From: Cryptosporangium arvum DSM 44712
GTDB taxonomy: Bacteria; Actinomycetota; Actinomycetes; Mycobacteriales; Cryptosporangiaceae
Assembly (NCBI RefSeq): GCF_000585375.1
Contig: NZ_KK073874.1
Span: 8,281,913 to 8,345,912 of the forward strand
Reading direction: 5' to 3'
Length of the DNA: 64,000 bases
The first letter of the stretch is position 1. The number at the start of each line of letters is the position of its first letter. The position numbers and the translations under genes were made by a program. The notes below the pieces were generated by a model that saw nothing but the letters and a program-made list of their open reading frames with translations, was not told the origin of the DNA and made no database searches. Below, one piece after another: positions 1 to 64,000 of the stretch.

Positions 1-684
1 GACGAGCGGTTCGCCTACGCGTCGACGTACAAGGCGCTCGCCGCGGCCGCGGTGCTCGACCGCACCGACCCCGCCGACCTGAACCGGGTCGTGCGCTACA
101 CCGCCGCCGACGTGGTGGACGGCTCGCCGGTCACCGCGGAACACGCCGGGCGGGGCCTGCCGCTCGGCCGGATCGCCGAAGCGGCGATCACCAAGAGCGA
201 CAACACGGCCGGGAACCTGCTGTTCCGCGAACTCGGCGGCCCGGCCGGCTTCGAGCGGGAACTACGCTGCCTCGGCGACCGGGTGACCTCGGCGGACCGC
301 CTGGAGCCTGCCCTCAACGGTGCGGTGCCCGGCGACGTCCGCGACACCAGCACGCCGCGCGCGCTCGCCGCCGACCTGCGTGCCTACGCGCTCGGCGACG
401 CGCTCGACGTCGCGGACCGGGGCCGCCTGGTCGGCTGGCTGCGCGGCAACACCACCGGCGCCGAGCTGATCCGCGCCGGCGTCCCGGCCGGCTGGATCGT
501 CGGTGACAAGACCGGCGCCGCTGAGTACGGAACCCGCAACGACATCGCGGTGCTCTGGCCTCCGTCCGGTGCGCCGATCGTCCTCACGGTGCTCTCCCGC
601 AAGACCGACGCGGACGCGAAGTACGACAACGCCCTGATCGCCGATGCCGCCCGCGTGGTCTCGGCCGAGCTGCGGTCGGCATGA
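1..684 (+). CDS. Class A serine beta-lactamase, 5' end outside the window
   Basis: Hydrolyses beta-lactam rings; the family is normally secreted, but the signal peptide and N-terminal third lie upstream of the window. The frame is open from base 1. The catalytic STYK tetrad has its Ser at codon 8 (Ser70 equivalent). It is followed by the SDN loop (bases 196-204), an omega-loop ExxxN (Glu codon at 304-306, Asn at 316-318) and KTG (508-516). All active-site elements are present, so the visible part looks functional. Its stop overlaps the next start as ATGA, suggesting coupled translation with the thioesterase. The substrate profile cannot be judged from sequence. Confidence 0.93.
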   Translation, partial: DERFAYASTYKALAAAAVLDRTDPADLNRVVRYTAADVVDGSPVTAEHAGRGLPLGRIAEAAITKSDNTAGNLLFRELGGPAGFERELRCLGDRVTSADRLEPALNGAVPGDVRDTSTPRALAADLRAYALGDALDVADRGRLVGWLRGNTTGAELIRAGVPAGWIVGDKTGAAEYGTRNDIAVLWPPSGAPIVLTVLSRKTDADAKYDNALIADAARVVSAELRSA

Positions 685-1133
685 CGCACACGACGCGGAT
701 CACCGTCCGCAGCGACGACATCGACGCCAACGGGCACGTGCGTGACTCGAAGTACCTCGACTACGCGGTGCACGCGCGCTGGGTGACGCTGGCGCACGCC
801 GGGCTCGACGCCGGGAAACTGGTCGCGGCCGGGCTGGGACCGGTCAACCTCGAGGTGTCGATCACCTACGCGCGCGAGGTGGTGCTCGGCGACGAGATCG
901 CGGTCGAGACCCGGTTCGAGTACCCGTCGCCGAAGCTCGTGAAGGTCGTGCAGACGCTGACCCGGCGCGACGGGATCGTCGCCGCGCAGGTCGTCAGCGT
1001 CACCGGGCTGATGGACCTGCGCCGGCGCAAGCTCGTCGACGACGCGGCCGGACGCTACGGCGAGTTCCTGAGCGACCTGACCGTGGTCGATCTCGTCCCG
1101 TTCACAGGCTCTGCCCCCCGGACAGATCGATGA
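681..1133 (+). CDS. Hotdog-fold acyl-CoA thioesterase (4HBT/YbgC-like)
   Basis: A 150-aa protein of the usual size for single-domain hotdog thioesterases, which hydrolyse acyl-CoA. The N-terminal motif DDIDANGHVRDSKYLDY matches the family signature (D-x-D-x-x-G-H-V-x-N/D-x-x-Y), where the first Asp region supplies the catalytic acid. The start overlaps the beta-lactamase stop by 4 nt, so the two are probably cotranscribed although the functional link is unclear. The last ten codons overlap the 3' end of the opposing SDR fragment, so the native C-terminus may have been altered by that junction. Confidence 0.8.
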   Translation: MTHTTRITVRSDDIDANGHVRDSKYLDYAVHARWVTLAHAGLDAGKLVAAGLGPVNLEVSITYAREVVLGDEIAVETRFEYPSPKLVKVVQTLTRRDGIVAAQVVSVTGLMDLRRRKLVDDAAGRYGEFLSDLTVVDLVPFTGSAPRTDR

Positions 1134-1563
1134 CGCTCCCGGTGGACCACTGGAACGCGTCGGAGAGAACGGTGGGCACGGCCGCGGTGATGTCGTCGAC
1201 CGTCGCGATGCGACCCTGAGCGATCGTGTGCGCGGCTAGTTCCTGCACCTGCGGCGCGTGCATGATCCCGCCGCCGAAGTCGGTGTCGACCGCGCCACCC
1301 ATCAGCGTGTTGACCCGGATTCCCCGGTCGGCGAGCTCGACGGCCTGGTACCGGGTGAGTGCCTCCACCGCGCTCTTGGTCGCGGCGTAGGCCGCCATGC
1401 CCGGCACCACGCCGCGGGTCAGCGCGGTGGTGACGTTGAGGATCCGGGCGCCGTCGGCGAGCAGGGGCAGCACGCTCTGCGTCAGGAAGAACGGCCCCCG
1501 CAGGTTGACGGCCACGAGCTCGTCGAACTGCGCCGGGGTGGTCTCGGCGAAGGGCGCGTACAC
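1102..1563 (-). pseudogene. Truncated short-chain dehydrogenase/reductase (C-terminal part only)
   Basis: The 153 readable residues match the second half of classical SDRs: helix with FDELVAVNLRGPFF, the active-site YAATK (Tyr-x-x-x-Lys), the RVNTLMGG loop and a C-terminal GSVIDLSGG. Classical SDRs are about 250 aa. The N-terminal Rossmann TGxxxGIG nucleotide site and NNAG are absent. The frame stays open upstream to the IclR stop but reads as LEDAGIGVYAPF, which resembles an NNAG region preceded by unrelated or decayed sequence. It is most likely a remnant of a deletion. Confidence 0.7.
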
Positions 1564-1628
1564 CCCGATGCCGGCGTCTTCGAGCGGTCGCGCCCCGATC
1601 GACAGCGAATGTCCGGTGAGCGGACGAA

Positions 1629-2264
1629 TCAGTGGCCGGCCGCGGCGACCCGGCGCTCGAGCGCGATCGCGGCGCGGTGGACCGGCGCCGCGAAGCGCTC
1701 GGCCGGTCGCACCGAGGTGGCGACCTGCAGCGCCGCGCGGGCTCCGCCGGGCAGTACGATCGGCACCGCGTAGCAGGTCACCCCGCCGAGCTCCGGGCCG
1801 TGCACGACGGCCTTCCCGACGTGCCGGCGGCCGGTGGGACGCAGGACCTGCCCGGCCGCGGTGGAGGCCGGCATGTCCGCGCCCGCCCGGGCGTCGATCG
1901 GCAGCGCCTCCCGGCCCGGCACCATCTCCAGCGCCACGAAATCCTCCGCCCGCGGCACGACGAGCGACACCGCGCCACCGGTCAGCTCACGCAGTTCCCG
2001 GATCGCCGCCATCGCGTGCACCCGCAGCCCGGCCACCGGTTCGACGGATCGGGCCAGCCCGAGCATCCCGGCGGCGAGCGTCCACCGGCCGTCGCGCCGC
2101 TCGACCGCGCCCACCTCCGTGAGCTGGTCCAACAGCCGGTAGACGGTCGGCCGCGGGAGGCCGGTCGCGCGGGCCAGCCGGGCCACCTGCTGCCGGGGTC
2201 CGACGCCGGGCAGCGCGTGCAGGACGCGGAAGGCACCGTCGACGACGCCTCGCTGAATCGGCAT
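1629..2264 (-). CDS. IclR-family transcriptional regulator
   Basis: A winged helix-turn-helix (about residues 5-65, with GLPRPTVYRLLDQLTEVGAVERR as recognition region) is followed by an IclR effector domain. The chosen ATG begins MPIQRGVVDGAFRVLHAL, the usual IclR N-terminus; an in-frame start 51 nt further upstream is possible. About 211 aa is shorter than typical (about 250), so the effector domain may be reduced. It stands divergent to the lipoprotein gene and directly precedes the broken SDR, which may be a former target. Confidence 0.85.
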   Translation of the reverse strand: MPIQRGVVDGAFRVLHALPGVGPRQQVARLARATGLPRPTVYRLLDQLTEVGAVERRDGRWTLAAGMLGLARSVEPVAGLRVHAMAAIRELRELTGGAVSLVVPRAEDFVALEMVPGREALPIDARAGADMPASTAAGQVLRPTGRRHVGKAVVHGPELGGVTCYAVPIVLPGGARAALQVATSVRPAERFAAPVHRAAIALERRVAAAGH

Positions 2265-2369
2265 GGCTCGATGGTTACAGAACGTAGTAACAAGCGGGTC
2301 AGTATTCGTCCACATCGTTCCGCCTACATTCGCGACGTTCCCTGCCTCGATTCAGTCAGGAGTAGTTTC

Positions 2370-2942
2370 GTGCGACGTCCCTCGGTGTCCTTGGCCGCAG
2401 CAGTCGGCTTGAGCGCTGTTCTGGCGCTCAGCGCCTGCGGCAACGACGCACCGGCGCAGCTCCCCGCGTCGGCGCCCGCGGCACCCGCGACCTCGGCCGC
2501 CGCCGGCAATCAGCCCTCGGACGGCCAGCAGCAGCAGGGCGGCGCGGCCCCGGAGACCAACCCGAACGGTGGCTACTGGCCGGCGTCGCTCAACGCCACC
2601 GACAACAAGAAGCTCGGCACGATCGTGACCGACGGCGACGGCTTCACGCTCTACCGCTTCGACAAGGACAGCAACCACCCGTCCCGGACGACGTGCTTCG
2701 ACGCCTGCGCGAAGAAGTGGCCGCCGGTGCTGACCCGGAACAAGATCGTCTTCAACGGCATCGACCGAAGCGCGCTCGGCACCATCCAGCGCTCCGACGG
2801 CACCTACCAAGTGACGCTCGGTGGCTGGCCGGTCTACCGCTTCGCCGACGACGCGAAGCCCGGCGACATCTCCGGCGAGGCCGTCCAGGGCACCTGGTTC
2901 ACGCTGTCCCCGTCGGGCAAGAAGGCCAATGGCGACGACTGA
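2370..2942 (+). CDS. Secreted-repeat lipoprotein (PF03640/COG4315-like)
   Basis: A GTG start follows an AGGAG box. The 190-aa product has a lipoprotein signal with LSAC lipobox, then an Ala/Pro/Gln-rich linker and two copies of the PF03640-type repeat: LGTIVTDGDGFTLYRFDKD with TTCFDACAKKWPPV, and LGTIQRSDGTYQVTLGGWPVYRFADD. Family members are extracytoplasmic membrane-anchored proteins of unclear function, implicated in Streptomyces in redox or metal-related roles. The gene is divergent to the IclR gene and its end touches the next regulator gene. Confidence 0.85.
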   Translation: MRRPSVSLAAAVGLSAVLALSACGNDAPAQLPASAPAAPATSAAAGNQPSDGQQQQGGAAPETNPNGGYWPASLNATDNKKLGTIVTDGDGFTLYRFDKDSNHPSRTTCFDACAKKWPPVLTRNKIVFNGIDRSALGTIQRSDGTYQVTLGGWPVYRFADDAKPGDISGEAVQGTWFTLSPSGKKANGDD

Positions 2943-3624
2943 CCGGATGCCCCGGGAAATCACCTCCGCGCTGGCGGTCGAGTCCGGTGCGAGCCGGGTG
3001 GAGCCGCAGCGCATCGACGTCACCGTCCACTGCGAAGACCCGCTGACCCGCGCCGGGATCCTCAGCCATCTGCGCGCCGAACCGCTGATCGCCGTCCGGG
3101 ACGCGGCCACCCAGCCGCGCGGCGGCGTGGCGATCGTGCTCGCCGAACGGCTGGAGGACTTCACCGCCGCGCGGCTGCGCCGGCTCGCACAGACCCAGCA
3201 GGTCGTGTTCGTCGTCGGCCAGCTGCCCGAGCGGGACCTGCTCCGCGCGCTCGACCTCCGGGTGACGGTGATCGTGCTGCGCCACCAGGCGACGCCGGAA
3301 CGGATGGTCAACGCCGTCCGCTCGGCCGTCCGCGGTGACCGGGACCTGCCCGGTGACCTCGTCGGCCAGCTCGTCGACGTCGTCCACCGGCTGCTCGTGC
3401 AGGCCGACGGCAACGTGGTCCCGACCGCGTCGCACGGGCCGACCGACCGGGAGCTGGACGTGCTGCGCCTGCTCGCAGAGGGCTGGGAGACCCGCGTGAT
3501 CGCGACGAGGCTCGCGTACTCCGAGCGCACGGTGAAGAACGTCCTGCAGGGCTTCACGGCCCGGTTCCAGCTGCGGAACCGGGCCCACGCGGTCGCGTTC
3601 GCGTTCCGCGAGGGCTACCTGTGA
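2929..3624 (+). CDS. LuxR-type regulator with degenerate receiver domain, head of the CIS cluster
   Basis: A 231-aa protein with a receiver-like N-terminus (about 20-145) and a LuxR-type HTH at the C-terminus (about 165-225: PTDRELDVLRLLAEGWETRVIATRLAYSERTVKNVL, split between recognition helices). Where a response regulator carries the phospho-acceptor Asp after beta-3, this protein reads VAIVLAERLEDF, with no Asp. Phosphorylation control is therefore unlikely. The ATG at 2929 has an AAGAAGG box but overlaps the lipoprotein gene by 14 nt; a second ATG at 2947 is possible. It sits 7 nt before the first CIS gene, which suggests it controls the injection system. Confidence 0.82.
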   Translation: MATTDRMPREITSALAVESGASRVEPQRIDVTVHCEDPLTRAGILSHLRAEPLIAVRDAATQPRGGVAIVLAERLEDFTAARLRRLAQTQQVVFVVGQLPERDLLRALDLRVTVIVLRHQATPERMVNAVRSAVRGDRDLPGDLVGQLVDVVHRLLVQADGNVVPTASHGPTDRELDVLRLLAEGWETRVIATRLAYSERTVKNVLQGFTARFQLRNRAHAVAFAFREGYL

Positions 3625-3631
3625 ACCGCTC

Positions 3632-4207
3632 GTGATCAACGACGTCGATCAGGTGCTGCGCACGCTGCTCACCGAAATCGCGGCGCCGGCCGGAGCCGGT
3701 GACGTGGTCTTCGACGCGCCGACCCGGGACTGGGCGGCGCGCCGGACCGGCCCGACGGTCAACGCCTACCTCTACGAGATCCAAGAGGACCTGGCCCGCC
3801 GGGAACGCGGCGCGATCGCGATCCGCGACGAGAACGGCCGGGTCGTCGGCCGCCGCCAGCCGCCGCGCTGGTTCCGGCTGACCTACCTGGTCACCGCGTG
3901 GACGACCCGCCCGGAGGACGAGCACCGGCTGCTCTCGGCGGTGCTGCGGGGGCTGCTGCCGCGCGAGACCGTGCCGCTGGACGACGCTCCGGCCGCGCTG
4001 GCCGCGCTCGGCGTCGCGCTGCCGATCACGGTCGGGGTACCGCCCGAGCAGTCGCGGTCGATCGCCGACATCTGGTCGGCGCTGGGCGGGGAGCTGAAGC
4101 CGTCGCTCGACATCACGGTCGTGGTGCCGTTCCCGGTCTCGCCCGAGTACCCGACCGCCCCGGTGGTCACCGAGCCGCTCGTCGCCGACGTGCGGGTCCG
4201 CGAGTGA
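3632..4207 (+). CDS. CIS tail-cap/terminator protein, DUF4255 (Pvc16/Cis16-like)
   Basis: A 191-aa product with the DUF4255 pattern: N-terminal helix INDVDQVLRTLL, central NAYLYEIQEDLARR, RWFRLTYLVTAWTTRPEDEHRLLSAVLRGLL, and a C-terminal LDITVVVPFPV segment. In contractile injection systems this family terminates the tube and sheath at the distal end. It is the first structural gene of the cluster, with a GTG start, and overlaps the ATPase gene by 4 nt (GTGA). Confidence 0.85.
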   Translation: MINDVDQVLRTLLTEIAAPAGAGDVVFDAPTRDWAARRTGPTVNAYLYEIQEDLARRERGAIAIRDENGRVVGRRQPPRWFRLTYLVTAWTTRPEDEHRLLSAVLRGLLPRETVPLDDAPAALAALGVALPITVGVPPEQSRSIADIWSALGGELKPSLDITVVVPFPVSPEYPTAPVVTEPLVADVRVRE

Positions 4208-6111
4208 CGGCGCTCCTCGCGCCGCTGGCCGCGCTGTTCGAACGGCTCCGGGCGACGGTCGCGGAGCGCGCGGCGGCCGACCCCGACGCGCTCGACCCGC
4301 TCCGCGGCCTGCTCCTCTCCCCCGACGCGGCGCGGGTGTTCGCCGAGCGCGGCCCGCTCGGTGTGTCCTCTCCGGACGAGTTCCGCCCGGGCCCGCTGCG
4401 GCTGCCCGACGACGTCGCGGCCGGGTTCGCGCTCACCCCGCTGGACGAGGCGATCCTGCTGATCGCGGTCGCGCCCGACGTCGATCGCCGGGTGGAACCG
4501 CTGTACGGCTACCTCAACGACGACGTCGGCCGGCGGCGCGCGACCGTGCAGCTGACGCTGGAGCTGCTCGGTCTCGGGCCGCACCTGGCCGAGGCCCGGG
4601 CGCGGTTCCACCGGTCGGCGCCGCTGCGCGCCGGCGGACTGCTCACGCTCGAGGACGACGACCGGCCGCTCCCCGGCCGGTCGCTGCGGGTTCCGGAGCG
4701 GGTCGTCGCGCACCTGCTCGGTGACGACCACACCCTGGACGAGGAGCTCGTCGGCTCCGCACGGCTGGTTCCGGTGCCGTCCGTGCCGCCGGTCTCGACG
4801 CTCGTCGGGCTGCCGTCGGCGGGACCGCTGCTGGTCCACGTCCGCGCGGCCAGGGCGGACGCCTCGGACGGGGCCGACGCCGCGGTGGACGCGATCACCG
4901 CGACCGGACGGCCGGCCCTGATCGTCCGGCCGGAAGCCCGGCTCTCGTCCGCGGTGCGTGAAGCGCGGCTCCGCGGCGCCGGGCTCGTCGTGGGCCCCGT
5001 CGTCGACGACGCCGCCCGCCTGGTCCGGCAGCTGGCCGCGGCACCACCGCCACCGGCGCTGTTCACCTACGGGCCGACCGGCCTCGACCCGGCCTGGGCG
5101 CCGGACGCGACGGTGGTCACCGTCGAGGTCCCGCAGCCCGCGCCGACGGTCCCGGCCGAGTTCGCCCCGGCGCTCGCGCCCTACCGGCTCACGCCCGCCC
5201 AGATCGACGCGACGCTCGAGGCGGCCCGGGTGTTCGCCGCGATCGACCGGATGCCCGTGGCCGACGCGCACGTCCAGCGCGCGGCGCGGCAGCAGTCGGC
5301 CCCGCAGCTCGACCGGCACGTGCGCCGGGTCCCGCCGGCCGTCGGCTGGAACGACCTGATGCTGCCGGACGACCGGTCGGCCCAGCTGCACGAACTGGTC
5401 GTCCGGGCCCGCACCAGGCAGCAGGTCCTCGGCGGTTGGCGGATGCGCACCGGCGGCGGACGCGGGCAGGGCGTCGTGGCCCTGTTCGCCGGCGAATCGG
5501 GCACCGGCAAGACGCTCGCGGCCGAGGTCGTCGCCGGGGAAATCGGGTTGGACCTGCACGTCGTCGACCTGGCCTCGCTCGTCGACAAGTACGTCGGCGA
5601 GACCGAGAAGAACCTCGAGCGGGTGTTCACCGCGGCCGACCAGGCCGACGCCGTGCTGCTGTTCGACGAGGCCGACGCGGTGTTCGGCAAACGCGGTGGC
5701 GTCCGGGACGCACGCGACCGCTACGCGAACCTGGAGAGCGCCTACCTGCTGCAGCGGCTGGAGTCGTTCGGGGGGATCGCGGTGCTCACCACGAACCTGC
5801 GCGCGAACGTCGACGAGGCCTTCACCCGCCGGTTCGACCTGGTCGTCGACTTCCCGTTCCCCGACGCCGAGCACCGGGCCCGGCTGTGGTGGCTCGCGCT
5901 CTCCGGCGCGCCGCAGGCCGACGGCCTCGCCGAGATCCTGCCGCACCTGGCCGCGCAGTTCGAACTGGCCGGTGGCGCGATCCGCAGCGCCGCCGTGACC
6001 GCCGCCTACCTGGCTGCCGGGCGCGGCACCCCGGTCACCGCAGCCGACGCGCTGGCCGGTGCCGAGCGGGAGTACCGCAAGCTCGGCCGACTCGTGCCCA
6101 CCCCGGCCTGA
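4204..6111 (+). CDS. AAA+ ATPase of the contractile injection system (Pvc15/Cis15-like)
   Basis: A 635-aa protein with an N-terminal domain of about 350 residues unique to CIS ATPases and a C-terminal AAA+ module. Walker A is GESGTGKT at about residues 430-437, Walker B VLLFDEADAVFGKR at about 484-497, sensor-1 VLTTN follows, and arginine residues of TRRFDLVVDF lie in the arginine-finger position. In related systems this ATPase is required for particle assembly or cargo handling. The GTG start overlaps the preceding stop. All ATPase motifs look intact. Confidence 0.9.
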   Translation: MTALLAPLAALFERLRATVAERAAADPDALDPLRGLLLSPDAARVFAERGPLGVSSPDEFRPGPLRLPDDVAAGFALTPLDEAILLIAVAPDVDRRVEPLYGYLNDDVGRRRATVQLTLELLGLGPHLAEARARFHRSAPLRAGGLLTLEDDDRPLPGRSLRVPERVVAHLLGDDHTLDEELVGSARLVPVPSVPPVSTLVGLPSAGPLLVHVRAARADASDGADAAVDAITATGRPALIVRPEARLSSAVREARLRGAGLVVGPVVDDAARLVRQLAAAPPPPALFTYGPTGLDPAWAPDATVVTVEVPQPAPTVPAEFAPALAPYRLTPAQIDATLEAARVFAAIDRMPVADAHVQRAARQQSAPQLDRHVRRVPPAVGWNDLMLPDDRSAQLHELVVRARTRQQVLGGWRMRTGGGRGQGVVALFAGESGTGKTLAAEVVAGEIGLDLHVVDLASLVDKYVGETEKNLERVFTAADQADAVLLFDEADAVFGKRGGVRDARDRYANLESAYLLQRLESFGGIAVLTTNLRANVDEAFTRRFDLVVDFPFPDAEHRARLWWLALSGAPQADGLAEILPHLAAQFELAGGAIRSAAVTAAYLAAGRGTPVTAADALAGAEREYRKLGRLVPTPA

Positions 6112-6131
6112 CCCGATCGAAAGGCACCGCC

Positions 6132-8252
6132 ATGCACCGACACACGGACGGGCCCGCCCGCGAGACCCAGAGCCCGACGGCTCGCGCGGCGACGTCGGCC
6201 GACCGGGATTCCGAACCGGAGGCGCTGGTGCGGGCTCTGCAGCGCAGCGCGGGGAACGGTGCGGTGGCCCGGGCGCTGGCCGACGCCCAGGCCACCACGA
6301 CGGTGCCGGACGTCCTGCGGTCGGGAGGTCGTCCCCTGCCCGGCTCGCTACGCACCGAGATGGAGGCCCGTCTCGGCGCCGACTTCTCCGACGTGCGGTT
6401 GCACACCGGCCCGGCGGCGCAGCGTTCGGCCGCCGAGATCGGGGCGCGGGCCTACACGTCCGGCCCGCACGTCGTCCTGGGCACCGGGGGCGGGGACCGG
6501 CACACGCTCGCGCACGAGCTCACCCACGTGGTGCAGCAACGCAGCGGGCCGGTCGCGGGCACGCCGGGCCCGGACGGGCTGGCCCTCTCCGACCCGGGCG
6601 ACCAGTTCGAGCGCGCGGCGGAGGCCGCCGCGACCGCGGCGCTGCGCGGACCGGTTCCCGGCGCGTCACCCGCGCCTGCCGACGCCCCGGCGGCGACCGC
6701 CGGGGCCGCGGTGCAGCGGCTGGTCAAGGTGACCGACAACGGCGTCCGGCTCGCGCACACCGACGACAAGACGCAGGTGAAAGCGCCGTTCACCCAGTCC
6801 GACGCGGACGAGCTGATGAAGCGGGTCACCGCCGCGGTCAACGCCAGCACCGACCCGCGGTTGCAGGCCGACTTCGCCGCGAACGAGGCCCGGGTGGCCC
6901 AGCAGGCGAGCAAGTGGGTCGCCGACAGCAAGGTCGGTGTCGGCGCCGGTCCGGGCTCGTTCGGGGCCAAGCGCCACGTCGTCGAGTACCCCTCCTACGA
7001 GCAGGCGGCGCGCGCGCTCGTCGGGTGGGTGCTCCAGAAGCCCGGCCGGCACGCCGAGAAGAACCTGGCCCGCAACGTGTACGCCGACGACGACGTCTCC
7101 GACCGCCTCGACAGCGTGTTGCGCAAGGTCGAGCGGTGGATCGGCGCGCTGCCCTCCGAACCCGGCCGAACCTTCTTCGACGGCGGCGAGAAGGCGGGCG
7201 ACGTCGACCTGAAGCGGGTCTGGAAGGAGTTGGAGACCGGGAAGGGCCTCGTCAACGACAAGCGGGACGACGGCTGGTCGGACTTCGGCACCTACCAGCA
7301 CCACGTCGACGCGCGTGCCGGCGATGAACGCACCAAGTTCGGGGGCAACTTCCTGGCCGTGCTGCGCCAGCCCGACGAGTACCCGCTCCGCGACAAGGTC
7401 GTCGTCCTGCACGACCTGTACGAGTACTTCAAGCCCGCCAACCTGAGCCGGCCCAACGCACGCACCGCGGGCAACGGTCTGCTCCCCGATCAGCCCGCCG
7501 ACCCGCTGGTCGAGAGCACCCAGCAGGTGGGCCCGCAGGGTGCCCTCGTACGCGGCACGGACAAGGGCACCCTGCGGGGCACCACCCGCAACGAGGACGC
7601 TCCGTCGACGCGGATGGCCCGGGAGCACAACATCCCGGTGTTCGCCGGCCAGTCGGCGACCACGGCCCGGCTGCTCCACCTCGCCCAGTTGGCCGGCGCG
7701 GACGCCGAGGAGCTCAGCGCGGTCGCGCTCGGAATTTTCGCGTTCTGGCGGATCGACTACGACCACACGATGGAACTCTCGTACCACACGCTGCACGAGA
7801 CGCTCGACGTCGCGAAGAACTTCGGGGTGCCCTACGACCAGAACAACCGCGACGCGACCTTCGGCACCTACGCGCGACGGATCGAGGCCGGGCGCCAGCG
7901 GTACATCGAGGACAGCAAACGCACGAACGACCAGTTCGACCGGCAGGGCCGTGTGCTGACCCGGGCCGTCACCGCGCTGGAGGCCGACCACCGCGGACGG
8001 CTCGACCACGGGGTCCGGCACCGGGGTCGCCGCGCCGACGGCCGTCGCCTCCTGGGTGAGTTCACCAACGCCGCAGCGACGTGCCGGACCGCTCTGGACG
8101 CGTTCGCGAGCGCCCCGGCCGAGGAGCGGCAACAGCGGCTGGCCGACTACCAGGAAGCGGTGAGCAAGGCCCGCGAGCTCTTCGCCGCGGTCAGCGCCGT
8201 CGTGAAACAGCAGCGTCTGAACGACGCGGAGACCGCGGAGCCCCCGATCTGA
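6132..8252 (+). CDS. DUF4157 (eCIS-core) putative metallopeptidase/candidate CIS cargo
   Basis: A 706-aa protein. Residues about 65-140 form a DUF4157 domain, with DFSDVRLHTGPAAQRSAAEIGARAYTSG and a zincin-type HELTH motif (His128-Glu129-His132). This domain marks proteins associated with extracellular-type CIS loci, many of them payloads. A low-complexity linker (about 155-195) precedes a 500-residue C-terminal region that I cannot assign. That region contains an aromatic, His-rich segment (FAFWRIDYDHTMELSYHTLHE, spanning about residues 536-556) and a charged helical tail. Its position after the ATPase and before the structural genes fits a loaded effector. A scaffold or maturation role is the alternative. 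Confidence 0.82.
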   Translation: MHRHTDGPARETQSPTARAATSADRDSEPEALVRALQRSAGNGAVARALADAQATTTVPDVLRSGGRPLPGSLRTEMEARLGADFSDVRLHTGPAAQRSAAEIGARAYTSGPHVVLGTGGGDRHTLAHELTHVVQQRSGPVAGTPGPDGLALSDPGDQFERAAEAAATAALRGPVPGASPAPADAPAATAGAAVQRLVKVTDNGVRLAHTDDKTQVKAPFTQSDADELMKRVTAAVNASTDPRLQADFAANEARVAQQASKWVADSKVGVGAGPGSFGAKRHVVEYPSYEQAARALVGWVLQKPGRHAEKNLARNVYADDDVSDRLDSVLRKVERWIGALPSEPGRTFFDGGEKAGDVDLKRVWKELETGKGLVNDKRDDGWSDFGTYQHHVDARAGDERTKFGGNFLAVLRQPDEYPLRDKVVVLHDLYEYFKPANLSRPNARTAGNGLLPDQPADPLVESTQQVGPQGALVRGTDKGTLRGTTRNEDAPSTRMAREHNIPVFAGQSATTARLLHLAQLAGADAEELSAVALGIFAFWRIDYDHTMELSYHTLHETLDVAKNFGVPYDQNNRDATFGTYARRIEAGRQRYIEDSKRTNDQFDRQGRVLTRAVTALEADHRGRLDHGVRHRGRRADGRRLLGEFTNAAATCRTALDAFASAPAEERQQRLADYQEAVSKARELFAAVSAVVKQQRLNDAETAEPPI

Positions 8253-8255
8253 GCG

Positions 8256-9608
8256 TCAGTTCTCGAGCAGCTGCCAGCGCTGCTGGTTCTCCAGGTCGCC
8301 GGTGCAGTCGGACGCGACGACCTTGTTGCCGGTGCCCATGTCGGTCAGGCAGTCGCCGGTGTCCAGGTTCGTGATCTCCGACCGGTTGTTGCCCTTGTCC
8401 TCCACCCGCCACTTCTGGCGGTCGTCGACGCGGCCCCGGCGGATGTCGTCGGTGGAGGTCTCGCGGAGCCGCACCTCGGACTCCCCCCGCCGCTGCTCCA
8501 ACACCAGCGCGCTCGAGGTGGCCGGCACCAGCACCACGGTGCCGTCGCCGGCCGGGAGGGTGATCCACCGCTGGTAGTCGCGCGCCGGCTGGGAGGCCCT
8601 GGCGAGCAGCCCGACGTCGGTGCTGTCGGTCGGGCGGGTGAGCAGGTCACCGACGCGTGCGCCACTGATCACCAGCGACTGCTGGTTTTGCTGGTCCTGC
8701 CCTCCCTGCTGGTCCTGCTGGTCCTGCTGGTCCTGCTGGGCGTCGCCGTTGTTCTGCTCCGCCGGGGGCGGCGGGGAGGCTTGGCCGACGTCCTGGGCCT
8801 GGCCGGTGGGCGGTGCACCGGTCGGCACCGCGACCGCCGCAGGCGGTGCGTTCCGGAAAGCCCGGGCTCCGTAGTAGACACCGCTGCTCAACAGCGCCAG
8901 AGCAACCACGGCGGCGGCGACGACGTAGAGCCAGCGGGGCAGCAACGGCCGCCGGACGAACGTCCCGCGCGACTCCAGCCGGGAACCGAACGCGTCGACT
9001 CCGGGGCCGCCCAGCTGGGTCGTGACCGCGAACGGCAGCCGCTGGTCACCGCGGAGCAGATGCAGGCCGCGGGCCTGGATGCGCACACCGGCCGACAGCG
9101 TGGAGCCGGGAGCGACACGCATCGCGGCCGGCGTGGGCCGGAACCGCAGCGCGTCCTCGTCGTCGCGGGCGCCGACCGTGACGTCGACCGGGGCATTGCC
9201 GTTGTTCTGGAGGGTCAACCGCGGGGTCGCGCCCAGGCGTCCCCGCACCGTCACCGGGAACAGCTCGGCCCGGACATCGCTGAACGGGCTGACGTCCACC
9301 CGCCCCTCGGCGACGTCGAACAGGTTCGGGTTCTGCTGCGAACGGACCCGGACCCCGTACGGCGTCGGCCCCGCGGGTGCGGCCGCCGCCCGTGGCGGTG
9401 CGAACGTCACGGTCACGGTGCCGCGGGCCCCCGGGTACAACCGCAGCGTGCTCGGCTCCACAGTGGTCCACGGTGCCGGTGCCCCCACCACCGAAAACGA
9501 GTATTCGCTCACGGTGTCGTCCTCATTGCGTACGGTGAGCGTCACCTTCCCCGAACTGCCGGGTTCGACGGGCACCGACGCGGGCTCCAGGGACGTCCAG
9601 CTACTCAT
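8256..9608 (-). CDS. Single-pass membrane protein with Ig-like cytoplasmic part and ricin-type lectin-like ectodomain (CisA-like position)
   Basis: A 450-aa protein, the only one in the CIS block on the opposite strand. Residues 1-220 look like two beta-sandwich (Ig/COG1470-like) domains. One TM helix (about 227-248, WLYVVAAAVVALALLSSGVYY) follows RRPLLPR, so by the positive-inside rule the N-terminus is cytoplasmic. A Pro/Gln/Asp-rich linker contains DQQ tandem repeats. Residues about 325-450 (QKWRVEDKGNNRSEI, CLTDMGTG, NQQRWQL) resemble a ricin B-type beta-trefoil. Actinomycete CIS loci encode a membrane protein (CisA) that links the cytoplasmic particle to the membrane; that role here is inferred from position and topology. 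Confidence 0.78.
   Translation of the reverse strand: MSSWTSLEPASVPVEPGSSGKVTLTVRNEDDTVSEYSFSVVGAPAPWTTVEPSTLRLYPGARGTVTVTFAPPRAAAAPAGPTPYGVRVRSQQNPNLFDVAEGRVDVSPFSDVRAELFPVTVRGRLGATPRLTLQNNGNAPVDVTVGARDDEDALRFRPTPAAMRVAPGSTLSAGVRIQARGLHLLRGDQRLPFAVTTQLGGPGVDAFGSRLESRGTFVRRPLLPRWLYVVAAAVVALALLSSGVYYGARAFRNAPPAAVAVPTGAPPTGQAQDVGQASPPPPAEQNNGDAQQDQQDQQDQQGGQDQQNQQSLVISGARVGDLLTRPTDSTDVGLLARASQPARDYQRWITLPAGDGTVVLVPATSSALVLEQRRGESEVRLRETSTDDIRRGRVDDRQKWRVEDKGNNRSEITNLDTGDCLTDMGTGNKVVASDCTGDLENQQRWQLLEN
8689..8757. repeat. 9-bp tandem repeat encoding DQQ units
   Basis: The + strand reads repeated CTGGTCCTG units, which on the coding (minus) strand give Asp-Gln-Gln repeats in the linker of the membrane protein. 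Perfect or near-perfect copies make this a likely site of slipped-strand length change, which would alter linker length in multiples of three residues without breaking the frame. Confidence 0.8.
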
Positions 9609-9831
9609 GCCCGCACGGTAGGTCCGGCATCGACCGGCGACACCGGTCCAAAAGGCACGCCTCCGGGCAGACCCGCTGCCCGTCCGGGCAACCGCTCTGC
9701 CTCCCGTGGGGCCCGCGCGCCTGTTTCCGTCGGTCCCGGGCGGCGCCACGCTGGTTGGTGATCCGCGTCCGGCGCGGCACCGTCCCCGCCGCGTGGGACA
9801 CCCCCAAGCGACTGATCAGCGAGGAGTCGTC

Positions 9832-11418
9832 ATGCCCACCTACCTGTCGCCAGGCGTGTACGTCGAGGAGGTGGCCGGCGGATCGCGACCGATCGAGGGC
9901 GTCGGGAGCAGCGTCGCCGCGTTCGTGGGGCTCGCGCCGACCGGCCCGCTGAACGAGGCGGTCCTGGTGCGCAACTGGGCCCAGTTCGTCGGCACGTTCG
10001 GCGACTTCAGCGCCGACGCCTACCTGGCGCACGCCGTCTACGGGTTCTTCGCCAACGGCGGCGGCGTGGCCTACGTCGTCCGGGTCGGCGACACGATCGG
10101 TGAGGCCGAGTCCGGTAGCCACCGGGCCCGAGCGGTCGCCGCACCGGGCCGTCCGCGTGCGCTGCCCGACTCCGCCTACGCCGCGCTCGGGACGTTCCGG
10201 GTCGCCGCGGCCGACGGGGTCAGCGCCGAGGGGCTCACCGTCGAAGTGGGCGACCCGACCGGCGACGGCCCGGAGGAGCGGTTCACGCTCACGGTCAAGC
10301 AGGGCGACAACGCCGCCGAGACGTTCGACGTCTCGGCCCGGCGGAACGCGCGGAACTACGTCGTCTCGACGGTCAAGCAGCGTTCGAAGCTCGTCGTCGT
10401 GGAGGAGGCGGCACCCGCCTCGCAGCTGGCCCGGCCGCAGAACCAGGCCGTGGCGGTGCCGGCCGCACCCGAGCAGCCGGCGGCGGTGGCCGTGCCGCAG
10501 CGCAAGCGGCTCGAGCCGACCCAGTTCCTCGGCGACACCGACGAGCGCACCGGCCTCGGCAGCCTGGAAGCGCTCGACGAGATCAGCATCGTCGCCGCGC
10601 CCGACTTGATGGCGGCCTACGAACGCGGCGTGATCGACCTCGACGGGGTCAAGAGCGTTCAGCTCGGCATGATCGCGCACTGCGAGTCGCTGGGCGACCG
10701 GATGGCGATCCTCGACCCGCCGCCCGGCTACGGCGCGCAGGCGATCCGCCGCTGGCGCCAGGACGAGGCCGGCTACGACTCGACCCACGCGGCGCTGTAC
10801 TACCCCTGGATCCAGGTGTTCGACCCCTCCACCGGCCGGCAGCGGCTGGTGCCGCCGAGCGGGCACATGGCGGGCATCTGGGCCCGTAGCGACGCCGAGC
10901 GCGGCGTCCACAAGGCCCCCGCGAACGAGGTGGTCCGGGGCGCCGTCGACCTGGAACTGCAGATCAGCCGCGGCGAGCAGGACCTGCTCAACCCGATCGG
11001 CGTGAACTGCATCCGGGCCTTCCCCGGCCGCGGTGTGCGGGTGTGGGGCGCACGAACCATCTCGTCCGACCCGGCCTGGCGGTACCTGAACGTTCGCCGG
11101 TACTTCAACTACCTCGAGGAGTCGATCCTGCTGGGCACCCAGTGGGTGGTCTTCGAGCCGAACGACCAGGCGCTCTGGGCCCGGATCCGGCGCAACGTCT
11201 CGGCGTTCCTGGTGAACGAATGGCGCGCCGGCGCGCTCTTCGGTGCGACGCCCGAGCAGGCGTTCTACGTCAAGTGCGACGCCGAGACCAACCCGGCCGA
11301 GTCGGTGGACGCCGGCCGCGTGGTCTGCGAGATCGGCATCGCACCGGTGAAGCCGGCCGAGTTCGTCGTGTTCCGGCTCGCGCAGTACTCCGAGGGCGGC
11401 GGCGAACTCACCGAGTGA
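9832..11418 (+). CDS. CIS contractile tail sheath protein (Pvc2/Cis2-like)
   Basis: A 528-aa protein beginning MPTYLSPGVYVEEVAGGSRP, the characteristic N-terminus of phage and CIS sheath subunits, whose extended arms interlock neighbouring protomers. The C-terminal domain contains GVNCIRAFPGRGVRVWGART and RYFNYLEESILLGTQWVVFEPND, standard sheath motifs. A GAGGAG ribosome binding site lies 6 nt before the ATG. It starts the main structural block after the divergent membrane-protein gene. Contraction of this sheath drives the inner tube outward. Only one sheath gene is present. Confidence 0.96.
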   Translation: MPTYLSPGVYVEEVAGGSRPIEGVGSSVAAFVGLAPTGPLNEAVLVRNWAQFVGTFGDFSADAYLAHAVYGFFANGGGVAYVVRVGDTIGEAESGSHRARAVAAPGRPRALPDSAYAALGTFRVAAADGVSAEGLTVEVGDPTGDGPEERFTLTVKQGDNAAETFDVSARRNARNYVVSTVKQRSKLVVVEEAAPASQLARPQNQAVAVPAAPEQPAAVAVPQRKRLEPTQFLGDTDERTGLGSLEALDEISIVAAPDLMAAYERGVIDLDGVKSVQLGMIAHCESLGDRMAILDPPPGYGAQAIRRWRQDEAGYDSTHAALYYPWIQVFDPSTGRQRLVPPSGHMAGIWARSDAERGVHKAPANEVVRGAVDLELQISRGEQDLLNPIGVNCIRAFPGRGVRVWGARTISSDPAWRYLNVRRYFNYLEESILLGTQWVVFEPNDQALWARIRRNVSAFLVNEWRAGALFGATPEQAFYVKCDAETNPAESVDAGRVVCEIGIAPVKPAEFVVFRLAQYSEGGGELTE

Positions 11419-11451
11419 GTTGTTGTTTCTTCTAGTTGAGAGTGGATCGAC

Positions 11452-11895
11452 ATGTCTCTGCAGCCGGGTGACGCCCTCGCCGCACACAATTTCGGCCTCC
11501 AGATCGACGGGGTCACCGTCGAGTACCTCCAGGAGGTGTCCGGGCTGACGTTCGAGCAGGACGTCATCGAGTATCAGCAGGTCTCGTCGGACGGCAAACC
11601 GGTCACCAAGAAGATGCCCGGGGTGGCCAAGGCCGGTGAGTGCACGGTGACCCGCGGCATGACCGAATCACCGGCGTTCACCGAGTGGATCAACGCGTCG
11701 ATGGCCGGCGACATGGGCAACGCGCGGAAGAACGCGACGATCATGCTGATGGACTACCAGAACTCGCCGGTCAAGCGGTACAACCTGCGGAACGCCTGGT
11801 GTTCACGGATCGAGACCAGTGGAGTTCGGGCCGGTGACGCTTCGGCGCTCACCGAGCAGGTGACGATCACGTACGAAGAACTGGTCATCGAGTGA
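11452..11895 (+). CDS. CIS inner tube protein (gp19/Hcp-like, Cis1)
   Basis: A 147-aa tail-tube protein (PF06841 type), with HNFGLQIDGVTVEYLQEVSGL, VTRGMTESPAFTEWI and a C-terminal ITYEELVIE strand. Hexamers stack to form the inner tube within the sheath. Its gene lies 33 nt after the sheath gene, the usual sheath-tube pairing. Its stop overlaps the next start as TGATG. Confidence 0.94.
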   Translation: MSLQPGDALAAHNFGLQIDGVTVEYLQEVSGLTFEQDVIEYQQVSSDGKPVTKKMPGVAKAGECTVTRGMTESPAFTEWINASMAGDMGNARKNATIMLMDYQNSPVKRYNLRNAWCSRIETSGVRAGDASALTEQVTITYEELVIE

Positions 11896-12386
11896 TGCGG
11901 AGGGCCGCGACCCGGCCTCCGGCCGCGGCTCCGGTTTCGGAGCCGGGTTCGGCGGTGGGTTCGGTGCCGGGTTCGGCGCCGGTCTCGGCGCCGGAGCCGG
12001 AGGGTGGGGCCTCGTCGTTGCGGACGGAGTTCTCGTTCGAGCTGCCGCGAGGTTATGTGGATGAGCTGGGGACGGTTCATCGGGTGGGCACGATGCGGCT
12101 GGCCACCGGCAAGGACGAGCTGATTCCGCTCCGGGATCTGCGCGTGCAGGAGAACCCGGCCTACTTGTCGGTGGTGCTGCTGGCCCGGGTGATCACCGGG
12201 CTCGGCACGCTCCCGAACGTCCACGACGGCATCGTCGAGAACATGTTCGCCGCCGACCTGGCGTTCCTGCAGGACTTCTACCGGCAGATCAACGCCGAGG
12301 GTCACACCAGGGCCGCGGTCGCCTGCCCGCACTGCGCGGAAACGTTCGAGGTCGAACTGGGTGGGAGCCGCCTGGGGGAATCGTGA
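11895..12386 (+). CDS. CIS tail-assembly protein with CPHC motif
   Basis: A 163-aa protein with a Pro/Ala/Ser-rich N-terminal 40 residues and a folded part: FSFELPRGYVDELGTVHRVGTMRLATGKDELIPLRD, then helices, then a C-terminal CPHCAETFEVELG that could bind metal through one Cys pair. This family always sits between the tube gene and the DUF6760 gene in actinomycete CIS loci and is annotated as a phage tail assembly protein. Start overlaps the tube stop (TGATG), and its own stop overlaps the next GTG. Confidence 0.75.
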   Translation: MRRAATRPPAAAPVSEPGSAVGSVPGSAPVSAPEPEGGASSLRTEFSFELPRGYVDELGTVHRVGTMRLATGKDELIPLRDLRVQENPAYLSVVLLARVITGLGTLPNVHDGIVENMFAADLAFLQDFYRQINAEGHTRAAVACPHCAETFEVELGGSRLGES

Positions 12387-12541
12387 CGTACGCGGCCGAC
12401 GCCATCCACGCCGAGACCGCGTACCTCGCGTTCCACCTGCACTGGAACTTGTCCGACCTGCTGGACCTGGAACACCACGACCGCCGCAGATACGTCCGCG
12501 AGACGGCGGCGCTGGTAGAGCGCGCGGAAAGGAACGGGTGA
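12383..12541 (+). CDS. DUF6760 mini-protein of the CIS locus
   Basis: A 52-residue protein: a GTG start overlaps the preceding stop (GTGA) and the frame ends with TGA directly before the next GTG. Its sequence contains ETAYLAFHLHWNLSDLLDLEH followed by DRRRYVRE, the DUF6760 pattern (aromatic/His-rich helix, then LDLEHxDRRR). It occupies the conserved place between the tail-assembly gene and the large low-complexity gene, as in other actinomycete CIS clusters. Function unknown; its tight coupling implies a structural or chaperone role. Confidence 0.85.
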   Translation: MTYAADAIHAETAYLAFHLHWNLSDLLDLEHHDRRRYVRETAALVERAERNG

Positions 12542-15500
12542 GTGAGGGTGGGTCGCTTCGCCCGGTGGGGTTGGCTCGGGGGCCGGGGTAACGCTTCGGC
12601 GGCCGGCGGCGGGGGTGCTGGGGCTGGGGTTGCTGGGGCCGGAGCCGGTGCCGGGGCTGCTGGGGCCGGAGCCGGTGCCGGGGCTGCTGGGACCGGGGCC
12701 GGGGCTTCCCGGGCCGGGGGTGCTGGGACCGGGGGTGCTGGGACCGGGGCTGCTGGGACCGGGGCCGGTGCCGGGGCGGCCGGGGCTTCCGGGGGCGGGG
12801 CTGCGGGCGCTGGGGGCGGGGCCTCGTTGCCGGTGGCGCGAGCGCGGGGGGACGCGTGGACCACCCTGCCGCCGATCTCGGTGCTGGGAAGGCAGCGGCC
12901 GACCACTGCCGGGTTCGAGGCCCACCTCGCGAGCCACTCGCGTCCTCTGGTGACGAGCGGGCTCGACCACATGCGGGACCCGGCCGCCCCGGCGGGAGTG
13001 CTCCACGACGCCTTGGCCCCGGTCGACCGGCCACGATCGGCGACCCGGGCGCGCCCACGCGAGTTACCGGCCTTGTCGCTGCCGGTCGTGAGGCCAGTCG
13101 CCGCCGCGGCAGTTTCCTCGCTCGTGGACAGTTCCGAGTCCTCCTCGGCCGCGGCACCTCTCGGTGAAGAGGGCGACACGGCGGTGGCGCATCGCCCCTC
13201 CCCCGGGCCGGCCCGGTCGGCAGAAGGTGCCGTGCCTGCGCCCATGGTGCAACGTCGCCAGGACGCACCGGGTCGAGCGGCCCGGTCAGCCTCGAAGCCA
13301 CGCTCACTTCCCGACGGGAAGCCCGCCACCGCGGTCCGTGTCACCGACGCGACAAGCAACACGCTCCGTCCGATCGGCGCGGCAAGCGACACGCTCCGTC
13401 CGACCGACGCGACGAGCAGTACGCTCCCTCCGACCGACGCGACAAGCAGCGCGCTCCGTCCGACCGGCACCGCGCCCCATCCGCTCAGCAGCACGGCCGA
13501 ATCGGCAACACACCGGACCGCCGCGGCCGGGCTACCGCGCCCGAACGGCGAAACGCCCTCTCCCACGACGGCAACGAGTGACCCGACCTCGACAGCCGCA
13601 GGTTCTGGTCACCTCGCCCCACGGGGACGCCCAGCCCCCGACCCCGCCACGGCCGCGGAGGCGGAGGCGGAGGCGGGGCAGGCTTCCGCCAGAGCACGCT
13701 CGACCGCAGCCGCCGCCCCCATCGCGCCCGCGCCACCGCTTGTGACGACGGAACCCGCCACCCCCATCCAACGCGCCACCACGGCACCCAGGCGGACGAC
13801 CAGCTCCACTACGCCGCCCCACCCCGCCACCGCAGGACCCGGCCGAGCACCCAACCCCGGCCCGGACCCGCAACCCCAAACCGCAGCCGAAGCGCACACC
13901 CGCTCGACAGCCAGCCCCGCCCCGGCCACGAGCACACGCCCCAGCCCGGCGAGCGACACCGCAGCCGGCGCGCGACCCCGCTCGGCGAACAACACCGCAG
14001 CCAGCACGCGTCCCGGTCCGGCAGGCAACGTCACGCCCAGCGCGGCGAACAACACCGTGCCCGGCGCCCGACCCGGCCCGGCGAACGACGCCCCACCCAG
14101 CGCAGCGGGTACCACCGCAGCGGACCCGCGCTCCGGCCCGGCAGGCAACACCCGCGCTGACACGCGACCCGGCCCCGCGAGCAACACCCGCGCTGACACG
14201 CGACCCGGTCCGGCGAGCAACACCGGCGCTGACGCTCGGCCCAGTTCGGCGAGCAATACCCGCGCTGACGCGCGATCCGGTTCGGCGGGCAACACCGGCA
14301 CTGACGCTCGGCCTAGTCCGGCCAGCGGCGCTGTGCCCGGTGCGCGCCTCAGCTCGGCAGCCGATTCCGCCGGCAACTCGCGCTCTGGTCCGGCGGTCCG
14401 CCCAGGTACCCGGCCTAGCCTGCCGCGCGACGCTGCGGCCGGAGCGGCAACCAATCCTGCAGCCGAGGCGCGGACCGGCCCGACCGTTGGCCCTGCTGCG
14501 AGCTCGCCGCAGGGCCGGGCAGCCGACGTCGCTCAGAGGGCACAGTCCGGTTCGGCAACCAGCCCTGTTGCCGGTACACGGCCCAACCCCGCAGCCGGCA
14601 CACGCCCCATCACCGGCCCCGCGGCCGGTACACGGCCCAACCCGACCACCGAACCCGCCGATGGCGCTCGGCCCCGACCGGCCACGAGCCCAGGTGCGAA
14701 CGCGCGGCCCGGTGCGGCCACGAACTCCGGCGCGAACGCGCGGCCCGGTGCGACCTCTAACCCCGGCACGAACGCACGGCCCGGTCCGGCCACTAACCCC
14801 GGTGCGAACGCGCGGCCCGGTGCGGCGGGCAGTCCGGCGGCAGGTCTGCGGGCCGGGCAGGTGAGCGATTTCGCCGGTGGGTCCTCCGTAGCTGGTGACC
14901 TCGGCTCGGCTCCGCGCTCGACGGTGACCACGAGTTCACCGGGCGACACCCGCTCGAACGGCCCCAGCCCGGCACTTCAATCGGCCGGACGCAGCGCGGC
15001 GGAGTACTCCGGCGGGCTCGGCGCAAAACGCTCCGGTGAGCTCGGCACAGTGCAGCGCTCCAGCGACAAAAGCTCCACGCCACGCTCGGACGCGCCAGAC
15101 CGCTCCGGTGGACACGGCGCCGCACCGCGCGGTGGGCACAATGCCGCGGAGCTTCCGGCTCGGCCCAGCACCACGGATCGTTCCAGTGGACACAGCAGCA
15201 CTGACCGTTCTGCCGGACACAACGCCGCGAATCGTTCCGGTGTGCACAGCGGCGCGGACGGTTCTAGCGCGCATAGCCACGCGAACCGGCACAACACCAC
15301 GGACCGTCCTGGTCGGCACGGCGACGCAGACCGCCCGGATGGGCACAGCAGCGCGGAGCGGGCCGAGGGGCACAGCAGCTCAGAGCGGGCCGGTGGGCAT
15401 GGCTCGGTGGGGCCTTCGGGTGCCGTGGGGCGGGCCGGGGTCGGGTCGGGGGCGGCGGCTGTTCAGCGGGCAGTCGACGGTGGCCAGCAGGTCGGTACGC

Positions 15501-16771
15501 GGCGAACCGGCTCGGACGGTGTCGGTCTGGTCCCTGGGGACGCGCCCCGGGTTTCGGATGGGTCCGGCAGGCGCCCGCACCCGGGGTTGGGCGCGCCGCG
15601 TTCGGGACTCGTCTCGGCGGTGGGCGGGTCGGGCGCTGAGTCCGAGGTCTCGCGGATCCGTTCCGGGCGACGGCCCACCCTGGGGCTCGGGGCTCCGCTG
15701 GCGCCCGGAACCACCTCCACCGCGGCTCCGGAGGAGCGAAGCGCGACCCGGGCACGCGCCGAATCGACGTCTGCCGGGCACGCCGACCCTGGTCCCCGGA
15801 TGGTGCCGCGCGCGCCGGTCGGGCCCAGTACGTCCTCGAGCGCGGGGACACCGCATCTAGAGCGGACACCGACCCCCAACCGCACACCCGCACCCGACCG
15901 CGCAGTAGACCCCGACCGCTCACTGACCCGTGGTGCGCCGGCCGGCGGTCACCCCTCGGCTGCCAACCGCGATGTGGACCGGATCGCGCCGATGTCGGTG
16001 CCGGTGGTGCGGGTTCAGCGGGCCCCGCGCCGGCCGGCTTCGGGTGTCACTCGGCCGACGCTCGGGGGCGCGCTGCCGCTTTCCCGGCGGACCGCGGGTG
16101 GAGCGGCGCGGTCGGCGGGTCACCCCGCCCGGACACAGGGATCGGATCGGACGGTTCCTGCGGCCCCGCTCACACGAATCGGGGAGGCCGGGGCGTCGTC
16201 GCGGCCGGCGGCGGGTGCTGTTGCTCCGTTTCAGCGGTCCGCCGCTGCCCGTTCGGCCGGCTCCCGTGGTCGTGCCGGTACGCCGCCGCCGGCGCCTTCA
16301 CCGCTACTCACCTCGCCGGTCGGCAGCTCGACGCCGAACGCGGCTGCCCAGCGCGCACCCGTGCAGCGCACCTCCGCACCAAGGACACCCGCGCCGAACG
16401 CACCGAGGACACCCGCGCCGAACGCACCGGGGCCGCGAACCACGCCCGGGACACCGCACCCCGTACAGACACGAACGAACGCCGCGCCGACGAACCGCAC
16501 ACCGACACGCAGCGCTCACACCCCCACGCCCCCGGCAAAGACGCCCTCCGCCCCGAAACCCTCTCCGGCGCACACCTCGCCTCCACAACACGCGTCGAGA
16601 AACGCGCCGCGGCCAACGTCGGCGACCGCCGTTCAGCGCCGAACCGCACCTCAACCCACCGAACTCGACGACCTCGCTCGCCGCCTGGTCGAACCGCTCA
16701 GCCGTCTGTTGCGCGCCGAGCTACGCGCCGACCGCGAGCGGATCGGCCGCCTGCGTGACGCACGTTTCTGA
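12542..16771 (+). CDS. 1409-aa low-complexity, repeat-rich CIS protein with conserved C-terminal helix
   Basis: A giant Ala/Pro/Thr/Ser/Gly/Arg-rich, probably disordered protein. In order: a Gly-Ala tract (about 15-100); a conserved island around WTTLPPISVLGRQRP and FEAHLASHSRPLVTSGLDH (about 106-145) seen in other actinomycete CIS proteins; a 10-aa repeat array (274-313); two 12-aa repeat arrays (536-595 and 718-765); a His/Ser/Asp/Arg-rich stretch (about 855-960); VQRA-type motifs; and a conserved terminal helix, ELDDLARRLVEPLSRLLRAE, followed by more charged residues. It starts immediately at the DUF6760 stop. Function unknown; a scaffold, length-determining or baseplate-tether role is conceivable because no ordinary tape measure was found. 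Confidence 0.72.
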   Translation: MRVGRFARWGWLGGRGNASAAGGGGAGAGVAGAGAGAGAAGAGAGAGAAGTGAGASRAGGAGTGGAGTGAAGTGAGAGAAGASGGGAAGAGGGASLPVARARGDAWTTLPPISVLGRQRPTTAGFEAHLASHSRPLVTSGLDHMRDPAAPAGVLHDALAPVDRPRSATRARPRELPALSLPVVRPVAAAAVSSLVDSSESSSAAAPLGEEGDTAVAHRPSPGPARSAEGAVPAPMVQRRQDAPGRAARSASKPRSLPDGKPATAVRVTDATSNTLRPIGAASDTLRPTDATSSTLPPTDATSSALRPTGTAPHPLSSTAESATHRTAAAGLPRPNGETPSPTTATSDPTSTAAGSGHLAPRGRPAPDPATAAEAEAEAGQASARARSTAAAAPIAPAPPLVTTEPATPIQRATTAPRRTTSSTTPPHPATAGPGRAPNPGPDPQPQTAAEAHTRSTASPAPATSTRPSPASDTAAGARPRSANNTAASTRPGPAGNVTPSAANNTVPGARPGPANDAPPSAAGTTAADPRSGPAGNTRADTRPGPASNTRADTRPGPASNTGADARPSSASNTRADARSGSAGNTGTDARPSPASGAVPGARLSSAADSAGNSRSGPAVRPGTRPSLPRDAAAGAATNPAAEARTGPTVGPAASSPQGRAADVAQRAQSGSATSPVAGTRPNPAAGTRPITGPAAGTRPNPTTEPADGARPRPATSPGANARPGAATNSGANARPGATSNPGTNARPGPATNPGANARPGAAGSPAAGLRAGQVSDFAGGSSVAGDLGSAPRSTVTTSSPGDTRSNGPSPALQSAGRSAAEYSGGLGAKRSGELGTVQRSSDKSSTPRSDAPDRSGGHGAAPRGGHNAAELPARPSTTDRSSGHSSTDRSAGHNAANRSGVHSGADGSSAHSHANRHNTTDRPGRHGDADRPDGHSSAERAEGHSSSERAGGHGSVGPSGAVGRAGVGSGAAAVQRAVDGGQQVGTRRTGSDGVGLVPGDAPRVSDGSGRRPHPGLGAPRSGLVSAVGGSGAESEVSRIRSGRRPTLGLGAPLAPGTTSTAAPEERSATRARAESTSAGHADPGPRMVPRAPVGPSTSSSAGTPHLERTPTPNRTPAPDRAVDPDRSLTRGAPAGGHPSAANRDVDRIAPMSVPVVRVQRAPRRPASGVTRPTLGGALPLSRRTAGGAARSAGHPARTQGSDRTVPAAPLTRIGEAGASSRPAAGAVAPFQRSAAARSAGSRGRAGTPPPAPSPLLTSPVGSSTPNAAAQRAPVQRTSAPRTPAPNAPRTPAPNAPGPRTTPGTPHPVQTRTNAAPTNRTPTRSAHTPTPPAKTPSAPKPSPAHTSPPQHASRNAPRPTSATAVQRRTAPQPTELDDLARRLVEPLSRLLRAELRADRERIGRLRDARF
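12599..12818 (+). repeat. GGGG-rich Gly-Ala coding repeat
   Basis: Imperfect repeats of GCTGGGGCCGG and GCTGGGACCGG encode alternating Gly/Ala. The coding strand has more than a dozen closely spaced runs of three or more G, a composition compatible with G-quadruplex formation in the mRNA or non-template DNA near the start of the giant gene. Confidence 0.75.
13361..13480 (+). repeat. 30-bp in-frame tandem repeat, about four copies
   Basis: Units encode a ten-residue pattern TLRPTDATSS with variants TLRPIGAASD, TLPPTDATSS and ALRPTGTAPH. Copies are contiguous and codon-phased inside the giant CIS protein. Confidence 0.85.
14147..14326 (+). repeat. 36-bp in-frame tandem repeat, five copies
   Basis: Each unit encodes twelve residues of the type NTRADTRPGPAS; later copies drift to NTGADARPSSAS and NTGTDARPSPAS. 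The first two copies are nearly identical at DNA level, indicating recent duplication. Confidence 0.9.
14693..14836 (+). repeat. Second 36-bp in-frame tandem repeat, four copies
   Basis: Units encode GANARPGAATNS, GANARPGATSNP, GTNARPGPATNP and GANARPGAAGSP. The unit length equals that of the upstream array and the RPG core is shared, so the two arrays may derive from one ancestral 12-residue repeat. Confidence 0.9.
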
Positions 16772-16785
16772 AAGGACGCTCCGCT

Positions 16786-17223
16786 ATGCCGCCTGCTCTC
16801 GATCCGGCCGCCACCGTGTTCTTCCGGCTGGCGATCGACGGCCAGGACCTCGGCCTGTTCTCCAGTTGCGACGGTCTCTCGTCGGAAGTGGTGATCGAGA
16901 CCCGGGAAGAAGGCGGCAACAACGACTTCGTCTGGCAGCTGCCGTCGCGGGTCACCTACTCCACGATCACGCTGGGGCGGCCGCTCACGCCGGACACCGC
17001 GAAGGTCGCCGCGTGGATCTCGTCGATCTCCAAGGGCATCGATCGTCCGACCGCGCAGATCGCCGCGCTCCGGGCCGACGGTTCGACCGTCGCGCAGTGG
17101 GGGCTGATCGAGGTGCTCCCGGTCCGGTGGACCGGCCCGAGCCTCGACCCGGGCAACCCCGGCGTCGCGACCGAGACGCTGGAGATCACCCATCACGGCT
17201 TCACCGACGCCGGAGCGGTCTGA
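16786..17223 (+). CDS. Second tube-like CIS protein (gp19 family, tube initiator/adaptor)
   Basis: A 145-aa PF06841-type protein: FFRLAIDGQDLGLFSSCDGLSSEVVIETREEGG, then ITLGRPLTPDTAKVAAWISS and TETLEITHHGF. CIS loci carry several tube paralogues; the one beside the LysM hub and the spike usually forms the first tube layer on the baseplate hub. Its stop overlaps the LysM gene start (TGATG). Confidence 0.88.
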   Translation: MPPALDPAATVFFRLAIDGQDLGLFSSCDGLSSEVVIETREEGGNNDFVWQLPSRVTYSTITLGRPLTPDTAKVAAWISSISKGIDRPTAQIAALRADGSTVAQWGLIEVLPVRWTGPSLDPGNPGVATETLEITHHGFTDAGAV

Positions 17224-17924
17224 TGCCGCCCCGCGGACGCAACGCGAGCCTGGTCAAGGCGAAGCTGACGATCAATCGTCCGCCGGCCGGTGTGGGTGGC
17301 CGCCTGGCCGAGGTCGAGTTCCAGTTCAACCCGTCGCAGCTGCAGATGTCGCGCTCGGCGTCCTGGCACACCCAGCCGGCGGTGGCCTACACGAAGGGAG
17401 CCACGCCGGAGTTCGCCGGGGTCACACCGGCCACGCTCGAGGTCGAAGTCTTCCTGGACGCGTCCGACCGGCCCGCCGGGTCGAAGGTGCAGCAACAGGT
17501 CGATCGGCTCCTGTCCTGCTGCGAGGTGGAGCCGCAGAGCATCGCGGCGAAGAAGCCGGCGCCGCCGTGGGTGCGGTTCTCCTGGGGTTCGTTCACCACG
17601 CCGGGATTCGCCGCCAACGTGCAGAGCGTCAACGCCACGTACACGCTGTTCAGCCCCACCGGGGAACCGTTGCGGGCGACCTGCCAGCTCTCCTTGTCGG
17701 AGATCCCACTCCCCACCAAAGGCCAGAATCCGACGTCGGGCGCGCGCTCGGCGACCCGCGTGCACCGGGTCGTCGCGGGGGACTCGCTGGCGAGCGTGGC
17801 CTGGCGCGAGTACGGCGACCCGACGCTCTGGCGTGCGGTCGCCCGGGCCAACGACATCGACGACCCGATGCGATTGACGATCGGCAGCGAGCTCCTGCTC
17901 CCGTCAGCCGGAGAGATCAAATGA
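17223..17924 (+). CDS. LysM-domain baseplate hub adaptor (Pvc7-like)
   Basis: A 233-aa protein. The N-terminal part (AKLTINRPPAGVGGRLAEVEFQFNPSQL) matches CIS tube-spike adaptor proteins, and the C-terminal 55 residues form a LysM module (HRVVAGDSLASVAWREYGDPTLWRAVARAN, then LTIGSELLLP). In CIS this protein joins the tube layer to the spike trimer; LysM here is a structural element rather than proof of peptidoglycan binding. The start overlaps the tube-like gene stop and the end overlaps the spike gene start (ATGA). Confidence 0.88.
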   Translation: MPPRGRNASLVKAKLTINRPPAGVGGRLAEVEFQFNPSQLQMSRSASWHTQPAVAYTKGATPEFAGVTPATLEVEVFLDASDRPAGSKVQQQVDRLLSCCEVEPQSIAAKKPAPPWVRFSWGSFTTPGFAANVQSVNATYTLFSPTGEPLRATCQLSLSEIPLPTKGQNPTSGARSATRVHRVVAGDSLASVAWREYGDPTLWRAVARANDIDDPMRLTIGSELLLPSAGEIK

Positions 17925-19783
17925 CCCGGATCCTCACCAGCGTCCTCGCCGTCGACGTGGACGGTGCCCCGCTCCCCGACCAGCTCAACGCGCTCCTGCT
18001 CGAAGGCTGGGTCGACACCAGCGTCACCGTCCCGGCCGCGTTCGGCCTCGTGTTCAGCGACCCCTACGGCACCGTGCTGCGCGACAACCGGCAGCTGACC
18101 GTCGGCGCGAAGGTCAAGCTGTCGGCGATCACCGACGGGACACGCAGCGACCCGCTGCTCACCGGTGAGATCACGGCGCTGGAGATGGACGCGGACACCG
18201 CCGGGCGGACGCTGCTCGTGCGGGGGTACGACCCGGGGCACCGGCTGGTCCGGGTCCGCCGCGTCGAGGGCTACCCGAACATGACCGCCGCCGACATCGT
18301 CCGGAAACTGGCCGGGCAGGCGGGCGTCCGCGTCGGCCGGATCGACCCGACGCCGACCGTCTACGACCTCGCCACCCAGCCGAACCTCACCGACTGGGAC
18401 TTCCTCACCCGCCTGGCCCGCGAGAACGACGTCCGGCTGTACTTCGACGAGGACGGCGCGCTGCAGTTCCGCGAGCTGCCCAAGGCCACGTCCGCGCCGT
18501 CGGACACCACGCCGTCGACGCAGAGCCCGTACGTGCTCGAGTTCGGCACGAACACCCAGCGCAGCCGCGTCGGGCTCACCGCGTCCGGGCAGGTCAAGAA
18601 GGTCGAGGTGCGCGGCTGGGACGTCAAGACGAAGCGCGCGCTGAGCGCCGAGACCCCGGCGGGTACGTCGCCGGACGTCCAGCCGGATCTGACGCCGGCC
18701 CAGCTCGTCGCGAAGTTCGGCACCGCGGGTCTGGTGGAGACGAGCGTGCCGTACACGACCCAGGCGCAGGTGCAGCACGCCAGCGAGGCGCTCGCGCACG
18801 ACGTCGCCGGGTCGTCGGCCGAACTCGAGGTGACGGTCACCGGCAACCCGTCGCTGCGCCCCGGGCAACCGGTGGCGGTCAACGGCGCCGGGTTCCCGTT
18901 CGAGGGCCGGTACACGGTCACCGACGCCCGGCACGTCTTCGCGTCGGGACGGCAGTACGTCACCCGGGTGGGGGTCAGCGGGCGTCAGTTCCGGTCGCTC
19001 TACGGCCTCACCTCGGGTGGTTCCGACGACGCACCGAACCTGCCCGGCGTCGTGATCGCGCAGGTCAGCAACGTCCGCGACCCGCTGAACATGGCCCGCG
19101 TCAAGGTCAAGTTCCCGTGGCTGTCCGACACCTACGAGAGCGACTGGTGCCGGGTGGCGCAGTTCGGCGGTGTCCGTGGCGGCGGACTGATGTTGCCCGA
19201 CGTCGACGACGAAGTGCTCGTCGCGTTCGACCGCGGCTCGCTGGAGCACCCGTACGTGCTCGCCGGCCTCTACAACGGCAAGGACCGTCCGACCAAGCAG
19301 TCAAGTGGCCTGGATCCGGTGGACGGCACCAGCGGCCGGATCAACTGGCGCAGCGTCACGACCAGGGCGGGTCACGCGCTCGAGTTGATCGACGCTCCGA
19401 CCAAAGCGGGGCGGGGCGTCCGGCTGCAGACCGGTGACGGGAACCTCTCCGTGCACCTCGACCAGAGCAAGACCACGGTGACGATCGACAGCACCGGCAC
19501 GGTCACCATCAGCGGCACCCGCGCGGTGAAGATCCGCTCGGCCGGTGACCTGGACCTGAGCGCCGCCCGCTCGGTGACGATCAGCGGTGGTGGCGCGGTC
19601 AACATCCGGGCCGGTGGACGGGTCGGCGTCAACGCCGGCGGCGCCGTGATGATCGACGCGGTCGGGGCGGTTAACGCGAAGGCGGCGGGCCCGGTGAGCG
19701 TGCAGTCGGCGCTCAACACGTCGGTCACCGCGACCACGATCACGCTCACCGGCGTCACGTTGCGCAACGGCGTCCCGTTCTGA
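17921..19783 (+). CDS. VgrG-like spike protein (gp27-gp5 fusion, Pvc8-like)
   Basis: A 620-aa protein. Residues 1-370 form a gp27/late-control-D-like hub (EITALEMDADTAGRTLLVRGYD, GQAGVRVGRIDP). Residues about 376-452 form the gp5 OB-fold (GVVIAQVSNVRDPLNMARVKVKFPW, with LMLPDVDDEVLVAFDRGSLEHPYVLAGLYNG). Residues about 500-612 carry VTISG-type repeats expected to form a triple-stranded beta-helix needle. It ends in NGVPF with no appended effector domain. Trimers form the piercing spike at the baseplate centre. Confidence 0.93.
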   Translation: MTRILTSVLAVDVDGAPLPDQLNALLLEGWVDTSVTVPAAFGLVFSDPYGTVLRDNRQLTVGAKVKLSAITDGTRSDPLLTGEITALEMDADTAGRTLLVRGYDPGHRLVRVRRVEGYPNMTAADIVRKLAGQAGVRVGRIDPTPTVYDLATQPNLTDWDFLTRLARENDVRLYFDEDGALQFRELPKATSAPSDTTPSTQSPYVLEFGTNTQRSRVGLTASGQVKKVEVRGWDVKTKRALSAETPAGTSPDVQPDLTPAQLVAKFGTAGLVETSVPYTTQAQVQHASEALAHDVAGSSAELEVTVTGNPSLRPGQPVAVNGAGFPFEGRYTVTDARHVFASGRQYVTRVGVSGRQFRSLYGLTSGGSDDAPNLPGVVIAQVSNVRDPLNMARVKVKFPWLSDTYESDWCRVAQFGGVRGGGLMLPDVDDEVLVAFDRGSLEHPYVLAGLYNGKDRPTKQSSGLDPVDGTSGRINWRSVTTRAGHALELIDAPTKAGRGVRLQTGDGNLSVHLDQSKTTVTIDSTGTVTISGTRAVKIRSAGDLDLSAARSVTISGGGAVNIRAGGRVGVNAGGAVMIDAVGAVNAKAAGPVSVQSALNTSVTATTITLTGVTLRNGVPF

Positions 19784-19802
19784 GTTTCCAGGAGATCCCG
19801 CA

Positions 19803-20210
19803 GTGAGCGAGCAATTCGTCGGCGCCGGCTGGGCGTTCCCGCTACGGACGGACACGTCCGGGGCGGTGGCGCTGGTACGGCGGGAACGAGAGATCGAAGA
19901 GGCGATCCGCCTGGTGCTGGCCACCGCGCCGGGCGAGCGGCCGATGCGGCCCGAATTCGGGTGCGCGATCCACGATCTGGTGTTCGCCCCGGTCAACGAG
20001 GCGACCGCCGGTGCGATCCGGCAGGAGGTGCGGCTGAGCCTGGACCGGTGGGAGCCGCGGATCGAGGTGGCCGACGTCGTGGTGACGATCGACGACGGCG
20101 ACGCGACCGTGCTGCTCATCGACGTCCAGTACGTGGTGCGCGGCACCAACAACCCACGCAGCCTGGTGTTCCCCTTCTACACGATCCCGGCGATCGAGGG
20201 TGGTCGCTGA
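19803..20210 (+). CDS. Baseplate wedge protein gp25-like (GPW/gp25, Pvc9)
   Basis: A 135-aa protein with the gp25 lysozyme-like wedge signature: REREIEEAIRLVLATAPGERPMRPEFGC, then IRQEVRLSLDRWEPRI and VQYVVRGTNNPRSLVFPFY. It connects baseplate and sheath initiation. GTG start; its stop overlaps the next ATG. Confidence 0.95.
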   Translation: MSEQFVGAGWAFPLRTDTSGAVALVRREREIEEAIRLVLATAPGERPMRPEFGCAIHDLVFAPVNEATAGAIRQEVRLSLDRWEPRIEVADVVVTIDDGDATVLLIDVQYVVRGTNNPRSLVFPFYTIPAIEGGR

Positions 20211-22165
20211 TGGCGCTGCCCGCCCCCAACCTCGACGACCGGCACTTCCAGCAGTTCGTCGACGAGGCCAAGCGCTACATCCAGCGCACCAGTCCGGAGT
20301 GGACCGACCACAACGTCTCCGATCCGGGCATCACGCTGATCGAGGCCGTCGCCCACATGGTCGACCAGCTCGTCTACCGGCTGAACCGGGTGCCGGAGAA
20401 GAACCACCTGGCGTTCCTCGACCTGCTCGGCGTCCGGCTGTTCCCGCCGTCAGCGGCCGCGGCCGACGTCACGTTCTGGCTCTCCGCCCCGCAGACCGAA
20501 CCGGTCGTGTTACCCGCGGGCACCGAGGTGGCCACGCAGCGCACCGAGACCGACGAGGCGGTGGTGTTCGCGACCGGCTCCGCGCTGACGATCCCGAACG
20601 CGTCGCTGGAGCGGGTGATCCGGCAGGTGCGCGGCGGCGACGCCGAGGACCGCACCCGCGAGCTGCTCGGCGACGGCGACATCGCGGTGTTCGGCGACCC
20701 GATCCAGCCCGGCGACGTCGTGCTGTTCGCGCTGTCCGCGGCCGTGCCCAGCTGCACGGTCGTGCTGGAGCTGGAGAGCCGCGTCGACGGCGTCGGCGTG
20801 GACCCGCGGCAGCCACCGCTGCGCTGGGAGGCGTGGACGCCCCGCGGCTGGCGGGCCTGCGAGGTCGACCGGGACAGCACCGGCGGGCTGAACCGCGAGG
20901 GCGAGGTCGTGCTGCTCGTCCCGCCGGGGCACGCCCGCTCGGCGATCGCCGGGCACCAGGCGGGCTGGCTGCGGTGCCGGGTCGTGGAGCCGGCGAAGGG
21001 CCAGCCGTTCTACGCCTCGTCGCCGACGCTGCGCTCGGCGTCGGGCTACACGATCGGCGGGACGACCAGGGCCGCGCACGCGATCGTCGTCCGCAACGAG
21101 CTCCTCGGCGAGTCCACCGGCATGCCGGGCCAGCGGGTGCGGCTGCCGCACCGCCCGGTGCTGGCCGACGAGCCGCCGTTGACGCTGGAGGTCGCCGCCG
21201 ACGACGGCTGGTACCTCTGGAACCCGGTCGGCGACTTCGGCCGGTCCAAACCCGGCGACCGGCACTACACGCTCGACGCGACCGCGGGCGAGATCGCGTT
21301 CGGACCGTCGGTGCGCCAGCCGGACGGCTCGCTGCGTCAGTACGGCGCCGTGCCGCCGGTGGGTGCGGCGATCCGGGCCGCGCGCTACCGGGCCGGCGGC
21401 GGGCGCACCGGCAACGTGGCCCGCGGCGCGATCCAGGTGCTGCGCACGTCGATCCCGTACATCGCCCGGGTGGAGAACCGGGAGAACGCGACCGGTGGTG
21501 TCGACGGCGAGACCGTCGAGGAGGCCAAGCTCCGCGCGCCGATCGCGCTGCGCGCTCAGGACCGGGCCGTGACCGCGCGCGACTACGAGGAGCTGGCCCG
21601 GCAGGCCGCGCCGGAGGCCGCCCGCATCGCCTGCCTCGGCGCGGACGCGGCCGAGAACGGCGAGTACGCCGTCCGTCTGCTGGTGGTGCCGCAGGCGGTC
21701 GCCGACCCGGGCGGTCGCCTGCGCTTCGAACAACTGGTTCCGGACGACGCCCTGCTGGACCGGGTGACCCGCTACCTGGACGAGCGGCGGCCGCTGGGCA
21801 CGCGGCTCTCGATCGGGCCGCCCTTCTACCAGGGCGTCACCGTGACGGCCACGGTCCGGGCGTTCGGGCGGGCCACCGCCGCGGCGGTGCGTGAAACCGC
21901 GCTGGGGAGCCTCTACCGCTACCTCGATCCGCTGGTCGGCGGCCCGGACGGCACCGGCTGGCCCGTCGGCCGGTCGCTGCGCTCCGGTGACCTCTTCGGC
22001 GTCCTCGCGCAGGCCGCGGGCGTCGAGCTGGTCGAGGACGTCCAGCTGATCGCCGTCGACCCGCTGACCGGTCGCCGGGCCGAGCCGACCGACCGGATCG
22101 ATCTCGGACCGGCGTCGCTGTTCTTCTCCTACGAGCACGCCCTGCAGGTCCGGGCCGCCCGATGA
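20210..22165 (+). CDS. Baseplate assembly protein J (Pvc11-like)
   Basis: A 651-aa putative baseplate assembly protein. The N-terminus YIQRTSPEWTDHNVSDPGITLIEAVAHMVDQLVYRLNRVPEKNHL is typical of the large actinobacterial gpJ/Pvc11 wedge subunit. The central region has YTLDATAGEIAFG and the C-terminal third has RAPIALRAQDRAVTARDYEELARQAAPEAARI, the baseplate J core. Overlaps both neighbours by 1-4 nt. Forms the wedge ring that triggers sheath contraction. Confidence 0.93.
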   Translation: MALPAPNLDDRHFQQFVDEAKRYIQRTSPEWTDHNVSDPGITLIEAVAHMVDQLVYRLNRVPEKNHLAFLDLLGVRLFPPSAAAADVTFWLSAPQTEPVVLPAGTEVATQRTETDEAVVFATGSALTIPNASLERVIRQVRGGDAEDRTRELLGDGDIAVFGDPIQPGDVVLFALSAAVPSCTVVLELESRVDGVGVDPRQPPLRWEAWTPRGWRACEVDRDSTGGLNREGEVVLLVPPGHARSAIAGHQAGWLRCRVVEPAKGQPFYASSPTLRSASGYTIGGTTRAAHAIVVRNELLGESTGMPGQRVRLPHRPVLADEPPLTLEVAADDGWYLWNPVGDFGRSKPGDRHYTLDATAGEIAFGPSVRQPDGSLRQYGAVPPVGAAIRAARYRAGGGRTGNVARGAIQVLRTSIPYIARVENRENATGGVDGETVEEAKLRAPIALRAQDRAVTARDYEELARQAAPEAARIACLGADAAENGEYAVRLLVVPQAVADPGGRLRFEQLVPDDALLDRVTRYLDERRPLGTRLSIGPPFYQGVTVTATVRAFGRATAAAVRETALGSLYRYLDPLVGGPDGTGWPVGRSLRSGDLFGVLAQAAGVELVEDVQLIAVDPLTGRRAEPTDRIDLGPASLFFSYEHALQVRAAR

Positions 22166-22704
22166 GAGGCGGCGGCGAGAACCTGGGCAGCAGCCACCCG
22201 ATCGGCGCGAGCCTCCCCGGCGTCTACGCCGAGGACGACCTGCTCCAACGGTTCTCCGGTGGCCTCGACGCCGTGCTCGGCCCGCTGATCAACGTCCTGG
22301 ACTGCCTGCCCGCGTACTTCCGGCCGGAGATCGCGCCACCGGACTTCCTCGACTGGATCGGCGGGTGGGTGGGCGCGGGCAGCGACCCGCACGGCGACCC
22401 GGAGCCGGTCCGGCGTCGGGCCGTGGCCCAGGCGACGGCCGCGCACCGGCTACGCGGCACCCGCCGGGGGCTGGCCGAGGCCGTCGCCCTGGTGTTCGGC
22501 GTCGAGCCGGAGATCACCGAGAGCGGTGGCGCGGTCTGGTCGGCCCGCCCGCTGCAGGCCTTTCCCGGCGACCCGCGGCCGTCGGTGCACGTCCGGCTCC
22601 GGGTTCCGGACCCGGCCGCCATCGACGTCCGGCGCCTGAACGCCGTGGTGGCCGACGTGTGCCCGGCGCACCTGCCCTACCAGGTCGAAGTCGTCAAGCA
22701 GTGA
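22162..22704 (+). CDS. Phage tail protein I-like baseplate component (Pvc12-type partner)
   Basis: A 180-aa protein with PGVYAEDDLLQRFSGGLDAVLGPLINVLDCLPAYFRPEIAPPDFLDWIGGWVG, then RLRGTRRGLAEAVALVFGVEPEITE and a C-terminal VRLRVPDPAAIDVRRLNAVVADVCPAHL, as in tail protein I families that complete the wedge. Its ATG overlaps the baseplate J stop (ATGA). No tail-fibre gene follows it, where phages and Pvc clusters usually have one. Confidence 0.88.
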   Translation: MRGGGENLGSSHPIGASLPGVYAEDDLLQRFSGGLDAVLGPLINVLDCLPAYFRPEIAPPDFLDWIGGWVGAGSDPHGDPEPVRRRAVAQATAAHRLRGTRRGLAEAVALVFGVEPEITESGGAVWSARPLQAFPGDPRPSVHVRLRVPDPAAIDVRRLNAVVADVCPAHLPYQVEVVKQ

Positions 22705-22726
22705 CCCCCACGAAGAACGGATCCCG

Positions 22727-23608
22727 ATGAGCCAGCCCCCGAACCCGCCGGACGAGACCTCCGACACCGACCCCGATTCCGACGTCGATCGTGACCCGAC
22801 GACGTCCGCGGCCGATCGCGCCCGGGCGCTACTGCTGCCGGTCTCGTCGCCGACGCCGCCGCCTCCGTCCACCGAGGACGTCGTGCCGCCGGTGCTCCCC
22901 GGCCGGCCGGAACCGCCGCGGCCGAGCGCTCAGGCGCAGCGCAGCGACGACGAGCAGGGCGTCACGTGCTGGAACTGCGGTTTCGGCAACCGGACCGACC
23001 GGGTCTTCTGCCGCAACTGCGGCGTCGAACTCGCGCGGGTGCCGCAGGCCGCTCCGCCGCCGCGTCCGAAGCGCAGCCGCAAGGGCCTGTTCATCGCGCT
23101 CGGCGCGCTCGCGGCGGTGATCCTGCTGGTGCTGATCGCGATCCCGCTGATCGGCCTCGTCCGCGACCAGCTGGCCCAGTCCGACCGGGCGACGCCGGCC
23201 GCCGCCCAGGCCTCGGTCAGCGACCCCGGCCATCCCGCGCAGGCGGCGTTCGACGACAACGAGAAGACCTGGTACGGCACCGGTCAGGGCGGTGACTCGA
23301 AAGGACAGACGCTCACCGCCCAGTTCGGCCGGCCGGTGGACTTCACCGGGCTGCGGATCGTGCCGGGCGCCACGACGAAGGACGAGCAGGCCCGTCCGCA
23401 CCAGATCGAGGTCGTGTTCACCGACGCGCAGGGCGGCCGGTTCCGCGAGGTGGTGACGCTCGACGATTACGAAGCGTCGTTCCTGCGTGTCCGGGTCGAC
23501 CGGCTGGTGCGCCTGGATCTGACGCTCGCCTCCGCCTACGGAGCGGGCAACGACAAGCAGGTGGCGATCCGCGAAGTGGTGCTCTTCGGCAAACCGTCGG
23601 CTGCCTGA
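22727..23608 (+). CDS. Zinc-ribbon, single-TM protein with discoidin-like ectodomain, end of CIS operon
   Basis: A 293-aa protein. An acidic, Pro-rich disordered N-terminus is followed by a zinc ribbon CWNCGFGNRTDRVFCRNCG (about residues 82-100), a basic patch, one TM helix (about 120-145) and an extracytoplasmic domain (about 155-293) resembling F5/8 discoidin or NADase-type glycan-binding domains (AFDDNEKTWYGTG, LTAQFGRPVDFTGLRIVPG, IREVVLFGK). The CIS is presumably assembled in the cytoplasm, so this protein may connect it to the membrane or sense the wall. It lies 22 nt after the last baseplate gene and is the last gene of the block. Confidence 0.8.
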   Translation: MSQPPNPPDETSDTDPDSDVDRDPTTSAADRARALLLPVSSPTPPPPSTEDVVPPVLPGRPEPPRPSAQAQRSDDEQGVTCWNCGFGNRTDRVFCRNCGVELARVPQAAPPPRPKRSRKGLFIALGALAAVILLVLIAIPLIGLVRDQLAQSDRATPAAAQASVSDPGHPAQAAFDDNEKTWYGTGQGGDSKGQTLTAQFGRPVDFTGLRIVPGATTKDEQARPHQIEVVFTDAQGGRFREVVTLDDYEASFLRVRVDRLVRLDLTLASAYGAGNDKQVAIREVVLFGKPSAA

Positions 23609-23700
23609 CAGATTCCACCATGGTCGGGATTCCGGGAACTCGACCACGTATTGTGATGTCTGTCCGCAGTGGCCCCTATGAGGAACTCGAACATACGACG

Positions 23701-26589
23701 ATGCAATTCTCGGTGCTGGGTCCGGTGCGGGCCTGGCGGGGTGAAGACGAACTCGATCTAGGCCCTGCGCAGCAACGATCCGTTCTCGCAGCACTTCTGC
23801 TGCGGGCCGGTTCGCCGGTTTCGCTGTACGAGTTCATCGACGTTCTCTGGGGGGCGGAGGCGCCGGGCACCGCGATCAACATCATCCACCGCTACATCGG
23901 GCGATTACGGAGAGTGTTCGAGCCGGAGTTGTCCGCACGCGAGCCGGGCCGATGGCTGGCTCGGGGCGCCGGCGGCTACCGGCTCGACGTCTCGACGGAC
24001 GACGTCGACCTGCTGCAGTTCCGGGCGTTGCGTCAACGGGCCGCGCACCTGGACGCGGAGTCGGCCGCGGAAGCGGCCGAGCTGTTACTGAGCGCACTCG
24101 AACTCTGGGGCGGGCCGCCGGGGGCGGGGCTGCCGCCGCAGGTGGCAGCACATCCGCTGGTCACCGCGGTCGAGGGGGAACGCCTGCTCGCGGTGAAGGA
24201 GGCCGCCGACCGGACCGCGGCGACCGCGGACCCGGTGCTCGCCGAGCGGCTCCTGCTGCCGCTGCGCCAGTGCGCGGCCGAGCACCCGTACGACGAGGAC
24301 CTGCAGGCCCGGCTGATCCGGACGTTGCGTGCCGCCGGACGCCAGGCCGAGGCGCTCGAGGTCTACTCGGCGGTGCGGCTCGAGCTGGCCGAGGCGCTCG
24401 GGCTGGACCCCGGCCCGGAGCTGCGCGCCGCGCAGCAGGCGGTGCTGCAGCCGAGCGCCGAGCCGGAGGTCGGTGAACCGGAGGCTCCGGACGCTCCGAT
24501 GCGGACGCCGGCCGCCCGCCCGGCGCAGCTTCCGGCCGACGTCTTCGGGTTCACCGGGCGACGGGCCGAGATCGCCGCGCTGGAAACGCTCGTCGACGAC
24601 GGCGACGGCGACGACGAGCCGGGCTTTCCGATCGTCACGTTCGGCGGGATGGCCGGCATCGGGAAGACGACGCTCGCGGTGCACGTCGCGCACCGGCTCG
24701 CCGATCGGTTCCCGGACGGGCAGCTCTACGTCGACCTGCGCGGTTTCCATCCCGGCGACTCGGCCGTCAGCCCGACCGAGGCGGTCCGCCTCTTCCTGGA
24801 CGCGCTCGGCGTTCCGGCGCAGCGCGTGCCGACCGACCCGGACGCGCGGATCGCGCTCTACCGGAGCCTGCTGGCCGACCGGCGGATGCTCGTCGTGCTG
24901 GACAACGCACGCGACACCGACCACGTCCGATCGCTGCTGCCGGGCTCGGCCGGATCGTTGACGCTCGTCACCAGCCGCAACCCGCTGCAAGGTCTGGTCG
25001 CCCGCGAAGGTGCCCGCTCGACCCCGCTGGACCTGCTCTCCGACGACGAGGCGCACGAGTTCGTCGTCCGGCGGCTCGGCTCGGCCCGGATCGCCGGGCA
25101 GCCCAACGTCATCGCCGAGTTGGTGGCTCTGTGCGGTGGTCTTCCGCTCGCGCTCGCCATCGTGTGCGCCCGTGCCGCGCTGCACCCGACGTTCCCGCTG
25201 AGCACGGTCGCGGACGAGCTCCACGAGAGCCGGGACAGCCTGCAGGCGTTCGCGGGCGAGGACCCGGCCAGCGACGCGCGGGCGGTGTTCTCCTGGTCCT
25301 ACCGGGCACTCAGCCCGGCCGCGGCCCGACTGTTCCGGCTGCTCAGCGTCCATCCCGGCCCGGAGTGCTCGATCGCGGCGGCCGCGGCGCTGGCCGGACA
25401 GTGCCCGGCCGACGTCCGGCCGGTGCTCGCGGAGCTCGCCCAGGTGCAGCTGATCACCGAGCGGGCGCCGGGGCGGTTCAGCACGCACGAACTCCTCCGC
25501 GTGTACGCCACCGAGCGGGCCGCGAAGGAGGACTCGACCGAGCAGACCGCGGCCGCGATGCGCCGGCTGCTCGACTACTACCTGCACAGCGCGCACGCCG
25601 CGGACCAGTTGCTCGCACCGGAGCGCGACCGGGTCACGCTGCCGGCCGCGCCGCCGGACATCCGGCCGGAACAGTTCACCGAACCGCGCCGGGCCGGGAA
25701 CTGGCTCGACGTCGAGCGCACCACGCTGCTCTCGGTGATCGAGCTGGACGCCCGGGACGGCGACGGACGGCACAGCTGGCCGCTCGCCTCGGTGCTGGAG
25801 ATCTACCTGGACCGGCAGGGCCGGTGGGAGGACCAGCTGGCCGTGCAGACCGCGGCGCTGAGCGCGGCCCAACGGCTGGACGACCAGAACGGCCTGGCCC
25901 ACGTGCACCGCTCGCTGGGCTTCGTCAACGGCCGGCTCGGCCAGTGGAGCCGGGCCGACGAGCACCTCCGGCTCTCGCTGGCGTTGTTCGAGAAGGTCGG
26001 CGACCGCAACAGCCAGGCCCGTGTCTACCGGTACCAGGCTTTCCTGGCCAACACCCGCGGACAGCACCGCGAGGCCCTCTCCCGCTACCGGCACGCGCTG
26101 ACGCTCTACCGGGCCACCGGCCGGCGATCGGGCGAGGCCAGCACGTTCAACGAGATCGGCTACACGCACATGCTGCGGGGCGAGAACCGCAAGGCGCTCG
26201 TCGAGTGTGGCCGCGCGCTCAAGATCCACCAGGAGATCCACGACTGCAACGGCACCGCCGCGGCCTGGGACAGCCTCGGCAGCGCCCACCTCAACCTGCG
26301 CGAGTACGACGAGGCGCTGGACTGCTTCGCCCACGCGCTCTCGATCTACCGCGAGATCCACGACCGCTACCTGGAAGCCGACACGCTCGACCACCTCGGC
26401 GACACCCACGCCGCCGCCGGCTCCGACGCGCAGGCCGCGGGGGCCTGGCAGGCCGCGATCGTCATCCTCCGCGCCCTCGGCCATCCGGACGCCGAGCACG
26501 TGCGGGTGAAGCTCGACGAGGTGACCCGGCGCAGCTCCGGTCAGGGCCGAACCCTCCGCTGGCTGCCGGACGGCCGCAGCAGCGCGTGA
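23701..26589 (+). CDS. SARP-type regulator (BTAD, NB-ARC, TPR; AfsR-like)
   Basis: A 962-aa regulator. Trans_reg_C/winged helix at 1-90 (MQFSVLGPVRAWRGEDELDLGPAQQRSVL), BTAD at about 95-245, NB-ARC ATPase with P-loop GGMAGIGKTTLA at about 314-325 and GLPLAL around 480, then TPR repeats from about 700 to 930. The ATG at 23701 gives the canonical SARP N-terminus, but no good ribosome site precedes it; in-frame ATGs at 23620 and 23656 are alternatives. It follows the CIS block on the same strand and may regulate it or an unlinked pathway. Confidence 0.9.
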   Translation: MQFSVLGPVRAWRGEDELDLGPAQQRSVLAALLLRAGSPVSLYEFIDVLWGAEAPGTAINIIHRYIGRLRRVFEPELSAREPGRWLARGAGGYRLDVSTDDVDLLQFRALRQRAAHLDAESAAEAAELLLSALELWGGPPGAGLPPQVAAHPLVTAVEGERLLAVKEAADRTAATADPVLAERLLLPLRQCAAEHPYDEDLQARLIRTLRAAGRQAEALEVYSAVRLELAEALGLDPGPELRAAQQAVLQPSAEPEVGEPEAPDAPMRTPAARPAQLPADVFGFTGRRAEIAALETLVDDGDGDDEPGFPIVTFGGMAGIGKTTLAVHVAHRLADRFPDGQLYVDLRGFHPGDSAVSPTEAVRLFLDALGVPAQRVPTDPDARIALYRSLLADRRMLVVLDNARDTDHVRSLLPGSAGSLTLVTSRNPLQGLVAREGARSTPLDLLSDDEAHEFVVRRLGSARIAGQPNVIAELVALCGGLPLALAIVCARAALHPTFPLSTVADELHESRDSLQAFAGEDPASDARAVFSWSYRALSPAAARLFRLLSVHPGPECSIAAAAALAGQCPADVRPVLAELAQVQLITERAPGRFSTHELLRVYATERAAKEDSTEQTAAAMRRLLDYYLHSAHAADQLLAPERDRVTLPAAPPDIRPEQFTEPRRAGNWLDVERTTLLSVIELDARDGDGRHSWPLASVLEIYLDRQGRWEDQLAVQTAALSAAQRLDDQNGLAHVHRSLGFVNGRLGQWSRADEHLRLSLALFEKVGDRNSQARVYRYQAFLANTRGQHREALSRYRHALTLYRATGRRSGEASTFNEIGYTHMLRGENRKALVECGRALKIHQEIHDCNGTAAAWDSLGSAHLNLREYDEALDCFAHALSIYREIHDRYLEADTLDHLGDTHAAAGSDAQAAGAWQAAIVILRALGHPDAEHVRVKLDEVTRRSSGQGRTLRWLPDGRSSA

Positions 26590-26679
26590 CGCAGGTCACA
26601 TTCACGGAGGTCGAGTAGCGGCGTCCAGCTCCGACACCCTGCCGAGAAGCGTTTCCGGCACACCTGTTGGAGGTTCACG

Positions 26680-27285
26680 ATGTCTGACACCACCTGCCAC
26701 ATGTCGATTTCGCTCGACGGCTTCGCCGCCGGGCCGGAGCAGAGCCGGGAGAGCCCGCTGGGTAAGCGGGGGCTGGAGTTGCACACCTGGCACATCGGCG
26801 ATCCCCGCGCGAACGACGCCGACAAGATCGCGGCCGAGTGGCTGATGCGACCCCGGGGCGCGTACGTGATGGGCCGGAACATGTACGGCCCGATCCGCGG
26901 CGACTGGGACGAGGACTGGAGCGGCTGGTGGGGCGCCGAGCCGCCGTACCACGCGCCGGTGTTCGTGCTCACCCACCACGCGCACGACCCGATCGAGATG
27001 GAGGGCGGGACGACGTTCCACTTCGTCACCGAGGGCTTCGACGCGGCCTACGCCGCCGCGCGCGAGGCGGCAGGCGACCGGGGCGTCGACATCGCCGGTG
27101 GGGCGTCGACGGTCCGGCAAGCGCTGGCCGCGGACGTGATCGACGAGCTGACGCTCGACATCGCACCGGTACTGCTCGGCGCGGGCGAGCGCATCTTCGA
27201 CGGCACCGAGGCGTTCGGCTTCGAACCGGTGGAGGTGCTGCACTCCCAGCTGTCCACCCACATCCGTTACCGCCGCCTCCGCTGA
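26680..27285 (+). CDS. Dihydrofolate reductase-family protein (RibD C-terminal-like)
   Basis: A 201-aa protein starting with CHMSISLDGFAAGP, the DHFR/RibD-C signature, with YVMGRNMYGPIRG, the nucleotide-binding VDIAGGASTVRQALAADVIDEL and LLGAGERIFDG. These proteins are NAD(P)H-dependent reductases of unassigned substrate. A GGAGG ribosome site precedes the ATG. It appears to be transcribed alone. Confidence 0.9.
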   Translation: MSDTTCHMSISLDGFAAGPEQSRESPLGKRGLELHTWHIGDPRANDADKIAAEWLMRPRGAYVMGRNMYGPIRGDWDEDWSGWWGAEPPYHAPVFVLTHHAHDPIEMEGGTTFHFVTEGFDAAYAAAREAAGDRGVDIAGGASTVRQALAADVIDELTLDIAPVLLGAGERIFDGTEAFGFEPVEVLHSQLSTHIRYRRLR

Positions 27286-27320
27286 GCCCAGGTTTCTCCG
27301 CCCGGAACACCGCCCCTTCG

Positions 27321-27356
27321 CGATTAGTACAGTGTGCTAGTACGCTGTACTAGTCG
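27321..27356. promoter_or_regulatory. Imperfect 36-bp inverted repeat, likely operator
   Basis: Outer arms CGATTAGTACAG and CTGTACTAGTCG match except for one base, around a centre holding a further GCTAGTAC. TAGTAC half-sites thus occur three times. The AT-rich element lies about 40 bp before the membrane-protein gene, whose operon includes a TetR regulator, so it is a good candidate TetR autoregulatory site. Confidence 0.6.
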
Positions 27357-27392
27357 CGCCGGGACGCGGTGCCTCGGGATGGGAGAGAACTG

Positions 27393-28013
27393 ATGTCGTT
27401 AGTTGCTCAGCAGCCGCAGAGTCCGGTTCGTGAGCACCGTCGGGCGCTCGTCGTGATCGGCCTGGTCAACCTCGCGTTGTTCCTGGCCGGAGTGCTGCTC
27501 ACCGTGCTCGTGCCCGAGTTGCGGCCCGGCGGGATCGGCCAGCTCCACGGTGAGCCCGACACGCCGGGGCTCGGCACGCTCGTCGCCGACGCGTACCGCA
27601 GCGAGAACGTCATCTGGGCGGCCGCGGTGACGTTCGTCGTCAACCTGGTACTCGCGTCGATGCTCCAGACGACGTTGCCCAGCCTGATCGTCCCGTTCGT
27701 CGGCGTCGTCATCACCGCGGTGCGGATCTTCTCCTGGGGAATTCTCTTCACCCCCGCCGGCCAGGACGACGCGACCTTCCTGTTCCACTACGTGACGCTG
27801 CTGATCGAGGGCGCGGCCTACGTCCTGGTGGCGTTCGCGTCCTGGGTGCAGGCGCGCCGCTTCCTCCAGCCGCGCCGCTTCGGTCTGCCCAACCACCGGG
27901 CGGGCTACGTCGCCGGTCTCCGCGCGACCGGGCGGCTCTACGTCTGGGTCGTCGTGCTCCTGCTCATCGGCGCGATCTACGAAGCGTTCTCGGTGATCTA
28001 CATCGTCGCCTGA
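27393..28013 (+). CDS. Multi-pass membrane protein of unknown function
   Basis: A 206-aa protein with four to five hydrophobic helices (LVVIGLVNLALFLAGVLLTVLV; AAAVTFVVNLVLASMLQTTL; IVPFVGVVITAVRIFSWGILF; a helix around IEGAAYVLVAFASWV; and a C-terminal VWVVVLLLIGAIYEAFSVIYIV). This suggests a small integral membrane protein, possibly a stage-II-M-like family. The ATG at 27393 has a GGGAGAG box; a GTG 24 nt upstream is in frame. It is followed by a TetR gene on the same strand and preceded by a palindrome, a common arrangement for an inducible membrane protein. Confidence 0.7.
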   Translation: MSLVAQQPQSPVREHRRALVVIGLVNLALFLAGVLLTVLVPELRPGGIGQLHGEPDTPGLGTLVADAYRSENVIWAAAVTFVVNLVLASMLQTTLPSLIVPFVGVVITAVRIFSWGILFTPAGQDDATFLFHYVTLLIEGAAYVLVAFASWVQARRFLQPRRFGLPNHRAGYVAGLRATGRLYVWVVVLLLIGAIYEAFSVIYIVA

Positions 28014-28061
28014 CCCTGCGCGCGCCGCGCCCTTCCGCGCGGGAAGATGGACGGATGAGCG

Positions 28062-28637
28062 GTGATCGACGTGGCTGACCGACGCACTCAGATCGTCGCC
28101 GCGGCGCGTGAACTGCTCGGGGAGAACGCGGAGCGCGCGCTGAGCGTCCGGTCGGTCGCCGCGCGCGCCGGCGTCGGCGCCAGCACGCTGCGCCACTACT
28201 TCCCGACCCAGCGGGAGCTCTACCGGGCCGTCTTCGACACCGCCTACGACGAGACGGCCCGCGACCTGCGGATCGACGATCCCGACGTGCCTGCCGTGGA
28301 CCGGCTCGTCGAGTGCCTGGCCCAGCTGCTGCCGCCGCGGCTGCCGTTCGAAACCTGGATGGTGGTGCTCAGCGGCCTGGTCGGGGCCGAATCGACCGCG
28401 GATTCCCGGCTCGCGTGGACGTCGTTCGTGGAGCGCTCACGCGTCCGGGTGGTCGACTGGCTCACCCGGCTCGAGCGCGAGGGCGCGGTCGCTCCCGGGC
28501 CGGTCGAGCGCCGCGCGCGCCTCCTGCTCGTGGTCGTCGACGGCCTGTCCGCCGACCGCATGCTGCAGGGCCGACGCAGCGAGGAGGAGGAGCTCGCCGT
28601 GCTGACCGACGCCGTCCTGGCGGTCCTCACGGTGTGA
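28062..28637 (+). CDS. TetR-family transcriptional regulator
   Basis: A 191-aa protein with an N-terminal HTH (RRTQIVAAARELLGEN, then SVRSVAARAGVGASTLRHYFPTQRELYRAVF) and a helical ligand-binding domain. GTG start; a second GTG three codons later is possible. It lies 48 nt after the membrane-protein gene and may repress that operon through the palindrome at 27321-27356. Its 3' end overlaps the convergent XRE gene by 11 nt. Confidence 0.9.
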   Translation: MIDVADRRTQIVAAARELLGENAERALSVRSVAARAGVGASTLRHYFPTQRELYRAVFDTAYDETARDLRIDDPDVPAVDRLVECLAQLLPPRLPFETWMVVLSGLVGAESTADSRLAWTSFVERSRVRVVDWLTRLEREGAVAPGPVERRARLLLVVVDGLSADRMLQGRRSEEEELAVLTDAVLAVLTV

Positions 28638-29460
28638 CGAGCTCCCAGGCCGCGAGCGTCGGCAGGAGCCCGGCCGTCGGCGAGTCCGGCGGCGCGGTGT
28701 AGATCGTCAGCCGCTGGTCGGGTTCGTGGGGCGCGCCGACGACCTCGATGTCGAACTCGAGCCGGCCGAACGCGGGGTGCTCGATCCGCTTGGTCACCGA
28801 CGTGTAGTCACGCACGTGCTGGTCGTCCCACCAGCGTGCGACGTCCGGGTCGTCGCGGCGCAGGGCCGCGATCTCGGCCAGCAGACGCGTGTCGTGCGGG
28901 TGCCGTCCGATCTCCCGCCGCATCGCGCCGACCGAGGCCTGCGCGAAGTCGGCCCAGTTGACGATCCGTTCGCGGGCCATCGGGTCGCGGAACAGGTAGT
29001 CGACGAACGCGGTGCCCGGCGCGAGGTCGCGGCCGAGCACCGCCCGGAGCAGCGCGTTGCGGGCCAGCACGACGCCACGCCGGCCCAGCAGCAGCACCGG
29101 GCGGTGATCGAGCGCGGTCATCACCCGGAGCAGGCCGGGGTCGGGGCGCTGGGTGACCGCGGTCCCGCCGCGCCGCCGCCCGGGCGCCGCGAGGTCGTGC
29201 AGGTGCGCGCGCTCGACGTCGTCGAGGCGGAGCGCCGAGGCCAGCGCGTCCAGGACCTCGCGCGAGATGTTCGGCTGTCGTCCCTGTTCGATGCGCGTGT
29301 AGTAGTCGACGCTCAGCCCGGCCAACATCGCCAGCTCCTCGCGGCGGAGGCCGGGCACGCGCCGCTGGCCGCGGAACGGCTCCACGCCGGCCTGCGCCGG
29401 GCTCAACCGATCGCGGCGCGAGCGGAGGAAAGCCGCGAGCGCGGTCCGGTCCGGTTGCAC
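28627..29460 (-). CDS. XRE-type regulator with MmyB-like ligand-binding domain
   Basis: A 277-aa protein. HTH at about 10-75 (FRGQRRVPGLRREELAMLAGLSVDYYTRIEQGR) and a C-terminal MLTR/MmyB ligand-binding domain (LLGRRGVVLARNALLRAVLG, DYTSVTKRIEHPAFGRLEFD). The GTG start has GGAG 4 nt upstream. It is divergent from the SDR gene about 100 bp away, the usual pairing in which this family represses an adjacent oxidoreductase. Confidence 0.9.
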   Translation of the reverse strand: MQPDRTALAAFLRSRRDRLSPAQAGVEPFRGQRRVPGLRREELAMLAGLSVDYYTRIEQGRQPNISREVLDALASALRLDDVERAHLHDLAAPGRRRGGTAVTQRPDPGLLRVMTALDHRPVLLLGRRGVVLARNALLRAVLGRDLAPGTAFVDYLFRDPMARERIVNWADFAQASVGAMRREIGRHPHDTRLLAEIAALRRDDPDVARWWDDQHVRDYTSVTKRIEHPAFGRLEFDIEVVGAPHEPDQRLTIYTAPPDSPTAGLLPTLAAWELVTP

Positions 29461-29562
29461 GTCTCCAGCTATACCCGACGCGCGGGCGAGCAGCCTGGTT
29501 ACGCCATGACCAGGCTGGACGCGCCCTGGTAGGGCGGCGGGGACCGGCCGAGACTTCCCGGC

Positions 29563-30312
29563 ATGACCTTCACCACCGCATTCGTCACCGGCGCCACCAG
29601 CGGAATCGGCGCCGCCATCGCTCGAATCCTGGCCGCACGCGGCCTGCACGTGGTCGTCGGCGGTCGCGACGCCGCGCGGGGGTCCGCCGTCGTCGACGAC
29701 ATCCGCGCCGCCGGCGGCAAGGCCGACTTCCTCGCGCTCGACCTCCACGCCGCGCCGAGCGTGCTCCGCACCTCCGCGGCCGACGTGGCCGACCTGCTCG
29801 GCGGCCGGGTCGACGTGCTGATCAACAACGCCGCGCTCTACCCGGTCGGTCCGACCGAGGCCCTGGACGACGACGACCTGGACGCGATGCTCGCGGTGAA
29901 CGTGCGTGCGCCGCACGTCCTGGTCGGCGCGCTCGCCCCGGCGATGGCCGAGCGGGGGTCGGGCGCGATCGTGACGATCGGCTCCTGGATGGCGACGCTC
30001 GGCGGGCCGTTCGGGGCGATGTACAGCGCGACAAAGGCCGCGGACGAGCAGCTGACCCGGTCGTGGGCGGCCGAGTACGGGCCCCGCGGGGTACGGGTCA
30101 ACGCGGTCGCGCCCGGCGCCACCGCGACCCCGGGCAACGAGTTCGCGGCCGAAGCCGTCCGCGCGATGGCGGCGACCACGCCCGGCGGCGTCCCGCTGCA
30201 GCCGGAGGACGTCGCCAACGCGGTGGCGTTCCTGGTCTCCGACGAGGCCCGCATGGTGCACGGCGCGACGTTCGCCGTCGACGGCGGCATCACCGTCGCC
30301 CGGCTGGGCTGA
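29563..30312 (+). CDS. Short-chain dehydrogenase/reductase (FabG-like)
   Basis: A 249-aa classical SDR: TGATSGIG NAD(P)-binding motif at residues 10-17, INNAA around 90, catalytic Ser/Tyr with YSATK, and RVNAVAPGA and FAVDGGI at the C-terminus. All catalytic residues are present. Substrate unknown. Probably controlled by the divergent XRE/MmyB regulator. Confidence 0.92.
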   Translation: MTFTTAFVTGATSGIGAAIARILAARGLHVVVGGRDAARGSAVVDDIRAAGGKADFLALDLHAAPSVLRTSAADVADLLGGRVDVLINNAALYPVGPTEALDDDDLDAMLAVNVRAPHVLVGALAPAMAERGSGAIVTIGSWMATLGGPFGAMYSATKAADEQLTRSWAAEYGPRGVRVNAVAPGATATPGNEFAAEAVRAMAATTPGGVPLQPEDVANAVAFLVSDEARMVHGATFAVDGGITVARLG

Positions 30313-30814
30313 CGCGGCCCCAGCGCCCAGCAGACCGCGTACGGCGGTCGGGCTGACCCCGAGGACCATGCCGACCTCGGCGTAGCTCAGTTGCTCGACC
30401 TCGCGGAGCAGCCGGGCCGACCGCTGACGGTCCGGCAGCAGGCGCCGCGCGCTGTCCAGCGCCTCACGCAGGTCCCGGCCGAGCGAGATCTGAGCCGGAT
30501 CGGGGGCCGGGTCGACGATGTCGGCCGCGACGTCGTCGAGACCGGCCCGCGGAACGGCCGAGCGGCGGCTCAGCTGACGCGAGACCCGGTGCCGCACCAG
30601 CGTGAACAGCCACGTGCGCAGCGAGGAGTCACCGCGGAAGTTCGGCAGACCGCGCCAGGCGTCGAGAAAAGCGTCCTGGAGGACGTCCTCGGTCGCCGAC
30701 GACGCGGGAGGCGTAGCGGTAGAGCGCGGCGCCGTGGCGCGTCACGATCGCCGCGAACGCCTGCTCGTCGCCGAGGCGGGCGCGACGCACCAGCACCGGT
30801 TCGGCCCGGACCAT
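30313..30814 (-). pseudogene. Frameshifted, C-terminally truncated ECF sigma factor
   Basis: Reading leftward from the ATG at 30814, the first frame gives RARLGDEQAFAAIVTRHGAALYRYASRVVG (sigma region 2 start). The match then jumps to another frame near 30700: ATEDVLQDAFLDAWRGLPNF, LRTWLFTLVRHRVSRQ, and region 4 LPDRQRSARLLREVEQLSYAEVGMVLGVSPTAVRG. The frame has no stop of its own and runs out at the SDR 3' end, so the last helix is missing. One indel plus a lost C-terminus make a functional sigma factor unlikely. Confidence 0.75.
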
Positions 30815-31040
30815 CACCGCGCTGCGCGAGCGGATCCCCGGCGGCCGCGTCAACCACTCGCTGGGCGTGTCGGTGGAGGTCGGCGAGACCCAGGCGGCCG
30901 TGGACATCGACCTCATCGCCGAGTACGGGGTCGCGATCACCGAACTGGCCGCCGGGGTGCGCCGCAACGTCATCACGTCGGTGGAGCGGATGACCGGGCT
31001 CGAGGTCGTCGAGGTGAACATCGCCGTGTCCGCCGGCCCG
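30815..31040 (+). pseudogene. 5'-truncated Asp23/Gls24 alkaline-shock protein remnant
   Basis: The frame reads ITALRERIPGGRVNHSLGVSVEVGETQ, then DIDLIAEYGVAITELAAGVRRNVI and MTGLEVVEVNIAV, the C-terminal half of actinobacterial Asp23 proteins. The N-terminal half is missing: the match begins exactly where the opposing sigma-factor reading frame starts. No stop follows at the expected place. This looks like a deletion junction between two formerly separate genes. Confidence 0.65.
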
Positions 31041-31574
31041 CCCGGGCCCGCCTCGTCCGCGGCCCGATCGGCGTCGCCGGTCCGTGCTCGCGACCGCGCT
31101 CCTCGTCGTCGGGGTCGTCCTGGTGCGCGACGGCCTCGTCGCCGCCGGCCTCCTCGGGGGCCGGGCCACGGTGCCCGCGCTCCTCGGAGCCGCCGACCGC
31201 CTCACCGCCCACACCTGGCTGATCCCGGTCGGGGTCGGGCTCGCGGTCGTCGGCCTCGCGCTCGTCTACGCCGCGCTCCGCCCGCGTCCTCGCCGGGGTG
31301 TCCCGATCGACTCGGCCACCGGGCTGTTCCTCACCACCGACGGGGTCGCCCGGCTCGCCTCCGACGCCGCCGGCGAGGTGGGTGGGGTCCTGCGGGCGCG
31401 GTCGTCGGCCGGCCGCCGTCGTGTCGTGACCAGGGTCGAGACCACGGCCGACGATCCCGCGCTCGCGGACGCCGTCACGCGAGCCGTCTCCACCCGCCTG
31501 GCCCACCTGCGGACGCCGCCCACCGTCCGGGTCCGGGTCCGGGTCCGCGCCCCGACACCAGGAGGGTCCTCTGA
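31021..31574 (+). pseudogene. DUF6286 membrane protein of the Asp23/AmaP cluster, apparently frameshifted near its end
   Basis: Two hydrophobic helices (SVLATALLVVGVVLVRDGLVAAGLL; WLIPVGVGLAVVGLALVYAAL) precede a soluble domain (GVARLASDAAGEVGGVLRARSS, RVETTADDPALADAVTRAVSTRLAHL) typical of DUF6286. The first usable start is a GTG at 31084. The frame runs through the start of the next gene without a stop, whereas a neighbouring frame gives the likely native ending DTRRVL plus TGA overlapping the next ATG. A single-base indel in the repeated GGTCCGG tract around 31530-31550 would explain this. Confidence 0.55.
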
Positions 31575-32152
31575 TGCGCCGCTCCACGCTCGTGCTCGAC
31601 CGGCTGGCCGCGCTGGTGGCCGGTGTCGCGCTCCTCGGTCTCGGCGCCGCGCTGATCGCGTGGCCGAGCGGCTGGCTCGCCGATCGGTGGCCCGCCACGC
31701 CGGACCGCATCAGCACCGGAGCCGACGACGTCGTCACCGCGCCCTGGTGGCCGTGGGCGGCCGGCGTCGCCGGAGCGGTCGTCGTGCTGGTCGCGGCCTG
31801 GTGGCTGCTGGCGCACCTGCCCGTGCGTGGCGTCGGTGCGTTGCTCCTTACCGGCTCCGACGGCAACGGACGCCTGGCGCTCGCCCCCGCCGGGTCCGCC
31901 GACTCCGCCGCCTCGATGTTCGCCGAGACGCCCGGCGTCCGCTCCGCCCGCGCCCGCGTGGTCCGCGAGCGCGGCACGACCGTCGTCGATCTCACGGCGA
32001 CGTTGGAGCCGCACGCCGACCTCGCCGAGGTGGCTCTCGCCGCGGACGCGGTGGCCGCGGACCTCCAGGACGTGCTGGGCCGCGACGACGTCGCCGCCCG
32101 GGTCGACCTCACCGTCGCGGGGAACCGCCGCGCGCTGCCCCGGGTGCACTGA
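31574..32152 (+). CDS. AmaP-like alkaline shock response membrane-anchor protein
   Basis: A 192-aa protein with two TM helices (LAALVAGVALLGLGAALIAWPSGWL; WWPWAAGVAGAVVVLVAAWWLLAHL) and a C-terminal soluble domain (ARARVVRERGTTVVDLTATLEPHADLAEV). Order and architecture match the last gene of actinobacterial Asp23-DUF6286-AmaP operons, where it anchors Asp23 at the membrane. GGAGGG precedes the ATG by about 8 nt. The gene itself looks intact, but its partners upstream are broken, so it may be non-functional in practice. Confidence 0.72.
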   Translation: MRRSTLVLDRLAALVAGVALLGLGAALIAWPSGWLADRWPATPDRISTGADDVVTAPWWPWAAGVAGAVVVLVAAWWLLAHLPVRGVGALLLTGSDGNGRLALAPAGSADSAASMFAETPGVRSARARVVRERGTTVVDLTATLEPHADLAEVALAADAVAADLQDVLGRDDVAARVDLTVAGNRRALPRVH

Positions 32153-32155
32153 CCG

Positions 32156-32320
32156 TCACCGGGTCAGCCACCGGTCGAGCTCGTCCAGGACGCTCGCTAC
32201 CTCCGGAGTGAGCGCGTCGGCGATCCCGGCCGGTGTCCGTCCCTCGTGGATCAGCCGGCCGGTGTCCCCGATGACGATCTGGAACACGCCGGCCAGCGCG
32301 ATTGCCCCGCAGGCGCGCGA
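32156..32320 (-). pseudogene. Unidentified C-terminal protein remnant
   Basis: A minus-strand frame ending in TGA reads ACGAIALAGVFQIVIGD, then TGRLIHEGRTPAGIADALTPE and VASVLDELDRWLTR. Its amphipathic, protein-like composition suggests the last 55 residues of a real protein, possibly the tail of a helical regulator. No start or N-terminal part can be found in this frame, so it is probably a gene fragment. I do not recognise the family. Confidence 0.35.
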
Positions 32321-32419
32321 CCTCCGCCGGAACCGGGCTCGTCGCGCCGATCACGGCGGCCGGCGCGCGGGCCTGCCGGTCGACCGGTCACGGCGCGCGC
32401 ACTCCTGCGCGTGGTCGAC

Positions 32420-32467
32420 GCCGCCGGGCGTCCGGGCCGCCGGGCGTCACGGCCGCCGGGCGTCAAG
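32420..32467. repeat. 16-bp tandem repeat, three copies
   Basis: Three contiguous copies of GCCGCCGGGCGTC plus three variable bases, followed by a partial copy. The third copy contains the stop codon of the minus-strand hydrolase, so expansion or contraction could shift the 3' end of that gene. The 310 bp between AmaP and the hydrolase otherwise hold only the remnant at 32156-32320. Confidence 0.8.
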
Positions 32468-33470
32468 GCCGCAGGAATCGGTGCAACGCGGCGAGCAACG
32501 ACGGAGCGAGCCTTCCCGGATCGGCGGGGTCGGTCATCAGGTGGCCGACGCCGGGCAAGATCACCCGGCCGACCGTGGCGGCCAGCGCGGTGGTGGCGTC
32601 GCACGGGACCTGCGGGTCGGCGGTGCCGCAGGTGAGCAGCGTCCGGGTGCCGGGCGGCAGCCGGCGGGCGACCGCCGCGGGCTCGACCGCGTCGATCGTT
32701 TCCACGTACCGCCGGCTGGTGCCGGCCAACCCGCGGAACAGCTCCGCCACCGCGGGCGGCATGCCCTCGGTGCCGACCGGCCGGTGCGCGCGGAGATCGG
32801 CGACGGCCCGGTCGATCGCGCGGTCCGCGGCGCGCTGCTGGGCCGGGTCCAGCTGGCCGGCCTCGACCGCGGCGGCCAGTTGATCGCGCAGCTGCTGGGC
32901 GAGCACGTCGAGGAACCGTCGCGCCAGCGGCTGCAGCAACCCGACACCGGCCGCGCGCGGCGACGCGGAGACCGCCACCCGCAGTGCCGTCAGCGCTCCC
33001 TCGCTGTGCCCGATCAGGTGCACGGCGCGCCGATCGACCTCCGGCCGGGCGGCGAGCAGCCGGTAGGCCGCGTCGGCCTGACGGACGAAGGCGTCGTAGT
33101 CGAGCGTCTCCGGTTTCGGAGCGTAGGCGCCGAGCCCGGTCCGCCCGGTGCCGTACTTGTCGAACCGCAGGCTGACGACACCGTCGCGCGCCAGCGCCGA
33201 CGCGAGACGGGTCAGCGTGTGTGCCGCGAGTCCGGGCTGGTCACCGTTGCGGTCGGTGGGGCCGCTGCCGGGTAGCAGCAGCGCGGCTTTCATCGTCCGC
33301 CCCGGACGGTGGGCCGGAACGTGCAGGGTTCCGTACGTCCGGGTGCCGTCGACCACGAAGCTGACCTCGTGGTCCGCGGCCGGCACCGTTGCCGCTCGGG
33401 CCGGTTGGGCCGTCCCGACGAGGGCCGCGACGACGACCGCCGAGAGAACGAGCCGGAGAAGGGCGGTCAC
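32463..33470 (-). CDS. Secreted alpha/beta hydrolase
   Basis: A 335-aa protein with a signal peptide (LLRLVLSAVVVAALVGTAQPARA) and an alpha/beta-hydrolase fold: AALLLPGSGPTDRNGD oxyanion-loop motif, nucleophile elbow GHSEG (Ser), C-terminal GVGHLM (His). Such proteins act as esterases or peptidases; substrate unknown. The GTG start overlaps the upstream gene stop by 4 nt, so the pair is an operon. Confidence 0.85.
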   Translation of the reverse strand: MTALLRLVLSAVVVAALVGTAQPARAATVPAADHEVSFVVDGTRTYGTLHVPAHRPGRTMKAALLLPGSGPTDRNGDQPGLAAHTLTRLASALARDGVVSLRFDKYGTGRTGLGAYAPKPETLDYDAFVRQADAAYRLLAARPEVDRRAVHLIGHSEGALTALRVAVSASPRAAGVGLLQPLARRFLDVLAQQLRDQLAAAVEAGQLDPAQQRAADRAIDRAVADLRAHRPVGTEGMPPAVAELFRGLAGTSRRYVETIDAVEPAAVARRLPPGTRTLLTCGTADPQVPCDATTALAATVGRVILPGVGHLMTDPADPGRLAPSLLAALHRFLRP

Positions 33471-33820
33471 CGCGGGACCGCCCGCTCGATCAGCGCGACC
33501 GTGGCGGCCGGGTCGGCGACCTCGACGACCAGGCGGGCGTAGCGCTCGTCGGCGAGCACGATGACGACGGCGCGGGCCCGGTCGCGGACGTTCCAGAAGA
33601 CGCGCTCGCCGTCCTGGTGGAACGTGCCCGCGGTGATCACGCCGGGCACGTTCGTCCCCGGCGCCCGCAGACCCTTCGGCTCGGTGACGATCCCGGGGTC
33701 GGCGGTGGCGCCCCGGACGTTGTCCAGCGGGATCACCAGGCGACTCTTGAACGCCCACAGCTTCTCCAACGCTTCCATCTCGACGACGAGGTCGTTGCCG
33801 TCGATGCTGACCTGAGCCAT
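33467..33820 (-). CDS. Small PH-like domain protein of unknown function
   Basis: A 117-aa protein with alternating beta strands (VSIDGNDLVVEMEALEKLWAFKSRLVIPLDNVRGA; AGTFHQDGERVFWNVRDRARAVVIVLADERYARLVVEV). This resembles bacterial PH-like (bPH) domains, which are soluble and possibly lipid or protein binding. AAAGG lies before the ATG. Its end overlaps the hydrolase start, implying cotranslation. No catalytic motif is visible. Confidence 0.7.
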   Translation of the reverse strand: MAQVSIDGNDLVVEMEALEKLWAFKSRLVIPLDNVRGATADPGIVTEPKGLRAPGTNVPGVITAGTFHQDGERVFWNVRDRARAVVIVLADERYARLVVEVADPAATVALIERAVPR

Positions 33821-33889
33821 CTGAAGGTCCTTTCGGGGCAGGCGGAACCGGCCGGAACCGTCGTCCGGCGGTGGATCGGGGGTGAACGG

Positions 33890-34324
33890 CTACGGGTGGC
33901 GCACCCCGGCGCGGACCCGGAGGCGTTCGCCCAGCACCGCGCTGAGCACGGTCGGGTGCGGGGACGACTGCAGGGCGCGATCCAGGGTTTCCCAGGCCCT
34001 GGTCACGAGGGCGGCCACTTCAACGTCGACGGGGGCGCGCTCGACCGCGGCCAGCAACAGCAGGTCGAGCCCGGGGTCGTCGACGACCTCCGCGCCGGCC
34101 TCGAGCCGCTCGGCCAGGGGCGGGACCTCGTGCTCGAGGTACCACCGCAGGGCCGCGAGATACAGCCCTCGTTTGCTCCCGAACGTCTTGTAGAGGCTGT
34201 TGCGGTGGACCCCCAGCTGCTGGACGAGGTCGTCGACCGACACGCCGTCGTAGGCCCGGCCGGCGAACAACCCCGCGGCCGCCGCCGTGACGGCTGGTTC
34301 GTCGAATCCCCTAGGGCGGCCCAT
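33890..34324 (-). CDS. TetR-family regulator, short
   Basis: A 144-aa protein with a clear TetR HTH (AGLFAGRAYDGVSVDDLVQQLGVHRNSLYKTFGSKRGLYLAAL) and an abbreviated ligand-binding part: most TetR proteins are 180-220 aa, so the C-terminal helices are reduced. It is divergent from the ATP-binding protein gene, with a perfect 16-bp-arm palindrome directly upstream, which very likely is its operator. Confidence 0.88.
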   Translation of the reverse strand: MGRPRGFDEPAVTAAAAGLFAGRAYDGVSVDDLVQQLGVHRNSLYKTFGSKRGLYLAALRWYLEHEVPPLAERLEAGAEVVDDPGLDLLLLAAVERAPVDVEVAALVTRAWETLDRALQSSPHPTVLSAVLGERLRVRAGVRHP

Positions 34325-34338
34325 GCGTCGACCCTAGA

Positions 34339-34380
34339 CAGTTTAGGAACGATCAGTCAAGAACGATCGTTCCTAAACTG
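34339..34380. promoter_or_regulatory. Perfect inverted repeat operator between TetR gene and ATP-binding protein gene
   Basis: Arms CAGTTTAGGAACGATC and GATCGTTCCTAAACTG are exact reverse complements separated by ten bases. A second, nested perfect palindrome GAACGATCGTTC lies at 34361-34372. The AT-rich element begins 15 bp upstream of the TetR ATG and 53 bp before the divergent gene, ideal for autorepression by the short TetR. Confidence 0.75.
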
Positions 34381-34432
34381 CGGACGACGAGAGACCGAGC
34401 GTCGGGCTTGACCGCCGATCGAACTGGGAACT

Positions 34433-34879
34433 GTGCGCTCCATGGGTAGCCTGACGCACTCCCGTCCGCCGGTGCCGAGCGCGGAGCAACAGCGGTGGAC
34501 GTTGCACAGCGCCCACGAACTCCGTGACCTGCGCCGCTCCCTGTTCGAGGCCCTCACCGGGCGGTCGTTCCCGTCGGGCGGGAGCCTGGAGGACGTCCCG
34601 GAGAAGATGGTGCTCGTCGCATCCGAACTGGCGACGAATGCCATCCGCCACGGCCTGCCGCCGAGCATCATCCGGCTGCTGCGGGCCGGGGACTCGTTCG
34701 TCCTCGACGTGGCCGATCACGACAAGTACGTCTCCCCCACCTACGCCGACGGCCGGGACCCGGGTGAGGGCGGGCTGGGGCTGCGGCTGGCCGAGAAGCT
34801 GTCGCTCGACGTCGGCTGGTACATCGACGACGAGGCCGGCACCAAACACGTCTGGGCGCAGTTCCCCGCGTCCGCGTGA
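34433..34879 (+). CDS. RsbW-like ATP-binding protein (HATPase_c anti-sigma type)
   Basis: A 148-aa single-domain HATPase: N-box VLVASELATNAIRHG, G1-like DVADHDKYVSP and G2 GEGGLGLRLAEKLSLDVGW. These are the hallmarks of the serine-kinase/anti-sigma RsbW-SpoIIAB family that is numerous in actinomycetes. GTG start with GGGA upstream; an ATG three codons later is possible. No sigma factor gene adjoins it. Confidence 0.85.
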   Translation: MRSMGSLTHSRPPVPSAEQQRWTLHSAHELRDLRRSLFEALTGRSFPSGGSLEDVPEKMVLVASELATNAIRHGLPPSIIRLLRAGDSFVLDVADHDKYVSPTYADGRDPGEGGLGLRLAEKLSLDVGWYIDDEAGTKHVWAQFPASA

Positions 34880-34969
34880 GGTAGGTAAGTAGCTTTCGCC
34901 GACGCGAGCGGAGCCGCGCACGCGTTCGAATCGAGGTGGCGAGCGCACCCCGATCGAAGGCGGCGACTG

Positions 34970-35374
34970 TTGATCTACCACGGCAACCGGATCAAGTTGA
35001 AGGACGGCATCTCCGCCGAGACCGCCCACGGGGCGCTGGCGCTGCTGCGGAGGGCCGGCGAGGAAATCCCCGCCGTGCTGGACTTCGTCGTCGGTACCGA
35101 CATCGGGGCCGACTACGACTTCGGTGCGGTATTCGTACTGGCCGATCTGGACGGCTACTGGGAGTACCTCTCCCATCCGGCCCACTCCGCGGCCGAACGC
35201 GGTGGGCTGCCTCTCATGGAGAAGTTCGAGGCTTTCGACATCACCGACGACCCCGATCCCGAGTTCGGCGCCAAAGTGGCCGAACTCCAGCGGCGTCACG
35301 TCGAGACCGATCCCGTCCTCGCCGAACTCATGGCGGCGCTACCGGAGAACCTCGGCAGTTCCCGGGTTCAGTGA
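34970..35374 (+). CDS. Dabb/stress-responsive alpha-beta barrel protein
   Basis: A 134-aa protein whose first 95 residues fit the dimeric alpha/beta barrel: IYHGNRIKLKDGISAETAHGALALLRRAGEEIPAVLDFVVGTDIG, ADYDFGAVFVLADLDGYWEYLSHPAH. Family members are small cytoplasmic proteins of unclear activity, some of them polyketide cyclases or monooxygenases. The start is TTG, with no better upstream codon. A 90-bp gap separates it from the ATPase gene; an NTF2-like gene follows after 41 bp, and the two may form an operon. Confidence 0.8.
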   Translation: MIYHGNRIKLKDGISAETAHGALALLRRAGEEIPAVLDFVVGTDIGADYDFGAVFVLADLDGYWEYLSHPAHSAAERGGLPLMEKFEAFDITDDPDPEFGAKVAELQRRHVETDPVLAELMAALPENLGSSRVQ

Positions 35375-35415
35375 CCGCCGCACCCCACCCATCGTCAGCG
35401 AACGGAGAAACACAG

Positions 35416-35844
35416 ATGAGCGACGACACTTCCCGCCTCGTGGAGGCCTGGAAGGCGTTGTGGAACGGGCACTACGCCGTCGCCGACGAGCTGATCGCGC
35501 CCGGCTTGCGCGTCCACGCCGCTCTCATGGACGGCGGCGACGGCAGCGCGATCACCGACGCCAAGACCATGGTCGACTGGATCGCGCAGCTGCGCGGCCC
35601 GTTACCGGAGCTGGCGTTCGAGATCGAGGTCGGGCCGATCGTCCAGGGCGACCTGCTGGCCCTGCGCTGGCGCGCCCGGGGGCCGTACGGCGGAGGGTTC
35701 CCCGGCGCCGACGCCCCGGTCGGCACCGTCGTCGACTTCGCCGGGGTGGACCTGCTCCGGGTGAGCGAGGGCCGGATCGTCGAGTACTGGCTCAACTCGG
35801 ACATGCTCCTGCTGCTCACCCAGCTGCAGGTCAAGTTCGCCTGA
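35416..35844 (+). CDS. SnoaL/NTF2-like protein
   Basis: A 142-aa NTF2-fold protein: LVEAWKALWNGHYAVADELIAPGLRVHAALMDGG, PLPELAFEIEVGPIVQGDLLALRWRARG, and GVDLLRVSEGRIVEYWLNSD, the SnoaL-like pattern. Members are cyclases, isomerases or ligand-binding proteins; no specific catalytic pair can be assigned. A GGAGA box precedes the ATG. Confidence 0.88.
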   Translation: MSDDTSRLVEAWKALWNGHYAVADELIAPGLRVHAALMDGGDGSAITDAKTMVDWIAQLRGPLPELAFEIEVGPIVQGDLLALRWRARGPYGGGFPGADAPVGTVVDFAGVDLLRVSEGRIVEYWLNSDMLLLLTQLQVKFA

Positions 35845-35893
35845 TCACTAGGGCATTTCGGGAGTTCGTGCGCGGCGCGTTACCGTTCACATC

Positions 35894-38581
35894 GTGTGGA
35901 CGGCCGCGCCCGCCGATCGCCTCGTAGGACGACACGAGGAGATCCGGCGTCTCGACGAGCTGCTCGCCGCGGCGCGGGCCGGGACGGGTGGCGTCCTGGT
36001 GCTGCGGGGCGAGGCCGGCATCGGCAAGAGCGCGCTGCTCGACCACGCCCGCCGGGCCGCCACCGGCTTCCGGATCGTGGACGCGTCCGGGGCCGAGTTC
36101 GAGAACGTGCTGCCGTACGCGGCGCTGCACCAGCTGTGCGCTCCGTTCCTCGAGCACCTGCCGGACCTGCCGGCCCAGCACCGCGACGCCTTACGCGTCG
36201 TGTTCCAGTCCGCGCCCGGCGCCTCCGACCTGTTCCGGACCGGCCTGGCGACGCTCAACCTGCTGGCTACCGCGGCCCGCGACCAGCCGCTGCTGTGCCT
36301 CGTTGACGACGCGCAGTGGCTCGACGCCGCCTCGGCGAACGCGATCACGTTCCTCGCCCGCCGGATCACCGCCGAGCCGGTCGCGATCGTGTTCACGGTC
36401 CGCACCCCGGCTCCGGAGGACGCGCTGGACCGGCTCCCCGGGCTCACGCTCAGCGGGCTGACCGACCTGGAGGCGCGGACGCTGCTCGCCGGCAGCGGCG
36501 CCGCCCACCTCGACGAGGAGGTCCGCGACCGGATCGTCGCCGAGGCCCAGGGCAACCCGCTCGCGCTCCTCGAGCTCCCGCGGGCAGGCGGGTTCGCCCC
36601 GCCGGACACGACGTCGCTGACGAACCGGATCGAGGGCGGCTTCCGCGAGCGGCTGGCCGACCTGCCCGAGGCGGCGCGGATGCTGCTGACGGTGGCGAGC
36701 GCCGATCCGACCGGCGACCCCGGCCTGCTGTGGCCGGCCGCGCGACGGCTGCGGCTCGACGCGCCCGGTGTCCGCGCGACGGTGACCGACACCGGGCTGG
36801 TCGAGTTCGCCACCCGGATCCGGTTCTGCCATCCGCTGGCCCGGTCCGCGGTGTACCGCGCCGCGTCCGGCGAGCAGCGCCGCCGAGCCCACGAAGCGCT
36901 TGCCGACGTCACCGACCCGGTCACCGATCCGGACCGGCGCGCCTGGCACCGGGCCCAGGCCTGCACCGGGCCGGACGACGAGGTCGCGACCGCGCTGCAG
37001 CAATCCGCGGCCCGGGCCCAGACCCGGGGCGGGTTCGCCGCCGCGGCCGCCTTCCTGGAGCGCGCGGCGGCGCTCACCACCGACCCCGGCAAACGCGTCG
37101 AGCGGACGCTCGCGGCGGCGCAGGCCGGTCTCGACGCGGGCGCGGTGGACAGCGCGGCCGAACTCCTGCGGACCGTCGGGACCGACACGCTCGACGAACG
37201 CCGCCACGCCGAGGTCGACCTGTTACGCGGCCAGATCGCGCTCGCCCGGCACGACGCGGACGACGGCCCGATGTACATGCTGCGTGCCGCCGAGCGGCTA
37301 CGTGACGTCGATCCGCGCCGGTCACGCGAATGCCTCGTCGACGCGTTGGAGATGAGCCTGTTCGTCGGCCGGCCCACCGGTGTCCTGGAGAAGGTGCTCG
37401 CGGGCGCCCGATCCGCGGCCCCGGCCCCGCCGGACCTGTTGACCGCGCTCGCCACCCTGGTCGCGGGCGGCCACCGGGCGGCCGCGCCGCTGATCCGCCG
37501 GGAACTCGAGAACGAGCAGCACCCATTGTGGATGCGGCGTCCGGCGCTCGCCTCGCTGCTGGCGGCCGAACTCTGGGACGCCAACGCGCACCGCGCCATC
37601 GCGGAAGGGATCGTCGAGGCCGGCCGCGAGTCGGGGTCACCGCTGCTGCTCCGGCTGGGCCTCGGCCAGATCGCGTCCAGCGCCGCGCTGATGGGCGACC
37701 TCGGCCGCGCCTACACGGCGACCGCCGAGGGGGAAGCCATCGCCGACGCGATCGGGATGGCTCCGGTGTACTACGACCGGCTGTACGTCGCCGCGGTACG
37801 CGGTGAGCGCGACGCCTTCGCGCTGTTCGACACGGTGACGGCCGCGGCGACCGCACCGGGATCCGGGCAGCTGGTGGCCAACGTGCACTGGTCCGCGGCC
37901 GTGCTCAACAACGGCCTGGCCGACTACCCGGCCGCGCTGGCCGCCGCTTCCCGGGCCGTCGCGTCCGGCGATCTGTTCCTCGCCGGGGCCGCGCTGCCCG
38001 AACTGGTCGAAGCAGCCGTCCGCACCGACGAGCCGGGCGCCGCGGCCACCGCGCTGGCGGAGTTGTCCGAGCGGGCGCTGGCCGCCGGGACGGAGTCCGC
38101 CTCCGGGATCGCGGCCTACGCCAGTGCCCTGGTGACCGGGGCGGAGAGCGACTACCAGCGCGCGGTCGAGGACCTGGAGAAGTCTCCGCTGGTGTTCTAC
38201 CGGGGCCGCGCCCAGCTCCTCTACGGCGAGTGGCTGCGCCGCCAGGGGCGCCGACGCGACAGCCGCAGGCACCTCCGGATCGCCCACGAACTGTTCTCCG
38301 ACGCGAGGATCGACGCGTTCGCCCGCCGCGCCGCCGACGAGCTCCGCGCCACCGGCGAGACCGCACGCAGCCGGACGACGCCCACCTACGAGCAGCTGAC
38401 CACGCGCGAGCTCTACGTGGCCAGGCTGGTCGCCACCGGCGCGACGACGGGCGAGGTCGCGGCCAGGCTCTACGTCAGCCCTCGCACCGTCGACGCGCAC
38501 CTGCGCAACATCTTCCGCAAGCTCGGCATCACCTCGCGTCGCCAGCTGAAGGACCTGCGCGGCCTCGGCACCGACACGTGA
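35894..38581 (+). CDS. Large ATP-binding LuxR-family (LAL/MalT-like) regulator
   Basis: An 895-aa regulator: AAA/STAND ATPase at the N-terminus (GEAGIGKS Walker A at residues 39-46; LLCLVDDAQWLD Walker B around 135), a long helical TPR-like middle, and a LuxR HTH in the last 60 residues (LTTRELYVARLVATGATTGEVAARLYVSPRTVDAHLRNIFRKLGI). The GTG start lies 49 bp after the NTF2-like gene. A strong hairpin follows the stop. The target is unknown. Confidence 0.92.
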   Translation: MWTAAPADRLVGRHEEIRRLDELLAAARAGTGGVLVLRGEAGIGKSALLDHARRAATGFRIVDASGAEFENVLPYAALHQLCAPFLEHLPDLPAQHRDALRVVFQSAPGASDLFRTGLATLNLLATAARDQPLLCLVDDAQWLDAASANAITFLARRITAEPVAIVFTVRTPAPEDALDRLPGLTLSGLTDLEARTLLAGSGAAHLDEEVRDRIVAEAQGNPLALLELPRAGGFAPPDTTSLTNRIEGGFRERLADLPEAARMLLTVASADPTGDPGLLWPAARRLRLDAPGVRATVTDTGLVEFATRIRFCHPLARSAVYRAASGEQRRRAHEALADVTDPVTDPDRRAWHRAQACTGPDDEVATALQQSAARAQTRGGFAAAAAFLERAAALTTDPGKRVERTLAAAQAGLDAGAVDSAAELLRTVGTDTLDERRHAEVDLLRGQIALARHDADDGPMYMLRAAERLRDVDPRRSRECLVDALEMSLFVGRPTGVLEKVLAGARSAAPAPPDLLTALATLVAGGHRAAAPLIRRELENEQHPLWMRRPALASLLAAELWDANAHRAIAEGIVEAGRESGSPLLLRLGLGQIASSAALMGDLGRAYTATAEGEAIADAIGMAPVYYDRLYVAAVRGERDAFALFDTVTAAATAPGSGQLVANVHWSAAVLNNGLADYPAALAAASRAVASGDLFLAGAALPELVEAAVRTDEPGAAATALAELSERALAAGTESASGIAAYASALVTGAESDYQRAVEDLEKSPLVFYRGRAQLLYGEWLRRQGRRRDSRRHLRIAHELFSDARIDAFARRAADELRATGETARSRTTPTYEQLTTRELYVARLVATGATTGEVAARLYVSPRTVDAHLRNIFRKLGITSRRQLKDLRGLGTDT

Positions 38582-38610
38582 TGCGGCCCCGCCGTGGGCG
38601 GGGCCGCATC
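38580..38610. terminator. Perfect hairpin terminator between convergent genes
   Basis: A 14-bp perfect stem (GATGCGGCCCCGCC and its complement) closes on a 3-base loop immediately after the LAL regulator stop. It lies 16 bp from the stop of the convergent SRPBCC gene and could act for both strands. No U-tract follows, as is common in high-GC actinomycetes. Confidence 0.8.
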
Positions 38611-38625
38611 AGCATCGGGTCGACG

Positions 38626-39246
38626 TCAGTGGCGGCCGCACTCCCGCTCGGCCGTCGTCTTGAGCTCTTTCAGCCAGGCGTCGAGCCCGGCGCCGAGCAT
38701 CGCGGTCGAGAACTTGACGTCCCGCTCGGGCTGGGCGCCGCGCCAGGTCTCCTCGGTGCGGACGTGGACCCGGCCGTGGACCTCGCGGAACTCCCAGACG
38801 TGGACACCCTGGTCGATGCGGAGGCCGTTGCCGACCGCCGGACCGGTCCAGCGCAGGCACTTCTCGCGCTTCAGCTGCTTGACCGTCGAGGTGACGGCGA
38901 GCGTCGTCGCCGGGTTGAGCGCGGTCTTCGGCACCGGCGTCGTCCAGCGGAACGACGATCCGGGGCGCAGCGGCCCCCGGTCGAGGCGCTTGCTGGTGGT
39001 GACGGCCGCCTGCCACTTCGGCCACCGGGCGACGTCGGTCTGGATCCGCCACACGGTGCGCAGCGGTGCGTCGATCACCGTCTCCGCGCGGTAGCGGATT
39101 TTCGCGTCCGGGTCGGTGCCCCGCCCGGCGCACTGCGGAGCGCCAGGACCGGAGCCGGTGGCCGGCGTTGCTGACGCGGGCGCGGCGGCGACCGTCAGCA
39201 CTCCGACGGCCGCCAGCATGGTCAGCATCGCTCGAGCAGTTCGCAT
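38626..39246 (-). CDS. Secreted SRPBCC (START-like) protein
   Basis: A 206-aa protein with a signal peptide ending ASATPA and an SRPBCC/polyketide-cyclase-like domain (AETVIDAPLRTVWRIQTDVARWPKWQAAVT; GSSFRWTTPV; VWEFREVHGRVHVRTEETW). The ATG at 39246 has GGAGGAAATTG upstream; in-frame upstream codons lack a site. Export is unusual for SRPBCC proteins but occurs in actinobacteria. It presumably binds a hydrophobic ligand. Confidence 0.8.
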   Translation of the reverse strand: MRTARAMLTMLAAVGVLTVAAAPASATPATGSGPGAPQCAGRGTDPDAKIRYRAETVIDAPLRTVWRIQTDVARWPKWQAAVTTSKRLDRGPLRPGSSFRWTTPVPKTALNPATTLAVTSTVKQLKREKCLRWTGPAVGNGLRIDQGVHVWEFREVHGRVHVRTEETWRGAQPERDVKFSTAMLGAGLDAWLKELKTTAERECGRH

Positions 39247-39327
39247 CAATTTCCTCCGCAACGGACTTCGGATCGGACTCACCGAGAGTGCGCGCGGAGG
39301 GGCCTGCTTCGCGTCGGCAATAGCCAC

Positions 39328-40272
39328 CTAGGCCGAGGGGGCGACGACGACCGCCTTGCCGGAGAGGTCGCCCGCGCCGGCCTGGGCGTGGAGTGCGGAC
39401 AGGTCGGCCAGCGGCACCCGCTGGGCGACGTCGACGGTCAGCTCGCCGGTGTTGACCCGGGCGACCAGGTCGGCCAGCTGGTCGGCGTCGCTGCGGACGA
39501 ACAGGTCGATGCCGCGGACGCCGCGCTGCTCGTCGGACGGGGCGGGCATCCAGACCGTGGTGTTGACCAGGGTGCCGCCGTCGCGGATCAGCGGGACGAG
39601 CGCCGCCAGCTGCTCGGGGGCGACTGGCGCGAGGTTGAGCGCGAGGTCGACCGGTTCCGTCACCGCCGCGGTCACGTCCGCGGTGGTGTGGTCGATCACC
39701 TCGTCGGCACCGGCGGCCCGGACCCGGTCGGCACTGCGCGGGCTCGCGGTGGCGATCACCCGGGCCCCGGCGCCCTTGGCGAGCTGCACGGCGTAGCCGC
39801 CGACCGCTCCACCGGCGCCGTTGATCAGCACCCGCTGCCCGGCGACCAGGTTGCCGTGCTCGAACAGCGCCTGCCACGCGGTGAGGCCCACCAGCGGCAA
39901 CGCCGCCGCGTCGGCCAGCGGGACGGTCTTCGGGGCGGCCGTCAGGATCTCCGCCGGTGCGATCGCGTATTCCGCGGCCGCGCCGGTGCCCGCCATCGGC
40001 AGGAAGCCGACGACCTGGTCACCGACCGCGACGCTGTCCACCCCGTCGCCGACCGCGTCGACCGTGCCGGACACGTCGATGCCGGGGGTGTGCGGGAGCT
40101 CGACCGGGATCGGCCCCTGCATGAAGCCGCCGCGGATGTTGCCGTCGACCCCGTTGAACGACGTGGCAGCGACGCGGACCCGAACCTCACCGGCGCCGGG
40201 GGTGGGCTGCTCCACGTCCTCGTAACGCAGAACCTCGGGACCGCCGAACTCGGAAAAACGCACTGCCTTCAT
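39328..40272 (-). CDS. NADPH-dependent quinone oxidoreductase (zinc-independent MDR)
   Basis: A 314-aa medium-chain reductase: MKAVRFSEFGGPEVLRYEDV N-terminus, GTVDAVGDGVDSVAVGDQVVGF, nucleotide-binding INGAGGAVGGYAVQLAKGAGARVIATAS, and C-terminal GDLSGKAVVV. Zinc-ligand cysteines are absent, as in QOR-type enzymes. The upstream XRE/MmyB regulator on the same strand (76 bp gap) likely controls it. Confidence 0.92.
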   Translation of the reverse strand: MKAVRFSEFGGPEVLRYEDVEQPTPGAGEVRVRVAATSFNGVDGNIRGGFMQGPIPVELPHTPGIDVSGTVDAVGDGVDSVAVGDQVVGFLPMAGTGAAAEYAIAPAEILTAAPKTVPLADAAALPLVGLTAWQALFEHGNLVAGQRVLINGAGGAVGGYAVQLAKGAGARVIATASPRSADRVRAAGADEVIDHTTADVTAAVTEPVDLALNLAPVAPEQLAALVPLIRDGGTLVNTTVWMPAPSDEQRGVRGIDLFVRSDADQLADLVARVNTGELTVDVAQRVPLADLSALHAQAGAGDLSGKAVVVAPSA

Positions 40273-40348
40273 TGCTGGGCCTGCTTCCTGTGAGTGATCC
40301 GCGGCCCCGTCACCAGGGCCGCACTCAACATCGCAGGATCCGGCGCGG

Positions 40349-41203
40349 TCAGCCTGGGCCGAGTTGGCCCACCCGCACGACGGCCGGCCCGTCGGCGGCA
40401 CCGACGACCTCGGCCAGCCGGGCCGCGTCGGCCGAACCCGGCGCCGCGGTGAGCAGCAGCGCGGTCAGGTCGTCGCCGGGGACCGCGAGCAGGCTGCCGA
40501 CGAGGGTGACCGAGTGGCCGTCGGGGTGCTCGAACGTGGCGCTGCTCTCGTAGGCCGCCACCGGCCGCGGTGCGCGCCACAGGGCGTCGAACCGGCGGCT
40601 GTGGGTACGCAGCTCGTCGACGAGCGCGGCGAGGGACGCGTCGGCCGGGTACCGGAGCAGCGTGCTCCGCACCTGGGCGACGAGGATCGCCTCGTGATCG
40701 GACGCGTCGGCGTCGGACTGCTGGAACTGGTCGAACGGATCACAGAACGTACGCCAGGCGACGTTCCAGTCCCAGGGGTTCCCGGTGAGGGTCCAGTGCT
40801 CCAGGGCCAGGAACGCGCTGTTGACGGCGACCAGGTTCATCGCCGAGTCGGAGATGAACATCGGGGTGTCGGCGAACCGCTCCAGCAGCCGGGTCGCGCC
40901 GGGGCCGACCTCGTTGGGCACCTGCCCGTCGGCGGCGGCGTACCCCGCCAGCGCGCAGAGCCGCTCGTACTCGGCCCGCCCGACCTTCAACGCCCGGGCG
41001 ATCGCGTTGACCACCCCGGCCGACGGATGGCTGCGCCCCTGTTCCAGCCGCCGCACGTAGTCCGCGGACATCCCGGCGAGGTCGGCGAGTTCCTCCCGCC
41101 GCAGCCCCGGGACCCGTCGGTCACCCAGCGCCAACCCGACGGTCGCGGGGGCTGTGCTCTCGCGCAGCTGGCGCACCGCGGCGCCGAACTCCTGTCCTCC
41201 CAC
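40349..41203 (-). CDS. XRE-type regulator with MmyB-like domain
   Basis: A 284-aa protein with HTH (GLALGDRRVPGLRREELADLAGMSADYVRRLEQGR) and an MmyB-like ligand-binding domain (NLVAVNSAFLALEHW; AYESSATFEHPDGHSVTLVGSLL). It belongs to the same family as the regulator at 28627-29460 but is a separate lineage by sequence. GTG start. Transcribed towards the quinone reductase gene, its likely target. Confidence 0.88.
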   Translation of the reverse strand: MGGQEFGAAVRQLRESTAPATVGLALGDRRVPGLRREELADLAGMSADYVRRLEQGRSHPSAGVVNAIARALKVGRAEYERLCALAGYAAADGQVPNEVGPGATRLLERFADTPMFISDSAMNLVAVNSAFLALEHWTLTGNPWDWNVAWRTFCDPFDQFQQSDADASDHEAILVAQVRSTLLRYPADASLAALVDELRTHSRRFDALWRAPRPVAAYESSATFEHPDGHSVTLVGSLLAVPGDDLTALLLTAAPGSADAARLAEVVGAADGPAVVRVGQLGPG

Positions 41204-41239
41204 GCCCTCATTGTGCCCTGACGTCCCACGGATGGGACC

Positions 41240-41920
41240 TCACGGATTCGCGGCCGCCGGCGGCGGTTCCGCGCCGGCCAGCCCGCGCCGCTGCGCCCCG
41301 GCCTGCGCCCGGCGACCGGCGGTGACACTCAGCGTGATCAAGCCGATGATGACGACGTACGGCACGACGTTGTTGACCACGACCATCGGCCCCGTGCCCA
41401 GGCGCCACGTCAGCACCGCCCGGATCACCGCCTCGCCGACCAGCGCGAGACCCCAGATCGTCGTCAGCCGCCGCTGCAGGCTGCGGAAGTCGGGGTGCCC
41501 CCAGAGTCCGTCCCACCAGTCACGCTGGGCCTTGGAGCCGTCGGTGGCGAACCGGCGCCCGAAATAGAACGTCAGCGGCTTGGCGACGACGAGCGTGACG
41601 AGGAACGCCAGCCCGATCACACCGGTGGTGATCGAGTCCTTGAGGAACACCGCCCGCGCGTCGTCGGAGAACACCGTCGTCGCGATACCGGCCAGCAGGC
41701 CCAGCAGCACGAACACGCTGAACTCGTCGACGTGACGCTGGCGGTGCAGGGTCCAGGCCAGCTCGGCGGCCGGCCAGACACCGGAGAGCAGGAGCGCCGG
41801 AACCTCACCCACCCCGGCGCCGACGAGCACGAAGTACGTCCCGATCGGTAACGCGATGTTCGCGACGAGCGGGATCACCCACGACTGCAGTACCGACTGG
41901 TTGCTGGCCGGCTTGTCCAT
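41240..41920 (-). CDS. VC0807-family integral membrane protein
   Basis: A 226-aa protein with about six TM helices (VIPLVANIALPIGTYFVLVGAG; FSVFVLLGLLAGIATTVFS; SITTGVIGLAFLVTLVVAKPLTFYFGRRF; IWGLALVGEAVIRAVLTW; MVVVNNVVPYVVIIGLITLSV). The cytoplasmic ARAVFLKDSIT and FYFGRRF motifs are characteristic of the VC0807 family, whose function is unknown. It is divergent from the PaaX-like gene, with only 38 bp between starts, so the two probably share a control region. Confidence 0.85.
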   Translation of the reverse strand: MDKPASNQSVLQSWVIPLVANIALPIGTYFVLVGAGVGEVPALLLSGVWPAAELAWTLHRQRHVDEFSVFVLLGLLAGIATTVFSDDARAVFLKDSITTGVIGLAFLVTLVVAKPLTFYFGRRFATDGSKAQRDWWDGLWGHPDFRSLQRRLTTIWGLALVGEAVIRAVLTWRLGTGPMVVVNNVVPYVVIIGLITLSVTAGRRAQAGAQRRGLAGAEPPPAAANP

Positions 41921-41958
41921 GTCCGTGCCCCCGATATGTGACTTGGTAGCCTACGACC

Positions 41959-42777
41959 GTGAGCGAGGTTATCACGCGAGGATCGTCGGTCGGGCTCGTT
42001 CCGTTCCTGTTCGGCCTGGCCGGTCGCGCGGCTCTGCCCGGCGTCGGGCTGCGGCGGTTGCTCGGTGACCTCGGCCTCTCCGACGACGCGGCCCGCGCAC
42101 TGCTGTCCCGGCTGACCCGCGCGGGCGAGCTGACGAGCGAACGGCACGGCCGCACGGTCGACTACCGGCTCGCCGGCAACCTCGCCCGTGGCTTCGAGCG
42201 CATCCGGACGTCCGGCCAGGCTCCACCGTCCGACTGGTCCGGCTCGTTCGCGGCCGTGCTCTACCAGGTACCCGAGGAGCACCGAGCGTTCCGCGACGCG
42301 CTGCGCCGAGCGGCGGTGCTCGCCGGTTACGGCATCCTGCAACCGGGCGTCCTGATCTCGATGTCCGAGCTCGGCACCCGCCTCGACGGTGTCCTCGCCG
42401 ATCGGCCGGTGGAGGCCAGGGTCTGGCCGGCGCGGCTCGCGCTCGACGTCGACGACGCGGCCGCGGCGGCGTCGATCGCCTGGGGCCTGCCCGAGCTGGC
42501 CCGCGGCTACCACGTCCACCTGGGCCGCCTGGAGACCGCCGGAACGCGGACGCCCACCGACCCGCCCACGGCACTGCGCACCTACGCGGACACGCTGATG
42601 CCGATCCTGGTCGAGACGCTCCGCGAGCCGCGGTTGCCGCCGGCCCTGATGCCGCCGGACTGGCCCGGCTCCGAGCTCCGCACCGCCATCGGCCGGTACT
42701 CCGCCGTCACGGTCCCCGCTTTCACCGCCTACGTCGACGCCGTGACGAGCTCAGCGGGTGCGCGAGAGCGCGCCTGA
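41959..42777 (+). CDS. PaaX-like transcriptional regulator
   Basis: A 272-aa protein with an N-terminal winged HTH (LPGVGLRRLLGDLGLSDDAARALLSRLTRAGELTSERHGRTVDYRLAG) and a middle region with VPEEHRAFRDALRRAAVLAGYGILQPGVLIS, matching PaaX-type repressors (phenylacetate catabolism in the founding member). The divergent VC0807 gene is its most likely target here. GTG start. The 3' end overlaps the convergent MFS gene by 27 bp. Confidence 0.8.
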   Translation: MSEVITRGSSVGLVPFLFGLAGRAALPGVGLRRLLGDLGLSDDAARALLSRLTRAGELTSERHGRTVDYRLAGNLARGFERIRTSGQAPPSDWSGSFAAVLYQVPEEHRAFRDALRRAAVLAGYGILQPGVLISMSELGTRLDGVLADRPVEARVWPARLALDVDDAAAAASIAWGLPELARGYHVHLGRLETAGTRTPTDPPTALRTYADTLMPILVETLREPRLPPALMPPDWPGSELRTAIGRYSAVTVPAFTAYVDAVTSSAGARERA

Positions 42778-43953
42778 GAGCGCGATGATGAGCACGCCCA
42801 CGATCGCCAGGCCGGTGGCGATCAGCGCGGGAGCGCGATAGCCGAACCCGGCGGCGATGACGACCCCGCCGGCCCACGCCCCCAACGCGTTGCCGACGTT
42901 GAGCGACGCGTGGTTCATCGCCGCGCCGAGCGTCACCGCGTCGCCCGCGACGTCCATGAGACGCAGTTGCAGGTTCGTCACCACGATCGACCCGAGGCCG
43001 GCGAAGACGAACACCACCGGGAGCGCCCACCAGCCGTGCGGCGCGGCGAACCAGAACGCCAGCATGGCCAGCGTCGTACCGATGGCGCCGAACAGCAGCG
43101 ACCGGTAGACCGACCAGGCCGCCAGCTCGCCGCCGGCCCAGGTGCCGACGGTCAGCCCGAGGCCGAACGCGAGCAGGAACAGCGGGACGGCGGACGCCGT
43201 GAGACCGGCGACGCCGGTCACGGTCGTGGCGATGTAGGAGTAGATCGCGAAGACACCGCCGAGGCCGATGGAGCCCGCCGCGATCGTCAGCCACACCTGG
43301 CCGCGGGTGAAGAACATCCGCGCCTCGGCACGGCCGCTGCTCTGGCCGGCGGCCGGCGTCGCGGGCACGAACGCGGAGATCAGCGCGACCGCGAGGGCCG
43401 CCAGCACGGCGCAGGCCAGGTAGGTCGTCCGCCAGCCCAGGTGCTGCCCCATCCAGGTCGCCGCGGGCACGCCCACGAGGTTCGCGACCGACAGGCCCAG
43501 CATCACCGACGCGATCGCGCGACCCCGCCGGGCGGGGTCGACGAGCGCGGCCGCCGCCAGGCTGGCGATACCGAAGTACGCGCCGTGCGGCAGCCCGTCG
43601 AGGAAACGCGCGGCGACGAACAGGCCGTAGTTCGGCGCGATGGCGGTGAGCAGGTTGAACGCCGCGTACGCGCCCATCAGGGCCAGGAGCAGCCCGCGCC
43701 GGGGCAGCTTGGCCCCGAGGATGGCCAGGATCGGCACGCCGACGACCACGCCGAGCGCGTACGCGGTGATGCCGTGCGCTGCTTGCGGCTCGGTGCGGTG
43801 GAGCCCTTCGGCGATCTGCGGGAGCACGCCCATCGTGACGAACTCGGTGGTGCCGATCGTGAACCCGCCGACGGCGAGCGCCAGCAGGCCCGGGACGGCT
43901 CGGGCGCGGCGGGGAGTGTCGGGGAGCGTGGCAACGGGCGACGTGACGGTCAT
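42751..43953 (-). CDS. MFS transporter, DHA1-type (AraJ/YdhP-like) efflux pump
   Basis: A 400-aa protein with twelve predicted TM helices. LALAVGGFTIGTTEFVTMGVLPQIAEGL at the first helix is the DHA1 sugar/drug efflux hallmark, followed by GVVVGVPILAILGAKLPRRGLLLALM (motif A region) and GVPAATWMGQHLGWRTTYL (motif C region). The export substrate is unknown. It stands alone, with 128 bp to the next gene. Confidence 0.92.
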   Translation of the reverse strand: MTVTSPVATLPDTPRRARAVPGLLALAVGGFTIGTTEFVTMGVLPQIAEGLHRTEPQAAHGITAYALGVVVGVPILAILGAKLPRRGLLLALMGAYAAFNLLTAIAPNYGLFVAARFLDGLPHGAYFGIASLAAAALVDPARRGRAIASVMLGLSVANLVGVPAATWMGQHLGWRTTYLACAVLAALAVALISAFVPATPAAGQSSGRAEARMFFTRGQVWLTIAAGSIGLGGVFAIYSYIATTVTGVAGLTASAVPLFLLAFGLGLTVGTWAGGELAAWSVYRSLLFGAIGTTLAMLAFWFAAPHGWWALPVVFVFAGLGSIVVTNLQLRLMDVAGDAVTLGAAMNHASLNVGNALGAWAGGVVIAAGFGYRAPALIATGLAIVGVLIIALSGALSRTR

Positions 43954-44081
43954 TCGGGCGCGATTCCTCTGGGTCGGACGTCGTCACCCGTCTGGTAGCG
44001 GCAGGCCGATCGCCTCTCGGTATCTCGGCAACGCTGCCGTCCGGAAGAGTAATCCGCGTCGGTTGCTCCCGCCCACTCCCG

Positions 44082-45104
44082 TCAGTCGTCGAGGAGGGCC
44101 CCGATCCGGTCCAGCGCGGCGACCGCGTCCGCCTGGTCACGGCGCCCGAGGCCGCAGCTCGTCGACACGTCGACCCGGTCGCCGATCGCGTCCTCGACGT
44201 AATCGCGGACGCGCCGCTGAGCGGCCAGGTCGTGTCCCTCGTGGGCGTAACCGGCGACGACGCGCACGTCACGCGGCCGGAGACCGCGCAGCGGCCGGTA
44301 GAACGCGGGGTCGGTCGCCGGCGGTTCCGCGCCCGCCGCCAGCGGGAGGTGCACGAACTGCAGCGGGCGTGTCGCCGGCCACCGCTCGACGAGCGCGTTG
44401 GCCAGCTGGACGAGCGGCTCGGCGTCGTTCGGCGCCCCCAGCGCGCGGTGATTGAGATCACCGAGGCAGAGGTGCACGCCGAACCGGGCCCCGCGGGGGG
44501 CGCCCAGGGCCAGCGCCGCCACCCGTCCGGCGAGCAGCGCCGCGAGTGCTCGGCGGGCGGGGCGCGGCGCCCTGGTCAGGAGCACCGCCTCGGCCGGTAG
44601 CTCCAGCTGGAACAGCACGTCGTCGCCGTGCGCCTCGTTCATCGCGATCGCCAGCGCTTCGGCGAACGGCCGCTCGTAGCGCAGGACCCCGCGCGGACCG
44701 AACGTGAACAGGGCCAGATCGATCGCTCCGGGAACGCCGACCTGGAATCCGCCGACCCCGTCGGCACGGTGCTCCCGGTAGATCGGGTACGCCGCCCGCG
44801 CGGCCTCCGTGATGCCCAGCTCGAGGGTCGCGCCGTAGAGCCGTTCCCCGGGACGAACCCGGTAGCGGGGCACCGTGTCGTACCCGGAGAAGTCCCCGGG
44901 CCGGCTGATCTCCAGCGCCGGATGGTGACGGAAGTCATCGAGGACGTTCATGATCCACTGGCTCCGCTCGCCGGTTTCGCCGTCGGAGAGGTAGTCCAGG
45001 CGCCCCCGGAGGTGGTCGACCGCTAACCGCATCGCCTCGGCGGCGTCGGCCGCCGGGATACTGCCCACGAGGTGGGCTCGGCGTCCGCTAGTGGATCCAG
45101 GCAC
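44082..45104 (-). CDS. Methionine synthase II (MetE C-terminal)-like protein
   Basis: A 340-aa protein resembling stand-alone MetE/UROD-fold enzymes: HLVGSIPAADAAEAMRLAVDHL, YLSDGETGERSQWI, FGVHLCLGDLNHRA and a C-terminal VDVSTSCGLGRRDQADAVAALDRI. The His/Cys of HLCLGD and the Cys of TSCGLGRR correspond to zinc-ligand positions in MetE-like proteins. Stand-alone versions often act on small thiols or degrade aromatic or C1 compounds; substrate unassigned. GTG start with no clear ribosome site. Confidence 0.82.
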   Translation of the reverse strand: MPGSTSGRRAHLVGSIPAADAAEAMRLAVDHLRGRLDYLSDGETGERSQWIMNVLDDFRHHPALEISRPGDFSGYDTVPRYRVRPGERLYGATLELGITEAARAAYPIYREHRADGVGGFQVGVPGAIDLALFTFGPRGVLRYERPFAEALAIAMNEAHGDDVLFQLELPAEAVLLTRAPRPARRALAALLAGRVAALALGAPRGARFGVHLCLGDLNHRALGAPNDAEPLVQLANALVERWPATRPLQFVHLPLAAGAEPPATDPAFYRPLRGLRPRDVRVVAGYAHEGHDLAAQRRVRDYVEDAIGDRVDVSTSCGLGRRDQADAVAALDRIGALLDD

Positions 45105-45180
45105 ACGTCGAGCCTGTTCGGTCGGGCCTGGCGCCGCGTCGGCACTTCCTGCCTATTCGTCGAGTGCCTACTCACCGGCG

Positions 45181-46674
45181 TCACTCGCTGGTCGAGCGCG
45201 AGTTGGTCAGCGTGAGCGCGCCGCCGGCCGCGACCAACCCGACGATCACCGCCACCACCGCGTACGTGATCCGCTCGCCGTGGAAGAACGACGCCACCAG
45301 GCTCTCGCTCCAGGCGCCGGCCGGCAGCTGGGTGGTCACCAGCGCGGCGATGAACGTGCCGATCACCGCGGTTCCGACGCTCGTGCCCACCTCCTGCGCC
45401 GTGTCGTTGAGCGCGGTGCCCATCGAGGTGCGGTTGCTCGGCATCGCGTCGACGAGCTCGATCGCGCAGATCGTCATGACCGTGCGCAGGCCGATCGTCA
45501 TCAGGACCAGGCACGCCGCGATCACCGGGTAGCCGTGGTCGACGCCCCAGGACAGACCGGCCAGCGAGGTGGCCAGGAAACCCGCCCCGACCAGGCACGC
45601 GATCCGGTGGCCGAACTGCTTCGCGAGCCACTCCGAGAGCGGGGTCGCGGCCAGCATCGTCACGATGATCGGCAGGTTGGCCAGGCCGGCGCGCATCGGG
45701 CTCCACCCGTAGGCGTACTGGAAGTGCAGGATCAACCCGAACATCACGGAGGCCATCGCGATCGACGTCCCGATCTGGGCGATCGCCGCGCCGCGCACGG
45801 TGCCGTTCGAGAACAGGCGGAGGTCGAGCATGGGAGCAGCGCTGCGCCGCTCGTGCCAGACGAACCCGACCCCGGCGGCGACGGCGCCGAGGATCGACGC
45901 GATCGTGATCCCGGAACCCCACCCGTTCTCGATCCCGCTGGTCAGCGAGTAGCAGGCGAGCCCGATCGCGGCGACGCTGAGCACGGCGCCCGGCAGGTCG
46001 AGAGCGTCGTCGGTCAGGTCCTCCTTCCGGTCGGCCGGGACACCGAACCGCACCCCGAAGAAGGCGACGAGCGCGATCGGGGCGTTGATCAGCAACAGCC
46101 ACTGCCAGTCGAAGTGGGCCAGCACGGTGCCGCCGAGCACCGGCCCGAGGACGAAGCCGGACATGCCGACGACGATCATCACGGTCATCGCGCGCATGCG
46201 CAGGGTCTGGTCGTCGAAGAGACGGAAGACCAGCGAGTTCGTGATCGGCGCCATCGCCGCGGCCGCGATGCCGAGCCCGGCTCGCAGCGCGATCAGCTGC
46301 CAGCTCTCCGAGACGAAAGCCACGCCCAGGCTGAGCAGGCCGAACACGGTCAGGCCGACGAGCAGGACACGGCGGCGTCCGAGGCGGTCGGCCATCGACC
46401 CGGCGGTGAGCAGCAGACCGCCGAACGTCAACGCGTAGGCACCGGTGACCCACTGCAGGCCGGTGGTGCTGCTCCCGAGGTCACGGGCGATCGTCGGGAG
46501 CGCGATCGACAACAGCGTGTTGTCGACCATCTCGACGAAGAAGGCCAGGCAGAGGGCGGCCAGCGGAATCCAGGCCGCGCCCAGGGAGCGGTAGGTGTGC
46601 GACGACCGGCCAGAAGCGGCGACGTCGGTGGTGGCGGTCACGGTGGAACCCATCGGTAGGTACTTCGCGGTCAT
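45181..46674 (-). CDS. DHA2-family (EmrB/QacA) multidrug MFS exporter
   Basis: About 497 aa with fourteen TM helices: LAALCLAFFVEMVDNTLLSIALPTIARDLGSS at TM1, TGAYALTFGGLLLTAGSMADRLGRRRVLL (motif A), GMSGFVLGPVLGGTVL (motif C), and a drug-exporter-type C-terminus. Proton-driven export of cationic or amphiphilic drugs is the family role. The ATG at 46674 or 46653 is possible; neither has a strong ribosome site. No TetR regulator adjoins it, unusual for this family. Confidence 0.9.
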   Translation of the reverse strand: MTAKYLPMGSTVTATTDVAASGRSSHTYRSLGAAWIPLAALCLAFFVEMVDNTLLSIALPTIARDLGSSTTGLQWVTGAYALTFGGLLLTAGSMADRLGRRRVLLVGLTVFGLLSLGVAFVSESWQLIALRAGLGIAAAAMAPITNSLVFRLFDDQTLRMRAMTVMIVVGMSGFVLGPVLGGTVLAHFDWQWLLLINAPIALVAFFGVRFGVPADRKEDLTDDALDLPGAVLSVAAIGLACYSLTSGIENGWGSGITIASILGAVAAGVGFVWHERRSAAPMLDLRLFSNGTVRGAAIAQIGTSIAMASVMFGLILHFQYAYGWSPMRAGLANLPIIVTMLAATPLSEWLAKQFGHRIACLVGAGFLATSLAGLSWGVDHGYPVIAACLVLMTIGLRTVMTICAIELVDAMPSNRTSMGTALNDTAQEVGTSVGTAVIGTFIAALVTTQLPAGAWSESLVASFFHGERITYAVVAVIVGLVAAGGALTLTNSRSTSE

Positions 46675-46849
46675 GAGGCGCGGTTGCGCACAGCAACGAC
46701 CTTGGCCGCCACCGCAGTCAGATCGCGCACAGATCGCTGCCAACCGCCTCTCAGCGTGCTGTCAGCGCGGGAAGTCGGCGTTGGCGGACATCTACCGCGT
46801 CCGCATACGCTGACGGCCGAGACTTTGGTCAGCTGGAAGTAGGGATCTG

Positions 46850-49944
<3,095 letters not shown>

Positions 49945-50029
49945 TCATGGGTCTCACCTCCTCCGGCAGGGTCACGGCTGCCCGCAAGCTACAAGACCGC
50001 GCGGCGGCCCGTCCACGGGATATTGACTT

Positions 50030-50071
50030 GTCGCAAGTCTTGTCTCAAGCTCTTGAGACAAGACTTGCGAC
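50030..50071. promoter_or_regulatory. Perfect 20-bp-arm inverted repeat, likely GntR operator
   Basis: The arms GTCGCAAGTCTTGTCTCAAG and its exact complement are separated by just CT. CAAG/CTTG half-sites recur inside it. It lies 12 bp before the start of the membrane-protein gene and overlaps a TTGACT -35-like box (50023-50028). The adjacent operon ends with a YtrA-type GntR gene, and such regulators bind long inverted repeats in front of their own operon. The rest of the 230-bp gap between the divergent genes shows nothing recognisable. Confidence 0.75.
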
Positions 50072-50083
50072 GTTGGAGGTGCC

Positions 50084-50866
50084 ATGTCTGCCGAAACCGT
50101 CCCGACGGAGATCAAGATCGCTCGCTTGTGGCTGGCCGCACGGGGCCTGACCGACGTGCGGTCGACCCCGGTGCTCGCCGCGCGCCTGACGGTCCGGCGG
50201 CGCTCCCGCGTGATCGCCGCGCTCGTGCTGGCCCTGTTCCTGATCGCGGTCGCCCTCGTCAACGTCGCCCAGCTGCCGTCCGACGCCGCCGACGACGAGC
50301 TGGGGTGGGGCCGGCGCGTGGCGTTGCTGGGGCTGGTGGCGCTGGTGCTCGGGCTGGTGCTGAGCCTGTCCCTGCTCGACCGGTGGGTCTGGCGGGTCGA
50401 CCAGCGGGCGGCCGCGGCGCTGCCCCGCCGGGCCGCCCATCCCGTCCGGCCCGACTGGCGCACCGTGCTCGGCCGGGCGCGGGCCGCGTTCCTGGTGACG
50501 ACGTTCGCGGCGGCGTCGACGCTCGCGGTCGCCAACCTGATCGTGCGCGACTCCACCGCGCGGTACGCGGCGATCATCCAGGTCGTCGGGTTGTGCGGCC
50601 TCGCGGTCGGCACGGCCCTGCAGCTGCGCCACGTGCTGACCCGCCCGGTCGTCGCCGACGACGAGAGTTCGCTGACCGCCGATTTCCTGATGCGGGTCGA
50701 GGATGCCCGGGAGATCGCGGTGCCGACGGCGGTGTGGTCACTGCCGGTCGTGTCGGTGTTCGCGACCGGGCTCGACTCGTGGACCTACGCCTGGCTCGCG
50801 TTCATCGTCGCGAGCGTCGTCGCGCTCGCGGTGATCACGGTGCTGACCGCGCGGGCCGCGAGGTGA
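50084..50866 (+). CDS. Six-TM membrane protein of a GntR-linked operon
   Basis: A 260-aa protein with about six hydrophobic helices (VIAALVLALFLIAVALVNVAQL; VALLGLVALVLGLVLSLSLLD; AAFLVTTFAAASTLAVANLIV; AAIIQVVGLCGLAVGTALQL; two in the C-terminal 50 residues). No ATPase or substrate-binding motif is visible, so it could be a permease-like part of a YtrA-type system lacking its ATPase. GGAGGT box 3 nt before the ATG. The end overlaps the GntR start (GTGA). Confidence 0.72.
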   Translation: MSAETVPTEIKIARLWLAARGLTDVRSTPVLAARLTVRRRSRVIAALVLALFLIAVALVNVAQLPSDAADDELGWGRRVALLGLVALVLGLVLSLSLLDRWVWRVDQRAAAALPRRAAHPVRPDWRTVLGRARAAFLVTTFAAASTLAVANLIVRDSTARYAAIIQVVGLCGLAVGTALQLRHVLTRPVVADDESSLTADFLMRVEDAREIAVPTAVWSLPVVSVFATGLDSWTYAWLAFIVASVVALAVITVLTARAAR

Positions 50867-51246
50867 AGCAGATGCTGGTCATCGACTCGTCCTCACCGAC
50901 GCCGCCGTTCGAGCAGCTCCGGGCCCAGCTCGCGCAGCAGATCCAGGACCGCACGCTGGCCGTCGGAACCCGGCTGCCGACCATCCGCCGCCTCGCCGCG
51001 GACCTGGGGCTGGCGGTCAACACCGTCGGCCGGGCCTACCGGGAGCTGGAGGAGGCGGGGCTGATCGAAACCCGCGGGCACGCCGGGTCGTTCGTGTCCG
51101 CGGCCGGCGAACCGGGGCGCGCCCGGGCGCAACGCGCCGCCAGCGAGTACGCGGCGGTGATCACGAGCATCGGCCTCGACCCCAACGAGGCGCTCCGGAT
51201 CGTCCAGGCGGCGCTGGGCCGGGGCATCCCCGACCCGACGGCCTGA
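50863..51246 (+). CDS. GntR-family regulator, YtrA subfamily
   Basis: A 127-aa protein: winged HTH at residues about 15-80 (PPFEQLRAQLAQQIQDRTLAVGTRLPTIRRLAADLGLAVNTVGRAYRELEEAGLIETRGHAGSFV) with a short C-terminal dimerisation helix, as in the YtrA subfamily. The GTG overlaps the membrane-protein stop; an ATG three codons later is possible. It probably binds the inverted repeat 790 bp upstream and autoregulates the operon. Confidence 0.88.
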   Translation: MKQMLVIDSSSPTPPFEQLRAQLAQQIQDRTLAVGTRLPTIRRLAADLGLAVNTVGRAYRELEEAGLIETRGHAGSFVSAAGEPGRARAQRAASEYAAVITSIGLDPNEALRIVQAALGRGIPDPTA

Positions 51247-51247
51247 C

Positions 51248-52129
51248 TCAGGTCTCCAGCGGCTTCGCGTGCTCAGCGAAGGCGTCGAGGAAGGTGTCCC
51301 ACTCCTCCGGGGTGATCACCGGGTAGAGCACGAACTTGGTGACGCCGGCCTCCACGTACCGCTCGATCGTCGCGGCGATCGCCGGCCAGCCCACCGGTAC
51401 CAGCTCAGCCGGGTCGACGTCGGGCCGGCGGGCGCGGAGGGCTGCCGCCGTCCCGTCGGGCAGCGAACCGAACGCCACCGGCAGGCTCAGCCCGAAATGG
51501 TCCGGTTCGATCTCGCGCCCGGCCCGCTCGGCGGCCGCGTTGATGCTCACGATGCCGGCCGCCGTCTCCGCAGGCGTCTGCCGGCTGGCCAGCCATCCGT
51601 CGCCGAACCGGCCGACCCGCTCCAGCGCGGCCGGCACCGCACCGCCGAGCCAGATGTCGGGCCGGCGCTCCGGCCACTCCCCGATCCCGATGTCGTCGAA
51701 CGAGAAGTGGTCGCCGTGGAAGCTGACCGTCGGCTCGGACAGCAGCCGGCGCACCACGGTGAGCGCCTCGTCGAAGACCGCGCCACGGCGGCCCGGTGGC
51801 ACCGGGAACGCGCCCCGCTCGCTCGCGCGGGCCGGACCGAGGCCGACCGCGGGTAACACCCGCCGCGGAGCGAGCAGCGCGAGCGTCGCGAGTTCCTTCG
51901 CGAACAGCACCGGGTTCCGCCCGGGCAGCACGACCACACCGGTGCCGACCTTCAGCCGCTCGGTGCGGGCCAGCGCCCAGGCCAGGCCGGCCATCGGGTC
52001 GACCGACCGGGCCGAGAGCTGCTCGGAGAGCCAGAGCGAGTCGACGTCCAGCTCTTCGAGCCGGGACACCAACCGCTCCAGCGCTCCGGCGGGCAGCGAG
52101 CCGGTGCCCACCCCGATGCGGATTTTCAC
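51248..52129 (-). CDS. LLM-class flavin/F420-dependent oxidoreductase
   Basis: A 293-aa TIM-barrel luciferase-like protein: IGVGTGSLPAGALERLVSRLEELDVDSLWLSEQL, VGTGVVVLPGRNPVLFAKELATLALLAPRRVLPAVGLG, WLGGAVPAALERVGRFGDGWLAS and FVLYPVITPEEWDTFLDAF. These enzymes use F420 or FMN; short actinobacterial forms are often F420-dependent. GTG start 7 nt after the SEC-C gene stop, so the two are cotranscribed. Confidence 0.9.
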   Translation of the reverse strand: MKIRIGVGTGSLPAGALERLVSRLEELDVDSLWLSEQLSARSVDPMAGLAWALARTERLKVGTGVVVLPGRNPVLFAKELATLALLAPRRVLPAVGLGPARASERGAFPVPPGRRGAVFDEALTVVRRLLSEPTVSFHGDHFSFDDIGIGEWPERRPDIWLGGAVPAALERVGRFGDGWLASRQTPAETAAGIVSINAAAERAGREIEPDHFGLSLPVAFGSLPDGTAAALRARRPDVDPAELVPVGWPAIAATIERYVEAGVTKFVLYPVITPEEWDTFLDAFAEHAKPLET

Positions 52130-52136
52130 CCGCTTC

Positions 52137-53105
52137 TCACCCCCGCGAGCGGGGAAGGCAGCACTTCTTGTACTTGCTGCCGGAGCCGCACCAGCACGGG
52201 GCGTTCCGCTCGGGCGGCCAGTTGATGTGTTCGGTGCTGTTGCTGACGTAGGCCGCCCTGGTCTGCGGGTCGGCCGGGTCGCCGGCCGCCTCCAGGCCCG
52301 CGACCGTGCCGGGAACCAGCACCAGATCGGGCCCGGACCGCCGGACCAGCTCGCGCTCCAGCCGGGCCCGGTGCTCGTCCCAGTTCGCGCCGTAGGTCTC
52401 GGTCAGCGCCGGCCACCGCTTCACCAGCTCGTCGAACTCGGCCTGCGGCCAGAACACCAGGTCGTCGGTGGCCTCCGCGGCCGTGCGGGCATTGGCGTTG
52501 GCGAGCTTGGTCTCGAGCCGTTCGGCGAGCACGTCGTGCGCGTCGTGCGAGCGGCCGAGCGTGTGGCGGATGCGGTGGCGCTGCTGCAGCAGGAAGAACA
52601 GCAGGCCGGCGTCCTCGGCGCTGGTCGGGTCGGGGCCCTCGCGCTCGGCCAGGACCTCCTCGACCGCTCCGGTCAGCCACTCCTCCGCGAGCTGGGCGCG
52701 CCCACCGACGGCCAACGCCACGGTGAGGTACGCGGCCGCTTCGGTGTACTGGGTGAGCACGGGGCGCAGCGGCTCGAGCTCGGCCACCGCCTCGTCGTCA
52801 CGGCCGGTGCGGAACAGGATCCGCGCCCGCAGTGCCCGGGCCGCCGCGGACTGGCTGTCTTCGCGTTTGCCGTACGCCTCGAGCGCGCGGTCCACGTACC
52901 GGAGAGCGGCGTCGAGCTTGGAGCGGCTCTCGGCGATCTCGGCGGCGAGTACGAGCGCGAGCCCGGCGTCTTCCGGGTCGGACAGACGACCGGCGTCCAC
53001 GGCGCCCGACAACTCGGCGGCTATGCCGAGCGGATCGGCCGCGCCCAGTGCGGACTGTCGGATCTCTGCAAGGTCTGTGCTGGTCAGATCAGCTTTCAGC
53101 GCCAC
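52137..53105 (-). CDS. TPR-like protein with C-terminal SEC-C zinc motif
   Basis: About 322 aa. The N-terminal 200 residues are helical, TPR-like (ALVLAAEIAESRSKLDAALRYVDRALEAYG; AAARALRARILFRTGRDDEAVAEL). The C-terminus carries a SEC-C motif RNAPCWCGSGSKYKKCC, a zinc-binding element found in SecA and in many accessory proteins. The GTG at 53105 gives a natural N-terminus; a GTG 39 nt upstream is in frame. It may mediate protein interaction; client unknown. Confidence 0.85.
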   Translation of the reverse strand: MALKADLTSTDLAEIRQSALGAADPLGIAAELSGAVDAGRLSDPEDAGLALVLAAEIAESRSKLDAALRYVDRALEAYGKREDSQSAAARALRARILFRTGRDDEAVAELEPLRPVLTQYTEAAAYLTVALAVGGRAQLAEEWLTGAVEEVLAEREGPDPTSAEDAGLLFFLLQQRHRIRHTLGRSHDAHDVLAERLETKLANANARTAAEATDDLVFWPQAEFDELVKRWPALTETYGANWDEHRARLERELVRRSGPDLVLVPGTVAGLEAAGDPADPQTRAAYVSNSTEHINWPPERNAPCWCGSGSKYKKCCLPRSRG

Positions 53106-53187
53106 GCAGCAACCGTACTCCGCCGGAGCGGATTTGCCGTTCACGGGATAGCGAGCTAACGTTCACAACGTCCTCACGGGGACGCGG

Positions 53188-53264
<77 letters not shown>

Positions 53265-53266
53265 AA

Positions 53267-53301
53267 GGAACGGCCCGGACGGTTTCCGTCCGGGCCGTTC
53301 C
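53267..53301 (+). terminator. Terminator hairpin of the tRNA-fMet gene
   Basis: A perfect 16-bp stem (GGAACGGCCCGGACGG and its complement) closes on a TTT loop, starting 2 nt after the encoded CCA. No U-tract follows. Confidence 0.88.
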
Positions 53302-53640
53302 GTATGTTCCAGGTCACATCTCACCGGGTAGCGCGGCGCGCTGACCGGACCGCTCTTCTTCCGCCTCCGCGCTGATGCCGTCGCCGGGCTGGGCACGCCG
53401 GCACCGGCCGTCGGTCTCCGGCGCACGGCCGCCGACCCGCCCCGCGCCGGGTCGGTGCCGATCGGGTCGGGACTGTTCACGTTGGATCCCCGGTTCGGCT
53501 TTCGGCCGGCGCCCCCGACCGGACGTCCCGGCCCGCCGTCACGCACGGGGTGGCGTCACGTTCACCGCGCTGGAGGCCGCCGCGGCGGCGCTCGGCGTTG
53601 AGCCCCCATCGCCAGGTGGGACGACGCCGACGTTCCCTCC
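53302..53640. other. Intergenic stretch without a recognisable gene
   Basis: The 340 bp after the tRNA terminator are open in several frames, as expected at this GC content. The translations are Arg/Pro/Gly-rich with no domain, motif or ribosome site that I recognise. It may be the decayed 5' part of the sigma factor that follows. Confidence 0.5.
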
Positions 53641-54245
53641 GAAGAGGGTCTCGGCCTCCCGGCGCCGGGAGGTGCCCGGCGCGCTGGTGCGCTTCGGCCG
53701 TTTCGACCTGGCCGAGGACGCCGTGCCGGTGGCGCTGCTCGTCGCGAGCCGCCGCGGGCCGACGACCGGCGTCCCGGAGGATCCGCGCGGGTGGCTGATC
53801 CGGATCGGGCCGCAAGATGGTCGACCGGCTCCGCGCCGAACAGGCCCGGCGGGCCCGCGAGCAACGCGTGCTCAGCGAGCCCGTCGGCCCGGAGCCCGCG
53901 GCCGACGACGGCCTGACGCCGTTGGCGCTGTGCTGCCACCCGGCGCTCAGCAGCGTCTCGCGGGTCGCGCTCACGCTGCGTGCCGTCGGCGGCCTCACGA
54001 CCACGGAGCACGCCCACGGCACCAACGAGGCCACGATGGCGACCCGGCTCAGCCGCCCGAAGCAGCAGCTGACCCACACGAACGCGCGCGGTGCACACCG
54101 CCGCGTCGACGCCCGACCGCACCGACCGGCCGCAGATCGCGGCGCTGTACCTGGGGGTGGAGCGGCTCACCCGACCGCGCCGGTCCGGCTCAGCCGAGTC
54201 GTCGGGGTGGCCAACGCGTACGGCCCGCGCAGCCAACCTCCATAA
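53641..54245 (+). pseudogene. Decayed ECF sigma factor (SigI/SigJ-like, DUF6596 type)
   Basis: The pieces of a roughly 400-aa sigma factor appear in order but in different frames. Region 2 reads VRFGRFDLAEDAVPVALLVA, then PEDPRGWLIRIG. After a frameshift near 53815 comes MVDRLRAEQARRAREQRVL, then DDGLTPLALCCHPALSSVSRVALTLRAVGG, then TMATRLSRPKQQ. A large deletion and further shift follow before PQIAALYLGVERL and PVRLSRVVGVANAYGP from the C-terminal domain. The recognition helix is also mutated (TEHAHGTNEAT). It cannot encode a working sigma factor. Confidence 0.85.
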
Positions 54246-54271
54246 TCCCCCTTAATGGGTAAAAATAGGGC

Positions 54272-55441
54272 ATGACCGCACTGCCGATGTACATGGCCAG
54301 GGACGGCTTCGATCCGGTGCCCGATCTCGTCGACGCTCCGCGGGTGAGCCGGGTCCGGACACCGTTCGGCGTCGACGCCTGGCTGGTCTCCCGGCGCGAC
54401 GACGTCCGGGACGTGCTGTCCGACACCGGGCGGTTCAGCAACGCCAGGCGCTTGCGTGACTTCCCCGGTTTCGAGGACCTGGACGACGAGCAGTTCGCCC
54501 GCGCCCGGGCGGGGAACCTGCTCAGCTTCGATCCACCCGACCACACCCGCCTGCGTCGCTTCCTCACGGCGGAGTTCACCGTCCGGCGCGTCCGCGCGCT
54601 CGAACCCCGCGTGCACGAGATCGTCGACGAGCACCTCGACGCGATGGAGCGCACCGGTCCGCCCGTCGACCTGGTGCCGGCGTTCGCCCTGCCGGTGCCG
54701 TCGCTGGTGATCTGCGAGCTGCTCGGCGTCCCGTACCGCGACCGCGACGGGTTCCAGCAGCGCACGCGCGGGCTGCTCGACATCCGCACGACACCGAAGG
54801 AGCGCCGCCGGCTGGGTGACGAGTTGCGCGCGTACATGGCGTCGCTCGTCGAACGGGAACTCCGCGACCCCGGTGACGCGCTGCTCGGCTCGCTGATCCG
54901 CGAGCACGGCGACGACCTGTCGACCGACGAGCTGGTCGGCATGGCGCTGCTGCTGCTGATCGCCGGGCACGAGACCACGGCGAACATGCTCGGCCTCGGC
55001 ACGCTCGCGCTGCTCCGTGCGCCCGCGCAGCTCGAGCGGGTCCGCGACGACGACGAAGCGGTCGGGCCGGCCGTGGAGGAGCTGTTGCGGTGGCTGTCGA
55101 TCGTGCACGCCGGCGCGTTCCGCACCACGGTGACCGACGTGGAGTTCGGGGACGTGCGGATCCCGGCCGGGGAACTGGTGCTCTGCTCGCTGGCCGCGGC
55201 CAACCGCGACACCGCCACGGTCGACGACCCCGATCGGCTCGACATCGGCCGCGGCGAGATCGGGCACCTCGCGTTCGGGCACGGTGTGCACCACTGCCTG
55301 GGCGCCTCGCTCGCCCGCGTCGAGCTACGCGTCGCGTACCCGGCGCTGTTCCGCCGCTTCCCGGGCCTGCGCGAGGTGAACGCCGAATTCCGGGCGTCGC
55401 ATGCCATCTTCGGCCTGGAGAGCTGTGTCGTGTCGTGGTGA
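54272..55441 (+). CDS. Cytochrome P450 monooxygenase
   Basis: A 389-aa soluble bacterial P450: I-helix AGHETT (about residues 231-236), ExxR in EELLRW (about 270), and heme-binding FGHGVHHCLG with the Cys thiolate at residue 342. The length is normal for bacterial class I enzymes, which need ferredoxin and a reductase; none is adjacent. Substrate unknown. GGG directly before the ATG is a weak ribosome site. Confidence 0.95.
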   Translation: MTALPMYMARDGFDPVPDLVDAPRVSRVRTPFGVDAWLVSRRDDVRDVLSDTGRFSNARRLRDFPGFEDLDDEQFARARAGNLLSFDPPDHTRLRRFLTAEFTVRRVRALEPRVHEIVDEHLDAMERTGPPVDLVPAFALPVPSLVICELLGVPYRDRDGFQQRTRGLLDIRTTPKERRRLGDELRAYMASLVERELRDPGDALLGSLIREHGDDLSTDELVGMALLLLIAGHETTANMLGLGTLALLRAPAQLERVRDDDEAVGPAVEELLRWLSIVHAGAFRTTVTDVEFGDVRIPAGELVLCSLAAANRDTATVDDPDRLDIGRGEIGHLAFGHGVHHCLGASLARVELRVAYPALFRRFPGLREVNAEFRASHAIFGLESCVVSW

Positions 55442-55459
55442 CGGCCCATACTCTCCGGC

Positions 55460-56734
55460 GTGGACGGTGCGGGGTGGCTGATCGGGCTGGTCGTGTTCGC
55501 GGTGGTCTCGGCCGGTGTCACCGCCGTGGGCACCCAGCGACGCCAGCGCCGGGTGGTGGGCGGTGAAACCGTGCGGTGCCGCACCACGCTGGTCGTCGGC
55601 GAGGAACGGCCGCCCTGGTGGCGGGGACTACGGGCCGGGTGGCTGCACTTCTCCCCCGGCCGCGCCGAATGGCGCAGCGCGTTCGGCCGGACGCACGCCG
55701 ACCTGTCCGGTGCGCGGGTGCACGCGGTCAGCGGCACCGCGGGTACCTACGGCGCCGTCGGCGACACCGATCTCCGCCTGACCCTTGCGAACGGCGGGCG
55801 CGTGCGGCTGGACCTCAAACGCCGGGACGCGGTGACTCTCACCGGAGCACTCTCGGCCCGCGCCCCCCGCGGGAACCCGGCCCCGCCGGCGCGGCGCCGA
55901 TGGCCGGTGATCGCGCTGGCGCTCTGCGGCGCCTGGCTGCTGACCTGGGCGCTCGACGGCCCGACCGTCGATCGGGACTGGACGGTCGTCCTGGCGCTGG
56001 CCGGGACGCCACTCGGGATCGCGGGGCTGGCCGGGCTGGCGTTCGACCACGGCGACCGGCGCACCCCGCACCGGACCCTCCCGGTGCCGGCCCGTCCGCT
56101 CGAACCCGAACTGCCGCCGCTGATCGAGCCGCGGTTCGACGACCTCGCCCCGTACGCGGCCCGCGAGGCCAGGCCGTACGTGTGGCTGGACCCGCGCCGG
56201 CCGGACGGGATCCGGCTGCGCCCCGGGCGTCCGGAGGTGCTCGATCGGCTGGGAGCACCGGCCGCGGTGATGATCCTCGTGGTGAGCGTCCTGCGTCCCA
56301 CGTCGGTCACCAGCGTCGCGGCCATGCTGACGCTCGGCGCCGCGCTGCTGCTCGGCGTGTGGGCACTCCAGCGGGTCGTGACGCTCTTCCCCGCGCACCG
56401 CACGCTGCGCGCCCTCGCCGACCAGCCGGGAGAGGCGGTGTCCGGGCTGGTCACCGCGGACCCCGACGGAGCGCCCGTGCTCCTGCTCAGCGGTCGGGAC
56501 CGGTGCCGGGTGCCGTTGCGCTGCCCGCTGCCGGCCGCCGCGCTCGATTTCACCGGCCCGCTCCGGCTCCGCTCCCACGACCGCCTGTTCACGTTCGACG
56601 ACGTCCCCGGCGTCGCCCTGCTCCCCGACGGCCCGATCACGGCGTTGTCCGCCGATGAGCTCACCACTTTCTTCGACTCGGCCGGTGCCCTCCGCCGGGA
56701 CGGCAGACGAGCCGCCGCCGGCTATCGCGTCTGA
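55460..56734 (+). CDS. Membrane protein, DUF2550-like N-terminus, unknown function
   Basis: A 424-aa protein. Residues 1-20 form a TM helix (GWLIGLVVFAVVSAGVTAVG). Residues 35-125 form a beta-rich domain (VRCRTTLVVGEERPPWWRGLRAGWLHFSPGRAEWRS) reminiscent of DUF2550. Two more TM helices follow (WPVIALALCGAWLLTWAL; WTVVLALAGTPLGIAGLAGLAF), then another pair (AAVMILVVSVL; AAMLTLGAALLLGVWALQRVV) and a second beta domain. I do not recognise the full family. It follows the P450 after 18 bp and is probably cotranscribed. Confidence 0.6.
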   Translation: MDGAGWLIGLVVFAVVSAGVTAVGTQRRQRRVVGGETVRCRTTLVVGEERPPWWRGLRAGWLHFSPGRAEWRSAFGRTHADLSGARVHAVSGTAGTYGAVGDTDLRLTLANGGRVRLDLKRRDAVTLTGALSARAPRGNPAPPARRRWPVIALALCGAWLLTWALDGPTVDRDWTVVLALAGTPLGIAGLAGLAFDHGDRRTPHRTLPVPARPLEPELPPLIEPRFDDLAPYAAREARPYVWLDPRRPDGIRLRPGRPEVLDRLGAPAAVMILVVSVLRPTSVTSVAAMLTLGAALLLGVWALQRVVTLFPAHRTLRALADQPGEAVSGLVTADPDGAPVLLLSGRDRCRVPLRCPLPAAALDFTGPLRLRSHDRLFTFDDVPGVALLPDGPITALSADELTTFFDSAGALRRDGRRAAAGYRV

Positions 56735-56742
56735 CCCCACCC

Positions 56743-56790
56743 TTGACAGGTGAAGCTAACCGGATTAGCTTTTAGCTAAGCCTATTAGCT
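56743..56790 (+). promoter_or_regulatory. Promoter with overlapping TTAGCT operator array
   Basis: A consensus TTGACA (56743-56748) is followed 17 bp later by TAGCTT as a possible -10. AGCTAA/TTAGCT half-sites occur at 56754, 56765, 56772 (as TTAGCTAA) and 56785, making two overlapping inverted repeats between -35 and the ribosome site of the hydrolase gene. A repressor binding here would block RNA polymerase. No regulator gene adjoins; TetR and MarR families use sites of this kind. Confidence 0.65.
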
Positions 56791-56807
56791 AGTGCCTGGA
56801 GGCAGCC

Positions 56808-57641
56808 ATGACCGAGTTCCTCACCGTCGACGGCGGCACGATCGCCTACGACGTCACCGGCACCGGGCCGCTCGTCGTGCTCGCGCACGGCATGGGCGAC
56901 AGCCGCGCGTCGTACCGCTTCGTCGTTCCGCCGCTGGTCGCGTCCGGCTACCGCGTCGCCAACGTCGATCTGCGCGGGTGCGGCGAGTCGAGCGCCGTCT
57001 GGTCGTCGTACACCCGCACCGACATCGCCGGGGATCTCCTCGCGGTCGTCCGGCACCTGGGCGGCCCGGCCGTGCTGGTGGGGCAGTCGATCTCCGGCGG
57101 CGCGGCCACCGTCGCCGCGGCGCTCGCCCCCGACCTCGTCGACGGCATCGTCGAGATCGCCCCGTTCACCCGCAAGCAGGCGATCAGCCTCGGATCCCTG
57201 CGTTCGAAGAGCTACCGCACCGGCATGGTCCGGCTGCTGATGATGGCCGTCCTGGGCAGCACCACCTGGTGGCACCGCTACCTCGACCACGCCTTCCCCG
57301 GGCGCAAGCCGGCCGACTGGAGCACCCAGCTGGAGAACAACCGGGCGATGCTCGCCGAGCCGGGCCGGATGAAGGCACTGCAGGCCATGGGCCGGACCCC
57401 GGCCACCGACGCCGCGGAGCAGCTGGCCGACGTCCGCTGCCCGGCGCTGATCATCGAGGGCTCCCTCGACCCCGACTGGGCCGACCCGCGCGCCGAGGGC
57501 GAAGCGATCGTGGCCGAGCTGCCGTCCGGCGTCGGCACGCTCGCGGTGGTCGACGGCGCCGGCCACTACCCGCACACCCAGTACCCCGATGAGACCGTCG
57601 CGCTGCTGTTGCCGTTCCTCGGGGCTCACGCGCGCGCCTAG
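56808..57641 (+). CDS. Alpha/beta hydrolase
   Basis: A 277-aa alpha/beta hydrolase: LAHGMGDSRASYRFVVPPL oxyanion region, VLVGQSISGGAATVAAAL nucleophile elbow (GQSISG, Ser), SLDPDWADP acid region and VVDGAGHYPHTQ with the catalytic His. The GGAGGC box sits well before the ATG. Expression is probably controlled by the TTAGCT array directly upstream. Substrate unknown. Confidence 0.92.
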   Translation: MTEFLTVDGGTIAYDVTGTGPLVVLAHGMGDSRASYRFVVPPLVASGYRVANVDLRGCGESSAVWSSYTRTDIAGDLLAVVRHLGGPAVLVGQSISGGAATVAAALAPDLVDGIVEIAPFTRKQAISLGSLRSKSYRTGMVRLLMMAVLGSTTWWHRYLDHAFPGRKPADWSTQLENNRAMLAEPGRMKALQAMGRTPATDAAEQLADVRCPALIIEGSLDPDWADPRAEGEAIVAELPSGVGTLAVVDGAGHYPHTQYPDETVALLLPFLGAHARA

Positions 57642-57656
57642 AGCACGTCCGGGAAG

Positions 57657-58619
57657 ATGACGGGTATGCGACGGGTAGTGGTGATCGGGGCTACGGGGCA
57701 CATAGGCAGCTATCTGGTGCCGCGGCTGGTGCGCGCCGGGTACGAGGTGGTCGCGCTGAGCCGGGGTGAGCGCGCGCCGTACCACGAAGCTCCGGAGTGG
57801 CAGTCCGTCCAGCGGCTGACCGTGGACCGGGACGCGGAGGACGCGGCCGGGACGTTCGGCACGCGGGTGGCGCAGCTGGAGCCCGACGCGGTCGTCGACC
57901 TCATCTGCTTCACGCCCGACTCGGCCCGGCAGCTCGTCGAGGCGCTGCGGCCGACCCGGCCGCTGCTGCTGCACTGCGGAACGATCTGGGTCCACGGCCG
58001 CGCCGCCGGGGTGCCGATCACCGAGGACGAGCCGCGAACGGGCTACGGGGAGTACGGCACCGGCAAGGTCGCGGCCGAGGAGCTGCTGCTGCAGGACACC
58101 GGCGTGCCGACCGTGGTGCTGCACCCCGGGCACATCTCCGGCCCGGGCTGGCCGGTGATCACCCCCGCCGGGAACCTCGACCCGGACGTCTGGCGACGGC
58201 TGGCCACCGGTGAGCCGCTCGCCCTGCCGGCCCTCGGGCTCGGCGTGCTGCACCACGTCCACGCCGACGACGTCGCCCAGGCGTTCGAGAAGGCACTGAC
58301 CCGGCCCGACGCGGTGGGGTCCAGTTTCCACGTGGTGGCCGAGCGGGCGATGACCTCGCGTGGGCTCGCCGCCGGTGCCGCGGCCTGGTTCGGCCGCGAG
58401 CCGGTGCTCGAGCTGGTCGAGTGGGCCGAGTTCGAGGAGCGGGTGGGGCCGGAGCACGCCGGGGTGACGCGCGACCACATCGAGCGCAGCATCACCGCCG
58501 ACATCACGCGCGCCCGCACGGTGCTCGGCTACGCGCCGAAGTACACCGCGCTGGACGCCCTCCACGAATCGGTCACCTGGCTGGCCGCGAACGGCCACGT
58601 CGACCTCGGCGGCCACTGA
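57657..58619 (+). CDS. NAD-dependent epimerase/dehydratase (extended SDR)
   Basis: A 320-aa extended SDR: VVIGATGHIGSYLVPRLVRAGYEV at the N-terminus (GxxGxxG), LLLHCGTIWVHG, a Tyr-x-x-x-Lys-like YGTGKVAAEELLL and VLHPGHISGPGW, matching atypical NAD(P)-binding epimerases. It starts 15 nt after the hydrolase stop, so it belongs to the same inducible operon. Confidence 0.88.
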   Translation: MTGMRRVVVIGATGHIGSYLVPRLVRAGYEVVALSRGERAPYHEAPEWQSVQRLTVDRDAEDAAGTFGTRVAQLEPDAVVDLICFTPDSARQLVEALRPTRPLLLHCGTIWVHGRAAGVPITEDEPRTGYGEYGTGKVAAEELLLQDTGVPTVVLHPGHISGPGWPVITPAGNLDPDVWRRLATGEPLALPALGLGVLHHVHADDVAQAFEKALTRPDAVGSSFHVVAERAMTSRGLAAGAAAWFGREPVLELVEWAEFEERVGPEHAGVTRDHIERSITADITRARTVLGYAPKYTALDALHESVTWLAANGHVDLGGH

Positions 58620-58668
58620 CCCCACCGGTCAACGTCGCCGGGGCCCGGCGGACGGGTGCGGCAGGGAC

Positions 58669-58782
58669 GGCGAGCCGCCCGGCTCGGTGTTCGCGGAATA
58701 CCAGGTGCTGTCCGACGTCAGGCCGGTGCTGCGACGCCTCGAGGCCCGCGAGACCGTCGGCAAACTCGTCCTCAAGCCCTAG
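58669..58782 (+). pseudogene. C-terminal remnant of a zinc-binding dehydrogenase/quinone reductase (MDR)
   Basis: Thirty-seven residues read GEPPGSVFAEYQVLSDVRPV, then LRRLEARETVGKLVLKP and a TAG. The ending RPVLxRLxARExVGKxVLxP is the standard C-terminus of MDR oxidoreductases. No start or nucleotide-binding part precedes it. Its stop overlaps the stop of the convergent gene at 58779. It is a deletion remnant. Confidence 0.7.
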
Positions 58783-59831
58783 CCGACGAACGGGCGCTTC
58801 CAGTTGTTCGGATCGCCGGGGTCGTCGACCAGTTTCACCGTGGACGCGGCGCGCCGGGCGACGTCGGGCTCGATCACCGGCCCGGAGCCCGTCACGGCCA
58901 CCGGGACGACGCCCACCACGTCCTTCGTGGTCGGACGCACGACGGCGGCGTCGTCGGGCACCGTGTTCGTCGCCCCGCTGTCGTGCTCGTCGTCGCCGGC
59001 CAGCACGTACGGGGTCGACGAGCGCACGGCGTCCTGGTCGTTCGTGGCCGAGACCGTCACCCAGCTCCCGTACAGCCAGCGGCCGTCGGAGCTGAACTTG
59101 AGCACACCGGCGTAACGGCCGTCGGGGCCGGTCATCGTCGCGGCCCTGGCCAGTTTCAGCCCCCCGGGCGCCGGGACGGTGAACGGCATCCGCACCGGGG
59201 TGTTCCCCGTGGTCCGCAGCGCCTTGGCCAGCCGGACGGCCAGCTCGACCGGGTCGGACGAGTCGTAGATCTTGACGACGGCCCACGCGGTCGGGCCCCA
59301 GAACCACCAGAGCTCGCCGGCGCGGTCCGACTTCGGGTCGGGGCGGAGCCAGTGGCTGGGGTTGCCGTCGCCGTAGATGCTCGCGGCGTTCGTGGACGGC
59401 CACTCTTCGCTCGGCAGCACCTGCCCGGTGCCGTTGATGCTCAGCGTGGCCAGCGGCGCGTTTCCCTTCCCCAGCAGCGTGATCCGCTGGTAGGTGGTGG
59501 CGGACTCGTGCTCTTCGGCGACCACGCCCTCGGGGCGCCAGGTGAGTTCGAGCGCGAACCGGGTCGGGTCGAACACGTGCCTCGGCGACGGGTTGAACTC
59601 CGCCGGCGCGGCCGCGACCGACGTCGGCTCGTCGTTGCGCAGCGTCGGGAGCAGGGCCAGCACGAGGCCCAGCGCGACGACGAACGCGCCCGACGTCAGC
59701 CCGGCGATCCGGTTCCGGCGGCGGCGACGCTTCACGCCGGCGATCGCCCGCCGCGGATCGACCCGGCTGGGCGGTGGTTCGTCGGCGACGAGGGTGCGCA
59801 GCAGCGTCGCGGCCCGGTAGTCGTCCATCAT
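58779..59831 (-). CDS. CU044_5270-like membrane protein, partner of the SigE-family sigma factor
   Basis: A 350-aa protein with a short cytoplasmic N-terminus (RAIAGVKRRRRRNR), one TM helix (GLTSGAFVVALGLVLALLPTL, about residues 42-62) and a long extracytoplasmic beta-rich domain with LELTWRPEG and NPSHWLRPDPKSDRAGELWWFWGP. In actinomycetes this type of protein follows SigE-family sigma genes and may work as a membrane-bound sensor or anti-sigma-like partner. GAGGAG lies before the ATG, which overlaps the sigma stop (TGATG). Confidence 0.82.
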   Translation of the reverse strand: MMDDYRAATLLRTLVADEPPPSRVDPRRAIAGVKRRRRRNRIAGLTSGAFVVALGLVLALLPTLRNDEPTSVAAAPAEFNPSPRHVFDPTRFALELTWRPEGVVAEEHESATTYQRITLLGKGNAPLATLSINGTGQVLPSEEWPSTNAASIYGDGNPSHWLRPDPKSDRAGELWWFWGPTAWAVVKIYDSSDPVELAVRLAKALRTTGNTPVRMPFTVPAPGGLKLARAATMTGPDGRYAGVLKFSSDGRWLYGSWVTVSATNDQDAVRSSTPYVLAGDDEHDSGATNTVPDDAAVVRPTTKDVVGVVPVAVTGSGPVIEPDVARRAASTVKLVDDPGDPNNWKRPFVG

Positions 59832-60337
59832 CAGCTCCTCGTCGCCGCGGCGGTGTCGTTCTCCGTCAGGGCTTCGCGCAGCTTGGCCAGGCCGCGGGCG
59901 GCCTGGCTCTTCACCGTGCCCGGACGGCAATGCAGGGTCTCGGCGGTCTGCTCCACCGAGAGGTCGCAGTAGAAGCGCAGCACCAGCACCGCCCGCTGGC
60001 GCGGCGGCAGGGCGCGGAGCGCGTCCTCCACGAGCAACCGTTCGGCCACGTCGGGCCCGGGGGTGGCCAGCTCGGGTGGCCGGTCGAGCAGCACCACCCG
60101 GCGGGCCCAGCCCGTGCGCTGCTCGCCCAGGAAGACGCGGACCAGCACGGTCCGCGCGTAGGCGATCGGCTCCCGGGCCCGGCCCGCCTTCCCCCAGTGC
60201 CGGTACACCCGCTCCAGCGTGCCCTGGACGAGGTCGTCGGCTCGATGCCAGTCCTGGCACAGCAGGTAGGCGACCCGCCGCAAACTCGGTAAGACCCGGT
60301 CGACGTACTCCAGGTACGCCTCGTCGTCGGTGGTCAC
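59831..60337 (-). CDS. SigE-family RNA polymerase sigma factor (ECF)
   Basis: A 168-aa sigma factor: region 2 AYLEYVDRVLPSLRRVAYLLCQDWHRADDLVQGTLERVYRHWGKAGRA and region 4 ALPPRQRAVLVLRFYCDLSVEQTAETLHCRPGTVKSQAARGLAKL. WHRADDLVQ is typical of the actinobacterial SigE subfamily. All regions are complete, in contrast to the two decayed sigma genes elsewhere in this window. It is transcribed together with the membrane protein that follows. Confidence 0.93.
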   Translation of the reverse strand: MTTDDEAYLEYVDRVLPSLRRVAYLLCQDWHRADDLVQGTLERVYRHWGKAGRAREPIAYARTVLVRVFLGEQRTGWARRVVLLDRPPELATPGPDVAERLLVEDALRALPPRQRAVLVLRFYCDLSVEQTAETLHCRPGTVKSQAARGLAKLREALTENDTAAATRS

Positions 60338-60358
60338 CGAACCTCCTGCTCTCGCGTC

Positions 60359-60828
60359 TCACCCTCCAGATGCGGACGGGTCCGATTCGGGTTGCACGAG
60401 ATCGGCGGCATTCTCGAGCGCGTCGGCCGCGCGCTCCCGCTCCTCCGGGGTGAGGACGACACCCGCGACCGGGTCGTCGGCGGCGTCGGGCCGTGTCAAC
60501 GCGGTGTCGAGGATCCGGGCTCCCTGCGCGGTCTCCCCGCGGGAGTCGGCCTGGTCATCCGCGGAACGCCCGACACCAGCACCTTGCCGTAGGCGGCACG
60601 CATGCCCGCAGCGAAGGCCCGGTGCATACCCGCGACGTCCGGCGTCACCACCAGACACGACCCGTACGACTGCGCCGGCTCGAACCCGGGCATCGCGAAG
60701 AAGTGCAGCCCCACGTCCGCTCGTCGCACCACCACGTACGGGTGGGGTTTGTGCTGCTCGTAGGTGGTGCGGAAGCCGAGCGCCAGGTAGAACGTCTCGA
60801 TGTCGTCGATGGCGTCCGTTCGCAGCAC
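60359..60828 (-). pseudogene. VOC-family (glyoxalase/bleomycin-resistance) protein, disrupted
   Basis: From the GTG at 60828 the first 85 residues match VOC proteins (RTDAIDDIETFYLALGFRTTYEQHKPHPYVVVRRADVGLHFFAMPGFEP; AYGKVLVSGVPRMTRP). The frame then ends after a junk tail (stop at 60496). A second frame, down to 60359, supplies GARILDTALTRPDAADDPVAG, then TPEERERAADALENAADLV, typical of the C-terminal extension of this family. The intervening FxVxDPxGN strand is absent, so an internal deletion has shifted the frame. The N-terminal part alone lacks the last metal or ligand residues. Confidence 0.65.
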
Positions 60829-60868
60829 AGCCGGAGTGCGCCGAGGTGACCGCGCTACGGTGACGGCC

Positions 60869-61123
60869 ATGTTCGGCGACCCGGTGCAGACCTTTCAGGT
60901 GAACGCGGAGGCGATCCTCGCCCAGCAGTTCGATCCCCGCCGGTACCCGCACCGGCACCTGGTGATCGTCGGGTCCGGGTTGCGCTGGGTGGAGCAGCTG
61001 GCCCGGGTGATGGCCGCCGTGGAGATGCTCACCACGGTCGGGTTCGAGCTGGTCACGGTGGGCGAGAACGAGCAGTCACATATCCGCTACGCGGTGCTGC
61101 GCCGGTCAGCCCCGGCTGCGTAG
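60869..61123 (+). CDS. Small hypothetical protein
   Basis: An 84-aa protein: FQVNAEAILAQQFDPRRYPHRHLVIVGSGLRWVEQLARVMAAVEMLTTVGFELVTVGENEQSHIRYAVLRR. It is protein-like, with one alpha/beta unit, and normal for the organism in codon use, but I do not recognise a family. The length and pattern recall small actinobacterial stand-alone DUF proteins. It is divergent from the VOC gene and its end overlaps the convergent response regulator by 18 nt. No clear ribosome site. Confidence 0.55.
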   Translation: MFGDPVQTFQVNAEAILAQQFDPRRYPHRHLVIVGSGLRWVEQLARVMAAVEMLTTVGFELVTVGENEQSHIRYAVLRRSAPAA

Positions 61124-61762
61124 CCAGGTCAGGACGGCCAGCACGCGGCGGTTCCCGTCGGTGGCCGGGGGCAGGTCGAGCTTCGTCAGCACGTTGCCGA
61201 CGTGTTTGCCGACCGCGGCCTCCGACAGGAACAGCCGACGCGCGATCGTGGCGTTGGAGTGCCCCTCGGCGACGAGCTCGAGCACGACCCGTTCCCGGTC
61301 CGAGAGCCGGCTCACCGGGTCGTTGCGCCGCCGCAGGAGCTGCCGGACGACGTCCGGGTCGACGACCGTGCCGCCGTCGACGACCCTGCGCAGCGCGGCG
61401 ACGAAGTCCCCGACGTCCACGACCCGGTCTTTGAGCAGGTAGCCGACCCGGTGGCCGTCCGCGGACTCCAGCAGGTCGGTCGCGTACGCGTGCTGCACGA
61501 ACTGGCTGAGCGCCACCACGGCCAGCTCCGGACGACGTTCACGCAGCGTGAGGGCGGCGCGCAGCCCTTCGTCGAGGAAACCCGGCGGCATCCGCACGTC
61601 GGTGATCACCAGCTGTGGCTCCAGCCGGGCCGCCGCGGCCAGCAGGGCGTCGGCATCACCGACCGCGGCCACCACGTCGAACCCGAACCGGCCCAGCACC
61701 CCGGCGAGCCCTTCGCGGAGCAGCACACCGTCCTCGGCCAGCACCGTTCGAATCAGTTCCAC
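61106..61762 (-). CDS. NarL/LuxR-family response regulator
   Basis: A 218-aa response regulator: receiver with acidic pocket AEDG, phospho-acceptor Asp in LVITDVRMPPGF, switch Ser in ALSQF, Lys in YLLKDRV; then LuxR HTH (RLSDRERVVLELVAEGHSNATIARRLFLSEAAVGKHVGNVLTKL). The GTG start overlaps the histidine kinase stop by 10 nt, so it is the partner of that kinase. Confidence 0.94.
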   Translation of the reverse strand: MELIRTVLAEDGVLLREGLAGVLGRFGFDVVAAVGDADALLAAAARLEPQLVITDVRMPPGFLDEGLRAALTLRERRPELAVVALSQFVQHAYATDLLESADGHRVGYLLKDRVVDVGDFVAALRRVVDGGTVVDPDVVRQLLRRRNDPVSRLSDRERVVLELVAEGHSNATIARRLFLSEAAVGKHVGNVLTKLDLPPATDGNRRVLAVLTWLRSRG

Positions 61763-62985
61763 GGCAGCTCCACCCGCATCGTCGTCGGTCCGCCGTCCGG
61801 ACTGGACAGCAGCAGCCGGCCGCCGGCCGCCCCGACCCGGTCGGCCAGCCCGGTGAGGCCGGTGCCGCGGTCGGGCGACGCGCCGCCGCACCCGTCGTCC
61901 CGGACCACGACCGTGAGGAGCTCACCCTCCTGACGGAACGTCACCGCGGCGGACGACGCCCCGCTGTGCTTCGCGACGTTCGTCAGCGCCTCGGCGACGA
62001 CGAAGTACGCCGTGCTCTCGACGTGCGACGCCGGCCGTCCCGGCAGCGACGTGTGCACGGTGACCGGCACCGCGCCGCGGTCGGCCAGCTCGCGGACGGC
62101 GTCGGGCAGCCCGAGATCGGTGAGCAGCTGGGGGCGGATGCCGTGGATGAGCTCACGGACCTCCACCATCAGGTTCTTGGCCTGCTGGTGGGCGTCGGCG
62201 ACGGCCTCCGACGCGGGCGAGCCGTCGTCGAGCAGCAGCCTGGCCACGCCGAGTTGCAGCGAGAGGCTGACCAGCCGCTGCTGGGTGCCGTCGTGCAGGT
62301 CACGTTCGATCCGCGTCCGCTCGGCCTCGAACGCGTCGACGAGCCGGGCCCGCGACCGCGTCACCTCGATCAGCTCCTCGGACTCGCCGACCAGCGCCCG
62401 CGCGGCGGCGGCGTGCGCCCAGGCCGCGACCCCGAGCAGGTACGGCAGCGCGGGCAGGAAGGTCAGGCCCACGACCGTGTACGGCAGCGCCTCGGAGACC
62501 GTGGACGCCGTCCCCACCCCGAGCGCCACCGGCCCGTCCCCCACGGCCAGCGGGGCGAACAGCCAGCTCACGGTCAGCACCAGCACGAGGCACAGGGCAC
62601 CGTAGAGCACCGGACCCGCGGTCAGGAGCAGCACGGCGTAGGCGACCTCACGCCAGGTGGCGGCCTCGGTGTAGCGCGTGCGGAGCCAGCGTTCGGCCCG
62701 GACCGGCCGGTGCCCGGAGCGGACGGCCCGGTACCCCAGCAACCGCAGCCGCGCCCGCTCGACGTCGGCCAGCGGCATCGCCACCAACGGGCCGAGGCCG
62801 ACGAGCAGCGCCAGCCCGGGCAGGATCCAGATCGGCTGGAGCCGGGAGTAGGCCAGCAGCAGCGGCAGGCCGAGCAGACCGAACGGGACCGCGGCCGCCA
62901 CCCCGACCGGCACCGTCGACGCCAGGTACCCGATCGCGCGCCACGGCCCGACGGTGAGCAGGTATCGACGGTCGAGAACGTTCAC
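61753..62985 (-). CDS. Sensor histidine kinase (HisKA_3/NarX type)
   Basis: A 410-aa kinase with an N-terminal two-block membrane domain of four or more TM helices (VPVGVAAAVPFGLLGLPLLLAYS; WILPGLALLVGLGPLVAMPL; VAYAVLLLTAGPVLYGALCLVLVLTVSWLF; LPYTVVGLTFLPALPYLLGVAAW). The HisKA_3 phospho-acceptor box is ERDLHDGTQQRLV (His around residue 230), followed by HATPase_c (N-box VVAEALTNVAKHSGA, DDGCGGA, GTGLTGLADRVGAAGG). The GTG start gives a natural N-terminus. It is divergent from the lipoprotein/ABC operon, whose products it may sense or control. Confidence 0.92.
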   Translation of the reverse strand: MNVLDRRYLLTVGPWRAIGYLASTVPVGVAAAVPFGLLGLPLLLAYSRLQPIWILPGLALLVGLGPLVAMPLADVERARLRLLGYRAVRSGHRPVRAERWLRTRYTEAATWREVAYAVLLLTAGPVLYGALCLVLVLTVSWLFAPLAVGDGPVALGVGTASTVSEALPYTVVGLTFLPALPYLLGVAAWAHAAAARALVGESEELIEVTRSRARLVDAFEAERTRIERDLHDGTQQRLVSLSLQLGVARLLLDDGSPASEAVADAHQQAKNLMVEVRELIHGIRPQLLTDLGLPDAVRELADRGAVPVTVHTSLPGRPASHVESTAYFVVAEALTNVAKHSGASSAAVTFRQEGELLTVVVRDDGCGGASPDRGTGLTGLADRVGAAGGRLLLSSPDGGPTTMRVELPWN

Positions 62986-63095
62986 CGGCGCCAGTGAACC
63001 GCCTGCCCGGCGCGTTGTCGGTAGAGCCAGGTCTACCGGGATGCGATGGCTACGGTCCGTGTGGCGGCCCCGGCCCCGCTGGTGTGCTCGGTCGC

Positions 63096-63800
63096 ATGAG
63101 ATTTCGCCTGGCACCGATCCTGGCGGCGGTCGTCCTCAGCGCCGCCTGCACCGACGTGAGCTCGATCAACGAGACCAGCCGGGACCAGCGTTCGTTCCCG
63201 CTGTCCGGTACGGCGCTCGTCGTCGACGCGACGGGCACCAGCGTCCGGCTCGTCGCCGGTGACGACGACGAGGTCGGCGTCGACCGCGAGCTCACCGGCA
63301 AAGCCACCGCCGACGGGCAGGCGTCCTGGTCGATGAGCGGCAACCGGCTGACGCTGCGCGTCACCTGCAGCGGTTTCGTGCCGGACTGCAGCGGCCTGCA
63401 CGTCGTGCAGGTCCCGGCCGGCGCCGCGGTGACGATCACGAGCGACTCGCCGGTCCGCGCCGTCGCCCCGGCCGGCCCGCTGACCGCCACGGTCACCGGC
63501 AGCTGGCTGCGTGTCGAGGACCCCTCCGGGGTGTTGCGCCTGCGGGCCGAGGAGTCGGTGACCGTCACCGGCGCCACGGCGGGCGACGTCACGGCCGCGT
63601 CCGGGACCCGGGTCGAGCTCGGTTTCCGCGCGGCTCCGGAGCGCGTCGACGTCCAGGCGACCGACCGGGCCACGGTCGCGCTCCCGAAGGGCCGGGAGAC
63701 CTACCGGGTCGACTGCGCCTGCACCGCGCCGAACGACCCCACGAGCGAACGCACGATCACCGTCCGGGCGCGTACCACCCAGATCCGGAAGGCCGCGTGA
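63096..63800 (+). CDS. Secreted lipoprotein of unknown function
   Basis: A 234-aa protein with a lipobox LSAAC at residues about 15-19 (cleavage before Cys) and a beta-rich mature part rich in Val/Thr/Asp (VDATGTSVRLVAGDDDEVGVDRELTG; VQVPAGAAVTITSDSPVRAVAPAGPLTATVTGSWLRVEDPSGVLRLRAEESVTVTGA). This resembles DUF4097-type adhesin-like beta-solenoid repeats. It starts an operon with the ABC ATPase (TGATG overlap). A role in the transport complex or in cell-wall stress sensing is possible. Confidence 0.75.
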   Translation: MRFRLAPILAAVVLSAACTDVSSINETSRDQRSFPLSGTALVVDATGTSVRLVAGDDDEVGVDRELTGKATADGQASWSMSGNRLTLRVTCSGFVPDCSGLHVVQVPAGAAVTITSDSPVRAVAPAGPLTATVTGSWLRVEDPSGVLRLRAEESVTVTGATAGDVTAASGTRVELGFRAAPERVDVQATDRATVALPKGRETYRVDCACTAPNDPTSERTITVRARTTQIRKAA

Positions 63801-64000
63801 TGCTGGAACTCGTCGAACTCGCCAAGGACTACCGCACCAAACCACGCGCGGTCGACGACGTCACGCTGCGCCTCGACGCCGGTGTGCTCGGCCTGCTCGG
63901 CCCGAACGGCGCCGGCAAGTCGTCGCTGATGCGGATCGCCGCGACCGTGACCAGGCCGACCCGGGGCCACGTGCTGTTCGACGGCGTCGACGTGGTGAAA
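63800..64000 (+). CDS. ABC transporter ATP-binding protein, 3' end outside the window
   Basis: The first 67 residues are visible: MLELVELAKDYRTKPRAVDDV, LGLLGPNGAGKSSLMRIAAT (Walker A GPNGAGKS) and RPTRGHVLFDGVDVVK. This is the typical start of an ABC-2-type exporter ATPase. The ATG overlaps the lipoprotein stop, so they are cotranslated. The permease presumably lies beyond the window. Confidence 0.92.
   Translation, partial: MLELVELAKDYRTKPRAVDDVTLRLDAGVLGLLGPNGAGKSSLMRIAATVTRPTRGHVLFDGVDVVK

Follow-up and report, generated by a model that had tools for sequence, protein, structure and literature searches.

Phage and tailocin tape measure proteins, such as lambda gpH and P2 gpT, are very large, largely α-helical coiled-coil proteins with a helical C terminus, whose length is proportional to that of the tube and whose shortening shortens the tube. 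Their genes follow a frameshifting tail-assembly chaperone (TAC) and precede tube-initiator and hub genes; in lambda G/GT and P2 E/E′ the chaperone, next to the ruler gene, is extended by a −1 frameshift. The diffocin tape measure CD1366 has 817 aa for 32 layers (1388 Å), or 25.5 residues per layer (PMC10996793). In bacterial contractile injection systems (CIS), the Cis6/Alg6/Afp6 spike plug has a C-terminal α-helix and is encoded between cis5 and cis7, and Alg6 is called a small plug (PMC8894135, PMC8894136). Two large CIS effectors, Tme of S. davawensis (PMC11126660) and Sle1 of S. lividans (PMC13277306), have been proposed to be phage tape-measure relatives; Tme has DUF4157 and a nuclease domain and is reported to be about 70% disordered, and Sle1 has a coiled coil and lies upstream of the sheath. 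The type III secretion needle and flagellar hook rulers YscP and FliK are secreted, partly disordered chains whose length tracks that of a tube in an unrelated machine. Three papers on Streptomyces CIS state that no (typical) tape-measure gene is present, and one of them reports particles identical in length, so how length is set is an open question.

We analysed a 64,000-nt stretch of Cryptosporangium arvum DSM 44712 (NZ_KK073874.1, positions 8,281,913 to 8,345,912; hereafter the window), which holds a CIS orthologous to that of Streptomyces coelicolor. In it the place of the ruler gene is held by a very long, fast-changing, probably disordered protein beside a phage-type TAC, making it the best candidate for setting particle length. 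The features of the locus are as follows.

3898..6111 (+), AAA+ ATPase with winged-helix domain, the CIS ATPase (Pfam WHD 3.9e-22, AAA 5.9e-22)
5436..8252 (+), eCIS_core (DUF4157) protein, true start probably inside this frame (Pfam eCIS_core 1.6e-26; translation)
9706..11418 (+), sheath, Cis2 (Pfam Phage_sheath_1 1.7e-24; PDB 8bky_A E 1.6e-253); the alignment to 8bky begins at residue 43, so the true start is probably near 9832
11452..11895 (+), inner tube protein, Cis1a (Pfam Phage_T4_gp19 2.6e-32)
11892..12386 (+), TAC with a CPHC motif
12374..12380 (+), slippery heptamer GGGGGAA, in frame (G GGG GAA)
12388..12395 (+), 5′ arm of a stem downstream of the slippery site
12417..12424 (+), 3′ arm of the same stem
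12383..12541 (+), 52-aa DUF6760-type frame in the −1 frame of TAC, a GT-like extension (DUF6760 name from annotated relatives)
12548..16771 (+), the repeat-rich, probably disordered, tape-measure-like protein (open frame from 12542)
12548..12571 (+), N-terminal start motif (MGRFARWG here; MGFLDRLR and variants in relatives)
12857..12877 (+), W..LPPI island (many relatives continue with QR; the window does not)
13343..13466 (+), 30-bp (10-residue) array
14133..14326 (+), 36-bp (12-residue) array; further ones at 13931-14022 and 14665-14826
15092..15399 (+), His-rich stretch with 25- and 27-bp arrays
16655..16744 (+), conserved C-terminal helix (predicted) ending ER.G
16786..17223 (+), tube initiator Cis1b, CIS5-like (Pfam gp19 2.1e-29; NCBIfam CIS5_fam 4.9e-17 but below its cut-off; PDB 9gtp_a 3e-64)
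17567..19783 (+), hub/spike, VgrG/Pvc8 type, start uncertain (Phage_base_V 2.1e-18, Phage_GPD 1.1e-14)
19961..22165 (+), baseplate J, start uncertain (Baseplate_J 8.1e-16)
22162..22704 (+), baseplate Tail_P2_I (1.1e-9)
22727..23608 (+), possible CisA-like protein, zinc ribbon plus discoid domain, assigned by position only (NADase_discoid 5.3e-16)

A first-pass annotation had described the open frame as one huge, probably disordered protein with a conserved N-terminal island, 10- and 12-residue tandem arrays, a His-rich stretch and a conserved C-terminal helix, and had found no conventional tape-measure gene; our analysis confirms this observation. The frame 12542-16771 is open over 1409 aa and is rich in A/P/G/S/T/R. 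Most main-clade homologues begin M-G-[FLI]-L-D-R-[LF]-R or a variant, so the start is more likely GTG 12548 (1407 aa). The tandem arrays comprise 30 bp at 13343-13466 (4.1 copies), 36 bp at the three positions listed above, and also 27 bp at 15166-15250 and 15341-15399 in the His-rich part. Repeats are general, with arrays in 52 of 52 main-clade genes examined and a period divisible by 3 in 449 of 505 arrays. A loose start pattern fits 54 of 54 main-clade proteins and a W..LPxI[QR][RLP] pattern fits 45 of 54; the window's own copy, which reads WTTLPPIS, is one of the nine misses, and a looser form fits 51 of 54. The C-terminal helix was found by profile between TAC and hub in 111 of 125 loci that hold both, a count in which a few species are present twice (for example L037/L090, L028/L152 and L060/L154, where L numbers are our locus identifiers), and five of the 125 have no recognisable helix. 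AlphaFold2 predicts it as one 30-residue helix (residues 23-52 of the last 60; block pLDDT 95-97 in its core), in agreement with the alignment.

Disorder of the body rests on composition: order-promoting residues make up 12%, against 28-37% in eight neighbouring proteins. The charge-hydropathy plot did not call the family disordered (negative in 1 of 54), and the body was not folded. Composition, with Pro at 13.5% in the window and 20% as the clade mean, likewise speaks against a largely α-helical coiled-coil body. No tape-measure family was found among the cluster proteins scanned, and the long protein itself returned no Pfam or NCBIfam match and, among PHROGs, only phrog_7187 of unknown function at 0.0021. 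The DUF4157, nuclease and coiled-coil features of Tme and Sle1 were not found in it either. The frame lacks the raised third-position GC of its neighbours, so conservation, not codon bias, is what shows it to be a gene.

We next examined the genes around it. In the main clade the order is sheath-tube-TAC-DUF6760-this gene-Cis1b-hub-J, whereas in other lineages (arrangement B) this gene follows the tube initiator. TAC matched phrog_508 (tail assembly chaperone) at E up to 0.1 in 30 of 35 family members, with a best value of 2.3e-8, although the window member alone reached only 0.041; Gp41_Mu (1.3e-3) and Phage_TAC_7 (0.02) were each matched by one member. A PDB search with the TAC profile gave nothing, and Foldseek of the TAC model found no PDB match at E 0.001 but 8 viral models at that level, among them baseplate and T4-type baseplate hub assembly proteins. 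The phage collection searched gave no match to the window's TAC. A scan of viral contigs with TAC gave four loci; their large frames were only listed, except that one (L170:4196-7387, 1063 aa) ends in a similar helix-like stretch.

TAC and the 52-aa DUF6760 frame are linked by GGGGGAA, in frame in 81 of 81 loci, window included, and in 35 of a further 59 TAC loci. The last codons GGG AGC CGC CTG GGG GAA TCG each use one codon in all 81, whereas no other 4- or 6-fold degenerate codon column does (14 other single-codon columns are all two-fold). Of the 7 other Glu columns, four are GAG in 80-81, one in 75, and two are mixed, with GAA in 37 and 60. In 6 of the 35 further slip-site loci the 52-aa frame has no ATG/GTG/TTG within five codons (five have CTG). 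GGGGGAA is named as an observed slippery motif in the PRFect paper (PMC10274946). A stem 7 nt downstream has 8 pairs, 6 with double changes, and 0 of 500 shuffles reach its covariation score. RNAalifold alone predicted no consensus stem, and single-sequence folding of 8 loci was only slightly better than shuffled (z −0.5 to −1.6). From the 127 slip-site loci, seven that repeat a species and six of seven S. clavuligerus records were dropped, and 53 (48 distinct of 65), chosen by us, went into the stem test; the slip site was required in that set, so its conservation there is by construction. These features are those of the lambda G/GT arrangement that precedes tape-measure genes, here in a CIS rather than a phage, with a small DUF6760 extension and a CPHC motif in TAC; production of the frameshift product in cells was not assayed.

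The first-pass annotation had placed the protein in the slot of a tape measure or scaffold, suggested that its length could change in repeat steps of 30 or 36 bp, and noted that length change would tune the machine if the protein sets particle length or spans from baseplate to membrane. This interpretation is partly supported. The slot is supported more strongly than the sequence alone could show, as the gene follows a frameshifting TAC and precedes the tube-initiator and hub genes. Constant length with unchanged repeats across relatives had been put forward in advance as the outcome that would contradict the proposal, and it was not observed between species: lengths are 998-1407 aa in 54 main-clade loci and 528-1628 aa elsewhere (starts approximate), and the arrays are mostly in-frame. 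However, indels between sister species are of many sizes, not only 10 or 12 residues, and 7 S. clavuligerus records (of 16 found) were identical. That the protein sets particle length is plausible but not shown; neither particle length by electron microscopy nor AlphaFold-Multimer docking with baseplate subunits, both named in the same annotation, was examined.

To test whether length is constrained, we compared models of length change on a FastTree of sheath, J and TAC, which warns of long-branch joins. Within the main clade a bounded-length (OU) model beats free drift (lnL 78.0 vs 71.7, optimum about 1195 aa), whereas over the whole tree OU is no better than drift (72.5 against 72.8). Between 18 independent close pairs the net length change is like a random walk or slightly more (mean z2 1.66), so that strict length conservation was rejected for short times. 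Between pairs whose structural proteins are 90-98% identical, the middle of the protein is 41-82% identical (median about 60%), with a median of 300 aa in indels; these alignments are of low-complexity sequence, so single indels are uncertain. Before counting, L016 (frame broken) and L048 and L065 (runs of N) were dropped from the 57 loci (window included) with helix and Cis1b, L011 and L078 (N inside) also from the repeat and pair counts, L113 and L115 from the length table, and eleven arrangement-B or divergent loci from the 84-row model test. Starts in several of the other loci are approximate.

The motif [VILMF]QR recurs about 14 times per main-clade protein (6-24), against 0.4 by shuffling, and is more evenly spaced than random placement (CV 0.72 against 0.99; lowest of 200 simulations 0.90). 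Motif counts cover the window and loci only, and QR motifs are rare in some lineages. We considered that the DUF4157 protein (HExxH-like) might cleave at these motifs and dropped the idea: eCIS_core (DUF4157) matches are somewhere in 43 of 46 genomes with the chaperone, including lineages almost without the motif, so presence does not discriminate. Main-clade proteins are net positive in 54 of 54, and CIS tube lumens are reported to be negative (PMC8894135); outside the main clade only 16 of 30 copies are net positive.

We then related protein length to particle length. The genome whose sheath is 534/534 identical to PDB 8bky and whose Cis1b is 136/136 identical to 9gtp has a 1378-aa copy, the apparent S. 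coelicolor copy. With 60 published tube layers (PMC12237407) this gives 23 aa per ring, against 25.5 for diffocin. This is one point only, which leaves proportionality between protein and tube undecided, and no mutants with a shortened gene were studied. The S. coelicolor gene number, SCO4249, is inferred from gene order alone; PMC13033682 names 'SCO4249' but writes it for PhoP and is irrelevant here.

We consider it most likely, though only somewhat more likely than not, that the protein is the tape-measure-like lumen scaffold of the actinobacterial (type IId) CIS, built from a disordered, Pro/Ala-rich chain instead of a coiled coil. In this view, a few copies would dock by the C-terminal helix in the cavity of the spike/tube-initiator complex, as the Cis6 plug and phage tape-measure C termini do; TAC and the frameshift product TAC-DUF6760 would hold the chain extended; and tube rings would polymerise around it until its N-terminal end is reached and the cap closes. 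The gene cassette, the frameshift signal, the conserved ends with a variable middle and a residue-to-ring ratio at one point are demonstrated by our analysis, whereas disorder is deduced from composition, and lumen residence, the docking site and a role of its length in setting particle length are inferences; the length role is unproven. Several findings weigh against this view. In addition to the missing family match, the lack of coiled-coil composition and of a conserved transmembrane segment, and the drifting length, the lumen looked mostly empty in an S. coelicolor effector mutant lacking Sco4256-4258 while particles looked otherwise wild-type (PMC10066040). The protein is not named among those found in purified particles, and the same study gives an average of 295 nm rather than one exact length for S. 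coelicolor particles (PMC10020575).

Of the alternatives, the best surviving, although unlikely, is that only the C-terminal helix matters: it would be a Cis6-type spike plug that nucleates assembly, with a long, weakly constrained disordered part whose length has no role. Arrangement-B relatives and a Nostoc plasmid hold the gene between the gp19 tube initiator and the LysM/hub genes, the cis6 position, whereas in the window it precedes Cis1b, so that gene position does not decide the matter. The helix is the best conserved part, the middle turns over fast and net length change resembles a random walk. However, a long chain is kept in 54 of 57 main-clade loci checked (the other three are frame-broken or hold runs of N) with bounded length, a start motif and regularly spaced motifs, none of which a useless tail needs. 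The helix resembles the Cis6 plug in form but not by sequence match: a helix-profile search of the PDB up to E 10 listed 10 chains, none of a CIS by name, and did not find Alg6/Cis6 chains. In contrast to the small Alg6, the helix here ends a chain of roughly 500-1600 residues.

Slightly more doubtful is that the chain is a cargo scaffold or lumen filler that loads, spaces or holds effectors (for example DUF4157 proteins and membrane-active effectors) and is ejected with them without setting length. The DUF4157 matches in 43 of 46 genomes, the recurring QR motifs, LQR and VQR once each in the window's DUF4157 frame, and the positive main-clade chain with a reportedly negative lumen are in its favour. 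However, retention of the TAC/frameshift cassette points to tube assembly rather than cargo loading, no catalytic domain was found, and lumen density depended on Sco4256-4258.

A baseplate-to-membrane tether, the other proposal of the first-pass annotation, is not supported and very unlikely: the chain is very long and CIS must reach the membrane (PMC12237407), but there is no conserved hydrophobic segment (maximum KD-19 window: median 1.15, window 1.65, highest 1.79), the published membrane protein of this system is CisA (PMC12237407), and the gene lies among tube-assembly genes. Least likely is a spurious frame in repetitive high-GC DNA, for which the absence of Pfam and NCBIfam matches and of a third-position GC signal, and S. 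clavuligerus plasmids whose listed genes cover only its last 216 bp, could be cited, but conservation already speaks against it, the frame being intact in the same place with conserved start and end in 54 main-clade loci and listed as 1020- and 1009-aa hypothetical proteins with the C-terminal motif on two other plasmids.

A further-reaching possibility, which we hold tentatively and as somewhat less likely than not, is that type IId CIS measure their length with a disordered polypeptide, a Cis6-like plug helix fused to a fast-evolving, motif-studded chain (positively charged in the main clade) that is loaded by a phage-type frameshifting chaperone. Length would be tuned by indels and repeat gain and loss, set points would differ between lineages (about 540-610 aa in one lineage, 1200 in the main one), and particle length would follow at about 23 residues per ring, a numeric prediction for particles of other species. 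About 57 rings would be expected for the 1310-aa copy of S. parvulus, 60 for the 1381-aa copy of S. clavuligerus and 23-27 for the 540-610-aa lineage. It would be, to our knowledge, the first tape measure without a coiled coil, and would explain how the S. coelicolor CIS is uniform with 'no' tape measure. In at least one species the listed annotation holds only the last 216 bp of the gene, which could hide it from proteomics. This work names the gene and shows it in the cassette of a phage ruler with its frameshifting chaperone; if this reading is right, a disordered chain can serve as a molecular ruler in a contractile machine.

The window lies in a 9.2-Mb single-contig genome, and ORF 12542-16771 is open over 1409 codons. 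The neighbouring genes encode a CIS comprising an AAA+ ATPase, an eCIS_core (DUF4157) protein, sheath, tube, a 164-aa protein, a 52-aa frame, the repeat-rich protein under study, a second gp19 tube protein, hub/spike, baseplate J and Tail_P2_I. The sheath scores 845 bits against PDB 8bky and the second tube protein matches 9gtp with an E value of 3e-64; we take these chains to be the published S. coelicolor structures. The sheath frame has 42 residues (window 9706-9831) upstream of the start that aligns with 8bky, indicating that the true start is probably near 9832. Between eCIS_core and sheath, a reverse-strand gene (window 8256-9749) has Ig-like and ricin-type lectin matches and is a candidate CIS effector like Sco4257/4258.

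To examine how widely this arrangement occurs, we scanned with the 164-aa protein and obtained the best 80 of 140 named loci, from Streptomyces, Streptacidiphilus and Actinacidiphila. Including the window, 57 loci hold both the C-terminal helix and the second tube gene, and in 54 of these the slot holds one intact frame of 998-1407 aa (mean 1209, s.d. 91); of the other three, one is frame-broken (L016) and two contain runs of N (L048, L065). Copies with a broken reading frame in loci with otherwise close CIS genes were found in L151, L156 and L016, and may reflect either sequencing error in repeats or real loss, which we could not tell apart. A loose start pattern (MGFLDRLR and variants) fits all 54 intact proteins, and they end with a helix of the type DELvhRiigritRLiRtELRlDRERIGrLRDPR. 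A profile of the 164-aa family hit 50 of 394 genomes of the class and 21 of 296 of the phylum, two sets that overlap; 59 regions from these and one from the window's own genus were retrieved, and 20 more were added subsequently. Of three other genomes of the window's genus, one matched the tube protein (33%), in a cluster (L146) where no chaperone frame was found, suggesting that the window's cluster may be horizontally acquired.

Two gene orders appear among these loci: order A, as in the window, with the gene before the second gp19 gene, and order B, with the gene after it, between gp19 and the hub. The C-terminal helix is found by profile between chaperone and hub in 111 of 125 complete loci (54 of 57 in the named set and 57 of the 68 others, with a few species present twice). 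Of the 14 misses, five (L051, L060, L082, L089, L154) show the helix in their translations, four (L100, L111, L135, L136) show a shorter form and five (L114, L119, L130, L139, L141) show none. In Nostoc, Paenibacillus and Rhodococcus plasmids and in one contig of a viral collection, the same cassette holds a large frame whose end has a similar appearance (for example ...LADQVYQVIERKIKVERQRRG in Nostoc); the profile gives E values of 0.07-0.12 or no hit, so this wider link is weak. In the CIS-like cassette on this viral-collection contig (L170), a 1063-aa frame after the chaperone (4196-7387) ends ...VERKIIQRLIVEGERRG, like the helix described here. In Deinococcus taeanensis (L175, 9288-13808), an open frame of 1506 aa in this slot runs in frame into an annotated DUF4157 gene, a possible fusion. 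The Haloferax larsenii CIS stretch that we retrieved (L174) has chaperone, DUF6760 and gp19 but no such annotated gene next to them; a study of another haloarchaeal CIS found no tape-measure or plug homologue and heterogeneous (contracted) sheath lengths (PMC11566945).

We next analysed the 164-aa protein. Of 35 family members, 30 match PHROG 508, tail assembly chaperone, at E values up to 0.1 (best 2.3e-8; the window's own member only 0.041), one matches Gp41_Mu and one matches Phage_TAC_7, and some annotated relatives are called phage tail assembly protein. Its AlphaFold2 model (pLDDT 82.5) has no PDB match at 0.001 and 8 matches among viral models at that level, including baseplate and T4-type baseplate hub assembly proteins. 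The chaperone gene ends CTG GGG GAA TCG TGA in 81 of 81 sequences, and 35 of 59 loci outside the named set also carry GGGGGAA, always in frame. Of 90 degenerate, residue-invariant codon columns, 21 use one codon in all 81 sequences; seven of these form the run just before the stop, and the other 14 are all two-fold degenerate residues. GAA is not unusual in itself, as two of the seven other Glu columns are mixed (37 and 60 GAA). The 52-aa frame is in the -1 frame, and in 6 of the 35 loci it has no ATG, GTG or TTG in its first five codons (five have CTG), which favours frameshifting over re-initiation.

An 8-bp stem lies 7 nt downstream of the slippery site. In 53 loci (48 distinct) of 127 with the site, 90.1% of cells are paired and 6 of 8 pairs show changes on both sides, with a covariation score of 0.149 against 0.072 in shuffles (0 of 500) and at most 0.056 in slid controls. 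However, RNAalifold predicted no structure from the same alignment, and single sequences fold only a little better than shuffled ones (z -0.5 to -1.6 in 8). A study of frameshift prediction names GGGGGAA as an observed slippery motif (PMC10274946). A literature search combining contractile injection, frameshifting and tail assembly chaperones returned nothing that, by its listing, concerned such a system. The gene under study thus sits where lambda, P2 and Mu place the tape measure.

Published work states that a tape-measure gene is absent from the Streptomyces cluster (PMC12237407, PMC10286715) or that no 'typical' tape measure is present (PMC10066040). Particles are reported to be 268 nm long, identical in length among all those analysed, with 61 sheath and 60 tube layers (PMC12237407), although another study gives an average of 295 nm (PMC10020575). 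Among proteins found in purified particles, the unknowns named are sco4242, sco4256 and sco4251 (PMC10020575); by gene order sco4251 would be the chaperone, and the repeat-rich protein is not named there. In S. clavuligerus plasmids (L178, L179, L184; 7040-11185), the listed annotation holds only the last 216 bp of the 1381-aa frame, as a small gene plus a reverse-strand frame, so proteome searches could miss it; the gene table of PLSDB is incomplete by its own description. Literature searches for a disordered or plug-fused CIS tape measure found no description of one in the material consulted.

To relate chain length to particle length, we sought the copy belonging to the published structures. 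Among 392 genomes of one genus, 162 matched a PDB Cis1b query at E 1e-40; two are identical over 136 of 136 residues, and one of these has a sheath identical to 8bky over 534 of 534. Its copy of the repeat-rich protein has 1378 aa, in the same order of genes, corresponding to 1378/60 = 23.0 residues per ring, a single data point. The diffocin tape measure, a trimer with its C-terminal helices on the spike, has 817 residues for 32 layers and 1388 Å (PMC10996793), or 25.5 residues per ring and 1.70 Å per residue; at diffocin's 4 nm per layer, the S. coelicolor chain would be at about 1.74 Å per residue.

We then asked whether length is conserved. Between 18 independent close pairs, a median of 300 aa lies in indels and the median net change is 65 aa; this net change is what a random walk gives or slightly more (mean z2 1.66), with no sign of compensation. 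Within the main clade (56 rows, one species twice) a bounded model is favoured (OU 78.0, drift 71.7, no phylogenetic signal 65.7; optimum about 1195 aa), but over 84 loci it is not (72.5 against 72.8). Lengths differ by lineage, for example 538, 590 and 608 aa in three loci of one lineage, for which starts are approximate. Seven of 16 S. clavuligerus plasmid records were retrieved and are identical (1381 aa), but they may descend from one strain.

The chain also carries a recurrent motif. VQR occurs in 54 of 54 main-clade proteins, 633 times against 9.5 expected, and [VILMF]QR spacing has a CV of 0.72 against 0.99 for random placement; the motif is rare in several other lineages, and the window's copy has 8. 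The chain is net positive in 54 of 54 main-clade copies but in only 16 of 30 others, and CIS tube lumens are described as negative (PMC8894135).

The AlgoCIS plug Alg6 is a trimer in the spike cavity with a C-terminal helix and is needed for assembly (PMC8894135), and three Cis6 copies plug the Anabaena spike (PMC8894136). We propose that the helix of the repeat-rich protein does this job and that the chain above it is the tape. Our analysis demonstrates the cassette, the frameshift signal, the conserved ends and the residue-to-ring ratio; disorder rests on composition, and docking, lumen residence and length control are inferences. The sharpest contrary facts are the random-walk length change and the report that lumens look mostly empty in an effector mutant with otherwise normal particles (PMC10066040); a few disordered chains might be invisible there, but this is an excuse rather than evidence. 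The protein fails two defining tests of the known tape-measure families, having no sequence match to them and, judged by composition, no coiled coil, and we therefore do not assign it to those families. It differs from them in these two respects but, most likely, works like a tape measure.
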